From: Marinicella sediminis | Lineage (GTDB): Bacteria; Pseudomonadota; Gammaproteobacteria; Xanthomonadales; Marinicellaceae | Assembly: GCF_002000055.1 (NCBI RefSeq) | Contig: NZ_MVBD01000005.1 | Location: 62,001 to 126,000, forward strand | Direction of reading: 5' to 3' | Length of the DNA: 64,000 bases | Shown: one piece after another, positions 1-64,000 of the stretch | How the letters are laid out: each line of letters starts with the position of its first letter | Position numbering within the stretch: position 1 is the stretch's first letter | Notes under the pieces: generated by a model | The model's database searches: none | Told to the model about the DNA's origin: nothing | The model's input: only the letters and a program-made list of their open reading frames with translations | Made by a program: the position numbers and the translations under genes

Positions 1-279
1 TTTGAGCGTATCAAAGAAGAAATGCGGCTCGGTAACACCATACAAGGCAGCATCAAATCGGGTTATGAAAAGGCCTTTTCCACCATTGCTGATGCCAATG
101 TGACCACCTTCATCGCTGCGGTGGTGCTGTTTGCCTTTGGTACCGGCCCAATCAAGGGCTTTGCGGTGACCCTGAGTATCGGCATCATGACTTCGATGTT
201 CACTGCAATCATGCTGTCACGATCAGTGGTAAATCTGATCTATGGTGGTAAGAAGAAACTCAAATCGATTGCCATTTAA
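1..279 (+). CDS. secD: Protein translocase subunit SecD, C-terminal end (partial)
   Basis: The window opens inside this gene; the last 92 codons are present and end in TAA. The segment reads ERIKEE at its start, then GYEKAFSTI and DANVTT, the conserved stretch of the SecD/SecF transmembrane domain, followed by two hydrophobic segments (about residues 37-57 and 58-80 of the fragment) and a basic tail. SecD works with SecF in the inner membrane, using the proton gradient to pull preproteins out of the SecYEG channel. SecF follows after a 10-nt gap, the usual secD-secF order. Family assignment is firm; everything upstream is outside the window. Confidence 0.95.
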
Positions 280-289
280 GGAGCGACTC

Positions 290-1249
290 ATGGAAATTTT
301 ACAAAACATTAAATACGACTTCATGGGTAAGCGCAAAATTGCGTTGGTGATCTCTACAATACTGATCATCATCTCATTGGCATCGTTGTTTACCAGGGGC
401 CTGAATTTTGGTCTGGATTTCACTGGTGGCACTGTGGTGGTGGTGAATTTTGCTAACCCGGCTGAGGTGGCTGAAGTCCGTAATCGCCTTGAAGCCAGTG
501 GTTTGAACAATATAGTGGTGAAAAACTTTGGTGGCAGTAAAGACGTCGAGATCACCGTACCTCCACAGCACGAAGAACAGTCTGAAGACAACCTGTCAGG
601 TAATGATGAGGCCAAACTCAGCAATGAAATGCTGGAAGTGTTACAGGAGCTGGACAGTTCGGCACGCATCACCAAGGCCGATTTTGTCGGTTCTCAGGTG
701 GGTGATGAGTTGGTAGAGCAGGGCTCACTGGCCTTGTTATATGCCATCATTGGAATTCTGATCTATGTGACCATCCGCTTTGAATGGCGGTTCTCTCTGG
801 GATCAATTGCCGCATTGGTGCATGATGTGATCATCACTGCAGGGGTCTTCTCTATCTGGCAAGTGGAGTTTGACTTGACGGTGCTGGCGGCCTTGCTCGC
901 GGTGATCGGATATTCTTTGAATGACACCATCGTGGTATTCGACCGGATTCGGGAAAACTTCAGAAAGGGCCGTAAAAAGTCCACAGAAGAAGTCATCAAT
1001 ACGTCAATTGGGCAAACCCTGTCCAGAACAGTCATCACTTCGTTTACCACCATGCTTGTACTGATCGCCTTGTTCTATTTTGGTGGGGCACTGATCCATG
1101 GGTTTGCATTTGCGCTGATTGTTGGTGTGATCGTTGGTACTTATTCTTCCATATTTGTGGCCAGTACAACGACATTGGCACTGGGGATCAGTCGTGAAGA
1201 TTTAATACCCGTCGAAAAAGAGGGTGCAGATCTGGACCACATTCCCTGA
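290..1249 (+). CDS. secF: Protein translocase subunit SecF
   Basis: A 319-residue membrane protein, the usual SecF length. An in-frame start exists further upstream inside secD, but ATG 290 is preferred because AAGGAG lies at 278-283 and the protein then begins at the normal SecF N terminus. Visible are a first membrane helix (about residues 17-36), the FGLDFTGG motif, a periplasmic loop with an acidic insert (about 95-125), and the GYSLNDTIVVFDRIREN block that is diagnostic of the SecF export domain, followed by the last two membrane helices. It forms the SecDF complex with the preceding gene and is probably co-transcribed with it; a strong terminator follows. Confidence 0.97.
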   Translation: MEILQNIKYDFMGKRKIALVISTILIIISLASLFTRGLNFGLDFTGGTVVVVNFANPAEVAEVRNRLEASGLNNIVVKNFGGSKDVEITVPPQHEEQSEDNLSGNDEAKLSNEMLEVLQELDSSARITKADFVGSQVGDELVEQGSLALLYAIIGILIYVTIRFEWRFSLGSIAALVHDVIITAGVFSIWQVEFDLTVLAALLAVIGYSLNDTIVVFDRIRENFRKGRKKSTEEVINTSIGQTLSRTVITSFTTMLVLIALFYFGGALIHGFAFALIVGVIVGTYSSIFVASTTTLALGISREDLIPVEKEGADLDHIP

Positions 1250-1271
1250 TAGCACCTTAACCTGACCTTCC

Positions 1272-1298
1272 AAAGCCTGGTTTTTACCAGGCTTTTTT
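1272..1298 (+). terminator. Rho-independent terminator of secDF
   Basis: Stem of 9 bp: AAAGCCTGG (1272-1280), 6-nt loop, CCAGGCTTT (1287-1295), running into six T residues to 1298. It lies 23 nt after the secF stop, so it should end the secDF transcript. Confidence 0.9.
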
Positions 1299-1388
1299 GT
1301 GGGTCAGGATAAAATTTGTAACAAATACCAATGGTCCTCGTTATATGCACATAAATCCATGGCGGATCTTTTTAATTGAGGTAAACAG

Positions 1389-1901
1389 ATGATGAATAAG
1401 TTTTTATTGATGTTGGTAATGAGTGTAAGTTCTCTGGCTGTGTGGGCTGATGATTTTGATGACCTGGAGGCCATCCTGGGGGTGGAAGCTGATGTCAAGA
1501 TCACTTTGGGTCCAGGTATGCTGGGATTGGCCAGCGTACTGACCAAAGATGAACCTGAAGCACAGGCAGTGTTGTCCGGCTTGAAAGACCTTTCGATCAA
1601 GGTATATCGACTGGATGAGGCAGTGGATGTGGATGACATCAGTGACTGGATGGCGGACACTGTACGTAAGTTGGCAAAAAATGGTGTCGAAGAAATTGTT
1701 CGGGTGACTGAAGATGATGAGCGGGTTCACATCATGGCCAGGGTCAATGGCACCACTTTGAGCGATTTATCCATCATGGTTTATGAGGCCGGTGACGAAT
1801 TTGTCTTTATCAACATGGATGGTGACATCGATGTGGCAAACCTCAAGGATTTAACCGGTAACTTTGATGTCGATCTGAATGGATTGGCACTGAATTTGTG
1901 A
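1389..1901 (+). CDS. DUF4252 family exported protein
   Basis: 170 residues beginning with a clear signal peptide (hydrophobic core followed by AVWA, cleavage about residue 20). The mature part is acidic and carries the pattern of the DUF4252 family: an early GMLGLAS helix, a SGLKDLSIKVYRLDE strand and, near the C terminus, a repeated strand with DLSIMVYEAGDEFVFINMDG and NLKDL. Family members are small periplasmic or lipid-anchored proteins of unknown function; this copy has no lipobox cysteine. It stands alone between two terminators, so it is probably a single-gene transcription unit. The family call is from recognition of the pattern and is fairly secure; the role is unknown. Confidence 0.75.
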   Translation: MMNKFLLMLVMSVSSLAVWADDFDDLEAILGVEADVKITLGPGMLGLASVLTKDEPEAQAVLSGLKDLSIKVYRLDEAVDVDDISDWMADTVRKLAKNGVEEIVRVTEDDERVHIMARVNGTTLSDLSIMVYEAGDEFVFINMDGDIDVANLKDLTGNFDVDLNGLALNL

Positions 1902-1940
1902 GCTGAAGCTGTTTAACGAATTTCTCTGGCTTCACAAAGC

Positions 1941-1975
1941 AAAACGCCGGTTGGTTTCAACCGGCGTTTTTTTTA
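1941..1975. terminator. Bidirectional terminator between DUF4252 gene and suhB
   Basis: Perfect 13-bp stem: AAAACGCCGGTTG (1941-1953), GTTT loop, CAACCGGCGTTTT (1958-1970), with A residues on the left and T residues on the right. It lies between the ends of two convergent genes and has the right flanks to work for both. Confidence 0.92.
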
Positions 1976-1995
1976 AGCGGTTAGTGCTGGTGGTT

Positions 1996-2784
1996 TCAGG
2001 ATTGGTATATTTTACCCAGCTGACCGGACAACCAGGCGCTGACTTTCAGACTGCCGGCAATCACCTGGCGATTTTTCTCAAATTCCCTTTTGGCACTGAA
2101 ATCCATGCACTGTCCACCCGCTTCTTCAGTCAACAAAATACCTGGTAACATTTCTGATGGATTCATTCCGTCCTGCCAGTAGGCATTGAATTGGCCGGCA
2201 GCTACCATAGCCAAATCCAGTGCCGGGCAGCCCATGACACGGGTTTCAGCGACTTTTTTGGCGATAGAGCGGAGCGACAAGGATTGGGCAGCCTGTTTGC
2301 TTTTGTCATCACTGTAGTTGGTGGCGACAAATGACTCCTGGGGTTCATTCAGGTTACTGATGCGCAGTCGGTGTTGGTTGAGAAAGGCGCCTTTGCCTTT
2401 GGTGGCTGTGTATTCATCATCGGTGAGTGGATTGTAGACCAGGGCTTCTTTAACCTTGCGGTTTTCCAGCAAAGTGATGGTCAGTGCGCAATGCGGAATC
2501 CCATGTAGGAAATTGGTGATTCCACTCAACGGATTGATCAGCCAAACCCGATCAGGGTTGGTGTTCTCTGACAGGGTGGTTGAGTCACTTTGGATCTCAT
2601 CGTCAGGATATGCGCGTTTAAGGGTGTAAAAGACATCATTCATGCTGACCTGAATGGCCTGGTCAACAAATCCATTGTTGAGTTTTTTATTGACTGATAG
2701 CAACTCATTCTTAAAGATCAGTTGTTCAATCGAATTGGCCGCTTTCAGCGCCGCCTTTTTGGCAATATTCAGTTCAGGAGACAT
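1996..2784 (-). CDS. suhB: Inositol monophosphatase family protein (SuhB-like)
   Basis: 262 residues from ATG 2784; an earlier in-frame start at 2844 would add 20 residues that do not resemble the family and would overlap trmJ. The inositol monophosphatase metal and substrate motifs are degenerate but in order: WLINPLSGITNF (the family WxxDPxDGTxNF, here with N in place of the first Asp and S in place of the second), then a C-terminal block with GCPALDLAMVAAGQ and the NPSEMLPGILLTEEAGG segment (family WDxAAGxLxxxEAGG). The family hydrolyses inositol-1-phosphate; SuhB also joins ribosomal antitermination complexes. The loss of metal-binding acids suggests weak or no phosphatase activity. Divergent from trmJ, the arrangement seen in many gammaproteobacteria. 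Confidence 0.85.
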   Translation of the reverse strand: MSPELNIAKKAALKAANSIEQLIFKNELLSVNKKLNNGFVDQAIQVSMNDVFYTLKRAYPDDEIQSDSTTLSENTNPDRVWLINPLSGITNFLHGIPHCALTITLLENRKVKEALVYNPLTDDEYTATKGKGAFLNQHRLRISNLNEPQESFVATNYSDDKSKQAAQSLSLRSIAKKVAETRVMGCPALDLAMVAAGQFNAYWQDGMNPSEMLPGILLTEEAGGQCMDFSAKREFEKNRQVIAGSLKVSAWLSGQLGKIYQS

Positions 2785-2788
2785 GGTA

Positions 2789-2817
2789 TTGATGTTGGTA
2801 TAGGAACCGCGTATGAT
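2789..2817 (+). promoter_or_regulatory. Candidate sigma-70 promoter of trmJ
   Basis: TTGATG (2789-2794), exactly 17 nt, then TATGAT (2812-2817). Start of transcription would be near 2824, giving a leader of about 23 nt before the trmJ ATG. It lies in the 62-nt divergent gap between suhB and trmJ. Confidence 0.6.
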
Positions 2818-2846
2818 ACCAAAACTCCCGGCATAATGACACATTG

Positions 2847-3581
2847 ATGAACAGATTAGAAAACATTCGCTTCGTGCTTTCCAATACCTCTCACGCAGGC
2901 AACATAGGTGGTTCAGCCCGTGCCATGAAGGTCATGGGATTGACGAAACTGCACCTCATCAACCCAACCGATCATCCCAGTTCCGAGGCCACAGCCAGGG
3001 CATCAGGTGCAGATGATGTGTTGTACCATGCAGGTATTCATGATGATTTGGATCAGGCGATTGCCCCGTGTACCCTGGTGATGGGCACAAGTGCCAGAAA
3101 CCGTGGTATGGATATTGAGGTTATTGAGTTACAACAGGCAGCGAAAATGATGGTGGCTGCAGCAAGTAGTGAGCAGGTGGCACTGTTGTTTGGTCAGGAG
3201 CGGTTTGGCCTGACCAATGAAGAGATGCAACGTTGTCATTATCTGGTGCGGATGCCGGCCAATCCTGAGTATGCATCATTGAACCTCGCAGCTGCTGTAC
3301 AGGTGGCGGCTTATGAATTACGGATGAATTGGTTGGCAGTTGCTCAACAGGTGGCTGAAGAACGATCAGAGGAGGTTCCATTTGCCACAGCCGCAAAAAT
3401 GCAGGGTTTTTATGAGCATTTATTTCAAGTGATGCATGAGGTGGATTTTATGCAGGCGGAGAATCAGGCGTCATTGGCTGAAAAGCTCCGTATGATGTTC
3501 AATCGATTGCGCATTGAAAAACATGAAATGGATATTTTGCGCGGATTTCTCAGTGCGGTGAACAAGAACATAAAAAAATGA
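2847..3581 (+). CDS. trmJ: tRNA (cytidine/uridine-2'-O-)-methyltransferase TrmJ
   Basis: 244 residues from ATG 2847 (a TTG at 2844 is directly upstream and could also serve). A SPOUT-class methyltransferase: the N-terminal SHAGNIGGSARAMK motif, GTSARNRG around residue 79, then the SAM-binding knot with LLFGQERFGLTNEE and ASLNLAAAVQVAAYE. TrmJ methylates the ribose of nucleotide 32 in tRNA. The C-terminal helical extension typical of TrmJ rather than TrmL is present. It is followed by the tRNA-Asn gene with its own promoter; the link between the two is probably chance. A candidate promoter sits 30-58 nt upstream. Confidence 0.95.
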   Translation: MNRLENIRFVLSNTSHAGNIGGSARAMKVMGLTKLHLINPTDHPSSEATARASGADDVLYHAGIHDDLDQAIAPCTLVMGTSARNRGMDIEVIELQQAAKMMVAAASSEQVALLFGQERFGLTNEEMQRCHYLVRMPANPEYASLNLAAAVQVAAYELRMNWLAVAQQVAEERSEEVPFATAAKMQGFYEHLFQVMHEVDFMQAENQASLAEKLRMMFNRLRIEKHEMDILRGFLSAVNKNIKK

Positions 3582-3592
3582 TCGATAATTGC

Positions 3593-3620
3593 TTGACAGT
3601 TTTTCTGTGAGCTGTAAAAT
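3593..3620 (+). promoter_or_regulatory. Promoter of tRNA-Asn
   Basis: Consensus -35 TTGACA (3593-3598), 16-nt spacer, TAAAAT -10 (3615-3620). It begins 12 nt after the trmJ stop and would start transcription near 3627, about 27 nt before the mature tRNA. Confidence 0.75.
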
Positions 3621-3653
3621 GCCCAACTCTTGCTAAGCAAGACTAACCAATTT

Positions 3654-3729
3654 TCCCCGGTAGCTCAGTTGGTAGAGCGGGTGACTGTTAATCACTAGGT
3701 CGGCGGTTCAAGCCCGTCCCGGGGAGCCA
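3654..3729 (+). tRNA. tRNA-Asn (anticodon GTT)
   Basis: 76 nt with encoded CCA. The acceptor strands TCCCCGG and CCGGGGA pair over 7 bp, the D loop contains AGCTCAGTTGGTAGAGC, the anticodon stem-loop reads GACTGTTAATC with GTT as anticodon, and the T arm contains GGTTCAAGCC. The G discriminator base before CCA fits bacterial tRNA-Asn. Confidence 0.97.
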
Positions 3730-3736
3730 AATTCAT

Positions 3737-3767
3737 AAAAAAGCCGCTTTAAAAAGCGGCTTTTTTT
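3737..3767 (+). terminator. Terminator of tRNA-Asn
   Basis: GCCGCTTT / AAAGCGGC stem (3743-3750 with 3753-3760), preceded by A residues and followed by seven T residues. It starts 7 nt after the tRNA CCA end and is symmetric enough to act on both strands. Confidence 0.9.
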
Positions 3768-3825
3768 GGTTTATGCACGGCTGTTTTGATCAAGCCTGAC
3801 CGGCTGGCAAATGAACTTGAGTTTT

Positions 3826-3900
3826 CTTTGTGTAACACCCTTCATTGCCTTGATGAAATTTTACAAGTCATCATGTAAAATAGCCTGCTTTGTGTAACAC
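3826..3900 (+). promoter_or_regulatory. Repeat-flanked promoter region of yfgM
   Basis: A 13-nt direct repeat, CTTTGTGTAACAC, occurs at 3826-3838 and again at 3888-3900. Between the copies are an inverted repeat TGATGA (3851-3856) / TCATCA (3868-3873) and a TAAAAT -10-like hexamer (3876-3881). The best upstream TTGATG (3850-3855) is 20 nt away, longer than usual. The layout suggests a regulated promoter for the yfgM-bamB-der run; no known regulator site was recognised. Confidence 0.4.
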
Positions 3901-3920
3901 AATCACCATGGACTATTATT

Positions 3921-4556
3921 ATGGCATTTGAAGAATACGATGATTACGAACAAGAACAGCTGGTCAAGGAATGGCTGAATAACAATTGGCTGACCATAGT
4001 GGCAGGTATTGCGCTTGGTATTGGCGGACTTTGGGGATACGGTCAATGGCAGAATTCCAACACCCAAAAGAATCAGGCAGCTGCCACAGAGTTTGGACAA
4101 ATTGAACAGGTTCTGGCAATGGATGAGCTGACCGAGGCACAGTCCATGATCAATGATTATGAAGCCAATTATGGTGTCAATATTTACTCCATTAAAGCCC
4201 GATTGTCGGCTGCTGAGAAACTGGTTGCTGCTGGTGATCTGGCCGCTGCTAAAACAGAATATCAGGCCATCATTGCGGCTAAGCCAGATAAGGCCATTGC
4301 AGAAATGACCCGCATCAGGCTGGCCAGGTTATTGGTGTCTGAAGGTGAATTCACTCAGGCTTCTGCTGAATTAAACCTGGTTCAATCCAAGGCTTATCAA
4401 ACTGTGGTCGAAGAAATTGTTGGGGATATACACCTGGCTCAGGGTGCCATTGAGAAGGCCAGAGATGCCTATCAATTGGCACTTAATGAAGGCGAAGGTT
4501 ATTCAGGCAGACAAATAATTGAAATGAAAATTGCTGACATCAAGACAGCAGAGTGA
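3921..4556 (+). CDS. yfgM: YfgM family tetratricopeptide membrane protein
   Basis: 211 residues. The N terminus is cytoplasmic and acidic (YDDYEQEQLVKEW), followed by one membrane helix (about residues 26-44), then alpha-helical TPR-like repeats in the periplasm with many AAAKTEYQAIIA-type stretches. YfgM is an inner-membrane partner of the SecYEG translocon and the PpiD chaperone in Escherichia coli. Position directly upstream of bamB and der is conserved in gammaproteobacteria and supports the call. The bamB reading frame begins 12 nt after the stop. Confidence 0.9.
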   Translation: MAFEEYDDYEQEQLVKEWLNNNWLTIVAGIALGIGGLWGYGQWQNSNTQKNQAAATEFGQIEQVLAMDELTEAQSMINDYEANYGVNIYSIKARLSAAEKLVAAGDLAAAKTEYQAIIAAKPDKAIAEMTRIRLARLLVSEGEFTQASAELNLVQSKAYQTVVEEIVGDIHLAQGAIEKARDAYQLALNEGEGYSGRQIIEMKIADIKTAE

Positions 4557-4567
4557 TCGAGGCTCCA

Positions 4568-5698
4568 ATGAAAAGAATTCCGGTATTATTGATGATTGCT
4601 TTGCTGGCATCTTGCAACAAAAAAGATGAGGTCAAGCCCAATGAACTGACTGACACTGCTGAAACCGGACGGTTTGAAGTGTTGTGGGAGCGCAAGCTTG
4701 AAAGTTCAGACAAGGCATTTGGTTACAAATTGATCCCGGCTGAAAAAGATGGCCAATTGTATGTCGCCAGTCAATCCGGTGAAGTGGTCAGTTACAATGC
4801 CGCTACCGGTGCCATTAATTGGCAGGTTGAACTGGAAACAGAAATCAGTGCAGGTCCTGGCATTGGTACCACCATTTTGGTGTTGGGCGGCCCTGAAGGT
4901 CAGGTCACTGCGCTGGACATTGATACCGGTTCACAATTATGGCAATCCCGAGTGACCTCTGAAGTCCTGAGTCCTCCGGTGATAGATCGCAATAAAGTGG
5001 TGATTCGTACCCAGGATGGTCGTATATATGGATTTGCCATTCAAAATGGTGAGCGGGATTGGGTCTTTGATACCAACATACCCAATTTAACACTCAGGGG
5101 TAACAGTACCCCGGTGGCCAAAGGTGGGCGAATTTATATTGGTTTTGATAATGGCAAAGTGGCCGCACTGAACATCAATGATGGTTCGGTTTTATGGCAA
5201 CAAAATGTCATCAACAGTCAGGGCAAAACTGAAATCGACCGGATTGCTGACATCGATGGCGACATTGCTGTGGTGGCCACGGACCTGTATCTGTCAAGTG
5301 CCGCTGATAAAACCCTTTCTGTAGCGACAGAATCAGGCCGGGTTTTGTGGAGTCAAAATGTGGGTTCTGTCACTGGTGTGACCGTGTCAAGAAGGTCTTT
5401 GTATCTCACTGATAATGAATCAACTGTACATCAGTTAAACCGCATGGATGGTTCCAGAGGTTGGACACAAGGAGACTTGTTGAATCGCGGACTGACTCGT
5501 CCAGGCTTCTATCTGGGTGATTTGCTGGTGGCTGATTTTGCTGGTTACTTACATGTTCTTGATGGAACCAGTGGCGCAATACTGAACCGCAAGAAAACCG
5601 GTGACGGACCTTTGTTCGATGCCCCATTAGTCGTGGGAGATGTGATCTATACATACAACCATGACGGCCGGGTGATGGCCATGAAATACACGCAATAA
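4568..5698 (+). CDS. bamB: Outer membrane protein assembly factor BamB (lipoprotein)
   Basis: 376 residues from ATG 4568; GAGG at 4558-4561 gives proper spacing, whereas a GTG at 4553 inside yfgM would add five residues before the signal. The signal peptide ends in LLASC, a lipobox, so Cys20 is the likely lipidated residue. The rest is an eight-bladed beta-propeller of PQQ-like repeats, seen as recurring pairs such as SGEVVSYNAATGAINWQ, GQVTALDIDTGSQLWQ, GRIYGFAIQNGERDW and GKVAALNINDGSVLWQ. BamB is the scaffold lipoprotein of the BAM complex that folds beta-barrel proteins into the outer membrane. Lies between yfgM and der, the normal setting. Confidence 0.96.
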   Translation: MKRIPVLLMIALLASCNKKDEVKPNELTDTAETGRFEVLWERKLESSDKAFGYKLIPAEKDGQLYVASQSGEVVSYNAATGAINWQVELETEISAGPGIGTTILVLGGPEGQVTALDIDTGSQLWQSRVTSEVLSPPVIDRNKVVIRTQDGRIYGFAIQNGERDWVFDTNIPNLTLRGNSTPVAKGGRIYIGFDNGKVAALNINDGSVLWQQNVINSQGKTEIDRIADIDGDIAVVATDLYLSSAADKTLSVATESGRVLWSQNVGSVTGVTVSRRSLYLTDNESTVHQLNRMDGSRGWTQGDLLNRGLTRPGFYLGDLLVADFAGYLHVLDGTSGAILNRKKTGDGPLFDAPLVVGDVIYTYNHDGRVMAMKYTQ

Positions 5699-5713
5699 GG
5701 GTGATGGCAGATC

Positions 5714-7111
5714 ATGACACCGGTAATCGCTGTAGTTGGACGTCCAAATGTTGGTAAATCGACGCTTTTTAATGCCCTGACCAATACCCGGGACGCTTTG
5801 GTTGCCGACCTGCCTGGATTGACCAGAGACCGTCAGTATGGTGAGGTTGAACTGGCTGACTTCCAGGCCACATTGGTGGACACCGGTGGAATGTTGGGTG
5901 ATGAAGGTCAACTGACTGGAATGATGGACGAACAGATCATGAAGGCCGTTGAAGAAGCTGATCTGGTGTTGTTTGTGGTCAGTGCACGTGATGGCCTGGT
6001 TGGTGATGATGAACGCATCCTCAAGCGCATACGGCAGGTCAGTAAAACCATTTGGTTACTGGTCAACAAGTCCGAAGGTCGGGTCGATGAAATGGCCCTG
6101 GCAGAATTCTATCAATTGGGCATTGAACATTTGATGGCTGTCAGTGCGGCACACCGCAAAGGGCTGGCTGAACTGAAGCAATCGATCAATCAACATTTCA
6201 AAGACCAGGCTTCCGGTTACGAAGATCAGGAAGTCATTGATCATGGTCCCAAAATTGCCATCATTGGCCGTCCCAATGTCGGTAAATCCACATTGGTTAA
6301 TCGCCTGCTCCGTGAAGAACGGGTCCTGGCGTTTGACATGCCCGGTACAACCCGCGACAGCATCAGTCTGCCGATGATCTGGGATGACATGCCATACACC
6401 CTGATCGACACCGCCGGTGTCAGACGTCGTTCACGGGTTGATGAAGGTATTGAAAAATTCAGCATCCTGAAAACCATTGAGTCCATCAAACTGGCACAAA
6501 TCTGTGTGGTTATGATTGATGCCCAGGAAGGCATCACTGACCAGGATTTGCATTTATTGGGATTGGCGGTTTATCATGCCAAGCCAGTGATTCTGGCGGT
6601 TAATAAGTGGGATCATTTGAGTGATGAACATCGCGATTATGTGAAAGAAAAAATCAACCTGAAGATGAAGGCCTTCGAGTGGGTGCCGTTGTTGTATACA
6701 TCGGCATTGCATGGCTCAGGATTGCGGGTTTTAATGGAACGCATTGACCTGTTGATGGAAAAAGCCGATGCAGAGCTGACGGCCAATCAGTTGACCAACG
6801 TATTGATTGAAGCTTATAAAGCTCATCAGCCGCCATTGGTTCAAGGTTTGAGTTCACAATTGAAGTTTGCCCATTCAGGTGGAAATCATCCAATGAAAAT
6901 CATCATACATGGCAAACGAACCACCAAGCTACCTGAATCATACAAGCGATACCTGGAGAACAGTTTCCGCAAAGCCTTCCAGCTCAAAGGAGTGCCCATC
7001 ATCATGCAATTCAAAGATGGTAAAAACCCCTATCAGGACAAAGCCGGTAAGTCAGCCAAAGAATTTCCCTCCAGAAGAAAGCAGCCTCATAACCGCAAAC
7101 GCAGCCACTGA
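5714..7111 (+). CDS. der: Ribosome biogenesis GTPase Der (EngA)
   Basis: 465 residues with two G domains in tandem and a C-terminal KH-like domain. Walker A GRPNVGKS occurs at residues 9-16 and again at 185-192; the switch motifs DLPGLTRDR and DMPGTTRDS, and DTGGM and DTAGV, follow each. The second domain has a normal NKWD guanine motif; the first has NKSE, with Glu in place of the usual Asp. The last 25 residues are strongly basic. Der binds the 50S subunit and is needed for its maturation. Sits 15 nt after bamB and is likely in the same transcript. Confidence 0.97.
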   Translation: MTPVIAVVGRPNVGKSTLFNALTNTRDALVADLPGLTRDRQYGEVELADFQATLVDTGGMLGDEGQLTGMMDEQIMKAVEEADLVLFVVSARDGLVGDDERILKRIRQVSKTIWLLVNKSEGRVDEMALAEFYQLGIEHLMAVSAAHRKGLAELKQSINQHFKDQASGYEDQEVIDHGPKIAIIGRPNVGKSTLVNRLLREERVLAFDMPGTTRDSISLPMIWDDMPYTLIDTAGVRRRSRVDEGIEKFSILKTIESIKLAQICVVMIDAQEGITDQDLHLLGLAVYHAKPVILAVNKWDHLSDEHRDYVKEKINLKMKAFEWVPLLYTSALHGSGLRVLMERIDLLMEKADAELTANQLTNVLIEAYKAHQPPLVQGLSSQLKFAHSGGNHPMKIIIHGKRTTKLPESYKRYLENSFRKAFQLKGVPIIMQFKDGKNPYQDKAGKSAKEFPSRRKQPHNRKRSH

Positions 7112-7117
7112 TCAGTG

Positions 7118-8362
7118 ATGTCCGGTTCGTTCTTGAAATCTGTCAGTTTTAGCCAGGCCATTAAGTCCGTCACAACAGTGGCTGCTGCTCATTCCCTGAA
7201 TGAAGAAACCGTCAGCCTCAGCTGTGCGACAGGCAGATATTTGGTTTCAGATGTGAAGGCCCTGGTTGATGTGCCGGCAACTGATTGCAGCCGCATGGAT
7301 GGTTATGCCATCAATCATCAGTTTTACCGCAGTCAGCAAGGGGCGTCCATGGCGTTGGGAACAGCCATTCATGCCGGAGACAAATCCCCGGATCAGGATT
7401 GCAGCCAACTGGCTATACCGGTTATGACCGGGGCATTATTGCCACCTGGTACCGATACTGTGGTCATGAAAGAGCACTGCCTGGTACAGGGTGCCACCAT
7501 CACCATTGATCACCCGGTCAACAAAGGTGACCACCTGAGAAAGCAGGGTTCTGACTTGCGGACTGGAAAAAGAATCATTCAGGCTCCCAGACGCCTGACC
7601 CCTGCTGACCTGGGTTTGCTGGCATCAGCTGGTCATCATGAAGTGCTGGTCAGAGCCAGACCTCAGGTGGCATTGATGATGTCTGGTGATGAGCTGTTGC
7701 AGCCGGGTCAATCTTTGTCACCAGGTATGGCTTATGATGCCAATACACCTATGTTGAAAGCATTGCTGGAAGAAATGGGTTGTAGTGTGACCCTGTTGCC
7801 GTGTCTGAAAGATGATTCAGCAGCAGTCAATAAACAGCTAAGTGAGCTGGAAACAGCTGAATATGATTTGATCATTACTGTGGGTGGGGTATCCATGGGC
7901 GACCGTGATTTTTTGCCTGAAGCATTGCAAAACCTGGGTAGCATTGTATTCCATAAAGCCAACATCAAGCCTGGTTTCCCTGTCTTGTTTGGACAATTGC
8001 ACAGCGCGATTTTTTACGGCCTGCCTGGTAACCCTGTTTCTGCTTTCAGTTGTTTACTGGAGTTGGTTTATCCAGCACTGAAAATACTCAATGGTCATTC
8101 AACAGGGAACCTGATGTCCTGGCCGGCACTGACTACTCAGGAAATTCATAAGTCACACATGCGCCGTGAATTCATGCGTGGCCGGTATACACTTGGTGCT
8201 TCAGGCCAATTGGAAGTGACGGTGTGTGGATCACAGGCTTCAAGCCGCATTGGCTCACTGGCAGAGGCCAACTGTTTACTGGTGATCAATGAATCTCAGC
8301 AGGACCTGAAAGAAGGCAGTCAGGTCATGATTCATCCATTCATTCAAATACCTGCCGGGTGA
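7118..8362 (+). CDS. moeA: Molybdopterin molybdenumtransferase MoeA
   Basis: 414 residues from ATG 7118 (a GTG at 7115 precedes it). MoeA inserts molybdate into molybdopterin-AMP. The family landmarks are present: DVPATDCSRMDGYA near residue 48-61, the MTGALLPPGTDTVV segment, the MPT-binding GGVSMGDRDF and YGLPGNPVSAFSC, and the C-terminal domain IV. It overlaps the next gene, moeB, by 4 nt, and both follow der within a few bases, so der-moeA-moeB-folD could be read as one unit. No other molybdenum cofactor genes are in the window. Confidence 0.94.
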   Translation: MSGSFLKSVSFSQAIKSVTTVAAAHSLNEETVSLSCATGRYLVSDVKALVDVPATDCSRMDGYAINHQFYRSQQGASMALGTAIHAGDKSPDQDCSQLAIPVMTGALLPPGTDTVVMKEHCLVQGATITIDHPVNKGDHLRKQGSDLRTGKRIIQAPRRLTPADLGLLASAGHHEVLVRARPQVALMMSGDELLQPGQSLSPGMAYDANTPMLKALLEEMGCSVTLLPCLKDDSAAVNKQLSELETAEYDLIITVGGVSMGDRDFLPEALQNLGSIVFHKANIKPGFPVLFGQLHSAIFYGLPGNPVSAFSCLLELVYPALKILNGHSTGNLMSWPALTTQEIHKSHMRREFMRGRYTLGASGQLEVTVCGSQASSRIGSLAEANCLLVINESQQDLKEGSQVMIHPFIQIPAG

Positions 8363-9396
8363 CTTTTTTGAACGTTCAGGACATTCATCAATTGCTCAAA
8401 GCCCGCAAGCTTGTCGTGATTGATCTGCGTTCTCCTGAAGACCAATTATCTGGCATCAGTGCAGGTGCGGTTTGCTGTTCAGCTGAAGAAGTGCTCGATC
8501 AAAGAGATCAGCTACTGGCCAACTACCAACAGATTGTGTTGATGTGTTATCAGGGTATGACTTCACAATCCCTGTGTCAGCAATTGGGCCATGGTTTTGT
8601 CTCTGCAGAAGGTGGTTTTGCTGCCTGGCAAAAAGCGGGGTTGCCAACGGAAAAACCGAAATCTGATCCCCTCAAACTGCGTTATCAACAACAGATAAAA
8701 TTACCCGGGTTTGGTCTGCAGGGGCAGCAAAAGCTCAGTCAGGCAAACATTCTATTGGTGGGTGCCGGAGGGTTGGGAGCGCCTGCCATGATGTACCTGG
8801 CTGGTGCAGGGGTTGGTCACCTGACTTTGGTTGATGATGATGAAGTCAGCGAAAGTAATTTACATCGTCAGGTGATTTATACCGCGGCCGATGTGGGGCA
8901 GTCCAAAGTCATTCAGGCCCGCAATCAGTTGTTGGCGATGAACCCCCATATCCGCATCACAGCTGAGGAGGCTAAACTCACTCAAGAGAACGCAGCAGAC
9001 TTGATTGCTGCGGCTGATCTGGTGATTGATGGAACAGACAACATTCGAACCCGGTATTTGATCAACGACCATTGCCTGGTTTCAAAGACGCCTTGGATAT
9101 ATGCAGCGGTGTCTGGCTTCGAATTGCAGGTGGCAGTCTTTACCCATGAGGCTGGAAACCTGTGTTATCGGTGTTTATTTGAACAATTGGCTGATGATGA
9201 TGCACCCAACTGTAGCCGGGAAGGGGTGTTGGGGCCGGTGCCTGGGATGGCTGCTATGATTCAAGTTACCGAAGCGATCAAATACCTGATCGGGCTGCCA
9301 CAAAACCTGCGACATGGCATGTTGTCTTATAATCTACTGAACCATCAGGCAAAAGTGTTAAAATACCCGCCCAATCAACGTTGCACGCACCGATAG
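8359..9396 (+). CDS. moeB: MoeB-type adenylyltransferase with N-terminal rhodanese domain
   Basis: 345 residues from GTG 8359, overlapping the moeA stop. Residues 1-95 form a rhodanese domain with an active-site loop LMCYQGMTS (Cys63). From about residue 110 a ThiF/MoeB E1-like domain follows: GAGGLGAP nucleotide loop, SNLHRQV, DGTDNIRTRYLIN, and the NCSREGVLGPVPG segment holding the cysteine of sulfur-transfer E1 enzymes. MoeB adenylates the C terminus of MoaD in molybdopterin synthesis. The zinc site looks incomplete: CYRC supplies the first pair, but the protein ends in QRCTHR, so the second CxxC has only one Cys. The rhodanese-first order is the reverse of MOCS3/MoeZ. Confidence 0.88.
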   Translation: MTFLNVQDIHQLLKARKLVVIDLRSPEDQLSGISAGAVCCSAEEVLDQRDQLLANYQQIVLMCYQGMTSQSLCQQLGHGFVSAEGGFAAWQKAGLPTEKPKSDPLKLRYQQQIKLPGFGLQGQQKLSQANILLVGAGGLGAPAMMYLAGAGVGHLTLVDDDEVSESNLHRQVIYTAADVGQSKVIQARNQLLAMNPHIRITAEEAKLTQENAADLIAAADLVIDGTDNIRTRYLINDHCLVSKTPWIYAAVSGFELQVAVFTHEAGNLCYRCLFEQLADDDAPNCSREGVLGPVPGMAAMIQVTEAIKYLIGLPQNLRHGMLSYNLLNHQAKVLKYPPNQRCTHR

Positions 9397-9399
9397 ACA

Positions 9400-10245
9400 A
9401 TGACAGCACATCAAATTTTAGACGGTAAACTGGTATCCCAGGAATTACAGACGGACATTGCAAGAAAAATCAGTAAACGGCTTGAGGGTGGTTTTCAACC
9501 GCCTGGACTGGCTGTGGTGCTGGTGGGTAATGACGAAGCGTCCAAAGTCTATGTCAACAACAAGATCAGGGCTTGTGAGCGAACTGGAATCCGTTCAGCA
9601 GCTCATTTTTTACCCCGTCAGACTTCTGCAAAAGCGTTGTATGCGTTGATTGATGAACTCAATGAAGATCCTGAAGTGCATGGTATTCTGGTACAACTGC
9701 CGTTACCTGAACACATCGACGAAACTGAAGTCACCAATCGGATAGATCCAGACAAAGATGTCGATGGATTTCATGCGAGAAACGTGGGTCATTTGGCGCT
9801 GCGGCAACCCGGCCTCAGGCCTTGTACGCCACGTGGTGTGATGACCCTGCTAAATCATTACGGTATCGATCCTAAAGGCAAGCATTGCGTTGTGGTTGGC
9901 GCGTCCAATATTGTTGGACGGCCTCTGATGCTGGAGATGTTGTTTGCGGGTGCAACGGTGACTTGTTGTCACCGGTTCACCCGCAATCTGGATGATCATG
10001 TCAGTCAGGCGGATGTGTTATGTGTGGCTGTGGGTAATCCCAATATTGTGGATGCCACATGGATCAAAAAAGGAGCCATCGTCATTGATATTGGGATCAA
10101 TCGCCTGACCGATGGTCGTCTGGTTGGGGATGTGGATTTTGAAGTGGCTGCTGAACAAGCCAGCTGGATCACTCCGGTGCCAGGCGGTATTGGTCCAATG
10201 ACTGTAGCCACATTGATGCAAAACACGTACGAAGCCAGTTTGTAA
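9400..10245 (+). CDS. folD: Bifunctional methylenetetrahydrofolate dehydrogenase/cyclohydrolase FolD
   Basis: 281 residues, the standard length. FolD interconverts 5,10-methylene-, methenyl- and 10-formyl-tetrahydrofolate using NADP. Signatures are [14 protein letters not shown] (catalytic Tyr and Lys), [28 protein letters not shown], the NADP loop GASNIVGRP and the C-terminal [14 protein letters not shown]. It begins 4 nt after moeB, and is the last gene of the plus-strand run; the next gene is convergent and ends 24 nt away, without an obvious T-rich terminator between them. Confidence 0.97.
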
Positions 10246-10268
10246 AGTCCTCCGGGAAGGAACGCAGA

Positions 10269-12557
10269 TCAGCCAGCTGAATCAGTTGGCTTGGCTGCTT
10301 CCTGCTCTTCTTTGTCAGCCATTTTGGTGGCAATGGCTTTCATGGCCCGGTCAAAAATAGGGATTTGCTGCAACACATTGGCTTTTCCGCACCGGAAATC
10401 ATTGGCCAGCTCGTCCAGACTTTTATCAGTGACTTTGACGCCGCGGGAATTAACAAAAAGTAATTTATTGCTGATGGGGCTGATCCAGGATAATTTGGCC
10501 CTGATGTTTTCGGTATCCTCTTCTGTCACAAACTCAATCCATTCTCCGGTTTGCATGGCTTTTGCTTTTTCATAGTGCTCATCTTCCAGGTGTTCTACTT
10601 GCTGATCGGGATCATTGATGGACCTGTTGGCTATGAAGTGAACGATTTCAGGTTTTTCTTCGGCATCCTGTGCAACATTAAACGCTTCCTGAGGGAGTAC
10701 GAATTTGTGCTCAGTTTCGTCTTTGCTTTCTTCTATTTGGTTGATTTCTAAAAGCAATTGATACAGTTGCTTGCTTTTTTCCTTGATGGAGTGCTCATCA
10801 AATGCAACCAATCTCAGGCCTTTGCTGAGGTGATCAACCACATGGCTGATTTGTGCATTGGTTGCCATTTGTTTTTTTTCTTTGACTGAAACATAAATCA
10901 GCTTATCGACGAACTTTTCATAGTAATCTATTTTTTCGGGTTCGTTCTGATGTCTCAGGTGAGCGAGGATCAATACGTTGGCCCAGGGGGTTAATAACAA
11001 CTCCGTCACCAGCTCAGGTAAGGAGTGATTTTTCATTTTCTTTTGTAACACATGTGCGGTTTTTTCTTTGGCCCGCATAATGCGTTCCTGACCCAGGGCT
11101 TTTTCAGATGTCCTTTTTTCAATGACCTGCATGCGCTTGGAATTTTTCTCTGAAAAAGAACTGAAATCTTCAATCAATCCGCTGAAATCAATCTCGGTGT
11201 ATTCGGATTCAAGAATGGTTTGTACCATGGACTCGATTTTATTGATGAATTTGCCTTTTTTATCATCTTCTTCAGTCCAGCCTACTGAGGCCTTGGCGAT
11301 ATTATCCAATAACTTTCTGGCCGGATTATCTTTGTTTGACAACACTTTTCTGTCGTGCAGAGCCAGGTGCAGGTATGGAATCTGTAGTTTGCCAAGCAAG
11401 GCCTGTATGCGGTGTGGCAGATTCCGGTCTTCAACCAAAAACTGAAACAGCATACCAACCAAATCTATGGTGTCTTCATCCTGTTGCTTGATTTGTTTTT
11501 GCTCACCATTCTGGTCAAAACTTTTCAAACGGTTTAACAGTTCATTTTTGACTTCTGTGGGGCTGATAGAATGTTGTCTGGAATTGAGGTTTTGCAATTC
11601 TTCCATTTGCAAAACTCCAAGTACGTTATCAACCACATTGCCTTCAAAAACCGGAATGTTCATGTTTTGAGGAATGTGACGACGGTTCATGAATTGGTTG
11701 ATCATTTCATAATGGCTGTCTGTCACATAAGCGCCTGAAGGATTGGCAGAAGTCATGTCATTGCCAGCATAATCCGGCAAATCAGGTTGAGGATGATCGG
11801 CATCCCTGTCCTGAGGAGGTTGACTGGCCATCCTTTGGGGGGCGCTGCCACCCCGGCCAACCCTGAATTTGAGATTGGGATAAATGCCTTCCTTGATCAG
11901 GAAATCATTGATTTCCTGATAGGGTGAGGTGAGATTTGGAATCAGGCTGCGCTCAAAAAGTTTAAGCATGATCAGTTCAACAGTGACACTGACATTCAAA
12001 TGACTGAATGTTTCAGTGAATGATTTAACTGTGACTTCTGGTGAAACCGGTATTTCATGGGTTTTCAACTCATGGCCGGCAGCCAGCAGGGTGAATCGTT
12101 TTTCAAACGCGAACAACTGCTGATGTAAAAATGTATTGGCTTTTTCGATGATGTTGGAAACAGCCAGTTCCTGATCCAGTTCGCTTTCATCGACCAGTGA
12201 CAGCGCATCTCCTGTGTCGACTCCCGGAGCAGATTTTTTGTTAAAGTAATTGTATTTGGCCGCTTTGAATTTTTTGAATACCTGTTGAATGTGTTCTGAG
12301 AATTTGCGCACCATGAGGTCTTTCTTCTTGCGAACTTCACGCATGGCTGTGAAGTATTCATTTTGCAGTTGATTGCTTTCGGCTTTTTCAGCCAGGTCAA
12401 ACAGGCTGTCATCCAGTTTGTCGTAATAATCCCTGATGGCTGGTTTGAGCCCCCGAATATATATTTTGTGTATCTCAGGGAGGATTTTTCCCTGGCTGAG
12501 TTTTTCTTTCAGTTCAGGTGAAATATTGACAATGTTGTTGGGGTCTTTCGCTGTCAT
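10269..12557 (-). CDS. DUF1631 family protein
   Basis: 762 residues, almost entirely alpha-helical and rich in Lys, Glu and Leu, with no signal peptide or membrane segment. The overall form matches the DUF1631 family of gamma- and betaproteobacteria (often mislabelled thymidine phosphorylase in Xanthomonas): N-terminal helical region with LREYYDKLDD-like helix (here IRDYYDKLDD), a low-complexity linker at about residues 235-270 rich in Gln, Pro and Asp, a central HRIQALLGKLQIPYLHLAL block, LLTPWANVLILAHLR, and a C-terminal PilZ-like beta segment (GEWIEFVTEEDTENIRAKLSWISP). The C-terminal part recalls PilZ domains that bind cyclic di-GMP, but the RxxxR motif is not clear. Function unknown. Confidence 0.75.
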   Translation of the reverse strand: MTAKDPNNIVNISPELKEKLSQGKILPEIHKIYIRGLKPAIRDYYDKLDDSLFDLAEKAESNQLQNEYFTAMREVRKKKDLMVRKFSEHIQQVFKKFKAAKYNYFNKKSAPGVDTGDALSLVDESELDQELAVSNIIEKANTFLHQQLFAFEKRFTLLAAGHELKTHEIPVSPEVTVKSFTETFSHLNVSVTVELIMLKLFERSLIPNLTSPYQEINDFLIKEGIYPNLKFRVGRGGSAPQRMASQPPQDRDADHPQPDLPDYAGNDMTSANPSGAYVTDSHYEMINQFMNRRHIPQNMNIPVFEGNVVDNVLGVLQMEELQNLNSRQHSISPTEVKNELLNRLKSFDQNGEQKQIKQQDEDTIDLVGMLFQFLVEDRNLPHRIQALLGKLQIPYLHLALHDRKVLSNKDNPARKLLDNIAKASVGWTEEDDKKGKFINKIESMVQTILESEYTEIDFSGLIEDFSSFSEKNSKRMQVIEKRTSEKALGQERIMRAKEKTAHVLQKKMKNHSLPELVTELLLTPWANVLILAHLRHQNEPEKIDYYEKFVDKLIYVSVKEKKQMATNAQISHVVDHLSKGLRLVAFDEHSIKEKSKQLYQLLLEINQIEESKDETEHKFVLPQEAFNVAQDAEEKPEIVHFIANRSINDPDQQVEHLEDEHYEKAKAMQTGEWIEFVTEEDTENIRAKLSWISPISNKLLFVNSRGVKVTDKSLDELANDFRCGKANVLQQIPIFDRAMKAIATKMADKEEQEAAKPTDSAG

Positions 12558-12660
12558 GTTGCAAAGTGGGTTGAGCAGAATTCCACTGTATCAAAATTAA
12601 CCAGGACTATTTGTGACTTTCCTCACAGATGCTGTGCTGTTTGTTCTCCTTGCCCCGCTT

Positions 12661-14130
12661 TCACTGGCCAGGTTGCCAGTCATACCTGACCTGATAGGTG
12701 ACGGTTTTACTGGATTTTGCCGGCACTTCCACAGTGAATTTAATGGTGCTGGCATTCAGTTTTTCATGGTCATCCGATTGCGCGATGATTTGCCATTGAG
12801 ACCAGCGATAAAGTGGTTCGATGACTTCAACCAATTGAGGATGGTTTTTTTGGTTATCAAGGACAATCCTGAATTGCTCTGTCATGCTGTGCTTCTCGCT
12901 CTGAAAATCAATTTGCGTTCGGGAACCGGTGACATCAAATGACTGTCCGAGTTTGAGTGAGATGGTTTTGTTGTCTGCCGTGTGGTCAATGTAGTCCTCA
13001 CCAATAAATTGAGGGTTGTCTCCTTGACTGTCCATCATGTTGACCCGCATGCGGCCGGCTGGCAAAGGGTGACCCAATTGGTTTTCGCTGTCATTGTCAA
13101 ATAACAGGAATGCATCAATTTTGGTATTGCCGGTTTGCAGGTAGTTGCGATCGGTCACTGGTCGATGGTAGTTGATGCGCTGCATTTGACTGCCATTGTA
13201 TTCGAGCACATGCCTGCATTCAATGTCGTAGATGGCAGGCAGGAATGGAATTTGTTTGGTTGCATTGTTCGGTAAATCCACCCGCCTGGGTAACTGATAC
13301 AAGTGATATTCAAACAATGATTCCTCAGAAAACTGACTGTCTGCTGTCATGGCAAAAGCTTCTTTTCTGATGGCTCTGGGCTGGTTTCTTTGTACTCGGT
13401 TGACATCGCCGGCAATCAATTTTAATTGGGTTTCAGTAAAGCCGGTACCGGATTTATTGACCAGCGTGACCCATGTGGAAAGGTCCATGCGACACTGTTT
13501 TTTTTGATTGGATAACAAGATGTTGTAATCCACCCACCAGGTCATGCCTTTGGTTTGATAACTCAGGGCGAAGGATTGATTGCCCCTGACTTGAGATTCC
13601 ATCAGCCAAACCAGAGTAGGTCTGGTCAGCAGTCCACCAGGTAATTCTGGAAATTCGATCTGATTCCAGTCTTTAATGGTGGTGATTTTCTGTGCCTCGG
13701 TTCGCAGCGTCAATCCACCCTCAGTGCTCAGCAAAATGCCAGTTGTTTGGATGCTTTCATCACCCTGATTGTGATTGACGGTGATGCTCTGGTCTATGTA
13801 TTTGAGCAGCAATTTTTCTGTGCTGACCAGATCAAATTGAAAATCCTGATCAAGGATTTGTATGTCATCGGGATTTTTGTCCAGTTTCAGGGTTACAGTG
13901 GTTGGGTCAATGTGTTCGGCCACATCGTTGATAGACAGCGTAAAACGCCCTTCAGTGAATTCAGCCTGCCGGTGTTCATTGACCACAGCGAATCCCGGGA
14001 TGTTGTGGGCATTTGTCAGTTGACTGGTATTCAGAGCACCCTGGTGATTACCTGAATAAATGGTGATTTGGTTGTTTGCTTTGCTCATGCCAGCGGCCAT
14101 CATTGCGGTTAAAAGAATTGCCTTTTTCAT
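12661..14130 (-). CDS. DUF4139 domain exported protein
   Basis: 489 residues starting with a signal peptide (cleavage about residue 18). The DUF4139 signature is a beta-rich domain with WWVDYNILLS and CRMDLSTWVTLVNKSGTGFTETQLKLIAGDVNR, followed by the C-terminal REYNGSQ-like and TEQFRIVLDNQKNHP sections and a final MTYQVRYDW-type strand (KTVTYQVRYDW). These proteins are secreted or periplasmic and of unknown function. It begins 2 nt after the end of the DUF4426 gene upstream and so is translated from the same message. No terminator is evident before the DUF1631 gene. Confidence 0.78.
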   Translation of the reverse strand: MKKAILLTAMMAAGMSKANNQITIYSGNHQGALNTSQLTNAHNIPGFAVVNEHRQAEFTEGRFTLSINDVAEHIDPTTVTLKLDKNPDDIQILDQDFQFDLVSTEKLLLKYIDQSITVNHNQGDESIQTTGILLSTEGGLTLRTEAQKITTIKDWNQIEFPELPGGLLTRPTLVWLMESQVRGNQSFALSYQTKGMTWWVDYNILLSNQKKQCRMDLSTWVTLVNKSGTGFTETQLKLIAGDVNRVQRNQPRAIRKEAFAMTADSQFSEESLFEYHLYQLPRRVDLPNNATKQIPFLPAIYDIECRHVLEYNGSQMQRINYHRPVTDRNYLQTGNTKIDAFLLFDNDSENQLGHPLPAGRMRVNMMDSQGDNPQFIGEDYIDHTADNKTISLKLGQSFDVTGSRTQIDFQSEKHSMTEQFRIVLDNQKNHPQLVEVIEPLYRWSQWQIIAQSDDHEKLNASTIKFTVEVPAKSSKTVTYQVRYDWQPGQ

Positions 14131-14132
14131 GT

Positions 14133-14576
14133 TCAGTCAGTGAAAAACTCTCTGGAAAATTTGACGTTCAATTCAATATCTTCGTCTGCAATGGGTTTGG
14201 CAGTGATGTTGAAATTTACATCTTCCTGATTGTTCAGTGCGAAGGTGCCCAGGTAGTACACAGCTTCATTTTCTTCAACGATCTTGAACAGTTTGATTTC
14301 TTTGTTTTGATTCAGCAGGTTATTGGCCTGGATGTCGACATTGGCTTCAACTGCAGTTGCTGGTGTGTTGCGGGTATTCAAGACCGAAACACTGATGATG
14401 CCGCGGTTTTTGGATCGCACAATTTGATAGGTGTTGGCGATTTCTTTGGCCAAAAATGTTGATGGGAACGTGTTGTAGTGGAGTTCATAATGTCCTGCTT
14501 TGACTTTTTGTTCTGCCCAGCCAGTCTGGGCGAACATCAGCAGGCAGGTCATGATGGTTGTGGTCAGTGTTTTCAT
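14133..14576 (-). CDS. DUF4426 family periplasmic protein
   Basis: 147 residues with a signal peptide (cleavage after WA, about residue 21) and a GGAGA ribosome binding site upstream of ATG 14576. The pattern GHYELHYNTFPSTFL, then IVRSKNRGIISVSVLN and a C-terminal KFSREFF matches the DUF4426 family of small gammaproteobacterial periplasmic proteins. Members often lie near the methionine or pyrroline-carboxylate reductase genes; here the partner is a DUF4139 gene 2 nt downstream, which suggests a common envelope role. Function not established. Confidence 0.75.
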   Translation of the reverse strand: MKTLTTTIMTCLLMFAQTGWAEQKVKAGHYELHYNTFPSTFLAKEIANTYQIVRSKNRGIISVSVLNTRNTPATAVEANVDIQANNLLNQNKEIKLFKIVEENEAVYYLGTFALNNQEDVNFNITAKPIADEDIELNVKFSREFFTD

Positions 14577-14801
14577 GTCTGTCTCCGGTTTGTGTGCTTG
14601 GACAGAAGTTGTAGCCAGCGCTTGCGGGCAATGGGTTTACTTCTGATGTCAGGGTTTAGATTGAACCGTCAGTCAATCCTCGCCACCGTAATCAATATAA
14701 CACAATCAACCGTGCAGCTCACGTTAAATTCCATCGCCTGCATTATCCCTGAATAAGGTTGTGTTTAAGGCGTTCAGCCAGCTCTGAATAACAGAACGGA
14801 T

Positions 14802-14833
14802 AAAAAAAAGGCCGGCAGTTGAATTGCCGGCCT
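14802..14833 (-). terminator. Terminator of sucCD
   Basis: Read on the minus strand: AGGCCGGCA, 7-nt loop, TGCCGGCCT, then eight T residues (14802-14809 on the plus strand are A). It lies 19 nt beyond the sucD stop. Confidence 0.9.
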
Positions 14834-14852
14834 GGTTGCTGGAATGGTTATA

Positions 14853-15725
14853 TCAAGCCAGCAGGTCTTTGATGGTTTCACCCAGAAAAGTGGGTGACTT
14901 AACTGTTTTGACACCGGCCGCCTCAAGGGCCTCGTATTTGGCTTGTGCGGTGCCTTTGCCGCCTGCCACGATGGCACCAGCGTGTCCCATGCGTTTGCCA
15001 GGAGGTGCGGTCACACCGGCAATATAAGACACCACAGGTTTGGTGACATGCTCTTTGATGTATTCAGCGGCTTCTTCTTCTGCCGATCCACCAATTTCAC
15101 CGACCATGATGATACCATCAGTCTGGTCATCAGCCTGAAACCATTTCAGACAATCAATGAAGTTAGTGCCCTGAATCGGGTCACCGCCGATGCCGATACA
15201 GGTGGACTGGCCAAGTCCCACAGAAGTGGTTTGGTGGACCGCTTCATAAGTCAGGGTGCCTGATCTGGAAACAATGCCAATTCTGCCGGGTTGGTGAATG
15301 GCCGCTGGCATGATACCAATTTTGCATTCGCCCGGCGTGATGACTCCCGGACAATTAGGACCAATCATGACCACTTCTGGGTTGGCGTCCAATACAGTTC
15401 TGACTTTCATCATGTCCAGCACAGGAATGCCTTCGGTAATGGTCACAATCAGTTTGATGCCGGCATCTACTGCTTCCAGAATCGCATCGGCAGCAAATGG
15501 TGGTGGTACAAAAATCACTGATGCATTGGCACCAGTCTCATTCACGCCGTCAGCAACGGTGTTAAATACCGGTCGGTCAAGGTGGCTGGTTCCGCCTTTG
15601 CCGGGGGTGACGCCACCGACCAGGTTGGTACCATAGGCAATGGCTTGTTCACTGTGAAAGGTGCCTTGTGAGCCAGTGAAACCCTGAACCAGCAATCTGG
15701 TGTCTTTATTGACTAATACGCTCAT
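14853..15725 (-). CDS. sucD: Succinate--CoA ligase subunit alpha SucD
   Basis: 290 residues. The alpha subunit binds CoA and carries the phosphohistidine. [10 protein letters not shown] near residue 16, the [11 protein letters not shown] segment, [11 protein letters not shown], and [11 protein letters not shown] with the active His at position 248 are all in place. With SucC it makes succinyl-CoA to succinate plus nucleoside triphosphate in the citric acid cycle. The start overlaps the sucC stop by 4 nt (ATGA), so translation is coupled. The 2-oxoglutarate dehydrogenase genes that precede sucCD in enterobacteria are not here. Confidence 0.97.
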
Positions 15726-16891
15726 GATTGTGCTCCTACAGCAGCCACTGCTTTGTTGGCTGCATCATCCAAATTATCGGCTGCAATGACAGCCAGTCCG
15801 CTTTCATCCAGAATTTTTTTGCCGGCTTCAACATTGGTGCCTTCCAGTCTGACCACAATGGGTACTTTTACACCAACTTCTTTGATGGCCGAGATGATGC
15901 CGTCGGCAATCAGGTCGCAACGTACAATACCGCCAAAGATGTTGACCAGAATCGATTCAACATTGGGATCAGATAAGATGATCTTAAAGGCTATGGCTAC
16001 GCGTTCAGCGGTGGCTCCGCCACCTACGTCCAGGAAATTGGCCGGATCACCACCTTTGAGTTTGATCACATCCATGGTGGCCATGGCCAGGCCGGCGCCA
16101 TTGACCATACATGCAATATTGCCTTCCAGTTTGATGTAGTTCAGGTCGTGCTCATGGGCTTTGGCTTCTGCCGGGTCTTCCTGAGTGATGTCTCTTAAAT
16201 CAGCCAATTGAGGATGTCTGAAATCGGCGTTGTCATCAGAATTGATTTTGGCATCCAGGGCAACGACGTTCTTCTGATCATCAATGATCAATGGATTCAC
16301 TTCAATGAGTGACAGGTCAAGATCGATGAACATCTGATACATTTGCATCATGATGTGGGTCAATTGCCGGACTTGTTTGCCATTCAGTCCCATGGCGAAG
16401 CCGGCTTTACGGCAAGCATAGGGGAAAAGTCCTTCAGTGTTGTCTATTTTGATGGTGTGAATTTTTTCAGGGTTGGTTCTGGCCACTTCCTCAATTTCCA
16501 CACCGCCCTCGGCTGAAGCCACGAACGACAGGCATTTGCTGGCCCGGTCTACCAGCAGACTCAGGTAGATTTCCTGCTCGATGTCAGCTGCTTCTGTGAT
16601 CAACACTTCATTGACCGGCAAGGCCAGGCCGCCAGTCTGATAAGTCTGAATTTTCATGCCAAGCATGTCAGTGGCATACTGTTTGACCTCTGCCAGTGTT
16701 TTTGCCAGTTTTACACCACCTGCTTTACCCCGGCCACCAGCATGAACCTGAGCTTTGACAACCCACATGTCACACTCGAGTGATTCAGCCGCTGCAACGG
16801 CCTCTTCAGGAGTGCGGGCCACTTGTCCCCTGGGGATGGGTATGTTGTACTGGGCAAATAAGTCTTTTGCCTGATATTCATGAAAATTCAT
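15722..16891 (-). CDS. sucC: Succinate--CoA ligase subunit beta SucC
   Basis: 389 residues. N-terminal ATP-grasp fold beginning [15 protein letters not shown], with [17 protein letters not shown] for nucleotide binding, EVNPLI and [14 protein letters not shown] metal sites, and the C-terminal CoA-ligase domain with GGGATAERV and [11 protein letters not shown]. It is the first gene of a two-gene operon with sucD; AGGA lies about 9 nt before the ATG on the minus strand. Nucleotide preference (ADP or GDP) cannot be told from the sequence. Confidence 0.97.
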
Positions 16892-17303
16892 ATTAGATAA
16901 TTCCTGATTGATTCAAATATTTATACCGCGGGGTATTTTAGCTGAAAGTCAGGTGTTTTTGGGGTGAAAGTTGTAATTAGATCAGCTTCTCTGGTGATTG
17001 CCGCTACGGAGGTATCGGCTTGGGCATGCCTGGGCATGCCGGACTGTTATTTTGGGCACTGGAAGGACAAAGACTGGTCGCCTGGATGGTCAGTGTCTTA
17101 AGGACTGTTCAGGCATGCAGGTGTTGGTTTGTGGCGCCAAAAAAGTGATCAGGAAGGTGCGGCAAATCAAGTCAGTGACTTGGTGCAGGGGCAGGTTTTG
17201 CACTTTCCTTAAAATGAATCCGCTAAATAGTTGTAAACAATTGATATTTTCATGTAAAGTATTGAGTAATTATGGCCACAAATACTGATTAAGCGAAAAC
17301 CGA
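16892..17303. other. 412-nt divergent intergenic region between sucC and pilB
   Basis: No convincing gene. It must hold the sucC promoter (left) and the pilB promoter (right). A tandem pair of the 10-mer TGGGCATGCC occupies 17021-17040, each copy containing the 8-nt palindrome GGCATGCC, with a third GGCATGC at 17112-17118. Near pilB, TTGTAA (17231-17236), 18 nt and TAAAGT (17255-17260) form a modest sigma-70 candidate. A 96-codon open frame at 16998-17288 has no ribosome binding site and an unnatural composition, and is not counted. Confidence 0.5.
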
Positions 17304-19010
17304 ATGAATGTAGCTGGTACAAAAACAATGGTGAGCGGTGCATTGCGTCGCCTGGTCCAGGAAGGTGTGGTTGACATGGATGTGGCTACCGAAGCCAATG
17401 AGACCTCCAGAAAGCAAAAAATCCCGTTATTCACCTATCTGATAGACAACAAGATTGTTGATCCTGGCGTGCTTTGCGAGGCCGCTTCCAAGGAATATGG
17501 GGTGCCCATATTTGATGTCAAAGCCCTGGATTTTGCTGCCACTCCCAAGGAGCTGGTTTCTGAATCTTTGATTGAAAAGCACCAGGTGCTGCCATTGTTC
17601 CTGCGTTCCAAGAAAGTGTTCATTGGTATTTCAGATCCGACCAATGTCAGGGCGTTAGAGGAAGTGCGCTTCAATACCAATCACACCGTAGAGCCCATTT
17701 TGGTCAGGCAGGATCATTTGGGTGAGGCCATAGAAGAGGCGTTGAAGGAGTCTTCTTCAGTTCTCGACGATCTGGGCGATGAAGGGTTGGAGAACCTTGA
17801 GTACGATGATGAAGAACAAGAAGAAGTCAGCGATTCGGTTGATGATGTGGCTGACTCTCCGGCGGTTAAACTGGTCAATAAAGTCTTGCTGGATGCCATC
17901 AAGCGCGGTGCTTCTGATATTCACTTTGAACCCTATGAAAAGACTTACCGGGTGAGGTATCGCATCGATGGGATGTTAAAAACAGTGGTCAAACCACCGA
18001 AAAACATGACCAATAAAATTGCTTCCCGACTGAAAGTCATGTCTAAGCTGGACATTGCAGAAAAGCGCGTACCTCAGGATGGCAGGGTTAAGCTGAATTT
18101 GTCGAAAACCAAAGCCATCGACTTCAGGCTGAGTACTTGCCCGACATTGTTTGGTGAAAAAATCGTGATGCGTGTTCTGGATGCCTCGGCAGCGAAAATG
18201 GGCATTGATAAACTGGGTTATGAGGATGAGCAAAAACAACTGTTTATGGATGCCATCGTCAAGCCATACGGCATGGTGCTGGTCACCGGGCCGACAGGTT
18301 CCGGTAAAACCGTTTCTTTGTACACGGCGCTCAACATTCTCAACACCGAAGGTCGAAACATATCAACGGTAGAGGATCCGGTGGAAATCAGGGTTAATGG
18401 CATCAATCAGGTACAACAAAACGCCAAACAAGGCATGACCTTTTCGGCTGCATTGCGGTCCTTCCTGCGGCAGGATCCTGACGTGATCATGGTGGGTGAG
18501 ATCCGGGATCTGGAAACCGCGGAAATCGCCATCAAAGCAGCGCAAACAGGCCACATGGTATTGTCAACGTTGCACACCAATAACGCGCCTGAAACCGTCA
18601 GCAGGATGATGAACATGGGCGTGGCACCTTTCAACATCGTTTCAGCGGTGTCTTTGATCATTGCACAACGACTGGCCAGGCGACTGTGTGATTGTAAAAA
18701 GCCCACTGAACTTGAGCGGGATGTTTTGCTCGAGGCGGGATTTACTGACGAAGACATTGAAGAGGGTTCAATCTTTGACCCGGTGGGTTGTTCCAAGTGT
18801 AATGAAGGATACAAAGGCAGGGTGGGTATATATGAAGTGATGCCCATCACAGAAAACATCAAGAAAATCATATTAAATGGTGGCAACTCCCTGGAGATTG
18901 CTGAACAAGCTGAAAAAGACGGCATTTCCAATCTTCGTAAATCAGCTTTACTGAAAGTCAAGAATGGCATCACCGGGTTGGTTGAAGCCAATCGGGTCAC
19001 TGTGGATTAA
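17304..19010 (+). CDS. pilB: Type IV pilus assembly ATPase PilB
   Basis: 568 residues. The N-terminal MshEN/T2SSE-N domain (about 1-140) is followed by an acidic linker (about 150-185) and the ATPase domain: Walker A GPTGSGKT at residues 329-336, the Asp box, VIMVGEIRDLETAEIA as Walker B, a His box with GHMVLSTLHTN, and a zinc-binding tetracysteine (CDC ... CSKC, about 470-498). PilB is the cytoplasmic hexamer that drives pilus extension. It heads the run pilB-pilC-pilD-coaE; no pilA pilin gene is adjacent. Confidence 0.97.
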   Translation: MNVAGTKTMVSGALRRLVQEGVVDMDVATEANETSRKQKIPLFTYLIDNKIVDPGVLCEAASKEYGVPIFDVKALDFAATPKELVSESLIEKHQVLPLFLRSKKVFIGISDPTNVRALEEVRFNTNHTVEPILVRQDHLGEAIEEALKESSSVLDDLGDEGLENLEYDDEEQEEVSDSVDDVADSPAVKLVNKVLLDAIKRGASDIHFEPYEKTYRVRYRIDGMLKTVVKPPKNMTNKIASRLKVMSKLDIAEKRVPQDGRVKLNLSKTKAIDFRLSTCPTLFGEKIVMRVLDASAAKMGIDKLGYEDEQKQLFMDAIVKPYGMVLVTGPTGSGKTVSLYTALNILNTEGRNISTVEDPVEIRVNGINQVQQNAKQGMTFSAALRSFLRQDPDVIMVGEIRDLETAEIAIKAAQTGHMVLSTLHTNNAPETVSRMMNMGVAPFNIVSAVSLIIAQRLARRLCDCKKPTELERDVLLEAGFTDEDIEEGSIFDPVGCSKCNEGYKGRVGIYEVMPITENIKKIILNGGNSLEIAEQAEKDGISNLRKSALLKVKNGITGLVEANRVTVD

Positions 19011-19014
19011 TATT

Positions 19015-20238
19015 ATGGCAAAAGTGCAAAGAATCGACGAACTACAAACTTTTGAATGGGTCGGCATCGATAAGGTCGGCAAAAAAATGAAGGGTGAGCA
19101 GCAGGCCAAGTCTTCAACACTGGCCAAAAACGAGCTGCGCAGGCAAGGTATTCAGGTCAAAAAGATCTACAAAAAGCGCAAATCTCTGTTTTCCGGTGGC
19201 AAAGCCATCACTGCACAGGATATCTCATTGTTCAGCCGGCAGTTGGCGACCATGATGGAATCAGGCGTGCCGATGGTGCAAGCCTTTGAAATCATCGAAA
19301 GTGGTCAATCCAACCCCAGAATGGCCAAGATGCTGAATGAAGTGAAAACCGAGATACAATCGGGCTCGACATTGGCCGAATCTTTGGGTAAGCACCCGGT
19401 TCACTTCGACGAATTGTATTGCAACCTTGTTAATGCGGGTGAGAAAGCCGGTGTGCTCGATGAGTTGCTGGACACCATTGCATCTTATAAAGAACGCACA
19501 GAAGAGATCAAAGGAAAAATTAAAAAGGCATTGTTTTACCCGGCGGCTGTTTTATTCGTTGCCATTGGTGTGACGATTTTGTTGCTGGTCAAAGTGGTTC
19601 CAGAGTTTCAGAACATGTTCACCAGTTTTGGTGCAGACCTGCCAGGCTTGACCCTGATGGTGGTGGATGCATCCAAAGCCATGCAGAAGTATTGGTGGAT
19701 GGTACTTGGGGGTTTGATCGGTGGGGTATGGGCTTTCGTGTATTTTAAAAAGAGGTCGCTTAAGTTTGCCCATGCGCTTGATCGCTTATCGCTGAAAATA
19801 CCGATTGTTGGTGGCATTCTATTCAATGCCGCAGTGGCGCGTTTTTCCAGGACATTGTCCACTACATTCGCTGCCGGTGTACCGCTGGTTGAAGGTCTGG
19901 ACACGGTATCCGGAGCTGTGGGTAATGTGGTGTTCAGAGATGCGGTGCTGAAAATCAAAGAAGATGTCAGTACCGGTCATCAATTGCAATTGTCCATGAG
20001 CCAGACTGGATTGTTTCCTCATATGGTGGTGCAAATGGCTTCCATTGGTGAGGAGTCTGGTAATCTGGACGCCATGTTGGCGAAAGTTGCAGACTATTAT
20101 GAGCAAGAGGTTTCCAATGCCGTGGATGCATTGAGTAGTTTGCTTGAGCCCATTATTATGGTATTGGTTGGTGGTTTAGTGGGTGTGATGGTGGTTGCCA
20201 TGTACCTGCCGATCTTCAAAATGGCGTCTGTCTTTTAA
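19015..20238 (+). CDS. pilC: Type IV pilus inner-membrane platform protein PilC
   Basis: 407 residues from ATG 19015, 4 nt after pilB. Two repeated T2SSF domains: the first with FSRQLATMMESGVPMVQA and VNAGEKAGVLDELLDTIA, the second with FSRTLSTTFAAGVPLVEGL and ASIGEESGNLDAMLAKVADYYE. Three membrane helices are visible (about residues 176-197, 225-243 and 380-402). PilC is the platform that couples PilB to pilin insertion. An earlier in-frame start within pilB would only add a non-homologous extension. Confidence 0.97.
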   Translation: MAKVQRIDELQTFEWVGIDKVGKKMKGEQQAKSSTLAKNELRRQGIQVKKIYKKRKSLFSGGKAITAQDISLFSRQLATMMESGVPMVQAFEIIESGQSNPRMAKMLNEVKTEIQSGSTLAESLGKHPVHFDELYCNLVNAGEKAGVLDELLDTIASYKERTEEIKGKIKKALFYPAAVLFVAIGVTILLLVKVVPEFQNMFTSFGADLPGLTLMVVDASKAMQKYWWMVLGGLIGGVWAFVYFKKRSLKFAHALDRLSLKIPIVGGILFNAAVARFSRTLSTTFAAGVPLVEGLDTVSGAVGNVVFRDAVLKIKEDVSTGHQLQLSMSQTGLFPHMVVQMASIGEESGNLDAMLAKVADYYEQEVSNAVDALSSLLEPIIMVLVGGLVGVMVVAMYLPIFKMASVF

Positions 20239-20239
20239 T

Positions 20240-21088
20240 ATGGACTTAATCAGTTTGTTCCAACAATCACCATTGCTTTTGGTGGTTGTTTTGTTTGTGG
20301 TTGGTTTGATCGTGGGTAGTTTTTTGAATGTGGTCATACTGCGTTACCCACCGGTGCTAGAATATGACTGGAAGAAAGATTACGCTGAATTCACCGAAAC
20401 CCCATTTGATCAGAGTAAACCACCTGGTCTGGTGTTCGCCAGATCGCACTGTCCCAAGTGTAAGGAGCAACTGTCAGCATGGCACAACATTCCAGTGATC
20501 AGCTACCTGATACTCAGGGGGCGATGTCACTTTTGTCAGAACAGGATTTCGATCCGTTACCCATTGATTGAATTATTCAGTGGATTGCTGGCGGCGCTGG
20601 CGGCTTTTTATTATGGTTTCAGCTGGCAGCTTTTGTCTGTGTTGATGTTGATTTGGTTTTTGTTGGTCATCACCTGGATTGACATCGATACATATTTGAT
20701 TCCTGATCAATTGAGTTTGTCTTTGTTGTGGCTGGGGTTGTTCTGTAGTTTATTTGACTTAACCATTTCCCCGGCGCAAGCCATCACCGGAGCCCTGGTG
20801 GGGTACTTGTCATTGTGGCTGGTATTCCAGTTGTTCAAATTGCTGACCGGCAAAGAAGGTATGGGCTATGGTGACTTTAAATTGCTTGCAGCAGGCGGCG
20901 CCTGGATCGGTGCAGAAGCGCTGATTGGTGTGTTGATGGTTGCATCTGTGACTGGGCTGCTGCTGACTTTGCTGTTGGCTGCATTCGGTCTTGGGCAAAA
21001 GAAAATTCCATTTGGTCCCTATCTCTCAGTCGGGATATTGGTGGCTTATTTTACTGATGGCAGTCTGTTGGATCTCTTGCTGCTCTGA
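20240..21088 (+). CDS. pilD: Prepilin peptidase/N-methyltransferase PilD
   Basis: 282 residues starting 2 nt after pilC. An integral membrane aspartic protease that cleaves the type III signal of prepilins and methylates the new N-terminal Phe. The cytoplasmic methylase loop has the tetracysteine CPKC ... CHFC (about residues 72-100). Catalytic aspartates are in WIDIDTYLIPD and in GMGYGDFKLL. The gene order pilB-pilC-pilD is conserved in Pseudomonas and Xanthomonas. Confidence 0.97.
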   Translation: MDLISLFQQSPLLLVVVLFVVGLIVGSFLNVVILRYPPVLEYDWKKDYAEFTETPFDQSKPPGLVFARSHCPKCKEQLSAWHNIPVISYLILRGRCHFCQNRISIRYPLIELFSGLLAALAAFYYGFSWQLLSVLMLIWFLLVITWIDIDTYLIPDQLSLSLLWLGLFCSLFDLTISPAQAITGALVGYLSLWLVFQLFKLLTGKEGMGYGDFKLLAAGGAWIGAEALIGVLMVASVTGLLLTLLLAAFGLGQKKIPFGPYLSVGILVAYFTDGSLLDLLLL

Positions 21089-21102
21089 ATGTGTGTTGAA
21101 GT

Positions 21103-21714
21103 ATGTCAGTGATGCTGATTGCACTGACCGGTGGGATTGCATCGGGTAAAACCATTGCTTCTGATTATTTGGCTGATCTCGGATTGCCGGTCATAGATAC
21201 CGATGTGGTGGCACGTGAAGTGGTGCAGCCCGGGAGTCAGGGTCTTTCTCTTATTCGTGAAGAATTTGGTGGGCGGGTGATGAACAAGGAAGGTGGTCTG
21301 GACCGGAGCGCGCTTAAACAGTTGGTTTTCAATGATGTCGATAAGCTGAAGAAACTCAATGCCATTTTACATCCACTGATTCAACAAGGGGTTGGCAGTC
21401 ATCTCAGGAGCATTGATCGCCAGCTGGCTGTGATAGTCATTCCTTTGCTGACCAGTCAGGTTGTGAACGCTTATGCAATTGATCGTGTATTGATGATCGA
21501 TGTGAGCCAGCAAGTACAACTAAAACGAGTGATGTCGCGGGATCAGGTTGGTCAGGAGATGGCGCATAAAATCATTGATTCACAGCCGGACAGGTTGACT
21601 AAACTGGCACTGGCTGATGATGTGTTGGTTAATCATGATTCCATTGCGTCATTGAAATCAAAGTTGAAGTTGTTGTTGCCTGTTTATTTGGCTTTGAAAA
21701 GCATTCAGCGGTGA
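21103..21714 (+). CDS. coaE: Dephospho-CoA kinase CoaE
   Basis: 203 residues. P-loop GGIASGKT at residues 10-17, DTDVVAREVVQPG, and the HPLIQQGV helix of the CoA domain; the catalytic arginine region RVMSRDQ is also seen. CoaE phosphorylates dephospho-CoA at the 3' position, the last step of CoA synthesis. It lies 14 nt after pilD, the conserved pilBCD-coaE neighbourhood. The yacG and zapD genes that often follow are absent; a tRNA gene comes next. Confidence 0.96.
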   Translation: MSVMLIALTGGIASGKTIASDYLADLGLPVIDTDVVAREVVQPGSQGLSLIREEFGGRVMNKEGGLDRSALKQLVFNDVDKLKKLNAILHPLIQQGVGSHLRSIDRQLAVIVIPLLTSQVVNAYAIDRVLMIDVSQQVQLKRVMSRDQVGQEMAHKIIDSQPDRLTKLALADDVLVNHDSIASLKSKLKLLLPVYLALKSIQR

Positions 21715-21770
21715 TCATTTAATTGATGCATTGAAAAAAACCTTCAGTTATAATTCCGCAACCCCTTTGA

Positions 21771-21847
21771 GGGCCTGTAGCTCAGTTGGTTAGAGCAGTG
21801 GACTCATAATCCATTGGTCGTAGGTTCGAGTCCTACCAGGCCCACCA
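21771..21847 (+). tRNA. tRNA with CAT anticodon, probably tRNA-Ile2 (lysidine type)
   Basis: 77 nt with encoded CCA. Acceptor GGGCCTG pairs with CAGGCCC, D loop AGCTCAGTTGGTTAGAGC, anticodon loop CTCATAA, T arm GGTTCGAGTCC. The CAT anticodon fits elongator Met or the Ile2 isoacceptor whose C34 is modified by TilS. The GGGCCTG acceptor and TTGGTCG variable region resemble Ile2 of other gammaproteobacteria more than elongator Met (GGCTACG type). A TATAAT lies at 21749-21754. Confidence 0.9.
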
Positions 21848-21981
21848 TTCCTTTTATAGCTTAAGCCGATGTCATTAAATCCTTGGTCATTGACTGCTGT
21901 GAGCTGGTCACCTCAAGACAGTAAAAAAACCCATATAAATATTAAATATGTCTTGATTATTCAATACTTTAAAGGTTATTC

Positions 21982-22010
21982 TTGCAATGGCTTCTTAAAA
22001 AAAGTAAAGT
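21982..22010 (+). promoter_or_regulatory. Candidate sigma-70 promoter of pilMNOPQ
   Basis: TTGCAA (21982-21987), exactly 17 nt, TAAAGT (22005-22010). A second AT-rich hexamer TATATA follows directly. Transcription would start near 22017 and leave a leader of about 97 nt before pilM. This is the best match in the 266-nt gap between the tRNA and pilM. Confidence 0.45.
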
Positions 22011-22113
22011 ATATATGGAAAATGTGATTAGTCACACAGAAAAGAATCATTCATGTGGGACAATGATCCTGAAATCCATGTGTTATTGATAACTACTTAA
22101 GAGAGAGAATGTT

Positions 22114-23172
22114 TTGCAGTTGTTAGGTCGTAAAAAAATCCAGTTGGTTGGCGTTGACGTCAGTTCTTCCGCAGTCAAGATACTGCAGCTGTCAGGCAGT
22201 CTGGACAACATAAAAGTTGAAAGGTATGCCGTCGAACCTCTGGCGGTCAATGCAGTGGTTGATAACAGTATTGCAGAAGTTGATCTGGTATCAGCAGCCA
22301 TCAGTAAAGCATTTAATAAGGCCGGTATTAAAGTTAAAAACGCTGCCACGGCAGTGTCCGGTTCTTCTGTGATCACTAAAATCATACAAATGCCCAGTGA
22401 GTTGACTGAAGACGAGTTGGAAGTACAGCTTGAACTCGATGCCACACAATATATTCCGTATCCGATTGATGAAGTTAGTCTGGACTTTTGTGTGCTGGGC
22501 CCGGTTGAAAACAATCCGGATGTGAATAACATACTGATTGCCAGTTCCCGTTCCGAAAATGTTGATGTGTTTATTGAAGCATTTGTGGGTGCTGGGCTGG
22601 ATTTGAAAGTGGTGGATGTGGAAGCATTTGCCATCGAGCGCTGTTTTAATATGGTGAAAGATGACTATGGCATTGATGACAATGAAGTGGTTGCTCTGTT
22701 TGATATTGGCGCCAACACCACCACCATGCACGCCATGCATAAGAAAACCGGCATATACAGTCGCGAACAATCATTCGGCGGTCGTCAATTAACTGAGGAA
22801 ATCATGCAGCGGTATGGCTTGTCATATGACGAGGCTGGACTGGCAAAACGTCAGGGCGGTTTACCGGACAGTTATGAAACAGAAGTGTTGCAATCATTCA
22901 AGGATACGTTGGTTCAACAAGTCAGCAGGGCGTTACAGTTCTTCTTTTCAGCCACTGAGTTTGGCAATGTGGATCGCATTTTGCTAGGTGGAGGATGTGC
23001 ATCCATCCCTGAGATTGATGCTTTGGTAGAAGATCAGGTGGGTGTGCCTACGGAAATCATCAACCCTGTTAATAATTTTAAACTGTCTTCCAAGGTGAGC
23101 AGAGAAGCTCTGGAAGCAGATTCTCCGGCAATGATGTCTGTTGTCGGTTTGGCGTTGAGGAATTTTGACTGA
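22114..23172 (+). CDS. pilM: Type IV pilus assembly protein PilM
   Basis: 352 residues. An actin-like ATPase that binds the N-terminal tail of PilN on the cytoplasmic side. GVDVSSSAVKILQL opens the first phosphate loop, ALFDIGANTTTMH the second, and LLGGGCASIPEIDAL the adenosine motif. The start appears to be TTG 22114, preceded by GAGAGAG at 22101-22107; the ATG at 22109 is in another frame and stops after five codons. Two nucleotides separate it from pilN. Confidence 0.95.
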   Translation: MQLLGRKKIQLVGVDVSSSAVKILQLSGSLDNIKVERYAVEPLAVNAVVDNSIAEVDLVSAAISKAFNKAGIKVKNAATAVSGSSVITKIIQMPSELTEDELEVQLELDATQYIPYPIDEVSLDFCVLGPVENNPDVNNILIASSRSENVDVFIEAFVGAGLDLKVVDVEAFAIERCFNMVKDDYGIDDNEVVALFDIGANTTTMHAMHKKTGIYSREQSFGGRQLTEEIMQRYGLSYDEAGLAKRQGGLPDSYETEVLQSFKDTLVQQVSRALQFFFSATEFGNVDRILLGGGCASIPEIDALVEDQVGVPTEIINPVNNFKLSSKVSREALEADSPAMMSVVGLALRNFD

Positions 23173-23174
23173 TT

Positions 23175-23750
23175 ATGGCAAAGATTAATTTACTACCTTG
23201 GCGTGAAGAGAGGCGTCAGCAATTAACCAAAGAGTTTTACATGTTGCTCGGTGTCGCTGCTGCAGTAGCGGTGCTTTTGTTTGGTTTGACTTTTTACTAT
23301 TTTGATCAAAGTATTCAGTACCAAAAGCAGCGTAACACGTTTCTGGACAGAGAAATCACCAAGCTTGATCAGCAAATTGAAGAAATCAAAAAACTGGAAA
23401 AACAAAAGGCTAATTTGATTGCCAGGCAAACTGTCATTGAAGAACTGCAGTCCAGCAGGACGCAAATGGTTCACCTGTTTGATGAGTTGGTTAAAACCAT
23501 ACCCAACGGGGTTTTTCTTGAGAAAATCACGCAGAAAGGAACCACCCTGTCAATGGAAGGCTATTCGCAATCTCACTCCAGGGTTTCTGATTACATGCGC
23601 AGGTTGGACAGCTCTTCCTGGTTTGAAAAAATTGAATTGGATTATATCAAAGCAGATACCACCCTTGTTTCGCATGAACAAAAGTTCAAACTCAGTGTAA
23701 AGCTGATCAATCCAAATCGTAAAAAAGACACCGATGAGGGCGTTTCATGA
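23175..23750 (+). CDS. pilN: Type IV pilus assembly protein PilN
   Basis: 191 residues. The cytoplasmic tail begins MAKINLLPWREERR, the PilN motif that docks into PilM. A single membrane helix spans about residues 22-43, then a coiled coil rich in Gln, Lys and Glu (about 50-95), then a small periplasmic ferredoxin-like domain. It pairs with PilO to align the secretin with the inner-membrane motor. The end overlaps pilO by 4 nt. Confidence 0.96.
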   Translation: MAKINLLPWREERRQQLTKEFYMLLGVAAAVAVLLFGLTFYYFDQSIQYQKQRNTFLDREITKLDQQIEEIKKLEKQKANLIARQTVIEELQSSRTQMVHLFDELVKTIPNGVFLEKITQKGTTLSMEGYSQSHSRVSDYMRRLDSSSWFEKIELDYIKADTTLVSHEQKFKLSVKLINPNRKKDTDEGVS

Positions 23751-24388
23751 GCATTATTGACGAAATTCAAAGTTTAGACACCAGCAATCCTGGTGGGTGG
23801 TCCACGCCAATTAAAGTTGGCGCAGCAGTGATGTTGCTGATTGTGATTTTGGTGTTGGGTTATTTTCTGAAAGTTAAAGACATGATGGCCTCACTGGATG
23901 GATTGCAAAAGAAAGAAGTCACATTGAAGAACAGCTATGCATCTAAGCACCTTAAAGCTGCACAACTGGACGACTATCGGGATCAATTGGAAGAAATGGA
24001 AATTATTCTGCAATCCATGCTGAGGCAGTTGCCCAGCAAAAATGAAATGTCTGATTTAATTGTTGATGTGTCGCAAACCGCATTGGCCAGTGGCATCGAG
24101 AATGAATTGTTCGAACCAGGTGCTGAAGCTCTGAAAGACTTTTATGCTGAAAAACCAATTTCCTTACGGATGAAAGGTAATTACCATGAGTTTGGTAATT
24201 TTGTCAGTGGGGTGGCATCGCTGCCCAGGGTTGTGATCCTGACCATGCATGACATTTCATTGAAACCTGTTGGAGATTCGTTGCTGGGTGGGCAGTTGCT
24301 GTTGGAAGGTACTGCGAAAACCTACCGTTACCTTGATGAAGACGAAGTCGCACCTGCAGATACTCAGGCATCAGGAGGTCGAAAATGA
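23747..24388 (+). CDS. pilO: Type IV pilus assembly protein PilO
   Basis: 213 residues. Short cytoplasmic N terminus, one membrane helix (about residues 24-43), a coiled coil (about 50-95), and a periplasmic ferredoxin-like fold with IELFEPG-like (NELFEPG) and KPISLRMKGNYHEFGNFVSGVASLPRVV, a strong PilO signature. It forms heterodimers with PilN and binds PilP. It overlaps both neighbours by 4 nt, so pilN-pilO-pilP are translationally coupled. Confidence 0.96.
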   Translation: MSIIDEIQSLDTSNPGGWSTPIKVGAAVMLLIVILVLGYFLKVKDMMASLDGLQKKEVTLKNSYASKHLKAAQLDDYRDQLEEMEIILQSMLRQLPSKNEMSDLIVDVSQTALASGIENELFEPGAEALKDFYAEKPISLRMKGNYHEFGNFVSGVASLPRVVILTMHDISLKPVGDSLLGGQLLLEGTAKTYRYLDEDEVAPADTQASGGRK

Positions 24389-24909
24389 AAAGAGGTGTTT
24401 TGCTGATGTTTGTTTTGTTGATGGCCGGATGTGCTAATGACATGACTGATTTGAATGAATTCATGGCCAGGCAGAAAAATGTTCCTGTTCCAGCCATTGA
24501 TCCATTGCCACAACTGACGCCGCATGAAGTGTTTGAGTACAGTGCTACTGGTTTAAGAGATCCATTTTCAAATGACCTGGAGGTCGATGAGGATGAGCAA
24601 GCTGAAAACCTGGCAATGGCAGAAGATGGCAGAGGTCCTGATCTGACTAGACGGAAAGAGTTCCTTGAAACATTTCCACTTGACAGTTTATTGATGGTTG
24701 GTACTTATCAGCAAGATGATAATTACTGGGCATTGGTGGTTGATCCTGAAGGTACCATTCACCGGGTATCGAATGGTCATTTTCTGGGTCATAATTATGG
24801 TCAGGTGACTGCCATATATGAAAATGAAATTCAATTAACCGAATGGTTGAATGATGGCTTAGGAGCTTGGCGGGAACGTGAAGCAGCCATGGCTTTAAAA
24901 GAAGAATAA
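24385..24909 (+). CDS. pilP: Type IV pilus lipoprotein PilP
   Basis: 174 residues. Signal peptide ending in LMAGC, so Cys16 is the likely lipid anchor. A flexible linker with RDPF (GLRDPFSNDL, the family motif) precedes the C-terminal beta domain with LDSLLMVGTYQQDDNYWALVVDPEGTIHRV and HFLGHNYGQVTAI, the fold that binds the N0 region of PilQ. PilP joins PilNO to the secretin. Its stop is 14 nt before the preferred pilQ start. Confidence 0.95.
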   Translation: MKRGVLLMFVLLMAGCANDMTDLNEFMARQKNVPVPAIDPLPQLTPHEVFEYSATGLRDPFSNDLEVDEDEQAENLAMAEDGRGPDLTRRKEFLETFPLDSLLMVGTYQQDDNYWALVVDPEGTIHRVSNGHFLGHNYGQVTAIYENEIQLTEWLNDGLGAWREREAAMALKEE

Positions 24910-24923
24910 CAGTGAGTATATGT

Positions 24924-27086
24924 ATGAATAAGCAATTTTTAACATCAGAAAATAACATGACAAAATACAAGTGTATATTGATTATTTTACTCATGTCTTT
25001 TGGCCATGTTTATGCGCAAAATGCCATCAATAACATAGACGTTAAGACAGGTGAGAATGGTGCAGTCATCATTGAATTTGAGTTTGATGGTGCGCCCACA
25101 TTGCCAGAAGTTTTTTCAACAAACTTGCCTCCAAGACTGGCTCTGGATTTCGCTGGTACCAGCAATAACACCAATCAAAGAAACATCAATATTGGTACAG
25201 GTAGCGCCAAAGGTTTGAGGTTGGTTTCAGCCAATAACAAAACCCGGGTCGTGGTTGATTTGATGAATGAAGCGCAACACAGCCTGGACATCAAAGGAAA
25301 CGTCATTGAATTGTCATTGACTGATTCCAGAAGGAGTTTTAACCGGACTGTATCGGCCACACAAAGCTCTGTTGATTTCATTGATTTCAGAAGAGGTGAT
25401 GAAGGCCAGGGGGTCATCAGTGTTGAATTAAGCAGGCCTGATACCGGGATTAATTTATCTGAAATCAATGGAAAAATCATTGTTGAAATCAATAATTCAA
25501 ATTTAACTGAAGCCATGGATCGAAAGTTGGATGTGATCGATTTTGCAACTCCAGTGACATTCGTTGATGCCCGTCAAAGTGGTACTGATGTAAAAATAGA
25601 AATTGAGTCCAATGGTATTGTGGATAAAATGGCTTACCAAACCGGTAACCGATACACCGTTGAAGTCAAAGAACGAAATCTGGATGATGGCGATAAATCA
25701 AAATTACTTGATGATGAAATTGTCTATGTTGGAAACCTGGTGTCATTTAACTTTCAGGATATTCCGGTCAGGTCTGTGATTCAGTTGATTGCAGATGCTT
25801 CACAATTAAACATTGTGGTGGCAGATAACGTACAGGGTAATGTGACATTGCGTCTGAACAATGTTCCCTGGGACCAGGCGCTTGATATTGTCTTACAAAG
25901 CAAACAATTAGATCAAAGAAGAGCCGGTGATGTGATTTGGGTTGCTCCTGCGGCAGAAATTGCTCAACGTGAGCAGGAAAAACTTGAAGCACTGAGTAAA
26001 AAAGAAGAACTTGAGCCTTTGGACAATGTGTTCATTCAGGTTAATTATGCCAAAGCTTCAGATTTGGCCAGTTTGATCAGTGGAACAGTTGAAGGTGAAG
26101 CTTCTGGGACATCCATGCTTTCTGATCGGGGAAATGTGGCTTTCGATGAGCGAACCAATACCCTGCTGATATCAGACGTTCCTGATCGGTTAAAAGTCAT
26201 TCAAGAATTGGTAAATACCTTGGATCGTTCTGTACAACAAGTACAAATTGAGTCCAGAATTGTGGTTGCTTCAGAGAAATTCGGTGATGAACTGGGTGTT
26301 CGATTTGGCGTGACTGGTTCTCATGAAGACAAATATGGCAACATCATCAGTACCGGTGGTAGTGCATCAGCAGTTGATCGATTGAACAATGCTGCACTGA
26401 ACAGAAGATATGTGTCACCTAGTGGTTCAGGATTGCCTACTGTGACACCATCGACTGAATTATCTGATCCCATTCCAGGACCACCATTGGGCGAACGTTT
26501 GAATGTTAACCTGCCATCTGCCGCCAGTACGGCCGGAAGATGGGCTGCCAGTATCCTGGCTGCTGATTTTCTGCTTGATCTTGAATTAAGTGCACTTGAG
26601 ACAGAAGACCGTGGTGAAGTGATTTCATCACCAAGGGTTATCACAGCGAATCAGACTCAAGCCATCATCAAACAAGGTGTGCAAATACCTTATGAACAAG
26701 CCACCTCAAGTGGTGCAACGTCAATTGAATTTAAAGATGCTGTGTTGTCATTGAATGTCGTTCCTTTAATCACTCCGGATGAGCGTATAGACCTGACATT
26801 AAAAGTTGATCAGGATGCCATTGGTGAAGAAGTATCAACTTCATTGGGTGGTAGTGTACCTTCCATTGACACCCGATCCGTTGAAACCAGGGTGCTGGTT
26901 AATAATGGCCAAACAGTGGTATTGGGTGGTATATATGAACAAGTAAGAAGAACCACCAGATCCAAAGTTCCCGTACTGGGTGACATCCCGGGATTGGGTA
27001 ATCTGTTCAGAAACAAAACTGTACAGGACGATAAAGCGGAGTTGTTGATATTCGTAACTCCTACAATAATTAAAGAAAGTTTATAA
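24924..27086 (+). CDS. pilQ: Type IV pilus secretin PilQ
   Basis: About 720 residues. ATG 24924 is chosen because AGTGAG lies 8 nt upstream; ATG 24957 would give a more compact signal peptide ending VYAQ, and GTG 24912 is also open. Order of domains: signal peptide, two AMIN domains (about 30-250) that bind peptidoglycan, a secretin/TonB short domain (NFQDIPVRSVIQLIAD), an N1 domain, then the secretin pore with SSPRVITANQTQAIIKQG and a C-terminal VPVLGDIPGLGNLFRNK. PilQ is the outer-membrane channel through which the pilus emerges. Confidence 0.96.
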   Translation: MNKQFLTSENNMTKYKCILIILLMSFGHVYAQNAINNIDVKTGENGAVIIEFEFDGAPTLPEVFSTNLPPRLALDFAGTSNNTNQRNINIGTGSAKGLRLVSANNKTRVVVDLMNEAQHSLDIKGNVIELSLTDSRRSFNRTVSATQSSVDFIDFRRGDEGQGVISVELSRPDTGINLSEINGKIIVEINNSNLTEAMDRKLDVIDFATPVTFVDARQSGTDVKIEIESNGIVDKMAYQTGNRYTVEVKERNLDDGDKSKLLDDEIVYVGNLVSFNFQDIPVRSVIQLIADASQLNIVVADNVQGNVTLRLNNVPWDQALDIVLQSKQLDQRRAGDVIWVAPAAEIAQREQEKLEALSKKEELEPLDNVFIQVNYAKASDLASLISGTVEGEASGTSMLSDRGNVAFDERTNTLLISDVPDRLKVIQELVNTLDRSVQQVQIESRIVVASEKFGDELGVRFGVTGSHEDKYGNIISTGGSASAVDRLNNAALNRRYVSPSGSGLPTVTPSTELSDPIPGPPLGERLNVNLPSAASTAGRWAASILAADFLLDLELSALETEDRGEVISSPRVITANQTQAIIKQGVQIPYEQATSSGATSIEFKDAVLSLNVVPLITPDERIDLTLKVDQDAIGEEVSTSLGGSVPSIDTRSVETRVLVNNGQTVVLGGIYEQVRRTTRSKVPVLGDIPGLGNLFRNKTVQDDKAELLIFVTPTIIKESL

Positions 27087-27104
27087 GAGATTAAAAGGTT
27101 AACT

Positions 27105-29822
27105 ATGTTTAAATTTACAAAACAAATCATTGTCTGTTCTGTGGCCGCTATGATGTTAGCAGCCTGCGGTGGAAGTAGTGACAGTGGGGGAACTTCGCCT
27201 GGTCCTTCGGTTTCAAATTTGCGCATTTCGTTCAGTGCAGCATCGCCGTCTTTACCAGCTAATACCAATAACTTTCCCATTACACTGGACTCACCTTTTT
27301 TCACTCAGTTAACCGTGACTGTTACATTCGATAATGGCACCCCCATTACCGATGATACAAACATCCAATTGAGTACTTCTGATGTACAGGTTGCTCCCAT
27401 TTCGCGCTTGGATGATCCTGAAACAACTGACATAAATGAGTTCACAACCTTGTTTGGCTCTGTCGGATCAGATTCAGCAGGTGGTACAGGAACATTTTTT
27501 ATTCATGCCGTTGCTCCTGGTACGGTGACTTTGACAGCCTCTGCAGTCGATCCACAAACCGGTCGTACTTCCAGAGCAACTTTCAACTACACCATCACAC
27601 AAGGTCCGGAACCTTTTGAGCGTTTAGAAGTTGAAGCAGTACAACAAAGCTTACCAGCCAATGTGTTTGATTTAACCCCACAGCAAGCATTCAGAACGGT
27701 TTACAACACCGAAGCTGAGATCAGTTTCAGAGACCCACTGGGCAATTTTGTCAGCCCGGGTGCAACTGGTGATCAATCTACCGTTGAAGTTTCTATCAAC
27801 CCACTCAGTGTGGCTGCATTTTCTACATTGGATGATCCAACCACTGAAGAAATTAATGAAATTTTTGTTACCCTGGGTTCCGCACCGGTTGATATGGTAG
27901 CAGGTAAAGGTAAGATATTTATTTGGCCCCGCGATCCGGGCATTGCCACCATAACAGTCAATGCATTTGATCAATTCACGGGTGAAACAATTGCCACTCA
28001 ATATGACATTGAAGTGGTATCAGGTGGCAGTACAGATCTGCCAACCAGCATCCGCTTAGTTGGTTCTGGTGCCAACTACATCAATGGATCTGGTGGGGCA
28101 CAATCTCAGGTTGTTCAGGTGTTTGTTGATGCCTCTGATGTTCCGGTTGGCAATCCTAATGGTTTCAATAACGTGATGGTTGACATCAATACGGATGGGC
28201 CAAACAGTGGCGAAAAAATTTCTGGTGTGAATGCTCAGGGTCAAAATGTTCAGGGTAGTTCAATCAATATCCCAACCAACAATGGTGTGGCCAGCTTGCA
28301 GCTGCTGAGTGGTAATTCAGCCAATACTGTGATCATGACCACTACCACAGACCGAGCTGATAACAACGTAGATAATGGGCTGCAGGATCCTATCACTGCT
28401 CAACGAAGTTTTGCCATCAGTGATGGTATATTATTTGGCCTGGATATCACCATTCCTAACCTCAATAATCTGTTCATCAATAACGTATCTGATCAGGTAT
28501 CAACCGAAACCGGACTTGGTAACCTTGATGGTACCTACACCATGACCATCAGTGCCATTGGAACAGACAAAGGTGGCAACCCTGCATTACCGCAACAAAT
28601 TCAATTTGGTTTGATTGATAGCCCAATCGTAGGTTTTCCACAGGATGGTCCTGGCACATTTGTGATTTCAGGAACTGATGGTGATCCGCAAGAAGGTGGT
28701 TCACTGTTCACATCAGTTGGCGGAGAATTTCAAACTGCCGGTGGTGGTGCTCAACCAGGTGATACTTTGTTGGTATTCGGTGAAGAAATCCTTGGTAATG
28801 AAGACCTTGAAAGTGCCGTGACAGTTCAGTCTGTAAATTCACAAACGTCAATAACCATTGCGGAAGACTTTAACCGCAATGACCTGACAGGAACCATTGT
28901 GAATGATTTAGGTATCTTCCCTTACATAGTTGGTCGAGCTGTTGATGGCAACATTTTGGCTACAGCCAACATTGATGACAATGGTGTGGCTTCCACAGAA
29001 ATCAACTATCCGGTATCCAAGTTAGGCAAAATTGCGGGTATTTATGCCAAAGGACAGGGTGTAACTGTCAATAATGTCACACGCTCCGTTACTGATTCTG
29101 AATTGATTTTGTATCCAGGTATTGCGTCAATCCCATCTGCTGGGCTGAATGCATTCATCACCGTAGCGCCCAGTGTCATTCCAGCTAACATGGAAACAGC
29201 AGTAACTGTTTGTGTGTATGACGCAGCACAACATCCTATTCAGGGAGCCAACATTCAATGGGCTTTCCTGGGTACTGGAAATGGATTCATCGATGGTGTT
29301 CTGGGATCAGGTATCATGGATAACAGATCAGGTGCCGATGGTTGTGCCACTGGTATCGCTAATCCTACTGGAATCATTACATCAGGAACCGATACTGGTT
29401 ACGTATTTAATGTTGGGAACATCACTTGTCAAACTGATAATGATAATGTTTGTATTCAAGTAGCTGATCCAGGTGCGATCTATTTGTCTGCCACACCAGC
29501 CTTCCATAACAACAGTGGTGTGAAGATCATTGACCTGTTCCTGTTCGGCGGAAATGGCCAGGGCATTCCCAATGTACCATTGTTTGTGAGTTGTCAATCC
29601 AGCGGTGGTGAATTGCGTGTGCAGGTAGAGCCAGGCGCCACAGATGAAAATGGTATGACTACATCCAATATTTTTGCCGCACTTGATGGCATCAATGAGT
29701 CATTCTCTGGTACTTGTGACTTCACCACTGGTGAAGGCAGTCCTACGGCAACAGTGACATTCAATGGTATTGACTTATGTACCTTGAACACTTCACCATT
29801 GCCTCCGGGATGTGGACCTTAA
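27105..29822 (+). CDS. Large Ig-like lipoprotein of unknown function downstream of pilQ
   Basis: 905 residues. Signal peptide ends in LAAC followed by a Gly/Ser linker, so an outer-membrane lipoprotein anchored at Cys21 is likely. The chain is beta-rich and Thr/Asn/Gly-rich. Two homologous N-terminal units are visible: residues about 35-165 and 170-305, both with a LDDP-(E/T)T-(T/E)(D/E)IN motif and an (A/V)PGTVTL or PGIATI strand, typical of Ig-like (Big) folds. The C-terminal half has at least nine Cys residues and ends in CGP. It lies 18 nt after pilQ and ends at a strong terminator, so it is probably the last gene of the pilMNOPQ operon. Function unknown; an adhesion or pilus-related surface role is inference. 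Confidence 0.75.
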   Translation: MFKFTKQIIVCSVAAMMLAACGGSSDSGGTSPGPSVSNLRISFSAASPSLPANTNNFPITLDSPFFTQLTVTVTFDNGTPITDDTNIQLSTSDVQVAPISRLDDPETTDINEFTTLFGSVGSDSAGGTGTFFIHAVAPGTVTLTASAVDPQTGRTSRATFNYTITQGPEPFERLEVEAVQQSLPANVFDLTPQQAFRTVYNTEAEISFRDPLGNFVSPGATGDQSTVEVSINPLSVAAFSTLDDPTTEEINEIFVTLGSAPVDMVAGKGKIFIWPRDPGIATITVNAFDQFTGETIATQYDIEVVSGGSTDLPTSIRLVGSGANYINGSGGAQSQVVQVFVDASDVPVGNPNGFNNVMVDINTDGPNSGEKISGVNAQGQNVQGSSINIPTNNGVASLQLLSGNSANTVIMTTTTDRADNNVDNGLQDPITAQRSFAISDGILFGLDITIPNLNNLFINNVSDQVSTETGLGNLDGTYTMTISAIGTDKGGNPALPQQIQFGLIDSPIVGFPQDGPGTFVISGTDGDPQEGGSLFTSVGGEFQTAGGGAQPGDTLLVFGEEILGNEDLESAVTVQSVNSQTSITIAEDFNRNDLTGTIVNDLGIFPYIVGRAVDGNILATANIDDNGVASTEINYPVSKLGKIAGIYAKGQGVTVNNVTRSVTDSELILYPGIASIPSAGLNAFITVAPSVIPANMETAVTVCVYDAAQHPIQGANIQWAFLGTGNGFIDGVLGSGIMDNRSGADGCATGIANPTGIITSGTDTGYVFNVGNITCQTDNDNVCIQVADPGAIYLSATPAFHNNSGVKIIDLFLFGGNGQGIPNVPLFVSCQSSGGELRVQVEPGATDENGMTTSNIFAALDGINESFSGTCDFTTGEGSPTATVTFNGIDLCTLNTSPLPPGCGP

Positions 29823-29840
29823 GATTCATTCATTGAATAA

Positions 29841-29871
29841 AAAAAACCCACCATTTGGTGGGTTTTTTTTT
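29841..29871 (+). terminator. Terminator ending the pil operon
   Basis: CCCACC (29847-29852) / GGTGGG (29857-29862) with A residues before and nine T residues after. It lies 18 nt past the lipoprotein stop, and is nearly symmetric. Confidence 0.92.
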
Positions 29872-29914
29872 GGTGACTAAATACACATGAACTTGACTGA
29901 TATATCAATACAAT

Positions 29915-31000
29915 ATGATGATTACAAAAATTAATGGCGTTATGAGAATTTTCTGGACTTCAATTACATGCATGCTGCTTTTGGCATGTCAAAGACCACC
30001 GGCTGAGGACAGTCAAAAAGACAAGGATAAAGAGGAAGATAAAATCATCATCAACGTAGAAGCTGATCAGTCTTTCTTGGGTGATTCGCAAGCTACATTC
30101 CGATCAACCGCAGTTCTTGAAGCTGATCGGGCTGCCACAGTCACCACCAAAACCAGTGGTATCATTCTTGATGTCGTAGTGGAAGAAGGTGACCTGGTTA
30201 AACAAGGAGATGTTTTATTGGTTCTTGAATCAGATGAACAACAATTGTCGTTACAAAGTGCTCAGGCAAATTATAAAAAAAGTTTGAGTAATTACGAGCG
30301 AGCCAAACAATTGGTTGATAAGGGTTTAACTAACCAGGAACAACTGGACAACCTGAGATTTGAAACAGAAGCCCTTAAAGCCTCATTGGACCAGGCAAAA
30401 ATGAACCTGTCATTCACCAAAGTCAGGGCTCCATTTGATGGTGTGGTGGTCAAACGACACGTCAAGATTGGCAATTTAATTCAAAATGCAACGGCTGTTT
30501 TTGATGTGGTTGATTTTGGCTCTTTGCAAGCCAAAATAGATGTCCCGGAACATCATTGGAGCATCATGAAAGCCGGGCTTGAAGTTAAATATGAGTTTGA
30601 TGCATTGAATGAGCAGATTGAGTTTGGCAAAGTCATCAGAGTAAGTCCAATGGTTGATTCGTCAACAGGAACTTTTGAAGTCACAGTTTCAGTAGATAAC
30701 CAAACTCAATTACTCCGACCTGGTTTGTTTGCCAAAGCATACATCATTTATGATCAACGTTCTGAGGCTGTTTTGGTAAATAAAGATGCGGTTATCAGGG
30801 AAGATGATAACGTATTTGTGTTTGTGGCTGATGGTGATGACAAAGTCATCAAAAAATCAGTTAGCCTGGGATATGAGATGGATGATACGTTTGAAATCAC
30901 TGCTGGCCTGGATGCAGGTGAAGTTGTGATTACGACTGGAAAAAATAACCTCACACCTGATTCACACATCAACATCGTTAACTACGACGCGTCCTTATGA
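29915..31000 (+). CDS. RND efflux periplasmic adaptor (membrane fusion protein)
   Basis: 361 residues. The N terminus reads as a lipoprotein signal with LLLAC at about residues 21-25. Then an acidic/basic linker, the biotinyl-lipoyl half-motifs (SGIILDVVVEEGDLVKQGDVLLVLES), an alpha-helical hairpin (about 118-170, ending KVRAPFDGVVVKRHVKIG), a beta-barrel domain and a membrane-proximal domain. It bridges an RND pump to an outer-membrane channel. Starts at 29915, 29918 or 29942 are possible; none has a clear ribosome binding site. Its stop overlaps the first RND gene by 4 nt. Substrate cannot be inferred. Confidence 0.9.
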   Translation: MMITKINGVMRIFWTSITCMLLLACQRPPAEDSQKDKDKEEDKIIINVEADQSFLGDSQATFRSTAVLEADRAATVTTKTSGIILDVVVEEGDLVKQGDVLLVLESDEQQLSLQSAQANYKKSLSNYERAKQLVDKGLTNQEQLDNLRFETEALKASLDQAKMNLSFTKVRAPFDGVVVKRHVKIGNLIQNATAVFDVVDFGSLQAKIDVPEHHWSIMKAGLEVKYEFDALNEQIEFGKVIRVSPMVDSSTGTFEVTVSVDNQTQLLRPGLFAKAYIIYDQRSEAVLVNKDAVIREDDNVFVFVADGDDKVIKKSVSLGYEMDDTFEITAGLDAGEVVITTGKNNLTPDSHINIVNYDASL

Positions 31001-34000
31001 TCAAAGGTATCACAGAATTTGCCATAAACAGGCGGGTTACCGTATGTATGCTGGCCATTGGCTTCATCTTGTTTGGCTACATTGCCATGAAAGAAATGCC
31101 TGTGACTTTATTGCCTTCCCTGGAATACCCAACTTTTACGATCAGGACAGAGTTTGAAAATGCCGGACCTGAGGAAATCGAGTTGTTGATCACCAAACCG
31201 ATTGAAGAAAGTGTAGGTGTGGTCAAGGGTATCGCGAAAATATATTCAGTTTCTACGACGGGTCGATCGGATGTCAAACTACAATTTAATTGGGATGCTG
31301 ACATCAAAAGAGCGGCTTACGATGTCCGTGACAGGATGGATGCAGTACAACTCCCATTGGACGCAGAAACTCCGATTCTGCTGCGCTTCAATCCATCCAC
31401 AGATCCGATCATGCAGTTGTCATTCAGTTTGGAGGGCGTTGATGACATCAATCAATTGAAACAATTGCGATCTTATGCTGATTTCAGTTTGAAAAAAAAG
31501 CTGGACCCATTGTCTGGTGTTGCTGCTGTTAAAATCAGTGGAGGCTATGAAAAAGAAATAGAGATCTTACCAGATCAGTTTAAATTGTCTCAACTTGGCT
31601 TAAGTATCAGTGATATTTCATCACGCTTAAGACAGGAAAACATCAATCTATCAGGTGGATCAATCAAACAAGGCAGTAAGATGTTTTTGGTTCGCACGGT
31701 TAACCAGTTTCGCAACCTCAATGCGATCAAAGATCTGATCATCACTAAAAAAGATGGCAGAATCATCCGCATCAATGATGTTGCAGATGTTGTATTGGGC
31801 CATAAGGACCGTAAATCCATAAACCGGTTAAATGGCAAAGAGGCCATTGAAATTGCCATTTATAAAGAAGGCGATAGCAACACAGTCGCTGTGGCAGAAG
31901 CGGTGAAGGAAAAACTCGAAGAAATTAAAGATGAACTTCCGGAAAACACCCGGTTGAGTATCATCGATGACCAGTCATTGTTCATCAAAGATGCCATTGA
32001 TAATGTCATCAGCGCGGCCATCATTGGTGGGTTATTGGCGGTACTGATGATTTACCTTTTTTTGCGCGATGTGATGGCCACTGCCATCATTGGTCTTTTG
32101 ATCCCGGTATCTGTCATATCCGGTTTTTTCTTCATGTATCAGGCTGGTGTGAGTTTTAACATCATGTCATTGGGTGGAATCGCACTGGCTGTTGGACTGC
32201 TGGTGGATAATGGAATTGTGGTGTTGGAAAACATCGCTGCAAAGTTCAAGCGCAAAACATCCCATTTGGATGCAGTGAAAGACGGCGCCAGAGAAGTGGG
32301 TGGTGCCATCACGGCATCAACACTTACCACCATTGCTGTGTTTTTACCTTTGGTATTTGTCGAAGGTATTGCAGGACAATTGTTCAAAGACCAGGCTTTG
32401 ACAGTGACATTTACACTGATCGTTTCATTGGTGTTTGCTTTGATTCTGATTCCTATGTTATCAAGCCTGACACACAAAAATATGAAGACCACGGTTGACG
32501 TTGGTCAACAGTCATATCAGGTTAAAACCAAGATGGGGCAAAAGGTCAGGAGAACCCGCAAGTTTATTTTCAACGATCTGATTGATGCGGTTTTGCGGTT
32601 ATTTACCTGGATTATTTCCTGGGTGGCACAACTGTTAAGATGGCTGCTGGCCATCCCGTCAGCCATTGTCATTCAATTGTATGAAACACTGTTGTCGATC
32701 TACTCCAGGGTATTGCCTTGGGCCTTGCGCAACCGATTGGTGGTTATGCTGGTCGCCGGGATGACTTTTGCCGGTTCCTTGTCTCTGGTTCCAAAACTGG
32801 GTCTGGAATTAATTCCTGATCTGGATGCCAATAAGATTAAGTTGAACTTTCAATTGGCGGAGGGTGAAACCATTGAACGAACCGATCAATTGTTTCAGAC
32901 AATGAGTCAGGAGTTCGCTGATCTGGCTGATGTGGCGTTGGTTTATGGTTACAGCGGTGAAGGCAATCAGCTGGATACTTCGCCTTTGACCGGTGGTGAA
33001 AATTCAGGTCAAATTGTGCTGAATTTAAAAGCCAATGCAGACAAACAGCAGATTCAGCAACGGTTAACAGAAGCCTTCGCGGCACAGCCCGGCGTACAAA
33101 GTGAACTTGAAACGGGCCAGTTTTTTGATCTTGCTACACCGATTGAAGTGGAATTGGTTGGTTACGACCTGGCTCTGCTTGAAGAAGGAGCTGTTTTGGT
33201 GGCTGAGTTGTTGAATGCTGACGGTCGTTTTATCAATGTTGACGACGGCGTAGAGCGTGGCAATCCAGAAGTTCAATTGTATTTTGATCAGGAAAAAGTG
33301 GCTTCTCTGGGGATGAATGTGGCTCAGGTAGCCAATAATGTCGTCAACAATGTATTGGGTAAAGTTGAGACCACAGTTCATTGGCAGGACCAGAAAGTAG
33401 AGTTAAGGGTCAGAACCATTGAGGATCAAAGGAACTCAGTTGAGGACATTCGAAATCTGATCATCAATCCTGCCAGTGAATCACCTGTTCGCTTGAGTGA
33501 TGTGGCTGAGGTCAGGTTGTCAGAGGGACCTGGGCAGATTAATCGCAGAAACCAGGATCGTGCCGTTGTGGTTTCTGCTGACATTCAGGGCGTTTCGCTG
33601 GGTGAAGCGGTCAGTTGGTTAAAACAGGAAATCACCGAACTGGAAATTCATCCCCTGGTGTATGCCAAAGTCACAGGTCAGAATGAAGATCTGGAATCAT
33701 CGAACAAATCGATGATTTTCGCTCTTACGCTGGCAGTGTTTTTGGTTTATATGATTTTGGCATCACAGTTTGAATCATTCATCCATCCGTTTGTGATTAT
33801 TTTCTCTGTCCCGCTGGCATTCATTGGTGCCATTTGGGGCTTATACCTGACGGGAACCACGGTTTCAGTGGTGGTGTTCATTGGGTTGATAATGTTGGCT
33901 GGGATCGTGGTGAACAATGCCATTGTTTTGATTGATCTGATCAAACAAATGATCAATAAGGGCGTGCCACTGACTGTTGCCATTATTGAGTCGGGTCAGG

Positions 34001-34227
34001 CCAGGCTGCGACCCATAATCATGACCACCTTGACCACAGTATTGGGCTTATTGCCTATGGTCATGACCTGGGGAGATTCATCCGCGGGCAGCGAAATCAG
34101 GGCCCCCATGGCGATTACTGTCATCGGTGGTCTGTTGGTATCTACCATGCTCACCCTGGTGGTGATCCCGGTGATGTTTTCCCTGTTAACCAGAGATTCT
34201 GATGAGCGAACAAAAGCAAGCAACTGA
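30997..34227 (+). CDS. RND family efflux permease, first of a tandem pair
   Basis: 1076 residues with the AcrB-type plan: N-terminal helix, a large periplasmic porter loop (about 35-335), six membrane helices, a second loop, and six more helices. Helix 4 carries GGIALAVGLLVDNGIVVLEN; where AcrB has two adjacent Asp residues, this has DN. A basic cytoplasmic insert (about 495-545) joins the two halves. It is translated from an ATGA overlap with the adaptor gene and overlaps the next permease by 26 nt. Probably proton-driven export of drugs or lipids, substrate unknown. The second half ends with a helix and a short polar tail. Confidence 0.92.
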   Translation: MIKGITEFAINRRVTVCMLAIGFILFGYIAMKEMPVTLLPSLEYPTFTIRTEFENAGPEEIELLITKPIEESVGVVKGIAKIYSVSTTGRSDVKLQFNWDADIKRAAYDVRDRMDAVQLPLDAETPILLRFNPSTDPIMQLSFSLEGVDDINQLKQLRSYADFSLKKKLDPLSGVAAVKISGGYEKEIEILPDQFKLSQLGLSISDISSRLRQENINLSGGSIKQGSKMFLVRTVNQFRNLNAIKDLIITKKDGRIIRINDVADVVLGHKDRKSINRLNGKEAIEIAIYKEGDSNTVAVAEAVKEKLEEIKDELPENTRLSIIDDQSLFIKDAIDNVISAAIIGGLLAVLMIYLFLRDVMATAIIGLLIPVSVISGFFFMYQAGVSFNIMSLGGIALAVGLLVDNGIVVLENIAAKFKRKTSHLDAVKDGAREVGGAITASTLTTIAVFLPLVFVEGIAGQLFKDQALTVTFTLIVSLVFALILIPMLSSLTHKNMKTTVDVGQQSYQVKTKMGQKVRRTRKFIFNDLIDAVLRLFTWIISWVAQLLRWLLAIPSAIVIQLYETLLSIYSRVLPWALRNRLVVMLVAGMTFAGSLSLVPKLGLELIPDLDANKIKLNFQLAEGETIERTDQLFQTMSQEFADLADVALVYGYSGEGNQLDTSPLTGGENSGQIVLNLKANADKQQIQQRLTEAFAAQPGVQSELETGQFFDLATPIEVELVGYDLALLEEGAVLVAELLNADGRFINVDDGVERGNPEVQLYFDQEKVASLGMNVAQVANNVVNNVLGKVETTVHWQDQKVELRVRTIEDQRNSVEDIRNLIINPASESPVRLSDVAEVRLSEGPGQINRRNQDRAVVVSADIQGVSLGEAVSWLKQEITELEIHPLVYAKVTGQNEDLESSNKSMIFALTLAVFLVYMILASQFESFIHPFVIIFSVPLAFIGAIWGLYLTGTTVSVVVFIGLIMLAGIVVNNAIVLIDLIKQMINKGVPLTVAIIESGQARLRPIIMTTLTTVLGLLPMVMTWGDSSAGSEIRAPMAITVIGGLLVSTMLTLVVIPVMFSLLTRDSDERTKASN

Positions 34228-37200
34228 AGCAAGACCAATCACCGGTTTGACTCGATTGGCGGCATTTTCATTGCGTCGCCCAGTGACCATTACCATGATG
34301 TTTTTGACCTTGGTGACCATAGGTATGATTTCATCCAGGTTGTTGCCACTGGAAAGCATGCCGGATATCAAGTTTCCATTTTTCAATGTGTTTGTGCCTT
34401 ATGAGGCAGGTACTCCGGCAGAAGTTGAGCGATCGATTACCCGGCCTTTGGAGGAGGCCATTGCCACCATTGGTGACATAGAGCGTTTGAATTCCAATTC
34501 CGGTACCAATGGCGCCAACGTCAACATTCAATTCGCTTCAGGGGTTGATGTGGATGAGAAAGCCATGTTGATTAAAGAACAAATTGATTTGGTCAGAAAA
34601 GATTTGCCGGATGATGTCAGGTACATCAGGGTAAACAAAGCGGAAGCCGGAGAGGATTCCATCATGAGGCTCAGAATCACCGGTGATCGAAATCTGGAAG
34701 GTGCCTATGATTTGTTGAACCAGTATTTGATCAAACCGTTGCAACGTGTACCTGGTGTCGCCAGGGTTGATTTGCAGGGGATTGAACCGCTGGAGATTAG
34801 CATTAAGTTGGACAATGAGCGAATGAAACGATATGGCATTGGCTTTAATGAGTTGCAGGAAAAACTCAGGGACATTAATTTCAATATCAATTCAGGCAAT
34901 TTCCTGACCGATGATCAGGTGATCAGGATAACCCCGCAGTCAAAATCAGATGACATTGATGATTATAAAAATCTGTTGCTTAATGACAAAAACATCAGAC
35001 TCAAAGATGTGGCAACCATTTCTTTGGTCAATGGTGAACGTAATTATGCCCGGCATCTGAATAAAAAATATTCCATTGGCATCGAAATTTATAAAGAATC
35101 AACCGCCAATCTGGTTCAGGTCGCTGAAGACGTTTTGAATGAAATCGAAGAAATCGGAGAAACCCCACAACTGACAGGAATCAAGCTGATATTCCTTGAT
35201 AACCAGGCCGAAGGGGTGAAGAAATCACTCAGTGATGTCATTTCTGCAGGTCTGATGGGCTCGGTATTGTCATTGGTGGTGTTGTTTGTGTTCCTGCGAA
35301 ATGTGTCAATGACATTGATTATTTCGCTATCGATTCCGGTCTCCATTATCATCACTTTAGGGGTCTTGTATTTTGCCGGGATCTCTCTGAATACACTTTC
35401 GTTGATGGGGTTGATGTTGGCCGTGGGGATGTTGGTGGATAATTCAGTGGTGATCACTGAAAGTGTTTTTACTGAGCAGCAAAAAACTCCGGAACAACCT
35501 CAAAGGGCTGTGGTAGATGGCGTGCGTGCGGTGATGACTCCAGTGATCGCAGGTACACTGACCACCATTTGTGTGTTCTTGCCCATTGTTGTTGGTGAAG
35601 ACAATCTGTTGGCAATTTTCTTAACTCATGTCGCAGTGGCCATCATTGCAGCCTTGTTAATTTCCCTGGCATTGTCAATTTCAGCCGTTCCAATGGCCAT
35701 CAGCCAATTCACCAGGCCTCGACTGAAAACCGAACGTCAGGGGCGTTTCGCCTTTGTTGGTCATTATTTAAATGGCTTGAACAGGTGGCAGAAACTGATG
35801 CTGATTGTAGCCGTGTATTTGAGCACATGGTTACTTGCCGGAGTGATGGACGTCCCAGCTGAAAATTTTGTGGTGATGTCATTCGTTGGTTTTTTCTTTT
35901 TGTTCAGTTTCTTTCTGAAACGTCACTATGCCGGTTTGTTGAATTTTTTCCTTCATCATCGATATCTGACCTTATTGTTGTTGGTGGTACTGTTGGTTAT
36001 TGGTGCGATTGCCGCTGCCATGACTTCGGAAGATGATGGTACCGGACAGTCAGTGGACCGGGACTTTTGGTTACCATATCACATGGATGGTTCTTTCACC
36101 CTGGATCGCATCAAAAAGGATGTCGACAGAATAGAAGACTACCTGTTTGCTCATCAACAACAGTTCGAAATTGATTCGGTATACACATACTACGAAGAAA
36201 ATGGTTTCGTCGGCACACTGATCACCTTGATTGATGAAGAAAAGGCCACCAAGTCCGTTAAACAGGTCAAAGAAGAAATCATCGAGAATTTGCCAAAAAT
36301 CACCATTGGAACACCCGCATTCCGTTGGCGTAGCAGTACAGGTTCGCAAGGATTAAAACTGTACTTACAAGGCGATTCATCGTCCTTGATGAGAGAGGAA
36401 TTGTTGGGTGATGTGTTGTTTTTATTGCAAAATGTTGAAGGCGTAAGCAATGTTCAGGTCGAGCAACGGAACAGCCGGGAAGAGTTGCAGGTGGTGGTGG
36501 ATCGTGACCGGGCATTGAACCTGGGACTGAACCCGACAGAAGTGGCTCAATCAGTCAACATCGCCATGCGTGGTATGAATTTACAGGAGTTTGTCTCTGC
36601 AGGTGGCGAGATTCCGGTCAAAATGCGTTTTTATCAAAAAGGCGAGTTTGAAATGGAGCAGTTACGCAACCTGCCGATCAAAAATAACCTGGGAGTCACC
36701 ATACCACTGGAAAATGTGGCTGACATCACTTCGACACAGTCGCCACAGCGATTATTCCGTCTGAACCGGGCCAATTCAATTCAGGTTGATCTGGATATTG
36801 TGGATGAAGGCAATGTCAAAGAAATCAAAGAAGCCATCACAGCTGCAATGAAAAACGTACCCTTTCCAGCTGGGTACAGTTGGACATTTGATCAAATGGG
36901 CAGGGGATTAAACCTCAGTTTGGATGACCTGCAAAGAAATCTGTATATCGCCATCATTTTGATTTTTATGATCATGGCAGCCATGTTTGAATCCATATTC
37001 TTTCCATTGTGTGTCATCACTTCAATCCTGTTTTCTTACATCGGTACGTTTTTGTTCTTTGCCATCACAGGGACCACTTTTAATATCATGGCCGGTATCG
37101 GTATGTTGATCCTGATAGGGGTGATTGTCAACAATGGCATCGTCTTGATTGATCACATCAATCAGCTCAGATTGAGGGGGATGAACCGCTATGATGCAGT

Positions 37201-37564
37201 GATACAGGGTGGAAAAGACCGGCTCAGGCCGATACTGATGACTGTCTCAACCACGGTGGTGGGCTTGTTGCCGTTGAGCGTCAGTATGTCTTCGGTGGGT
37301 GGAACAGAAGGCCCGTCTTATTTCCCCATGGCCCGTGCCATCATCGGTGGTTTGACATTTTCCACCATCATCAGCCTGTTGTTACTTCCCTGTTTGTATT
37401 GCTGGTTGGATGACTTGAGTGGTTGGTTTAAACATCGGCTCAACCACCTGATGTATTACTGGTATAAACTGCATGGACAGCATCAACAAATGGCGGTGCT
37501 GTGGCCTGAAAAAGTTGCAGCTGATGAACAGCTCAAATCTCAAGCTGATGCAAATAGCCCTTGA
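34202..37564 (+). CDS. RND family efflux permease, second of a tandem pair
   Basis: 1120 residues, same fold as the preceding protein but clearly diverged. Helix 4 reads LMGLMLAVGMLVDNSVVITES, again with DN. An unusual feature is an extra hydrophobic section between the halves (about residues 500-610) with three or four additional membrane-like helices. The C-terminal half has ILIGVIVNNGIVLIDHINQL. Two permeases with one adaptor recall the heteromeric MdtBC pumps. No outer-membrane TolC-type gene is in the operon, so a channel encoded elsewhere is needed. Confidence 0.9.
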   Translation: MSEQKQATEARPITGLTRLAAFSLRRPVTITMMFLTLVTIGMISSRLLPLESMPDIKFPFFNVFVPYEAGTPAEVERSITRPLEEAIATIGDIERLNSNSGTNGANVNIQFASGVDVDEKAMLIKEQIDLVRKDLPDDVRYIRVNKAEAGEDSIMRLRITGDRNLEGAYDLLNQYLIKPLQRVPGVARVDLQGIEPLEISIKLDNERMKRYGIGFNELQEKLRDINFNINSGNFLTDDQVIRITPQSKSDDIDDYKNLLLNDKNIRLKDVATISLVNGERNYARHLNKKYSIGIEIYKESTANLVQVAEDVLNEIEEIGETPQLTGIKLIFLDNQAEGVKKSLSDVISAGLMGSVLSLVVLFVFLRNVSMTLIISLSIPVSIIITLGVLYFAGISLNTLSLMGLMLAVGMLVDNSVVITESVFTEQQKTPEQPQRAVVDGVRAVMTPVIAGTLTTICVFLPIVVGEDNLLAIFLTHVAVAIIAALLISLALSISAVPMAISQFTRPRLKTERQGRFAFVGHYLNGLNRWQKLMLIVAVYLSTWLLAGVMDVPAENFVVMSFVGFFFLFSFFLKRHYAGLLNFFLHHRYLTLLLLVVLLVIGAIAAAMTSEDDGTGQSVDRDFWLPYHMDGSFTLDRIKKDVDRIEDYLFAHQQQFEIDSVYTYYEENGFVGTLITLIDEEKATKSVKQVKEEIIENLPKITIGTPAFRWRSSTGSQGLKLYLQGDSSSLMREELLGDVLFLLQNVEGVSNVQVEQRNSREELQVVVDRDRALNLGLNPTEVAQSVNIAMRGMNLQEFVSAGGEIPVKMRFYQKGEFEMEQLRNLPIKNNLGVTIPLENVADITSTQSPQRLFRLNRANSIQVDLDIVDEGNVKEIKEAITAAMKNVPFPAGYSWTFDQMGRGLNLSLDDLQRNLYIAIILIFMIMAAMFESIFFPLCVITSILFSYIGTFLFFAITGTTFNIMAGIGMLILIGVIVNNGIVLIDHINQLRLRGMNRYDAVIQGGKDRLRPILMTVSTTVVGLLPLSVSMSSVGGTEGPSYFPMARAIIGGLTFSTIISLLLLPCLYCWLDDLSGWFKHRLNHLMYYWYKLHGQHQQMAVLWPEKVAADEQLKSQADANSP

Positions 37565-37700
37565 AAAACCAGCCCAGCACCAAAAGATTACCAGACTATT
37601 GAAAAAATCGAAAACATCAATCTGATTTTCGTAATGTAAGCTGAAGTCACTGTTGATAAAATAGTGGGTATTGTTATTTTTATTTTATGGAGTATGAAAT

Positions 37701-38306
37701 ATGGGCGTATTAGTCGGTAAAAAAGCACCTAATCTGAAAGGTGCTGCCGTATTGGGCAATGGTGAAATTGTTGAAGATTACAACTTCAAAAAAGCCACTG
37801 AAGGCAAAATCAAAGTGGTTTTCTTTTACCCACTTGATTTCACTTTCGTGTGTCCTTCTGAGTTGATTGCATTTGATCACAGGATGGACGAGTTTGAGAA
37901 ACGTGGTGTAGAAGTGGTGGCGGTTTCCATTGATTCTCAATTCACCCACAATGCCTGGCGTAATACCCCGGTGGAAAAAGGCGGTATTGGCCCTGTCAGA
38001 TACACCATGTTCGCAGACGTGACTCACAACGCCTGTAAAAAATATGACGTTGAAACTCCTGACGGTGCCGTGGCTTTTCGTGGTTCATTTTTGATTGACC
38101 AGAACAACGTGGTTCGCCATCAGGTGGTTAATGACCTGCCACTGGGACGTAACGTTGATGAAATGCTGCGTATGGTAGATGCATTGACTTTCCATGAAGA
38201 ACACGGAGAGGTGTGTCCTGCTGGTTGGAAAGATGGCGACAAAGGTATGAACGCCACTCCAGACGGAGTTGCAGAATACTTGTCCTCAGAATCAGACAAA
38301 CTGTAA
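37701..38306 (+). CDS. Typical 2-Cys peroxiredoxin (AhpC/Prx1 class)
   Basis: 201 residues. The peroxidatic cysteine is C51 in DFTFVCPSE and the resolving cysteine C172 in EVCPAGW. GGIGP and a C-terminal YL motif are present, the features linked to overoxidation-sensitive enzymes. It reduces hydrogen peroxide and organic hydroperoxides in the cytoplasm. GGAG lies 8 nt before ATG 37701. No ahpF lies nearby; a thioredoxin reductase gene 2.3 kb away suggests thioredoxin as electron donor, which is inference. Single gene ended by a strong terminator. Confidence 0.94.
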   Translation: MGVLVGKKAPNLKGAAVLGNGEIVEDYNFKKATEGKIKVVFFYPLDFTFVCPSELIAFDHRMDEFEKRGVEVVAVSIDSQFTHNAWRNTPVEKGGIGPVRYTMFADVTHNACKKYDVETPDGAVAFRGSFLIDQNNVVRHQVVNDLPLGRNVDEMLRMVDALTFHEEHGEVCPAGWKDGDKGMNATPDGVAEYLSSESDKL

Positions 38307-38359
38307 TCAACGGTTTTACTTACCTACATGAGGCAGGGCTTTGACCGGCCTGCCTGCTC

Positions 38360-38399
38360 AACGATCCGATGGTGTATACTGTCGGATCGTTTTTTTTTT
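38360..38399 (+). terminator. Terminator of the peroxiredoxin gene
   Basis: Ten-bp stem AACGATCCGA (38360-38369) / TCGGATCGTT (38382-38391) with a 12-nt loop and then T residues through 38399. A smaller hairpin AGGCAGG / CCTGCCT (38331-38355) lies just before it. The terminator ends 6 nt before the next start codon. Confidence 0.88.
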
Positions 38400-38405
38400 A
38401 AGAAC

Positions 38406-38933
38406 ATGATCGATTGGAATTACATACAGCAGCGCCATGCCGCCTGCCTGACCGAAACCACTCAACTGATTGCCTTGCCGCAATGGGTCGTCCAACCTCA
38501 GGAGGTGATTCCTACCCGGCACAAAACCAAATACGGTATGGCAGATGTACATGGTCGGGTACACATCAATCAGGCTTTTGTGGGCTCTTCAGCTGAACAG
38601 CTTCTTGAAGCTACCATCAGGCATGAATTGGCCCATCTGTGTGTGGGACTTGAGCAGGGCCACAATGCCAGATTCCGGCACATGGCACAGCTGTTCAAAG
38701 CTGGATTCCATCAAGTGAGTCGGCGAGAAAAAATTGAGTTGCATCAATTGATTGGGTATAAATATGCCTTGTATGCCTGTTTAGTGAATCAACAGCGGGT
38801 GTGCTTAAAGAAAGTGCACCGCAAACACCGGAAATACACCCATTATAAACCCACCTTATTTCGTTACCTGAGTTTTCAGGGAGTGAAAATCAGTCACTTT
38901 GAGTACAGCGCGCTGGATCAGAAAAATGCGTGA
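38406..38933 (+). CDS. SprT-like zinc metalloprotein
   Basis: 175 residues from ATG 38406; the open frame extends upstream through the terminator but that part is not protein-like. The core is RHELAHLCV with HExxH at residues 73-77, followed by a further H (GHNARFRHMAQLF), the SprT-family zinc site. The C-terminal third contains two Cys (YACLVNQQRVC) where SprT proteins carry a zinc ribbon, but the second pair of ligands is missing. Basic C terminus. The SprT family includes DNA-protein crosslink proteases in eukaryotes; the bacterial role is not known. Confidence 0.8.
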   Translation: MIDWNYIQQRHAACLTETTQLIALPQWVVQPQEVIPTRHKTKYGMADVHGRVHINQAFVGSSAEQLLEATIRHELAHLCVGLEQGHNARFRHMAQLFKAGFHQVSRREKIELHQLIGYKYALYACLVNQQRVCLKKVHRKHRKYTHYKPTLFRYLSFQGVKISHFEYSALDQKNA

Positions 38934-39022
38934 TGAAATGCGTCATGAAACAGCTAAGTACAGAGATTGATTCAGCACAGTTCAGTGGTTTATAGTGTAG
39001 GGATTCAATCACCGGAATCTGT

Positions 39023-39943
39023 ATGAATATTGTTTTATTTCTCATCGCGCTGTTACTGTTGTCTGCCTGTCAACCTGGGCCCGGTAAGCCTGATTTTGAC
39101 AACAAGCCTGCCTCATCGCTCACCCCTGCAGATGTCATGGCTGCAGCAACTGCCGATGATTGGCGCTCCCTGGATCCGGAAAATATGGTGGTACTGACGT
39201 TGGATTCTGGTCAGGTTATCATTGAACTGTTTCCTGAAATGGCCCCGGGTCATGTGATCAATACCAGACACCTGATCAGGGCAGGGGTTTTTGATGACAC
39301 TCAGTTTTACCGGGTACTGGATGGTTTTGTTGCCCAGGGTGGTTTGTTGTATGAGTCAGAGGATGAAGTGCCTGAACTTCAACAGGGAAGTTACCAGATT
39401 GAAGCTGAATTGACCCGCCGGCAGCCTTTGCCGGACAGGTATTTGGCTTTTGACCAGTCAGATGGCTACGCCAGTGAAACTGGCTTTCTTGACAGTGCCG
39501 CGATTGGACGAGACCTAAATACAGGTGAAAGCTGGTTGTTACATTGTTATGGAGCACTGGGGATGGGGCGGACTGATGACCTTAACAGTGGTGGTGTGGC
39601 GTTGTATGTGGTTAATGGTCCGGCGCAACGCTATCTGGACCGTAACACCACAGTGTTTGGTCGGGTGGTTGATGGCATGGCTCATATTCAGGGTTTAAAG
39701 CGTACTGCAGATTTATCAGGGTCAGTTGAACTGGAATCGGCGAACACCATTCGAAAGGTGGTGGTGGCTGCGGATCTGCCTGATCACGATAAGCTTGAGA
39801 TACAGGTGCTGGATTCTGCCAGTGAGTCTTTTGCTGAATTATTGAACACCAGAAAAAACCGCACGGGCTCCTGGTTTGTTCACCAACATGATTATATGGA
39901 CGCCTGTGGTGTCCCTGTTCCGGTTCGCATCAAACCTGAGTGA
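39023..39943 (+). CDS. Cyclophilin-type peptidyl-prolyl isomerase, lipoprotein
   Basis: 306 residues. Signal peptide with LLSAC (Cys17), so lipid-anchored in the envelope. The cyclophilin domain covers about residues 55-240 with FYRVLDGFVAQGG, holding the catalytic Arg and Gln, and a later YGALGMGR and TTVFGRVVDGM. It is longer than PpiA (190 residues), with about 60 extra C-terminal residues that include a single Cys. It would assist folding of exported proteins. The aat gene is convergent and ends 2 nt away, with no hairpin between. Confidence 0.88.
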   Translation: MNIVLFLIALLLLSACQPGPGKPDFDNKPASSLTPADVMAAATADDWRSLDPENMVVLTLDSGQVIIELFPEMAPGHVINTRHLIRAGVFDDTQFYRVLDGFVAQGGLLYESEDEVPELQQGSYQIEAELTRRQPLPDRYLAFDQSDGYASETGFLDSAAIGRDLNTGESWLLHCYGALGMGRTDDLNSGGVALYVVNGPAQRYLDRNTTVFGRVVDGMAHIQGLKRTADLSGSVELESANTIRKVVVAADLPDHDKLEIQVLDSASESFAELLNTRKNRTGSWFVHQHDYMDACGVPVPVRIKPE

Positions 39944-39944
39944 A

Positions 39945-40586
39945 TCATTTCAGGAATGTCATGAACTCAGTTCGACTGATGAGTCTGGCGCCCATGGATT
40001 CCAGGTGTGGATTGTGTAGTTGACAGTCTAATAACTCAATGCCAGCTGCCAGTAGGTGCTGGCAAAGACCATGCATGGCCAGTTTAGAACCGTCAGATTG
40101 CAGTGAAAACATCGATTCACCGCACCAGACCCTTGGTGTTTTAACACCATAGATACCACCTGCCAGTTGACCATCAACTTCAACCTCCAGACAAAAAGCA
40201 TGACCGGCAGCAAACATGTCCTGATACGCCTTGATCATTTCCGGATGAATCCAGGTGCCTTGATCTTTTCTGGGAATCCGTGCACAACATTCGATAACCC
40301 GGTCGAAATGGCGGTTAAGGTGGTAAACCGGTTGCAGGCGGTTCAGGGTTTTTTTGAAGCTGCGGTTGATGCGTAACTCAGCTGGTGGTAACACCATTCG
40401 CTCAGAAGGACTCCACCAAAGTATGGGTTCTCCGACCGAATACCAGGGAAAAATACCATGAGCATAAGCGTTTTTCAGTCGCTCAACGGACAGGTCTCCA
40501 CCAAAGCAAAGTAAGCCATCCGGGTCTTGCAAGGCTTGTTTGGCGTCCGGAAATTCTGTGCACCCATCGACACAAGGCAGGATCAT
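39945..40586 (-). CDS. aat: Leucyl/phenylalanyl-tRNA--protein transferase Aat
   Basis: 213 residues. Signature stretches: GLLCFGGDLSVERLKNAYAHGIFPWYS, ILWWSPSERMVL, and later GGIYGV and ESMFS with FFDCQL-like LLDCQLHNPHLESMGA. It adds Leu or Phe to proteins with N-terminal Arg or Lys, marking them for ClpAP. It lies downstream of trxB on the same strand, as in Escherichia coli, where cydDC lies between them; here cydDC is absent. A perfect GC hairpin lies in the 66-nt gap. Confidence 0.95.
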   Translation of the reverse strand: MILPCVDGCTEFPDAKQALQDPDGLLCFGGDLSVERLKNAYAHGIFPWYSVGEPILWWSPSERMVLPPAELRINRSFKKTLNRLQPVYHLNRHFDRVIECCARIPRKDQGTWIHPEMIKAYQDMFAAGHAFCLEVEVDGQLAGGIYGVKTPRVWCGESMFSLQSDGSKLAMHGLCQHLLAAGIELLDCQLHNPHLESMGARLISRTEFMTFLK

Positions 40587-40606
40587 GAGAACAACAGCTG
40601 AAAGCA

Positions 40607-40628
40607 GCGCCTGCCAGGTGGCAGGCGC
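40607..40628 (-). other. GC-rich hairpin between trxB and aat
   Basis: Perfect 9-bp stem GCGCCTGCC (40607-40615), loop AGGT, GGCAGGCGC (40620-40628). There is no T tract on the minus strand side, so it may be a weak or Rho-assisted terminator, or a processing site in a trxB-aat transcript. Confidence 0.5.
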
Positions 40629-40652
40629 CTGAACAGAATGTCAGGGGAGGGC

Positions 40653-41606
<954 letters not shown>

Positions 41607-41882
41607 TTATTCTCAATTTTAAAATGCTGAAATCTTATACCGAAGCCAGATGATTGTAAATTAGATTAAATCATTCATCATAATTGGTTTTATCGATGAA
41701 TGTGGGGTGGCCCTCAGACCGCAACAACATTGGATAAATCGTTTGTTGTCTCCGCTTTGATTGAGCTAAAATGTGCGACCATATGAGCCAGTGCCCCGGA
41801 GATGGTTTGGGTGCTGATTTTGTTTGGTTTTTCATGCCGAAAACCAGGCATCTTTTAAGACCTTTTGTGGGGACGCAGAACG

Positions 41883-42941
41883 ATGAAAATAGGTATACCA
41901 AAAGAAACCAAAACACTCGAAGGCCGGGTGGCTTTGGTACCAGCAGCGGCCGCTGATCTGGTGCGGGCTGACAACGATGTTTATATTCAGTCAGGTGCGG
42001 GTTTAATGAGTGGCTTCTCAGATGAAGACTACATTCGCGCTGGGGTGAACATCGAGCCGGATGCAGAAAGCCTGTATGGGGTTTCTGAAATGATTGTAAA
42101 GGTCAAAGAGCCAATTGCCGGAGACCTTAAATACCTCAGGGAAGATCATTTACTGTTTTGTTATTTGCATCTTGCAGCTGAACCTGCTTTGACTCAGTCG
42201 TTGCTGGATATAGGCCTGACTGGCGTGGCATTTGAAACCGTAGAAGAGGCTGATGGCTCATTGCCTTTGCTGGCTCCCATGAGTATCATTGCGGGCAAAA
42301 TTGCCACTCAGGTAGGCACCCATACTTTACACCATCCGCTGGGTGGTAAGGGCCTCTTGCTGGGCGGTCTGCCCTCAACTGAGCGCGGCAAAGTGGTCGT
42401 TCTTGGTGGCGGTGCAGCTGGTGGTAACTCAGCAGCCCTGGCTGCTGCCAGTGGTGCCAACGTGGTGGTTTTTGATAAACGTCAGGACCGTTTGGCACAA
42501 ATGATGGCCATGGGTTCCAATGTCACCGCCTTATACCCTTATCAGGAGTTGGTTGCTGAAGAAATTTCCAATGCCGATCTGGTGATTGGTGCGGTTCTGG
42601 TAACCGGTGCCAAGGCCCCGCATGTCATTTCAGAAGAAATGGTTAAGGGAATGGAGCCAGGATCAGTGATTGCAGACATTTCAGTGGATCAGGGCGGTTG
42701 TATTGCAACCACAAGACCCACCACCTGGGCTGATCCGACTTTTGTTGAACACGGCGTGGTGCACTTTTCGGTCACCAATATGCCAGGTGCGGTGCCCCGA
42801 ACTTCGACCCACGCCATTTCAGCGGCAATCCTGCCTTATGTTCAACGCCTGGCACAGGCTGATTGGGCATCTGTGCCTTCACTGCATAAAGGCATCAATG
42901 TTCAGGGTGGTCAGATAGTTCATTCAGCCTTGTTGGATTGA
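41883..42941 (+). CDS. ald: Alanine dehydrogenase
   Basis: 352 residues from ATG 41883 (MKIGIPKETKTLEGRVAL, the family N terminus); an in-frame ATG 18 nt upstream is less likely. The substrate domain has GAGLMSGFSDEDY and LFCYLHLAAEP with the catalytic His; the NAD domain has VVLGGGAAGGNSA and ISVDQGGC. The length is near the lower limit for the family (360-375). It catalyses reversible oxidative deamination of L-alanine to pyruvate and ammonia. It occupies the position held by lrp in Escherichia coli between trxB and ftsK. A 15-bp palindrome follows. Confidence 0.94.
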   Translation: MKIGIPKETKTLEGRVALVPAAAADLVRADNDVYIQSGAGLMSGFSDEDYIRAGVNIEPDAESLYGVSEMIVKVKEPIAGDLKYLREDHLLFCYLHLAAEPALTQSLLDIGLTGVAFETVEEADGSLPLLAPMSIIAGKIATQVGTHTLHHPLGGKGLLLGGLPSTERGKVVVLGGGAAGGNSAALAAASGANVVVFDKRQDRLAQMMAMGSNVTALYPYQELVAEEISNADLVIGAVLVTGAKAPHVISEEMVKGMEPGSVIADISVDQGGCIATTRPTTWADPTFVEHGVVHFSVTNMPGAVPRTSTHAISAAILPYVQRLAQADWASVPSLHKGINVQGGQIVHSALLD

Positions 42942-42950
42942 TCATTGATT

Positions 42951-42985
42951 AATGAAGCATTAAGGCTTATCCTTAATGCTTCATT
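42951..42985. other. Perfect 15-bp palindrome between ald and ftsK
   Basis: AATGAAGCATTAAGG (42951-42965), loop CTTAT, CCTTAATGCTTCATT (42971-42985). It is a perfect inverted repeat but there is no T run after it (GCTGG follows). It may end ald transcription weakly, stabilise an mRNA end, or bind a protein; it lies 25 nt before the ftsK start. Confidence 0.6.
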
Positions 42986-43009
42986 GCTGGAATTACTAGA
43001 GGGCGTTAT

Positions 43010-45292
43010 TTGAGTCAAATATCAAAACAAATCCGGAATCGGGTGAAGGAAAGTCTGGTCTTTATTCTGGTTCCTGTTGCGGCCTACTTTCTCCTTTCTC
43101 TGCTTACCTATCATCCCCAGGATCCGGGTTCATTTGCCACCTCTGATGTCCAGAAAATCAATAATCTGGGTGGCGTAACCGGGGCATATCTGGCTGATTT
43201 TCTGCTGCATTTTCTGGGCTATTTTGCCTACTTTATCCCTTTGGGACTGTTGTACATTGCCTGGCGTTTATTTCAGGACAAATCGGAAACCGAGGACAGC
43301 TGGCTTGATACCAGCATCAAAGTCATGGGGTTTGTGGCCACGTTGCTGACTGGCTGTGGCCTGTCACACCTGCATGCTGATACCGGTGGTCTGCCTTTTT
43401 CAGGTGGAGGTATTGTCGGTGATGTGGTAGGTAGTTCTGTGTTGTCAGGGTTTGGTGGCATCGGTGCCACATTGATCCTGTCGGCGACCTTTCTGGCCGG
43501 GGTTACGTTGTTTACCGGACTGTCCTGGATTAAACTGGCTGACCGGACTGGTCAGCTCGCTATTCAACTGGGGCATTGGCTGGGCCAGAAATGGGAACAA
43601 TTTGCTGACTGGCGGGCAGGTAAAAAAGCCAGAACTGAACGAGAGGTGGTGCGCAAGATTGATGCCGAGCATCAGGAAAAACGTGAGCCGATTGTCATCG
43701 AACAGTTCGAACCTAAAGTCAAAGAAAGCAAACGTTCCAGCAGTGAAAAACAAATGAATTTATTTCACTCCTTACCAGCTGGAAAATTGCCACCGCTGTC
43801 TTTGCTGGACTCACCCAAAGAACAGCAGTATGGTTATTCAAATGAAGAACTGGAGGTGTTGTCTAAACAACTCGAACTGAAACTGGCTGATTACAAAGTC
43901 AAAGCCGAAGTGGTTGGGGTTTATCCAGGTCCTGTCATTACCCGTTTTGAGGTGAACCCATCAGCTGGTATCAAAGCCAGCAAAATAATGGGTTTGGCCA
44001 AAGATCTGGCACGCGGCTTATCGATCACCAGTGTACGGATCGTTGATGTGATTCCAGGCAAACCGTATATCGGCATCGAAATTCCCAATGCCAGCCGCGA
44101 AATTGTTTTTCTCAGTGAAATCCTTCGTTCAGTGAAGTTTGATCAGTCACGTTCGCCCCTGACTTTGGCACTGGGCAAAAGCATTGGTGGCAATCCGGTG
44201 ATCGCTGACATTGCCAAAATGCCTCATTTGCTGGTGGCAGGTACGACTGGTTCAGGTAAGTCTGTGGCGGTCAACTCGATGATCATTTCATTGTTGTACA
44301 AAGCCAGTCCTGAAGAAGTCAAGATGATCATGGTGGATCCGAAGATGCTGGAGTTGTCTATTTATGAGGGCATTCCGCACTTGTTGGCACCAGTGGTAAC
44401 AGATATGAAAGAGGCGGCCAATGCACTGCGTTGGTGTGTGGCTGAAATGGAACGACGTTATAAGTTAATGGCTGCCTTGGGTGTCAGAAACCTGGCTGGT
44501 TACAACAAAAAAGTCAAAGCCGCCAACGAGGCTGGTGAACCGGTGATGGACCCTTTCTGGGATGAGGCCACAGCGCCTCCAGGAGCTGCTCAGGAAGCCC
44601 TGAAACCGTTCCCATACATTGTGGTCATCATTGATGAATTTGCAGACATGATGATGATTGTCGGCAAAAAGGTAGAAGAACTGATCGCCCGGCTGGCACA
44701 GAAAGCCCGGGCTGCCGGAGTTCACCTTGTCTTGGCCACGCAAAGACCTTCGGTGGATGTCATTACCGGCCTGATCAAAGCCAATATTCCCACCCGCATG
44801 GCCTTCCAGGTTTCATCGCGGATTGATTCCAGAACCATCCTCGATCAGGGTGGGGCAGAACAACTGTTGGGCCATGGTGACATGCTGTATTTGCCACCTG
44901 GCAGGGCACAACCAGATCGAGTACATGGCGCATTCGTAGATGATCATGAAGTACATTCGGTGGTTAATTACCTGACCAATCATTATGAAGCTGAGTACCA
45001 GGAAGGTATTCTGGATAATGTACAACTGACAGATGATGGACAAATGCTCAGTGAAACCGGGTTGCCTGAAAAAGCAGAATCAGATGTCGACGAACTGTAT
45101 GATAAAGCGGTATTCGTGGTGACCGAAAGCCGCAAGGCTTCAATTTCCTACGTGCAACGCCGTCTGCGGGTGGGATATAACCGGGCGGCCACGATTGTTG
45201 AACAATTGCAAGACAACGGCGTGGTCTCAGCGCCTGCGCACAATGGCGCCAGGGAGGTGCTCGCACCACCGCCACCATCGGTGGGAGAATAA
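43010..45292 (+). CDS. ftsK: DNA translocase FtsK
   Basis: 760 residues. Four N-terminal membrane helices (about 14-34, 63-85, 101-120, 150-175) anchor it at the division septum; a short charged linker (about 190-255) takes the place of the very long one in Escherichia coli; the motor follows, with Walker A GTTGSGKS at residues 411-418, [10 protein letters not shown] as Walker B and the sensor [12 protein letters not shown]. The C-terminal gamma domain (about 690-750) has [16 protein letters not shown], which reads KOPS sites and activates XerCD. The start is TTG 43010 with AGAGGG just upstream. FtsK resolves chromosome dimers at division. Confidence 0.96.
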
Positions 45293-45294
45293 TT

Positions 45295-45819
45295 ATGAAG
45301 CGAATATTGATAAGCCTTACTTTACTGATTTTCAACAACCAGCTATTGGCTCAAAACCCTTCGTTTAATACCGGTCCGGTGTTTGATGATTTTGGTGCTC
45401 ATGCACCTGTTCAACAAACGGCTCCGCTCAGCAAAGACAGCCGCTTCAAAATCGCATTTGATGTGGCCAAGAAAGCCCCTGAGAGTCAGCGCAACCGATC
45501 TATGGAAAGCGCAGCCAGATTCATCAACATGCAGGTGGCTGCTGGCGTTGATGTCAAAAACATTGAATTGGCCGTGGTTGTGCATGGTCAGGCAGTGCAA
45601 GACCTGGTTAAACCCGGTGAGGGACAGTCACCGACGTTACAGTCGACAATGATACAGCAATTGGTCAGACATGGCGTTCGATTCTACGTTTGTGGTCAAA
45701 GCGCTGCCTATTATCAGGTCCGGTCCACTGACCTTCTGCGAGGCATCAACATGTCCTTATCGGCCATGACAGCCCATGCTTTATTGCAGCAAGAAGGTTA
45801 CTCGCTGAATCCATTTTGA
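45295..45819 (+). CDS. DsrE-family exported protein
   Basis: 174 residues starting 2 nt after ftsK. A signal peptide (cleavage near LLAQ, about residue 20) directs it to the periplasm. The DsrE/DsrF-like fold is seen in the strand FKIAFDVAKKAP, the NIELAVVVHGQAVQDLV segment and the conserved FYVCGQSA loop, whose Cys is the family active-site residue in sulfur relay proteins. Exported family members are of unknown function. Though adjacent to ftsK, it takes the place where lolA normally sits; it marks the left edge of the inserted block. Confidence 0.75.
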   Translation: MKRILISLTLLIFNNQLLAQNPSFNTGPVFDDFGAHAPVQQTAPLSKDSRFKIAFDVAKKAPESQRNRSMESAARFINMQVAAGVDVKNIELAVVVHGQAVQDLVKPGEGQSPTLQSTMIQQLVRHGVRFYVCGQSAAYYQVRSTDLLRGINMSLSAMTAHALLQQEGYSLNPF

Positions 45820-45840
45820 GTTGAGTTGCCGGGGTACGAA

Positions 45841-45878
45841 TTGTCTGTGATACCATGTATAATCATGGTTTTAGACAA
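45841..45878 (+). promoter_or_regulatory. Nested dyad centred on a TATAAT before the DUF6916 gene
   Basis: CCATG (45853-45857), TATAAT (45858-45863), CATGG (45864-45868): the -10 hexamer lies exactly in the loop of an inverted repeat. Outer arms TTGTCT (45841-45846) and AGACAA (45873-45878) are also inverted repeats. There is no -35 at 17 nt. The gene starts 14 nt after the outer right arm. This suggests repressor control of the small gene, unproven. Confidence 0.45.
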
Positions 45879-45891
45879 CTGATTCAGATCA

Positions 45892-46185
45892 ATGAGTATT
45901 CCCAAATTACCGCAATTTGAAACCCATCAAAAAGAAGCCTTTTCAATCCATTTTAATGACGCAGAACCTGGTCAGTGTCTGGTAAAAGAAATCACCATAG
46001 CCAATGCACCGGTCAATGCTCAGGGTGAGCAACAGTTTTCAGTGGTGTTTTCATCAGCAGATCCTAAGGTGTATGAACAAGGCGTGTATCCGGTCAGTCA
46101 TCCCGAACTGGGTGACTTCGATTTGTTTCTGGTGCCAATATACGGAGATGACTCTGAAGTACACTATGAGGCAGTTTTCACCTGA
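45892..46185 (+). CDS. Small DUF6916-like protein
   Basis: 97 residues, acidic, no signal peptide. The C-terminal half reads GVYPVSHPELGDFDLFLVPI followed by YEAVF, the pattern of DUF6916 proteins that accompany tail-collar protein clusters. It shares this pattern with the Tat-exported protein encoded at 46699-47052 (both have QQF-V/I-x-x-F and a short (Q/E)AV(Y/F) end). Preceded by its own promoter-like dyad. Its 3' end overlaps the convergent GNAT gene by 22 nt. The family name is from recognition and moderately sure; function unknown. Confidence 0.65.
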   Translation: MSIPKLPQFETHQKEAFSIHFNDAEPGQCLVKEITIANAPVNAQGEQQFSVVFSSADPKVYEQGVYPVSHPELGDFDLFLVPIYGDDSEVHYEAVFT

Positions 46186-46706
46186 TCCTCAGATTCCGGA
46201 TACCATTCCATGTATTGATAGACTCCTTTGTCTTCGACTTGCTGGAAGCCATGCTTAACATACCAGGCATATGCGGGATTGAAATTCTCCACATGAATAA
46301 CGACTTTCTTTGCTTGCTCACGGGCTTCAGCCAGTAATTCCAAAAGCAGGGCTGTGCCTATGCCACGGTGCTTATAATCAGGGAGTAAAGCCACATCAAT
46401 CAGACAAATAGATACCTCGTCACGATCAATGTAGATACGTCCAATACATTCATCATGTCTCAGAATCAGTAACTTTTCGGCATGTGGATAGTGGGTCAGG
46501 TAATGCTCATGTTGAGCGGTGAACTGCTGATGCAAAAATGCAGTTCTTTGTTCATCATTCCATGGAGCTTGCTGTACTTCTTCCCACCTTGTGGTTCGGT
46601 ACAACTCAGACAAAAAAGCCATGTCATCATCTGACATGGCTTTAAAGTGAATGTCTGAAGGCAGCTTTTTCGGTTTATCACGAAATGCCAGCCAGGCTTC
46701 AGGCAT
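46164..46706 (-). CDS. GNAT family N-acetyltransferase
   Basis: 180 residues. The acetyl-CoA-binding motif A is VALLPDYKHRGIGTALLLELLAEA, with the usual (Q/R)xxGx(G/A) pattern; a following VHVENFNPAYAWYVKHGFQ is the motif B region. GNAT enzymes transfer acetyl to small molecules, antibiotics or protein N termini; the substrate here is unknown. It overlaps the upstream Tat protein gene by 8 nt, and so is the last gene of the five-gene operon. A linked role with the tail-collar proteins is inference from position. Confidence 0.85.
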   Translation of the reverse strand: MPEAWLAFRDKPKKLPSDIHFKAMSDDDMAFLSELYRTTRWEEVQQAPWNDEQRTAFLHQQFTAQHEHYLTHYPHAEKLLILRHDECIGRIYIDRDEVSICLIDVALLPDYKHRGIGTALLLELLAEAREQAKKVVIHVENFNPAYAWYVKHGFQQVEDKGVYQYMEWYPESEDQVKTAS

Positions 46707-47052
46707 GGGTTCTCCAGTTGTATACAGCTTGTAACTGGTTTTGAGACACAGGTGTCATAAAAATCTCATGCCGCTGACCATTGTGATCGGTCAGTTGATA
46801 GATTTTCTCAGCCAGTCGTTCACTGCCATTGTGAACATCAAAAGTCAGGATAAACTGTTGCCGATCCTGATTGGCGGTTGGCATACTGTGACCAGATAAG
46901 GTCATCTTCATACCGTCTGCCGTTTTCATTTGATGTCCGGCTTCAAATTGCTTGACAGGAGGCTGAATACTGGCTGCGTGTGCAGTCGGTCCAGCGACCA
47001 GTGAAAAACCCAGGCCTCCCAGGATTGATTTTGCAAATAATCTTCTGTTCAT
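46699..47052 (-). CDS. Tat-exported DUF6916-like protein
   Basis: 117 residues from ATG 47052 with GAGAGG 6 nt upstream; a TTG at 47058 is also in frame. The N terminus is MNRRLFAKSILGGLGF, a twin-arginine signal (RR at 3-4, a slightly shortened S/T-RRxFLK), ending at THAA. The mature part has QQFILTFDV and MTPVSQNQLQAVYNW, related to the plus-strand protein at 45892-46185. The gene starts 2 nt after the third tail-collar gene. Folded export through Tat suggests a cofactor or prefolded partner. Function unknown. Confidence 0.65.
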   Translation of the reverse strand: MNRRLFAKSILGGLGFSLVAGPTAHAASIQPPVKQFEAGHQMKTADGMKMTLSGHSMPTANQDRQQFILTFDVHNGSERLAEKIYQLTDHNGQRHEIFMTPVSQNQLQAVYNWRTHA

Positions 47053-47054
47053 GA

Positions 47055-47579
47055 TCAACCTCTCGATGGATACAAGCCCTGCAGGGCAATGATGAAATTA
47101 ATGGCCAGGAATGGCTGCATGTTGTTATGCGGCTGGCTGCCACCGGTGTTAGGCAATGTGCCATCATTCAACGTGTTGCTTAAATTATCGGTGCTGTCAT
47201 AAGCTGCTCCACCTGCGCTGCGGGATAACACAGATGTGGCCGCAGGACTGAAAATCGTTCCAGGTGAAGTCGATGACTGTATTGAGTGATTGTGACTGGG
47301 CATTTGTGCTTCAGTCAAAGTGACCTCTTCAACACCGCCCCTTTGACCCAATCGACGCGAAGTCAGGCCGGGTCCACGACCCGGGTGCATGGGTGCACGC
47401 CCTTGCAGGTTGGGTAAAGCAGTTGTGGAACGACCATCACCACCATAAGTCGTGCCGATCAATGAAAACAAGGCGGTGTTTTGTGAAATGGGTAACAATT
47501 GGCCATTACAAAAAGCCCAACTGCGGGGAGCAAAGTTACCAGCGAATATGCGTATTTCTGCGATAAATGGTTCTGACAT
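47055..47579 (-). CDS. Tail-collar (MdpB-like) protein, third paralogue
   Basis: 174 residues. N-terminal tail-collar domain: MSEPFIAEIRIFAGNFAPRS then WAFCNGQLLPISQNTALFSLIGTTYGGDGRSTTALPNL, the signature of the microcystin-dependent / phage tail collar family. A Gly- and His-containing middle (MPSHNHS) and a C-terminal NFIIALQGLYPSRG follow. No signal peptide. It departs from its siblings at one or two consensus positions (S for G after APR, N for D in CNGQ). Function unknown; homologues occur in phage tails and in many non-phage bacterial clusters. Confidence 0.85.
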   Translation of the reverse strand: MSEPFIAEIRIFAGNFAPRSWAFCNGQLLPISQNTALFSLIGTTYGGDGRSTTALPNLQGRAPMHPGRGPGLTSRRLGQRGGVEEVTLTEAQMPSHNHSIQSSTSPGTIFSPAATSVLSRSAGGAAYDSTDNLSNTLNDGTLPNTGGSQPHNNMQPFLAINFIIALQGLYPSRG

Positions 47580-47591
47580 GGTGAGCTCCTG

Positions 47592-48110
47592 TTAGTTACG
47601 GCTTGGATAAATACCAAACAATGCAATGATGAAGTTGACACACAAAAAGGGCATCAGGTTGCTGTGTGACCGGCTACCACCGGTGTTATTCACTGATGTG
47701 TTTAACAATGTGCTGTTGGCTCCAGCTGGTCTGAACACCCTTACATTGGCAGATGAAGCCAGGTATTGGCCATTGTTACTGCTTTGAGTACCTGCTGCGG
47801 TTGATGCCTGAAACACATGACTGTGTGATGGCAATTGATTGGTGGTCAGGGTTTCATTTTCTGTACCCAGTTTAGCTCCCAGTCTGCGAGGTGACAATCC
47901 AGGGCCGCTACCTGCATGATTAGGTATTCTTCCTCTCATATCGGGCAAACCGAACGTGGTTCTTCCGTCTCCTCCATAAATGGTTCCCAACAGGGAGAAC
48001 AACGCATCATTCTGTGACACTGCCAACAACTGACCATCACAAAACGCCCAGCCCCTTGGGGCAAAATTTCCGGCGAACATTCTGATTTCGCCTACAAATG
48101 GTTCTGACAT
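47592..48110 (-). CDS. Tail-collar (MdpB-like) protein, second paralogue
   Basis: 172 residues. Begins MSEPFVGEIRMFAGNFAPRG with WAFCDGQLLAVSQN and YGGDGRTTFGLPDMRGR, and ends FIIALFGIYPSRN. The HxH motif (LPSHSHVF) is in the middle. GGAG precedes the ATG by 6-7 nt. Paralogue of its neighbours, with about half of positions visibly shared over the first 75 residues and a variable region after residue 110. Twelve nucleotides separate it from the next gene. Confidence 0.87.
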   Translation of the reverse strand: MSEPFVGEIRMFAGNFAPRGWAFCDGQLLAVSQNDALFSLLGTIYGGDGRTTFGLPDMRGRIPNHAGSGPGLSPRRLGAKLGTENETLTTNQLPSHSHVFQASTAAGTQSSNNGQYLASSANVRVFRPAGANSTLLNTSVNNTGGSRSHSNLMPFLCVNFIIALFGIYPSRN

Positions 48111-48119
48111 AATGGACTC

Positions 48120-48626
48120 CTAGTTACGTGATGGGAACAAGCCGCGAAGGGCGATACAAAAATTGACTGCCAGGGTAGGCTGCATGTTGTTATGCGCTTG
48201 TCCACCCCCGGCGTTGGTCACTTCTGTGGTCAACCCGATCAGGTTTCCCCCACTGTTATAACCGTTGTTGAATCCGGCCAATGTGTTGTCATTTGGAATC
48301 GGAGCGTCTCCGTCCTTGTTGGATGCGTTGACACCATGGTTGTGTTGTGGCATTTCATTGGCTGCCAGGGTGTGGGTTTCCTCACCACTTTTTTGTCCCT
48401 CGGTGTATGTGCTGCCATCACCCTGACCGACATGGATCGGTGTACGGCCACGCATTTCCGGTAAAGCAAATGAGGTGCGACCATCACCGCCATAGGTGGT
48501 GCCCAACAGTGAGTACAGTGATTGATTCTGATTGATCGGCAGAATTTGCCCATCACAGAACGCCCAACCCCTGGGTGCAAAATTAAAGCCCATCATCCTG
48601 ATTTCGGCCAAGAATGGTTCTGACAT
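48120..48626 (-). CDS. Tail-collar (MdpB-like) protein, first paralogue
   Basis: 168 residues. First gene of the operon. MSEPFLAEIRMMGFNFAPRG, WAFCDGQILPINQN, YGGDGRTSFALPEMRGR, then MPQHNHGVN and a C-terminal CIALRGLFPSRN. It has an internal Gly/Asn-rich variable part (about residues 115-135). AGAGGGGA lies 8-9 nt before the ATG, a strong ribosome binding site, and a TATAAT is 31 nt upstream. The three paralogues are likely to associate as trimers, as collar proteins do, but that is inference. Confidence 0.87.
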   Translation of the reverse strand: MSEPFLAEIRMMGFNFAPRGWAFCDGQILPINQNQSLYSLLGTTYGGDGRTSFALPEMRGRTPIHVGQGDGSTYTEGQKSGEETHTLAANEMPQHNHGVNASNKDGDAPIPNDNTLAGFNNGYNSGGNLIGLTTEVTNAGGGQAHNNMQPTLAVNFCIALRGLFPSRN

Positions 48627-48633
48627 ATTAAAT

Positions 48634-48662
48634 CCCCTCTATTAATTGTTTACATTATTATA
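48634..48662 (-). promoter_or_regulatory. Ribosome binding site and -10 of the tail-collar operon
   Basis: On the minus strand TATAAT lies at 48657-48662 and AGAGGGG at 48634-48640. The -35 region at 17 nt reads TGAATT and is weak. This gives the tail-collar operon its own promoter, separate from the giant gene upstream. Confidence 0.45.
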
Positions 48663-48699
48663 CAACAAAAAATTAACATAATTCATATTGATGTTGTGG

Positions 48700-51600
48700 T
48701 TATTGCGGACATGAGGTGCCCGTTCCGGTGACGCCACAGACCGTGCTGGCGTCAACACCTCCAGCAAAGAATGGGAACGGCCCGTTGGTCATCACGTTGC
48801 CGTTACCGACATGGTGGGTGTTTTTATCTACACTTGCAGTTCCTGCTCCACAAAGTGCGAATTCACCATTGGCTGAACCTGAGTAGCCCGGTAAATTAAA
48901 GTTGGCCAGTGTACTGATCTGGTCTTTGTAAACTGCATTGGATGAGAAGGCTCCACCACTGGCATCAAAGATGTTGTTTCTGACATCCAGGCAAGCGGTT
49001 CCAGTCTCTGTCCCAGCACCACCTACCAGGTTGTACATCGCGGAGAGCGAAAAGGTTCCACCCATTTGGTCCACGCGGTTATTGATGATGGTGGCATTGA
49101 AATCAACATCGGTATTGGCAATGGTCTCAATACCTGCCTGCCCATCAACACCTCTGACCACGTTATTGTCAATTGTGGTGTTATGCTGGATGTTTTGTGA
49201 AGCACCCACGGCAATCCCATTGGCAGTCGTTGAACCAGAAGAGGCTACCCCGTTGGTGCCCACTGTGGTGCCGGTGACTTCGCCACTGATGGTCCCAGCG
49301 CCTGACACATAGTTAACGGTGATGGCGTTACCCTCTGCATTGGTGTGTAAACTGGACAGCACGTCATAGCCCTGAGTGATGTTGCCACCTCCATTGCCTC
49401 CTGACAAGGTGATGCCACCACCGCCTGATACGATGTTGGGGTGGCTGTTGTTGAAGGTGTTGTTTTGCATCAGCGCAGTGAAGTTGGATGTATTCAATAC
49501 ATTGGTCTGGATCATGTCGCCACGGGCGCCGAGGAAAGCCACCCCATCTACGGTGAGGTTGATGATGGCTGCATTCTGAGACTCTACCTGAATGCCGTCA
49601 TTGCCTAAGCTGCCTCCCGGGTTGGCATCCAGGCCAATCAATGCCGCGTCATTGGCGCTGTCATTGAAGGTGATGGTCCCTGTGCCGGTGTTGTTCATGA
49701 TTTTCACCTGGTCTTCAAGGCCACCTGAGATGTTGTTGCCGGTAAACACCGATGTGCCCAGCAGATTGATGAACCTTACCGCGCCTTCATCAAAGCCTCC
49801 GTTGGTGCCGTTGATGCCATTGATGATGGAATCAGTCAGGGTGAAATTGGTCACTGTCTGACCAAAGATGGCATAGTTGCTAAAATCATTGAACTGCATG
49901 TTACTCAGTTGCACACCGCGGGTATTATTCATCAACAAACCCACACCAGCGGTGGGCGATGCTGCATCAGCACCAGTCTTGTTTTGAATGACGCCACCAG
50001 ATCCTGCGAGAGAGGCTGTACCAGTAACAACCAAGCCCCCTGAATTCCCGGTGTTAATCAGGTTGATACCCACGCCGGGCGAACCTGCACCGGTACCAGC
50101 TGAAATCCTGCGGTAGACCAGGTTTCCTGCACCAATGGTGGTGTTTTGTACATCCAGGGCAGTACCTGTGGTTGTGGTGATGGTGCTGCCACCATTAACA
50201 GCAGAAACGGTACCACCGCCTGTGGCTGTAAATGCAGCATTACCACCCGTGTTCAGGTTCAGGATTCCTGAAAAGTTGATTGCCGCTCCGGTGTTGTTGT
50301 TAAGGAAAATACCGGTACCTGTGTCTGTGATGTTGCCTGAGAGGGTGGTGGTACCACCGCCTCCATTGGTCAATACCTGCAGAGAACGTCCACTTGTGTT
50401 GGAGATGGTGCCGGCATAGGTTGCCAATCCGCTACTGTTGGATATGCTGACTGCAGCGCCTGCGGCGTTTTGTACATTACCACCGTTGATGTTAATCACT
50501 GCACCATCGTTATTGGACAGGGCAATGGCTGAGCTGTTGCTGCCATTGTTGTTGATGGCAACGCTGGTGACGGTGATGGTGCTGCCTGCTGTGACGGTGT
50601 TGTCGATACCGAAAGCTGTGGTGCCTGAGCCGTTCTGGTTGTTGATGGTGACATTGCCAAAGGTACCAGTCTGAACACCACCAGTGATGGCATTGATGAA
50701 GACACCCGAACTGTTGCGGTTGTTGACGGTGACATCGGCAAAGGTATAGGTCAGGTTGGAATTTTGAATGAACAAACCGATGCCAGAGGCATTGTCGATA
50801 TTGGTCAGGCCGGTTACTGTGAAATTACCCGAAACGTTGGCCAGATCAATGGCTTCAGAGGCGCTGTTGGCAGAGGCAATGGAATCAAAGGTCATGGCTG
50901 CAGTGCCGGTGTCCAGATCAACGGCTTTGCCGGTACCTGAAATGGCCACGGTGTTAATGGTGGCTGTCCCAAACATATTGCCCACGATGCCGGTATTGGC
51001 GCCAGTATTACCAATGTTCAGTCCTCTGATGGTGTTGCCGGTACCCAGGGTGGTGGTGCCGGTCAGGGTGGGTCGTGTCGTGCTGGTAAACAGCACGTCG
51101 GGGTTGGGCAGGGTGTTGTTGACATTGAACTCGAGGTTCACACCGTTACCCAGCAAGACCTGATTGTTGGCCAGGGTGATGTCACCGGTGGTGCTACCGG
51201 TGCCAGTGAAGACATAAATCGTCGACCCGGCAGTAGAGGGTACATCGGACAAAGCGTCAAATCGTGAGTTATCACGCCCTGAACCGCCTGCGACAGCATT
51301 GCTGTCCACGTAATACACCAGATCTGCGGTGATGGTGATGGACACGGTTGCTGTTGATGTCAGGCTGCCATCTGACAGGGTGTAATTAAACGTATCAACC
51401 ATGCTGGTCATGCCAACAGGTGGGTAATAGGTGAAATCACCATTGGTTTGCATCACCACGTCACCGCCCAGGGTTGACGTGCCGTTGAACGGTGCTGTGA
51501 GGTCACCAAAGGCCTCTGAGACCACCAATGGATCCAATTCCGGATCGGTGTCGTTGGCCAGTACATTGTTGGGGTGTCTGATGGGCGTTGTGGCGACACC

Positions 51601-54600
51601 GGCTGTGGCGTGCAAGCCCGTGTTGCCAATGGTTTCATAACTGTCGGCTACACCAGTTGGTGCGGTGTTGTCGTCATCAGTGATGGTCGCTGTGTGGGTG
51701 GTTTGTGCACCCAGTGATGCCAATACCGGACCGGCCAGATTCTGTAACTGCAGATTAACGGTTTCATCACCTTCGGTAGCCACATCGTCCAATGGGGTCA
51801 GTGTGGTACTTTGTGTATTGCCATTGACCGATCCCACGGCAAAAGTCACCATTTGGGTGCCAAAGGCCGTGTAATCAGTGGCAGAAGTGGCCGTTCCGCC
51901 ACCGGCATCGACTGCATCTGCAGTGATTGCCACATCCAGTTGACCGCCGCTGGGAATATTCAGAAGTACGTTGATGCCAAGGGCTGTACTTTCATCAGCG
52001 CTGGCACTGGCGGCCAATTGAAATTCGACTGTGGCAGTGTCATTTTCATTGATGGTGGTGGTGTGGGTAGATTGTGCACCAATCGAGCCGGTACCAACCA
52101 CATTTTGTAGCGCCAGATTCACGGTTTCATTGTTTTCCACATTGTTGTCATCCACTGGCGTCAATACGGCATTTTGGGTGGCGCCATTGGTTGAACCCAT
52201 CGGAAAGGTCAGGGTTTGGGTGCCTATGGCCGCATAGTCAGTCGCGTTGGTGGCTGAACCACCACCTGCATCAACCACATCTACCGACAAAGGTGCGGTC
52301 AGAGGAATGGGGGTGGATAAGACCACAGCCACATTCAATGGAGTCGCTTCAGTAGTGGCAGAGGCGGCTGCCTGGAACACCACGGAAGCCTCATCATCAG
52401 TGATGGTGGCGGTGTGTGTGGTTGGTGCCGCCAGTGAAACGGCTGCCGGTCCGGAAAGGTTTTGCAGGGCCAGATTAACGGTTTCATCACCTTCTGAGTT
52501 GGGATCATCCAGTGGCGTCAGGGTGGTGCCCTGGATGGTGCCGCTGGTGGTGCCAATCGGGAAGGAGATCAGTTGTGTACCAAAAGCGGTGTAGTCCACA
52601 CCACTGGTGGCTGATCCGCCACCTGCATCAACGGCATCAGCTGTCACCGCCACATCCAGCTGGCCGCCAGATGGAATGGTGAGCAAGACATTGACGGTCA
52701 ATGCGGTTGACTCATTCACCGAGGCACTGCTGGCCGCCTGAAAAGCCACTGTGGCGGTGTCATCTTCAGTGATGGTTACTGCATGAGAAGCCTGTGCACC
52801 GATGGAACCGGTACCCACCAGATTCTGCAAGGCCAGATTGACGGATTCATCGTTTTCGACATTGTTGTCATTCACGGGTGTCAATACGGCATTCTGTACC
52901 GTGCCATTGGTAGAGCCCAGGGGGAAGGTCAGGGTTTGGGTGCCTACGGCAGTGTAATCAGCACCGCTGGTAGCAGTGCCTCCAGTGGCATCAACCACGT
53001 CCACTGACAAGGGTGCGGTTAAGGGAATGGGGGTGGTTAAGACCACGGCCACATTCAGAGCGGTTCCTTCATCGGTGGTTGCGCTGTTGGCACTTTGGAA
53101 TGCCACAGAAGCCTCGTCATCGGTGATGGTCACGATGTGGGTGGTCTGAGCGCCCAGTGAAGCGGCAGGTGGACCTGCCAGGTTTTGCACCATCAGATCG
53201 ACGGTTTCATCGCCTTTGTTGGTCGGATCATCCAACGGCGTTAAAGTGGTGATTTGGGTGTTGCCATTTGTGGTACCAATTGCGAATGTCACAGTTTGGG
53301 TTCCAAAGACCTGGTAATCCACACCACTGGTGGCCGTTCCGGAGAGGGCGTCAACCACATCGGCGGTGATGGCCACATCCAATTGTCCACCACTGGGAAT
53401 GTCGATACTGACCAATACGTCCAGTGGGGTGTTCTCATCGCTGGTGGCACTGCCGCTGACCGCAAATTGAACAGCTGCGGTGTCATCTTCGGTAATGGTT
53501 GCTGTATGCGTGTCCTGGGTGCCAATCAAACCAGGGCCGGTGATGTTCTGAATCTGCAGGTTAACGGTTTCATTGTCTTCGACATTGTTGTCATCAACAG
53601 GCGTCAACACAGCATTGAGCGTGGTGCCATTGGTGGCTCCCAATGGAAAGGTCAGGGTTTGTGTGCCGATGCTGTTATAGTCCGAACCATCGGTGGCGGT
53701 TCCACCTGTGGCATCAACCACATCAACTGAAACCGCTGCCGTCAACGGGGCAGTGGCAGTCAGTTCCACAACCACATTCAGTACAGTTCCTTCATCTGTG
53801 GTGGTACTGGTGGCAGACTGGAAGGCCACGGAAGTGTCATCCACCACATCATTGGTTACGGTGACAACAAGGTCCTGAACATCGGTGGCTGCACCGGAAT
53901 CGGTGACTGTTACCTGCACATTGTAGATGTTGTCTGTGCCAGCATCACCTGGATTTTCAAAGTCAGGTGCCACAATGAAGGTCAGGACGCCTGTGTTGGC
54001 ATCGATATTGAACAAGGCATCGTCGATGGCGCCGGTAATCGCATAAGTCAATCCGCCACCTTCAACATCACCCTCCGGATCGGTGGCGTTCACATCGATG
54101 ACAGCGGTTTGGTTTTCTTGTACGCTCACCGCTGCTGGGGTGGTGATGGATGGGGCCTGGTTTTCAACATCCACCAGGTCCATACGGAAGTAGATGTTGT
54201 TGTTGTCTTTGGTGACAAATACCGCAGTGAGGTCTGCAAAATTTCCGCTGACTGTGGTGTCACTGACCGGATCGGTGTTGGCCGGATTAATGCCTGACCA
54301 GTCGTTGGTCAATCCGTCCACAATGATGGTAGCGGCCCAGACCAGGGTTGAAACACCAATGAAAATGATACCGACTGTCATTTGACGCGACAAGTGGCGA
54401 CGGGTGAACAGCATAAGGGCCAGCAGTAACAGGCCCATGGCCAGGATGCCCAATCCGGGAACGGGTAAGGCAAAACCCAGGCTGATGGGTCCGCCAGTGG
54501 GGTTGGTCAAAGCCACGTCATCTGCGGTTGCTGAATCGACATGGTAATAAAGAAACACACTGCGTGATCCAGACAGGTCCAGGCTGCTTTGGCTGACGGC

Positions 54601-54939
54601 GGATTCAATCACATCAGCACCGCTGAGGCCAGTATTCAGACCCAACGCTGCAGGACTGATGGCAGTACCTGCATCGAAGGCTGCACCGGTACATTGGTGC
54701 AGATTAGTGGCGGTGATGACCGGCGGTGTTGAAGAGTCTGTGGTCACTGTGACCCTGGACTCAACGCCATTGACGGTGGTGGCAAAATCAGGCAGATTCA
54801 CCACACAGCCAGTGCCGGTATTGGCATCTGTGTCTAAATAGACGTGATAGGAACGATTTTGTGCGTTGGCGACAGACACCAGCAAAGAGCACATCAGGAA
54901 TACCGAAACAGCAATGCGAGACAACATGTTAAAACCCAT
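48700..54939 (-). CDS. Giant exported Calx-beta, cadherin-like and beta-helix protein
   Basis: 2079 residues from ATG 54939 (54927 is also possible). Signal peptide to about residue 26. An N-terminal domain of about 130 residues leads to PVPGLG and a membrane-like helix at 159-181 ending RRH, then a second hydrophobic stretch starting M187. Next come a cadherin-like domain (about 262-363), six Calx-beta-type domains in three A-B pairs (about 369-1091), a cadherin/VCBS-like domain with LANDTDPELDPL (about 1094-1205), and a right-handed beta-helix of about 870 residues starting YYVDSNAVAGGSG. There is no C-terminal membrane anchor or sorting signal; it ends CGVTGTGTSCPQ. Likely a surface or secreted adhesin-like protein; binding partner unknown. 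The Calx-beta part looks more G+C-rich than the neighbours. Confidence 0.85.
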   Translation of the reverse strand: MGFNMLSRIAVSVFLMCSLLVSVANAQNRSYHVYLDTDANTGTGCVVNLPDFATTVNGVESRVTVTTDSSTPPVITATNLHQCTGAAFDAGTAISPAALGLNTGLSGADVIESAVSQSSLDLSGSRSVFLYYHVDSATADDVALTNPTGGPISLGFALPVPGLGILAMGLLLLALMLFTRRHLSRQMTVGIIFIGVSTLVWAATIIVDGLTNDWSGINPANTDPVSDTTVSGNFADLTAVFVTKDNNNIYFRMDLVDVENQAPSITTPAAVSVQENQTAVIDVNATDPEGDVEGGGLTYAITGAIDDALFNIDANTGVLTFIVAPDFENPGDAGTDNIYNVQVTVTDSGAATDVQDLVVTVTNDVVDDTSVAFQSATSTTTDEGTVLNVVVELTATAPLTAAVSVDVVDATGGTATDGSDYNSIGTQTLTFPLGATNGTTLNAVLTPVDDNNVEDNETVNLQIQNITGPGLIGTQDTHTATITEDDTAAVQFAVSGSATSDENTPLDVLVSIDIPSGGQLDVAITADVVDALSGTATSGVDYQVFGTQTVTFAIGTTNGNTQITTLTPLDDPTNKGDETVDLMVQNLAGPPAASLGAQTTHIVTITDDEASVAFQSANSATTDEGTALNVAVVLTTPIPLTAPLSVDVVDATGGTATSGADYTAVGTQTLTFPLGSTNGTVQNAVLTPVNDNNVENDESVNLALQNLVGTGSIGAQASHAVTITEDDTATVAFQAASSASVNESTALTVNVLLTIPSGGQLDVAVTADAVDAGGGSATSGVDYTAFGTQLISFPIGTTSGTIQGTTLTPLDDPNSEGDETVNLALQNLSGPAAVSLAAPTTHTATITDDEASVVFQAAASATTEATPLNVAVVLSTPIPLTAPLSVDVVDAGGGSATNATDYAAIGTQTLTFPMGSTNGATQNAVLTPVDDNNVENNETVNLALQNVVGTGSIGAQSTHTTTINENDTATVEFQLAASASADESTALGINVLLNIPSGGQLDVAITADAVDAGGGTATSATDYTAFGTQMVTFAVGSVNGNTQSTTLTPLDDVATEGDETVNLQLQNLAGPVLASLGAQTTHTATITDDDNTAPTGVADSYETIGNTGLHATAGVATTPIRHPNNVLANDTDPELDPLVVSEAFGDLTAPFNGTSTLGGDVVMQTNGDFTYYPPVGMTSMVDTFNYTLSDGSLTSTATVSITITADLVYYVDSNAVAGGSGRDNSRFDALSDVPSTAGSTIYVFTGTGSTTGDITLANNQVLLGNGVNLEFNVNNTLPNPDVLFTSTTRPTLTGTTTLGTGNTIRGLNIGNTGANTGIVGNMFGTATINTVAISGTGKAVDLDTGTAAMTFDSIASANSASEAIDLANVSGNFTVTGLTNIDNASGIGLFIQNSNLTYTFADVTVNNRNSSGVFINAITGGVQTGTFGNVTINNQNGSGTTAFGIDNTVTAGSTITVTSVAINNNGSNSSAIALSNNDGAVININGGNVQNAAGAAVSISNSSGLATYAGTISNTSGRSLQVLTNGGGGTTTLSGNITDTGTGIFLNNNTGAAINFSGILNLNTGGNAAFTATGGGTVSAVNGGSTITTTTGTALDVQNTTIGAGNLVYRRISAGTGAGSPGVGINLINTGNSGGLVVTGTASLAGSGGVIQNKTGADAASPTAGVGLLMNNTRGVQLSNMQFNDFSNYAIFGQTVTNFTLTDSIINGINGTNGGFDEGAVRFINLLGTSVFTGNNISGGLEDQVKIMNNTGTGTITFNDSANDAALIGLDANPGGSLGNDGIQVESQNAAIINLTVDGVAFLGARGDMIQTNVLNTSNFTALMQNNTFNNSHPNIVSGGGGITLSGGNGGGNITQGYDVLSSLHTNAEGNAITVNYVSGAGTISGEVTGTTVGTNGVASSGSTTANGIAVGASQNIQHNTTIDNNVVRGVDGQAGIETIANTDVDFNATIINNRVDQMGGTFSLSAMYNLVGGAGTETGTACLDVRNNIFDASGGAFSSNAVYKDQISTLANFNLPGYSGSANGEFALCGAGTASVDKNTHHVGNGNVMTNGPFPFFAGGVDASTVCGVTGTGTSCPQ
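51667..53835 (-). repeat. Three tandem 723-bp units (A-B Calx-beta pairs) inside the giant gene
   Basis: The coding sequence for VAFQ-type repeat starts falls at 53829, 53106 and 52383 (minus strand), exactly 723 nt apart, or 241 residues. Each unit has an A domain ending in TITEDD or TINEND and a B domain ending in TITDDE or TITDDD. A domains share DVVDA(T/G)GG(T/S)AT and LTFP(L/M)GSTNG; B domains share IPSGGQLDVA(I/V)TAD and GDETV(N/D)L. A and B differ from each other more than A differs from A. Confidence 0.85.
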
Positions 54940-55015
54940 ATTAAATTTTTGAATGATTGTGAGGAACGCACAACACAACTGTGCTTATATAATTGATTCT
55001 TCACCCTTTTAAACC

Positions 55016-55044
55016 ACGATAAATTATTTGTAAAAAAATGTCAA
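55016..55044 (-). promoter_or_regulatory. Candidate promoter of the giant gene
   Basis: Read on the minus strand: TTGACA (plus 55039-55044), exactly 17 nt, TATCGT (plus 55016-55021). The -35 is consensus and the -10 has four of six. The leader to ATG 54939 would be about 70 nt. It lies in the 210-nt divergent gap to lolA. Confidence 0.5.
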
Positions 55045-55149
55045 TTGATAATGGCTTCGAAACCCAACGATTTACCACCGCTGAATTAATTTAGCTTATG
55101 TTCAGCTTAACGGTATAAAATGAAGTTACTTTTGATTATTTTGAATGTC

Positions 55150-55785
55150 ATGTTGATTAAAAAAATTGGATGTGTGTGCTTATTGATGATTGTGGGTTAT
55201 GCAGCCCAGGCACAAAATGCTGATCCTGACCCGCACAAACTCCTGCAAGCGCTCAGGACAGATCTGCAGGGACTGACTGCAGCTTTCAAACAATATGAAC
55301 TGGACGAGGGAAACCGCCAGCTTGAAATCAATACCGGCACGGTATGGATGCAGTCACCTGATAAATTTCGTTGGTTGTATAAGGACCCCATTGAACAATT
55401 GATTGTGGCCGATGGTGAACAGGTCTGGGTCTATGATGAAGACCTTGAGCAGGTCACTGTTAAAGAACAGGATAATGCGCTCAATCCCATTTATGTCATC
55501 ATCAATGATGAGTTATCGAATCAGCATTATGACATCAATTATGAATTATCTGTCCAGGGAATTGATTGGGTCAGTCTGACACCCAAGGTACCTTCTGAAG
55601 AAGTCAAATCTGTGTGGCTTGCTCTCGAAAAGAACATGGTCAAGCAAATCAAGGTGTTTAATCAATTCGATCAAGTGATGGTGTTTGAGTTTTATCAGAC
55701 AGAAAAAAACCCCAAGCTGGCTGCTGATTTGTTCAGTTTCTCTCCACCAGAGGGTGTGGATGTGATCAGGGCCATTGGCGATTAA
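55150..55785 (+). CDS. lolA: Outer membrane lipoprotein carrier protein LolA
   Basis: 211 residues from ATG 55150, which gives a normal signal peptide (MLIKKIG, hydrophobic core, AQAQ); ATG 55120 would add ten hydrophobic residues before the two lysines. The mature protein has the LolA pattern: LLQALRTDLQGLTAAFKQ, then TGTVWMQSPDKFRWLYKDP and ADGEQVWVYDEDLEQVTVKEQ. LolA ferries lipoproteins across the periplasm from LolCDE to LolB. rarA begins 12 nt after its stop. In most gammaproteobacteria lolA follows ftsK directly; here about 9.8 kb separates them. Confidence 0.92.
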   Translation: MLIKKIGCVCLLMIVGYAAQAQNADPDPHKLLQALRTDLQGLTAAFKQYELDEGNRQLEINTGTVWMQSPDKFRWLYKDPIEQLIVADGEQVWVYDEDLEQVTVKEQDNALNPIYVIINDELSNQHYDINYELSVQGIDWVSLTPKVPSEEVKSVWLALEKNMVKQIKVFNQFDQVMVFEFYQTEKNPKLAADLFSFSPPEGVDVIRAIGD

Positions 55786-55797
55786 TGGTTAACGGCC

Positions 55798-57093
55798 TTG
55801 TTTGACTCAGGACAATCCGCGGCGTATCAGCCACTGGCTGACCGGTTAAGACCAGCAAAATTGTCTGAAGTGGTTGGTCAGGAGCACCTGGTGGCGACCG
55901 GGAAGCCTTTGCAACTGATGCTGGATGGGGGGCACCTGCATTCCATGGTGTTTTGGGGCCCTCCGGGTACCGGTAAAACCACCCTGGCGAGAATCATCAG
56001 CCAGCAATTGGATGCCCATTTAATTAACCTATCTGCGGTATTGTCCGGGGTCAAAGACATCAGACAGGCGATTGAACAGGCCAGACAAGTGCAACCCCGG
56101 CGGACGCTGTTGTTTGTGGATGAAATACATCGTTTTAACAAATCTCAGCAGGATGCTTTTTTGCCGCACCTGGAAAGTGGCCTGATCACCTTGATTGGCG
56201 CCACCACAGAAAACCCTTCGTTTGCCCTCAACAATGCCTTGTTATCAAGGCTGAAGGTGTACATCCTTAAGAGCCTCGATCAGTCCGCACAGCAACGCTT
56301 ACTTGAGCAGGCATTGGATGTCATGGATGAAGGGATTGTTTTGTCTGAATCGCAGCAGAAGACCTTGATCAGGGCTGCAGATGGTGACGGCCGGAAATTG
56401 CTCGGTTTGCTGGAGATATTACTCGATTATGTGACCGATGGTCAGGTGGCCGATGAAGATGTGATGCTGGTCACGGCAGGGCAAACCCGTCGGTTTGACC
56501 GAGGCGGTGATGAGTTTTATGAGCAAATTTCAGCGTTGCATAAATGTGTGCGCAGTTCTCACCCTGACGCTGCCCTGTACTGGTTGGCGCGGATGATTGA
56601 TGGAGGTTGTGACCCCCGTTACATCGCCAGGCGTATTCTTCGCATGGCGGCTGAAGACATTGGCAATGCCGACCCCAGGGCACTTTCCATTTGTTTGGAT
56701 GCCTGGCAGGGATACGAACGACTGGGTTCTCCTGAAGGAGATTTGCTACTGGCACAGGCGGTGACTTATCTGGCCAGCTGTGCCAAATCCAATGCGGTTT
56801 ACACCGCTTTCAAAGCGGCAGGTTCTGATGTGAGTATATTCGGCACCCAGGCTGTGCCTATGCACCTCAGGAATGCGCCCACCCAATTAATGAAAAATGC
56901 CGGTTATGGAAAGGGATACCAATATGATCATGATGTTGAAGGCGGGATTGCTTTTGGGCAAACCGGATTTCCGGATGACATGCCCGAACAGGTCTATTAC
57001 CTACCCAAAGACGCAGGATTGGAATCCAGAATTGCTGACAAGCTTCAGCACATCCGTGAATTGAGAAAACAGCCACAGAGGGATTCATCGTGA
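55798..57093 (+). CDS. rarA: Replication-associated recombination protein RarA (MgsA)
   Basis: 431 residues, normal length. AAA+ ATPase: LADRLRP, GQEHL, Walker A GPPGTGKT (residues 54-61), LFVDEIHRFNKSQQDAFLP as Walker B, GATTENPSF sensor, then the tetramer domain with RMIDGGCDPRYIARRI, and the conserved YKYPHD-like YGKGYQYDHD. It acts on stalled replication forks. The start is TTG 55798: no ATG or GTG in the frame is close enough and ATG 55784 stops after six codons. The stop overlaps crcB by 4 nt. Confidence 0.95.
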   Translation: MFDSGQSAAYQPLADRLRPAKLSEVVGQEHLVATGKPLQLMLDGGHLHSMVFWGPPGTGKTTLARIISQQLDAHLINLSAVLSGVKDIRQAIEQARQVQPRRTLLFVDEIHRFNKSQQDAFLPHLESGLITLIGATTENPSFALNNALLSRLKVYILKSLDQSAQQRLLEQALDVMDEGIVLSESQQKTLIRAADGDGRKLLGLLEILLDYVTDGQVADEDVMLVTAGQTRRFDRGGDEFYEQISALHKCVRSSHPDAALYWLARMIDGGCDPRYIARRILRMAAEDIGNADPRALSICLDAWQGYERLGSPEGDLLLAQAVTYLASCAKSNAVYTAFKAAGSDVSIFGTQAVPMHLRNAPTQLMKNAGYGKGYQYDHDVEGGIAFGQTGFPDDMPEQVYYLPKDAGLESRIADKLQHIRELRKQPQRDSS

Positions 57094-57452
57094 CTGCTTT
57101 ATTCGCTGTGGCAATGGGTGGGGCTTTGGGCGCGGTCTTGCGATTTGGAACCAATCAGGCGGTCACTCATTGGTTGGGTTTACCTTTGTTCTGGGCGACC
57201 TTGCTGGTGAATGTCCTGGGTTGTTATTTAATGGGCCTGGCTTATCAGTATTTTATTCAACAGGAAATCTTCAGTGATGCGGTCCGCTTATTTGTGACTG
57301 TAGGGCTGTTAGGAGCGCTGACCACGTGGTCAACGTTTTCTATGGAAACCGTGCAAATGATACAAAACGATCAACTGGGCAAAGCCGCGTTATATACGTT
57401 GGTGACCGCAACCGGTTGTTTTTTGGCCTTTTGGCTGGGAGTGAAATCTTGA
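57090..57452 (+). CDS. crcB: Fluoride ion channel CrcB (Fluc)
   Basis: 120 residues from GTG 57090, overlapping the rarA stop. Four membrane helices; signatures GGALGAVLRFGTNQ, ATLLVNVLGCYLMGL and GLLGALTTWSTFSMET, the last with the Thr/Ser track and Phe box of the Fluc family. These channels export fluoride as antiparallel dimers. The rarA-crcB pairing is common. No fluoride riboswitch was seen before it, as expected for a gene inside an operon. Confidence 0.95.
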   Translation: MTALFAVAMGGALGAVLRFGTNQAVTHWLGLPLFWATLLVNVLGCYLMGLAYQYFIQQEIFSDAVRLFVTVGLLGALTTWSTFSMETVQMIQNDQLGKAALYTLVTATGCFLAFWLGVKS

Positions 57453-58375
57453 AAACACGTATGTTGATGGCCTTGATGATGGTTGGGCCAGTATGGGCCA
57501 GTGATCCTCTGGATAAACCAGCAGTGAATGCAATTGATCAGCCTCCAGCACCACCAGGTTCCGAAGTGATGATGTTTCAGCTTGATGCTGATCTACACGG
57601 CAGGCCGGTGATCGGTCAGGCCACCAATGTCAGCCAATCGCCAGGCTATGATTCACAACCGAAATTTTCAGCGGATGGGCAGAGGTTGTACTTCACGCAT
57701 TACCAGAACCAACAAATGGATATCCATCAATATGATGTAAGCAGTGGTCAAAGGTCGGCCTATTTACTGACATCTGAGAGTGAATATTCGCCCACACCGA
57801 TACCGGGCACTGAATTGTTAAGTGTGGTGCAGGTTGACAGTCAGGGAGATCAGTATCTGGTGTTGTTGGATCCCACAGCAAAGCAAGGTGATCAGGCTAA
57901 ACGCTATTCAGACATCAAGCAAGTCGGCTATTTTAACTGGACCACCGGACGAAACCTGTGGTTGTTTAAATTGGCAGATCAAGGTGGTGATCTGTACTGG
58001 CTCAATGAGCAGAAGCAACCCCGTTTGGTGACCCGTCACGTGGGTCGCTCATTCATCACCAATGCGGCTCAGGACACTTTGTATTTTGTTGATAAAAAAA
58101 CCATGCCTTGGCGCATCAGATCGATCAGTGCAGCACATCCTGAAGTCAGGGATGTGATGGCTTTGCCGGTGGGTGTTGAAGATTTCACCCTGGATGCCAA
58201 TGATCGGTTTTGGGCTGGCCGGGGCCATACGCTGTTTGTCAGTGATGACCAGCAGCGTTGGTACATTGCGCATGAATTTGATTTACCCGGCTTGGGTCAT
58301 ATCAGCCGTGTTACCACAGACCCACAGCTCAGGTATCTGTCGGTGGTATTTGCAGAACAGCCTGACAACGAATAG
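57449..58375 (+). CDS. Exported beta-propeller-like (PD40/TolB-type) protein
   Basis: 308 residues from TTG 57449, whose codon overlaps the crcB stop (TTGA); ATG 57461 is the alternative. Signal peptide (MKTRMLMALMMVGPVWAS). Blade-like repeats follow: QPKFSADGQRLYFTHYQNQQMDIHQYDVSSGQ resembles a PD40/TolB propeller blade, with later degenerate copies. No catalytic motif is visible. It is probably the last gene of the lolA-rarA-crcB transcript. Its function is unknown; sensing or binding in the periplasm is a guess. Confidence 0.65.
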   Translation: MKTRMLMALMMVGPVWASDPLDKPAVNAIDQPPAPPGSEVMMFQLDADLHGRPVIGQATNVSQSPGYDSQPKFSADGQRLYFTHYQNQQMDIHQYDVSSGQRSAYLLTSESEYSPTPIPGTELLSVVQVDSQGDQYLVLLDPTAKQGDQAKRYSDIKQVGYFNWTTGRNLWLFKLADQGGDLYWLNEQKQPRLVTRHVGRSFITNAAQDTLYFVDKKTMPWRIRSISAAHPEVRDVMALPVGVEDFTLDANDRFWAGRGHTLFVSDDQQRWYIAHEFDLPGLGHISRVTTDPQLRYLSVVFAEQPDNE

Positions 58376-58395
58376 AATAGCCGTTCACCAAATAA

Positions 58396-58471
58396 GCGCC
58401 CGTAGCTCAGTGGATAGAGCAACCGCCTCCTAAGCGGTAGGTCGCAGGTTCGACTCCTGCTGGGCGCGCCA
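58396..58471 (+). tRNA. tRNA-Arg (anticodon CCT)
   Basis: 76 nt with encoded CCA. Acceptor GCGCCCG / TGGGCGC, D arm AGCTCAGTGGATAGAGC, anticodon stem ACCGC / GCGGT with loop CTCCTAA, T arm CAGGTTCGACTCCTG. Reads the rare AGG codon. It starts 20 nt after the propeller gene and no separate terminator is clear; the diguanylate cyclase gene ends 8 nt beyond on the other strand. Confidence 0.96.
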
Positions 58472-58479
58472 TGGCTTAA

Positions 58480-59619
58480 TCAGGCCAGGCTGATGAAATC
58501 ACTGTGTTTATCCACGCTGCTGATGGCTTGCTTGCCAGCGATCACATAGCCGTTTTTGCCATTGTTTTTGACTGTATACAAGGCCTGATCTGCCATTTCA
58601 ATCAGGGTTTTGATGTTGTATGGCTCATGGGCGTGGTTGATCGCCACCCCAATGGATACCCCCAGCTGTGTATCCGGCGCTTTTTCAGAGAGTGCAGCGG
58701 TGATGCATTCAGTTTCATTGATAATGGTCTGGCACACTTTGTTGATGTGATCTTCCGTGGAATCGTACAACAGCACCACAAATTCATCGCCACCAAAACG
58801 GGCTGCCATATCCAGAGGTCTGCGACACAGGTTGTTGAGGTTGCTGGCCATTTTGATCAACACATGATCACCTGTTTTATGCCCCAGCGTGTCATTGATT
58901 TTTTTGAAGTGGTCCAGGTCCACCAACAGCACGGCGTATGGCTTGTGTTCACGACTGGAGTGTTTGTATACCTGGTCAGATGATTCAAAAAACCTTCGCC
59001 GGTTATTCAATCCGGTGAGGTTATCAGTATTGGCTTGCTCATTGATTCGTTTGACCAATTTGGAGTTGGCCAGCAGGATTTTGGCACAGATGTGGTTCAT
59101 GAATACACAGCACCCGGAAAACAACAGGTAAAACACAGAAATAGAGATGATCTCATCAATCACCATGCCGGTCGAAAGGTAAGCGTTGGCTGCGACTACA
59201 ATGATAAACACTGAACTGATAAAAGAATGCAGCAACGGCATGACCAGAAGGATACCTGCATAAATCAAAACAATGGTCAGCCCGATGCGCGGGAAAGTGA
59301 ATGCATTCTGGTGAGCGATCTGGATGATTTCTGCGTGACCAATGCCAATCACCGAGATACACACTGCAGAGATCAGAAAAACGGTTTCTTTGGACAGCAC
59401 ACCGGTTTTTTGCAGATGGGTGGCGCCGATCAATAGCACGAAGGGCAGCAATTGATAAATCAGTCTGGCAGCCATGGCTTTGTCCAGTGATGCTCCGCTG
59501 AACCGCATCGTGTCTAAATAGAAGAATACCCCAAGGCTAAACGCACCAAATAACAAGGCCCACCAGCGGATTTCAAAAACCTGCTCAAAATAATACCCGG
59601 GATTATAGGGTTGATTCAC
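58480..59619 (-). CDS. Membrane-bound diguanylate cyclase
   Basis: 379 residues from GTG 59619 with GAGG close upstream. The N-terminal half has about six membrane helices (residues 20-190), then a GGDEF domain: DNLTGLNNRRRFFE, DLDHFKKINDTLGHKTGD and the active RFGGDEF (GGDEF at 276-280). RPLD at 267-270 is an intact inhibitory I-site five residues before the active loop. It should make cyclic di-GMP and be feedback-inhibited. Cyclic di-GMP commonly controls type IV pili, so a link to the pil genes in this window is possible but not shown. Confidence 0.94.
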   Translation of the reverse strand: MNQPYNPGYYFEQVFEIRWWALLFGAFSLGVFFYLDTMRFSGASLDKAMAARLIYQLLPFVLLIGATHLQKTGVLSKETVFLISAVCISVIGIGHAEIIQIAHQNAFTFPRIGLTIVLIYAGILLVMPLLHSFISSVFIIVVAANAYLSTGMVIDEIISISVFYLLFSGCCVFMNHICAKILLANSKLVKRINEQANTDNLTGLNNRRRFFESSDQVYKHSSREHKPYAVLLVDLDHFKKINDTLGHKTGDHVLIKMASNLNNLCRRPLDMAARFGGDEFVVLLYDSTEDHINKVCQTIINETECITAALSEKAPDTQLGVSIGVAINHAHEPYNIKTLIEMADQALYTVKNNGKNGYVIAGKQAISSVDKHSDFISLA

Positions 59620-59661
59620 TCAGCCTCGCCACACACTTTTCACACGACTACAGTGTAGCAT

Positions 59662-59683
59662 ACATACTTTGGGGAAAGTATGT
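59662..59683. other. Perfect 9-bp hairpin upstream of the cyclase gene
   Basis: ACATACTTT (59662-59670), GGGG, AAAGTATGT (59675-59683). It lies between two minus-strand genes and has no T tract. It may be an operator before the cyclase gene or the end of the upstream transcript. Confidence 0.4.
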
Positions 59684-59724
59684 GCGCTCCACAAAAGTGC
59701 CCAGGTGATGTTTTTGGACTGCAG

Positions 59725-60861
59725 TTATTCAGGCTGTAGTGGGCTGATACAATCCTGAGGGTTGATTCGGCCGGGGTTTTGGCTGTTGTGCTTCCGGTAC
59801 ATATACTCAGCCAGCTGTAACTGCAAATCCCATTGGTTGATGGGTAACAACCTGATCCGTAATTGTTCTGCATCAAACATGCCATCAAGCAAGGAGTCAC
59901 TGCGGGCAGCCTTGCGCAGGCATTGCACTGCATCCTGATAAACCTGCTGTTTATCGGCCACCACTTCGGTCAGCTCTGGTCTTTGATTGATCTGGTTGAC
60001 GGCCATCAACAAGGCATAACCGATGCCCCGGGCAGCGAATGTATCGCTGTGATGGATCAGAATCTGGGTGATTTTCAGACAGGATTCAGTGAATTGCAGA
60101 TTCAGTTTGCAAACCTCAAACAAGACTTTTAAATCGGCGGGTTCATGTAAATACAGGTATGACATTTTGATTGCAAAATGCAGGTAGGTCCGGATGTGGT
60201 TGTCGAGATCCAGGCGTTGCTGATCGGTCAAACCAGACAACAAGACCTCATCTTTTTTAAAGGCTTCAATGGCACTTTTCGGCACGGGGTTTTCTGCCAG
60301 GAATGCATCTACGGCCATTTGAAAATCCGATGTCAGGTATAGGTGCTGATGGTTGTACTGACTGACAGCCATCAGGCGCAGGGTGTTGATCAGTAAGTCA
60401 TCGTTTTGTTCGTTGTAGGCGACTTTCAGAGGATGCAGATATGCCAGTAGGTTTTCAGGGTTGGACTTGATTAAATCGGTGAGCAACCGCTGCGTGTCAC
60501 AATAATCCCTGAGGGCGGTTTTGTTGCACCAATTGAGTAACAGTAACTGAGTTTGAGTGGTGAGTTCATTGCTTTGAATCAGTTCGTTGAGCACCACCAT
60601 CTGCGCTTTGAATTGCTGATTGGCTTCGTTATTTTCCTCCTCCTTGATGGCCGGTAGGGTGCCGTTGATCATGGCCAATAAGCCCAGGGTTTTGTGATTG
60701 TTGTTGTCAGATGCCAGTAGCAATTCGTGCAGTTGCAGGTGCCACGTCAGGTATTCCTGTTCGGCAGCTTCCATGGATTGTTCTGCGGCTTTTGTTGTCT
60801 CAGAGGTGGCTTGTTCGCTTAAAAGTAACATCAGTACAGCGCTGGTTAACAACAGTTTCAT
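59725..60861 (-). CDS. Exported helical protein of unknown function
   Basis: 378 residues from ATG 60861, with AGGAG 7-8 nt upstream. Signal peptide (MKLLLTSAVLMLLLSEQATS). The mature chain is alpha-helical, rich in Gln, Leu, Asn and Glu, with TPR-like helix pairs; no enzyme motif was recognised. It follows recN on the same strand with a 55-nt gap. It ends about 105 nt before the diguanylate cyclase start. No family was recognised. Confidence 0.6.
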   Translation of the reverse strand: MKLLLTSAVLMLLLSEQATSETTKAAEQSMEAAEQEYLTWHLQLHELLLASDNNNHKTLGLLAMINGTLPAIKEEENNEANQQFKAQMVVLNELIQSNELTTQTQLLLLNWCNKTALRDYCDTQRLLTDLIKSNPENLLAYLHPLKVAYNEQNDDLLINTLRLMAVSQYNHQHLYLTSDFQMAVDAFLAENPVPKSAIEAFKKDEVLLSGLTDQQRLDLDNHIRTYLHFAIKMSYLYLHEPADLKVLFEVCKLNLQFTESCLKITQILIHHSDTFAARGIGYALLMAVNQINQRPELTEVVADKQQVYQDAVQCLRKAARSDSLLDGMFDAEQLRIRLLPINQWDLQLQLAEYMYRKHNSQNPGRINPQDCISPLQPE

Positions 60862-60916
60862 GGGTTTCTCCTGCTCATGCGACAGCGGAGATTCACCCCG
60901 CTGCAATGCGAAAGAC

Positions 60917-62575
60917 TTATCCGGTTTTCAAAAATTCCCTGGCTTGTGCGAGGGTGGCTTCTGTGATGGTCTGGCCACCTGACATTCGCGCCAACTCTTC
61001 AATTCGTTGGTTTTCATTCAGGTGTTCGATTTTCGAGGTGGTGTGTTTGCGATTGCTGGACTTACTGACCAGCAAATGATCATGGGCATGCCCTGCCACC
61101 TGAGGCAGGTGGGTCACTGCAAAGACCTGGTTCTGTTTGCTGAGTTGCTGCATGATGTGCCCAACCTGTTCGGCTGTTGCGCCGCCAATTCCAGTGTCCA
61201 CTTCGTCAAAGATAAACACCTGGTGCTGGTTTTTTTGTTGGGTACTGACTTCAATGGCCAGTGAAATCCTTGATAGCTCACCACCGGAAGCTGTTTTGCT
61301 GAGCGCCTGGGCCTGCTGGCCTTTGTTGGCCGCAATCATGAATTCCACCTGGTCATTACCGCTGGCTTTCGGGCTGTTCTCCTGCTGGTGGTTGATGGCG
61401 ATGCTGAAGCGGGCTTCAGGCAGGCCCAGATTCTGAATCATGGTGGTGATGTCAGTGGCCAGGGTGCGGGCGGTTTGTTGTCGTTGGGTAGAGAGTTTGG
61501 CCGCCAGCTCACGGTAATTGGTCAGCGCTTCCTGTCGTTGCCGGCCTGATTCAACCTGCTGTTGACTCAGGTCAGCGTGGGTGTTGAGGGTGTCGGTCAG
61601 TTGTTGATGATGCTGGTGCAGTAGTTCCGGCATCACTTGTTGTTTTCTGGCCACCTGTGAGATGAGTTCGATGCGTTGTTCCAGCTCCTGAAGATGGGCC
61701 GGATCATCGACGATGCCGTCTGCCACTTGCTGCAGCTGCTGGCTGGCTTCCGCTACATTGATCATTGATTCTTCCAGCATTTGACAAATTTCGCTGAAGT
61801 CATGCCCGCGGCTGTTTCTGAGGGTGCTGATGACCTGGGCCAGTTGTTGTTCAACACTGTGTTCTGAGTCACTGATCAGTTGCATGGAATCATCCAGACT
61901 GCTCATCAATTCGCGGGCATGGGCAGCGGTTTTCAGTTCATCGTGTAATTGTTCATATTCAGTGGGTCCCAATGCCAACTGGTCGAGTTCTGCCAATTGG
62001 TAATTAAGTAACTGAACCTGTTCTTCTGACATTGAACCTGCTTCTTGCAAAGCCTGAATTTCTGCCTCAATGGTCTGTAGCTGGTCAAATGCCTGACGGG
62101 TTTGTTTCAGCAACAGTTGATGATCACCTGCCAGATCGAGGATATGGAGTTGCATGGCCGGTTTCAGCAATCTGATTTGATCATGTTGGCCATGGATCTG
62201 AACCAGGTATTGGCTGAGGTCTTTGACCAGACCGGTGGCCATGGGCCGCCCATTGATCCATTGTTTGCTGCGTCCCTGCTGATTGAACGTGCGACGCAGT
62301 ACCAATTCATTGTCCTCTCCCAGTTCCTGGTCCTGCAGCCATTGGCGGGCGTTGGGGTTCTGTGCCACATCAAAGGTGGCAATGATCTCACTGTGTTCAG
62401 CAAAGGGGCCAATGGTCTGAGAATCCGCGCGGTTACCCAAGGCCATTGACAATGCACCGATGATGATTGATTTACCGGCTCCGGTTTCACCGGTGAACAC
62501 TGACATGCCAGAATGAAAATCAATTTCCAGTTGATCAATCAGTACGAAATTTTGAATGTACAGGGATTGCAGCAT
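60917..62575 (-). CDS. recN: DNA repair protein RecN
   Basis: 552 residues from ATG 62575 (MLQSLYIQNFVLIDQLEIDF, the family N terminus); the longer frame to 62644 adds a non-homologous stretch. An SMC-like protein: Walker A GETGAGKS at residues 29-36, a coiled-coil centre (about 180-340), ABC signature SGGELSRISLAIE, Walker B VFIFDEVDTGIGG and the switch His in VTHLPQVA. It holds DNA ends together in double-strand break repair. Divergent from grpE, as in Escherichia coli, where nadK lies between. Confidence 0.96.
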   Translation of the reverse strand: MLQSLYIQNFVLIDQLEIDFHSGMSVFTGETGAGKSIIIGALSMALGNRADSQTIGPFAEHSEIIATFDVAQNPNARQWLQDQELGEDNELVLRRTFNQQGRSKQWINGRPMATGLVKDLSQYLVQIHGQHDQIRLLKPAMQLHILDLAGDHQLLLKQTRQAFDQLQTIEAEIQALQEAGSMSEEQVQLLNYQLAELDQLALGPTEYEQLHDELKTAAHARELMSSLDDSMQLISDSEHSVEQQLAQVISTLRNSRGHDFSEICQMLEESMINVAEASQQLQQVADGIVDDPAHLQELEQRIELISQVARKQQVMPELLHQHHQQLTDTLNTHADLSQQQVESGRQRQEALTNYRELAAKLSTQRQQTARTLATDITTMIQNLGLPEARFSIAINHQQENSPKASGNDQVEFMIAANKGQQAQALSKTASGGELSRISLAIEVSTQQKNQHQVFIFDEVDTGIGGATAEQVGHIMQQLSKQNQVFAVTHLPQVAGHAHDHLLVSKSSNRKHTTSKIEHLNENQRIEELARMSGGQTITEATLAQAREFLKTG

Positions 62576-62625
62576 GGGTGATGGTCTGTTCCTAGAAATG
62601 AGTTCTGTAATTTTAACTTCACTGC

Positions 62626-62653
62626 CTTGAATTGTCATCTCCAATCACCATAT
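62626..62653 (+). promoter_or_regulatory. Candidate sigma-32 heat-shock promoter of grpE
   Basis: CTTGAAT (62626-62632), 13-nt spacer, CACCATAT (62646-62653). Compared with the sigma-32 consensus CTTGAAA and CCCCATnT, one mismatch lies in each element, and the spacer is within the usual range. Transcription would begin near 62660 and leave a leader of about 26 nt before the grpE ATG. Confidence 0.6.
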
Positions 62654-62685
62654 CACTGCCATTATTAACAGCTACACAATTGATT

Positions 62686-63324
62686 ATGACAGAGGAACAG
62701 GTAAATCAGAACAGTCATCCGGACCAGGACGAAACCATGACCGGTGCCGGTGAATCAGGTCAGCAGGATAACCAACCATCAGAAGATGATGAAGTGGTGA
62801 TTGCTGAATTGGATGACAATGAGTTATCAGCGTTGGAACAAATGCAAGCCAGAATTGAAGAACTGGAAGCAGAACTGGAAGCCAAACAGGCAGCCCTCAC
62901 AGAAAAAGAAGATGAGGTCTTGCGGGTGGTGGCTGAAGGCATGAATTTGCAAAAACGTTTGCAGCGGGATATTGATAATACCCGGAAGTTTTCCAATGAC
63001 AAAATCATCAAAGCCATGATTCCAGTGATGGACAGTTTCGACAAAGCCCTTGAAGTGGTTAATGATGACCAGTGTGAAGTCACCACAGAAGCCATGATTG
63101 AAGGCACGCAAAATACCCAGAAATTGTTTGCCAAAGTGCTGGAAGACAATGGCATTGAAATCATCAATCCAGTGGGTGAAGCCTTTGATCCTGAGCAACA
63201 CGAAGCGATGAGTATGGTGCCATCTCCTGATCATGAGAAGAATACCATTGTCAATGTGTTCCAGAAAGGCTATTTACTCAATGGCCGGGTGGTCAGAGCA
63301 GCCATGGTTGTGGTGGCTCAGTAG
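62686..63324 (+). CDS. grpE: Nucleotide exchange factor GrpE
   Basis: 212 residues from ATG 62686; the longer in-frame start at 62632 falls within the heat-shock promoter candidate. The N terminus is acidic and disordered, then a long coiled coil (about 55-120, with QARIEELEAELEAKQ), and the C-terminal beta domain with the NTIVNVFQKGYLLNGRVVRAAMV motif. GrpE releases ADP from DnaK. dnaK begins 70 nt downstream, so the two form the heat-shock chaperone unit. Confidence 0.96.
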   Translation: MTEEQVNQNSHPDQDETMTGAGESGQQDNQPSEDDEVVIAELDDNELSALEQMQARIEELEAELEAKQAALTEKEDEVLRVVAEGMNLQKRLQRDIDNTRKFSNDKIIKAMIPVMDSFDKALEVVNDDQCEVTTEAMIEGTQNTQKLFAKVLEDNGIEIINPVGEAFDPEQHEAMSMVPSPDHEKNTIVNVFQKGYLLNGRVVRAAMVVVAQ

Positions 63325-63382
63325 CTTGAAAAATTCATCACTGACCATAGATAGTGATCAGTTTACAAATACAGCGTTTTAG

Positions 63383-64000
<618 letters not shown>

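Follow-up and report, generated by a model that had tools for sequence, protein, structure and literature searches.

Collar-domain protein triples with GNAT and DUF6916 partners: a candidate surface-binding system in Marinicella sediminis and other bacteria

The locus and its gene products

The window analysed here, the whole 64,000-nt stretch at positions 62,001 to 126,000 of contig NZ_MVBD01000005.1 of Marinicella sediminis, contains three tandem genes for short Collar-domain proteins, followed on the same strand by genes for a Tat-signal protein and a GNAT acetyltransferase (Table 1). A sequence-only reading had described these five genes as one operon with gaps of 9, 12, and 2 nt and an 8-nt overlap. 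The ORF coordinates bear out this spacing, Pfam and the signal pattern bear out the identities, and the motifs WAFC(D/N)GQ and YGGDGR as well as the C-terminal endings are found as described in all three collars. The span proved too narrow, since two more genes belong to the set. One, for a second DUF6916 protein, has a 3' end that overlaps the end of the GNAT gene over 22 nt; the other, for a giant repeat protein, lies on the collar strand and ends 73 nt upstream of collar A. The observation itself was confirmed and its interpretation was partly supported. At E <= 0.001, the assembly contains three collar and two DUF6916 matches, all at this locus, and no second match to the GNAT.

Table 1 Features of the collar locus (positions within the window)
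Feature	Position	Strand	Basis
Giant repeat protein (Calx-beta, cadherin), 2092 aa as listed	48700..54978	-	Pfam
Collar A, 168 aa, ends FPSRN	48120..48626	-	PF07484, E 1.6e-28
HxH (HNH) of collar A, putative trimer metal site	48336..48344	-	Sequence; class conservation
Collar B, 172 aa, ends YPSRN	47592..48110	-	PF07484, E 4.3e-30
HxH (HSH, residues 96-98) of collar B	47817..47825	-	Invariant in 104-row alignment
Collar C, 174 aa, ends YPSRG	47055..47579	-	PF07484, E 3.3e-27
HxH (HNH) of collar C	47286..47294	-	Sequence; class conservation
Tat-signal DUF6916 protein, 117 aa from ATG	46699..47052	-	PF21880, E 1.3e-7; twin-arginine motif
GNAT acetyltransferase, 180 aa	46164..46706	-	Acetyltransf_1 PF00583, E 7.9e-12
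Second DUF6916 protein, 97 aa, without signal, convergent	45892..46185	+	PF21880, E 4.2e-21

The three collars score 94.6, 103.9, and 98.8 bits (gathering cut-off of PF07484, 24), and the two DUF6916 proteins 75.3 and 32.0 bits (cut-off of PF21880, 27). For the Tat-signal gene, the ATG start was used instead of TTG 47058, where the listed ORF begins. Its product shows, by eye and by pattern, a putative Tat-type signal (NRRLFAK...GGLGFSLVAGPTAHA) with a hydrophobic stretch and AHA; the protein previously taken as Tat-exported is a DUF6916 member. The giant protein carries a Sec-type signal, MLSRIAVSVFLMCSLLVSVANA, recognised by eye. The best NCBIfam row of the GNAT, rimI (TIGR01575), reaches 38.8 bits, below the cut-off of 86.4, and hints at the type of substrate only. 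The RNA structure ahead of collar A was not unusual (z +1.05), promoter-like sites numbered 9 (10.3 expected), and terminator-like sites 14 (9.8 expected, sd 2.8). An assignment to known anti-phage defence was rejected, PADLOC giving no match for six proteins.

The collars of the window have no signal peptide and no S74 match in Pfam. Profile searches matched a collar to 8kec (8e-9), whose HQH aligns with the collar HxH, and to T4 gp12 (1ocy, 2.6e-5). The motif follows the collar part and precedes the last strand; it is kept in at least 90% of the members of each class, with H96 and H98 in all three classes. A monomer model was poor (pLDDT 60.8, pTM 0.36), and the eight best Foldseek rows of this weak model were phage tail-fibre or baseplate chains. 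Each class consists of conserved fibre-tip N- and C-terminal parts with the HxH and, between these parts, roughly 46 residues that change fast, in which identity is about 0.2 both within and between classes. The dN/dS estimate of the middle, 0.27 against 0.04 and 0.06, is a contrast of rates only, because of saturation at synonymous sites and because some genes from overlapping loci enter more than once into the 88 pairs; positive selection is not shown by it. Middles from the same locus score more alike than middles from different loci, and their lengths correlate.

Three collar classes and their companions across genomes

In the subfamily of the window, sequence comparison shows the three tandem collars to be paralogous classes, A, B, and C, which persist as a set with a single member of every class in different phyla, even under a rearranged gene order. 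On a tree of 99 collars from 33 loci, 16 changes suffice to explain the position labels, compared with 47.0 on average after shuffling; branch support is weak, with stars on 2 of the 96 inner branches. When classes were assigned by leave-one-out comparison, one of each was present in 62 of 66 named loci (two of the 68 complete named triples were left out as near-copies), with gene orders that include C-B-A, B-C-A, B-A-C, and C-A-B. The same holds for 25 of 29 triples from a separate, even phylum sample, in which most collars share 41-65% identity with their closest counterpart in the training set, and for 7 of 11 hand-chosen triples on IMG/VR contigs, of which L193 represents nine similar phage-type loci; four triples depart from the rule in each of the three sets. 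Arrays in IMG/VR include nine tandem collars in the order ABC-ABC-ABC and six in the order BAC-BAC. Among arrays near the subfamily of the window and away from locus ends, we counted 69 triples, five singles, and no doubles, and for one of the singles (L155) another collar follows after 540 nt, at the contig end. Since the corresponding count in the wider phylum sample was 38 singles, 9 doubles, and 28 triples, a set of three is not a rule for the collar family in general.

The collar triple is usually accompanied by one GNAT and by DUF6916 proteins, often also by a giant Ig/cadherin-type protein. This GNAT lies no further than 2.5 kb from 65 of 70 collar triples and DUF6916 from 52 of 70, either being found in none of 40 control stretches; scattered members, which would have refuted the sequence-only reading, were thus not observed. 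A survey of 398 genomes from the phylum gave 53 DUF6916 matches, of which 50 lie no more than 5 kb from a collar. An ORF of at least 1500 aa accompanies 25 of the 50 loci with both flanks and 1 of 37 controls. At a threshold of at least 800 aa, an ORF is absent near 13 of the 50 triples and present in 9 of the 37 controls, and residues 1181-2092 of the giant protein match 15 of 79 other ORFs of this size from the loci sampled at that stage. A similar gene set is present in bacteria of many phyla, individual phylum labels being possibly wrong because many named loci come from metagenome bins.

Related collar and fibre proteins

In the literature searched, no such three-collar/GNAT/DUF6916 system and no mention of DUF6916 were found; as far as these searches reach, "undescribed" applies to the system as a whole; single collar proteins have been described. 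RhiB, encoded in the rhiABC(D) operon of Rhizobium leguminosarum, is likewise a Collar-domain protein in a bacterial operon, with a possible role in plant-bacteria interaction, and the accessible parts of the two sources mention no GNAT, DUF6916, or giant protein (PMC13133039, PMC6969944); RhiA and RhiC are given there as free of Pfam-A domains (PMC13133039). MrpB (microcystin related protein B) of Microcystis, a bacterial gene with a phage-tail annotation, is reported to be co-transcribed with its partner gene mrpA (PMC11448079). RhiB is a single collar with RhiA and RhiC, and MrpB is one such gene beside mrpA, whereas the window has three collars with a GNAT and DUF6916 proteins. We take MrpB to carry a Collar domain and to belong with COG4675.

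The T4 gp12 short tail fibre and the tail fibre of cyanophage A-1(L) share a Collar-type stretch with the window's proteins by profile and weak fold matches, and the HxH of the A-1(L) fibre aligns to that of the collars. Both are virion parts, whereas the window encodes three paralogues as short stand-alone chains with bacterial partners. The MAT fibres of Bdellovibrio are phage-fibre-like trimeric bacterial adhesins with diverse tips, represented by a crystal structure of a symmetric trimer of one chain; they are longer than the signal-less and S74-less collars of the window, have a signal peptide and a stalk, and contain S74 domains in 13 of 21 cases, and the word "collar" is absent from the accessible part of the report (PMC10769870).

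A putative heterotrimeric tip, its alternatives, and its export

That one tip protein of each class is retained points to an assembly of all three in a single surface-binding fibre tip. We regard the locus as part of a widespread bacterial surface or secreted system with an exported A-B-C heterotrimeric binding tip made up of phage-fibre-tip (Collar) proteins, a reading to which we assign a probability of about 0.5. A, B, and C probably take the places that three copies of one chain occupy in a phage fibre tip, and the working unit would accordingly be one A-B-C heterotrimer; this would probably be clamped by histidines around a predicted metal ion, and the three differing middles would likely form a putative ligand-binding head together. 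The trimeric, ligand-binding role guessed earlier fits the fold family of T4 gp12 and the A-1(L) fibre in this respect, by the matches named above. Less certain is that the tip works extracellularly, where it may be an adhesin-like fibre mounted on the giant protein or adjacent to it.

Phage collar tips, such as T4 gp12 and gp37 and the A-1(L) tail fibre, are homotrimers, and single-collar loci (5 of 74 inner arrays near the subfamily, 38 of 75 in the phylum sample) indicate that a collar can work alone. The three proteins might accordingly be separate homotrimers with different ligands, the cassette being kept as all three specificities are needed; this is possible but doubtful, since the lack of two-collar arrays among the 74, the six- and nine-collar arrays in whole ABC units, and the survival of one-of-each through changes of gene order would be less expected if each worked alone. 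A cytoplasmic or lysis-released, non-adhesive complex, binding for example metabolites or nucleic acids with the GNAT as its enzyme, would agree with the signal-less collars and with a GNAT that, having no signal, should be cytoplasmic. It is rendered quite improbable by Sec-type leaders on collars of some relatives, by the adjoining giant repeat and Tat-type DUF6916 proteins, and by a collar protein of R. pomeroyi reported in the exoproteome of that organism (PMC4949626).

Collar is a phage tail domain and an eCIS_core protein is encoded in the vicinity of one triple (L184), but neighbours and distribution led us to reject a remnant of a prophage, tailocin, or contractile injection system as very improbable: the cassette recurs across many genomes with varied neighbours, and of the ten genes flanking it in the window nine were assigned by Pfam, none to a phage family, and one was unmatched, with tail tube, sheath, baseplate, capsid, and terminase genes not found among them. 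Phage records also speak against embedding in prophages, the 465 matching ones all being less than 60% identical to collar B, the signal-less DUF6916 protein having no match among 50,697 records, and the best 80 IMG/VR loci containing DUF6916 in one case and a GNAT in two.

The Sec-type leaders, observed on some GNAT-less relatives, give by eye a mature start that aligns with residue 2 of the leaderless forms. In the phylum sample, a leader was present in 0 of 46 arrays near a GNAT and in 7 of 23 GNAT-less arrays, a count which leaves out GNAT-less arrays within 2.6 kb of the region end and misses L320 and L323, leader-like by eye; 25 of 32 GNAT-less arrays have no leader either. As the leader changes only twice on a tree built with 90 of the 150 arrays, the association is at clade level and not independent of ancestry. 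Serine or alanine occupies residue 2 in 193 of 194 Met-starting collars of named loci with a GNAT within 3 kb and in 9 of 14 without; as a signature of GNAT action this was rejected, the phylum sample giving only 29 of 46 versus 8 of 21 arrays (p=0.07). Speculatively, the GNAT might acetylate the collar N-termini (M-S-E-P-F) in the cytoplasm, which we judge more likely than the previously proposed modification of a surface particle, and DUF6916 might serve as a partner in export or assembly, through which the collars get out of the cell in spite of their missing leader.

A fuller scenario, which we consider unlikely in its entirety, is that gene duplication turned a phage homotrimeric tip into an obligate A-B-C heterotrimer serving many phyla as a modular surface-recognition head, whose leaderless subunits would be acetylated N-terminally by the dedicated GNAT, exported together with the DUF6916 partner, whose Tat signal would carry them in some lineages, in place of the Sec leader that some relatives use, and mounted on the giant repeat protein. 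Many bacterial "tail fiber protein" annotations may be mistaken for debris of phages; should the three-class unit prove right, a good share of them would represent one host-owned binding system of definable stoichiometry, giving DUF6916 a first functional setting and offering a testable case of the transition from homotrimer to obligate heterotrimer. Leaderless collars with a GNAT, against Sec-leader collars without, would pose a new question of protein export.

Tat carriage cannot be general, as a Tat-type DUF6916 gene recognisable by its signal pattern occurs near only 14 of the 70 triples, 13 of these genes being on the collar strand at a median distance of 4 nt; of 53 DUF6916 genes that lack the pattern and lie no more than 3 kb from a triple, 31 are on the opposite strand. 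The Tat-signal form adjoins the collars and the signal-less form is often encoded on the opposite strand. A good DUF6916 model (pLDDT 95.8) gave no fold match at E < 0.001 in PDB or BFVD; its weak PDB rows include several chains of a type which we take to be PilZ.

Gene content and spread of the collar locus

The sequence-only reading had described five tightly packed minus-strand genes, and this arrangement was borne out, successive genes being separated by 9, 12 and 2 nt and the last two overlapping by 8 nt. The first three encode Collar proteins of 168, 172 and 174 residues (Pfam E-values of 1e-27 to 1e-30), designated A, B, and C, the fourth a 117-residue protein with a twin-arginine-like signal which matches DUF6916 (PF21880), and the fifth a GNAT of 180 residues. 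A second DUF6916 gene lacks a signal, and a 2092-residue protein matching Calx-beta and cadherin is encoded on the collar strand, its gene ending 73 nt short of the first collar. All three collar and both DUF6916 matches of the whole assembly lie at this locus, and no further GNAT match was found in it at E ≤ 0.001. Nine of the ten flanking genes have a Pfam family (peroxiredoxin-type, cyclophilin, Leu/Phe-tRNA transferase, pyridine nucleotide-disulphide oxidoreductase, alanine dehydrogenase, FtsK, LolA, MgsA-type ATPase and, weakly, PD40), one has no match, and none of the ten matches a phage family in Pfam. A 12-pair, terminator-like hairpin followed by a T run lies within the 5' part of the GNAT coding region and might lower GNAT expression relative to that of the collars.

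Coordinates of features in the window and at retrieved loci (L-numbers)
Locus	Feature	Position	Strand	Remark
window	collar A	48120-48626	-	
window	collar B	47592-48110	-	
window	collar C	47055-47579	-	
window	Tat-signal DUF6916	46699-47052	-	
window	GNAT	46164-46706	-	
window	second DUF6916	45892-46185	+	3' end overlaps GNAT gene's end by 22 nt
window	giant repeat protein	48700-54978	-	
window	hairpin	46643-46615	-	
L102	two collar triples	3429-7769		
L159	two collar triples	5184-9073		
L179	nine collars	1-5456		
L193	fibre genes and collars	4887-6979		
L184	eCIS_core	1990-3951		
L165	sulfotransferase	4494-5339		Pfam
L178	sulfotransferase	2865-3770		Pfam
L167	sulfotransferase	9158-9982		beside triple; by similar N-terminus only
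L107	periplasmic-binding protein	9046-10299		
L122	periplasmic-binding protein	9127-10401		
L095	~400-aa protein	9115-10338		
L104	~400-aa protein	4765-5988		
L124	~400-aa protein	9148-10341		
L128	~400-aa protein	3263-4483		
L131	~400-aa protein	9127-10362		

Collars are present in 26 of 41 genomes (the host's own and its relatives), with exactly three matches in 22 of these. A set of 398 genomes drawn evenly from the phylum contains 100 with Collar and 44 with DUF6916; 43 of the latter also carry Collar (Fisher p = 1e-28), and 50 of 53 DUF6916 matches have a listed collar within 5 kb. Of 562 confirmed places in a species-genome collection scanned with a collar alignment, the best 80 together with the window gave 81 loci, in which ORF calling found a tandem triple at 70. 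The best named match of collar B among these 80 places is from Marinicella meishanensis (88%). Organism labels of the 70 triple-bearing loci, many of whose sources are metagenome bins, span nine phyla (Pseudomonadota, Acidobacteriota, Chloroflexota, Bacteroidota, Planctomycetota, Myxococcota, Actinomycetota, Thermodesulfobacteriota, and Kiritimatiellota). In addition, annotated plasmids of Paenibacillus (Bacillota) and Deinococcus carry three 'tail fiber' genes and a GNAT. A GNAT lies within 2.5 kb of 65 of the 70 triples, DUF6916 near 52 and both near 51; these fractions hold for the near subfamily, since the loci were chosen for resemblance to the window's collars. None of 40 control stretches at fixed coordinates in 20 sampled genomes matched the GNAT, DUF6916 or collar model. 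It is close to certain that the packed genes form one conserved, host-owned system. No description of a system of three collars, GNAT and DUF6916 was found in the literature searched, which took in a minority of subscription papers and no preprints.

Three collar classes

In a tree built from 99 collars (33 loci), clustering is mainly by gene position and not by organism (16 label changes versus a shuffled mean of 47.0), and support for single branches is weak (2 of 96 starred). When 66 dereplicated loci were classed by leave-one-out, 56 had A-B-C in order and 62 had one of each class on the first pass, rising to 64 after four relabelling rounds; shuffling the labels inside each locus gave a mean of 27.6 and a maximum of 46 (20 runs). 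One of each is kept in altered order in two Bacteroidota (C-B-A), a Granulosicoccaceae bin (B-C-A), Alloalcanivorax (B-A-C), and Antarctobacter (C-A-B). Outside the training set, one of each was found in 25 of 29 phylum-sample triples, mostly 41-65% identical to the nearest training collars (one triple 75-85%, three 30-49% or less), and in 7 of 11 hand-picked triples of IMG/VR contigs, the exceptions being L176, L177, L183, and the phage-type L193. The 7 include an IMG/VR contig of 5.5 kb (L179) with little besides nine collar genes in tandem, ABC-ABC-ABC, and another (L180) with six in a row, BAC-BAC. In the near subfamily it is well supported that A, B, and C are three distinct parts, none of which can stand in for another.

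Away from locus ends, arrays of the near subfamily comprise 69 triples, 5 singles and no doubles, and those of the phylum sample 28 triples, 38 singles and 9 doubles; single-collar and two-collar relatives therefore exist. Two loci each have two complete triples. On the phage contig L193 (141,809 bases), two collagen-like tail fibre genes precede three tandem collars, for all of which class B scores best.

Fold and variable middle of the collars

A profile of 104 collars matched the cyanophage A-1(L) tail fibre (8kec, 8e-9) and T4 gp12 (1ocy, 2.6e-5) in the PDB. H96 and H98 are invariant in the alignment, each class retains them in 90% or more of its members, and they line up with HQH in 8kec. 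In T4 gp12 and gp37, such an HxH motif binds metal on the trimer axis; the title of one paper speaks of a 'knitted trimeric metal-binding fold'. Modelled as a single chain, the collar gives a poor structure (pLDDT 60.8); this would be in keeping with an intertwined oligomer and by itself proves nothing. Its best eight Foldseek rows, none of them below E = 0.001, are all chains of phage tail fibres or baseplates.

Identity over residues 1-98 is 72-78% for collars of one class versus 59-66% between classes, and over residues 144-172 it is 70-75% versus 54-64%; the middle (residues 99-143, lengths of 43-56) is 19-24% identical everywhere. The dN/dS estimate, from pairs of 70-97% identity with saturated synonymous sites and some genes repeated, is 0.27 for the middle versus 0.04 and 0.06 for the other two segments. 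Middles of one locus resemble each other more than those of different loci (score 23.0 versus 12.7, p = 2e-5) and correlate in length (rho 0.32-0.51), a likeness which could stem partly from shared ancestry. We prefer the reading, with a probability of about one half, that A, B, and C form a heterotrimeric tip which binds something outside the cell.

Among bacterial cases described in the sources covered, RhiB and MrpB come closest. The exoproteome of Ruegeria pomeroyi grown together with Synechococcus includes a pfam07484 protein (PMC4949626), a soil metaproteome lists COG4675 proteins (PMC5579227), and a positive-selection test statistic is given for groups that include Solibacter collar paralogues (PMC3174227).

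Associated proteins

The roles assigned to GNAT and DUF6916 are proposals. The best NCBIfam row for the GNAT is rimI, below its cut-off. No signal peptide is present on the window's three collars; some GNAT-less relatives have Sec-type leaders, with the mature start aligned, by eye, to residue 2 of leaderless collars (e.g., ...APVLAQA/SEPYVG in L318). Leaders occur in 0 of 46 GNAT-near versus 7 of 23 GNAT-less arrays of the phylum sample (p = 2e-4), and in 0 of 118 versus 7 of 32 with both samples pooled; none of the 7 leader-bearing arrays has DUF6916 nearby. Because the leader changes only twice on a tree of arrays, this association represents one or two events and not a statistical law. It fits a simple reading in which a cytoplasmic, N-terminus-acting enzyme is useful only where the N-terminus stays uncut.

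Near the 70 triples, 14 DUF6916 genes are Tat-type by pattern, 13 of them on the collar strand at a median distance of 4 nt; of the other 53, 31 lie on the opposite strand. The DUF6916 model is confident (pLDDT 95.8) and has no structural match below E = 0.001. DUF6916 did not occur in the literature searched, with the coverage given above.

Giant neighbours were assessed, again for the near subfamily, in the 50 triples having 3.5 kb on both sides: ORFs of at least 800 residues lie close to 37 versus 9 of 37 controls (p = 5e-6), and ORFs of at least 1500 residues close to 25 versus 1 of 37 (p = 7e-7). In a subset of 22 from 48 ORFs of 800 or more residues, family matches were to Big_9 (12 ORFs), Cadherin_5 (10), Cadherin_4 (10) and Beta_helix (4). 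Of 79 further ORFs in this size range, 15 are matched by residues 1181-2092 of the window's giant.

Further genes adjoin individual triples. An eCIS_core (PF13699) protein is encoded just upstream of one, on a contig (L184) which a downstream Nramp transporter suggests to be bacterial, and sulfotransferase genes directly adjoin two, with a putative one beside a third (L167). At five alphaproteobacterial loci a common protein of roughly 400 residues, with similar starts, lies between collar C and GNAT; its L095 copy has no Pfam match. Periplasmic-binding-protein genes with twin-arginine-like starts directly follow two triples, and the annotation of Deinococcus ficus (L173) has an ABC substrate-binding protein in the corresponding position behind the collars.
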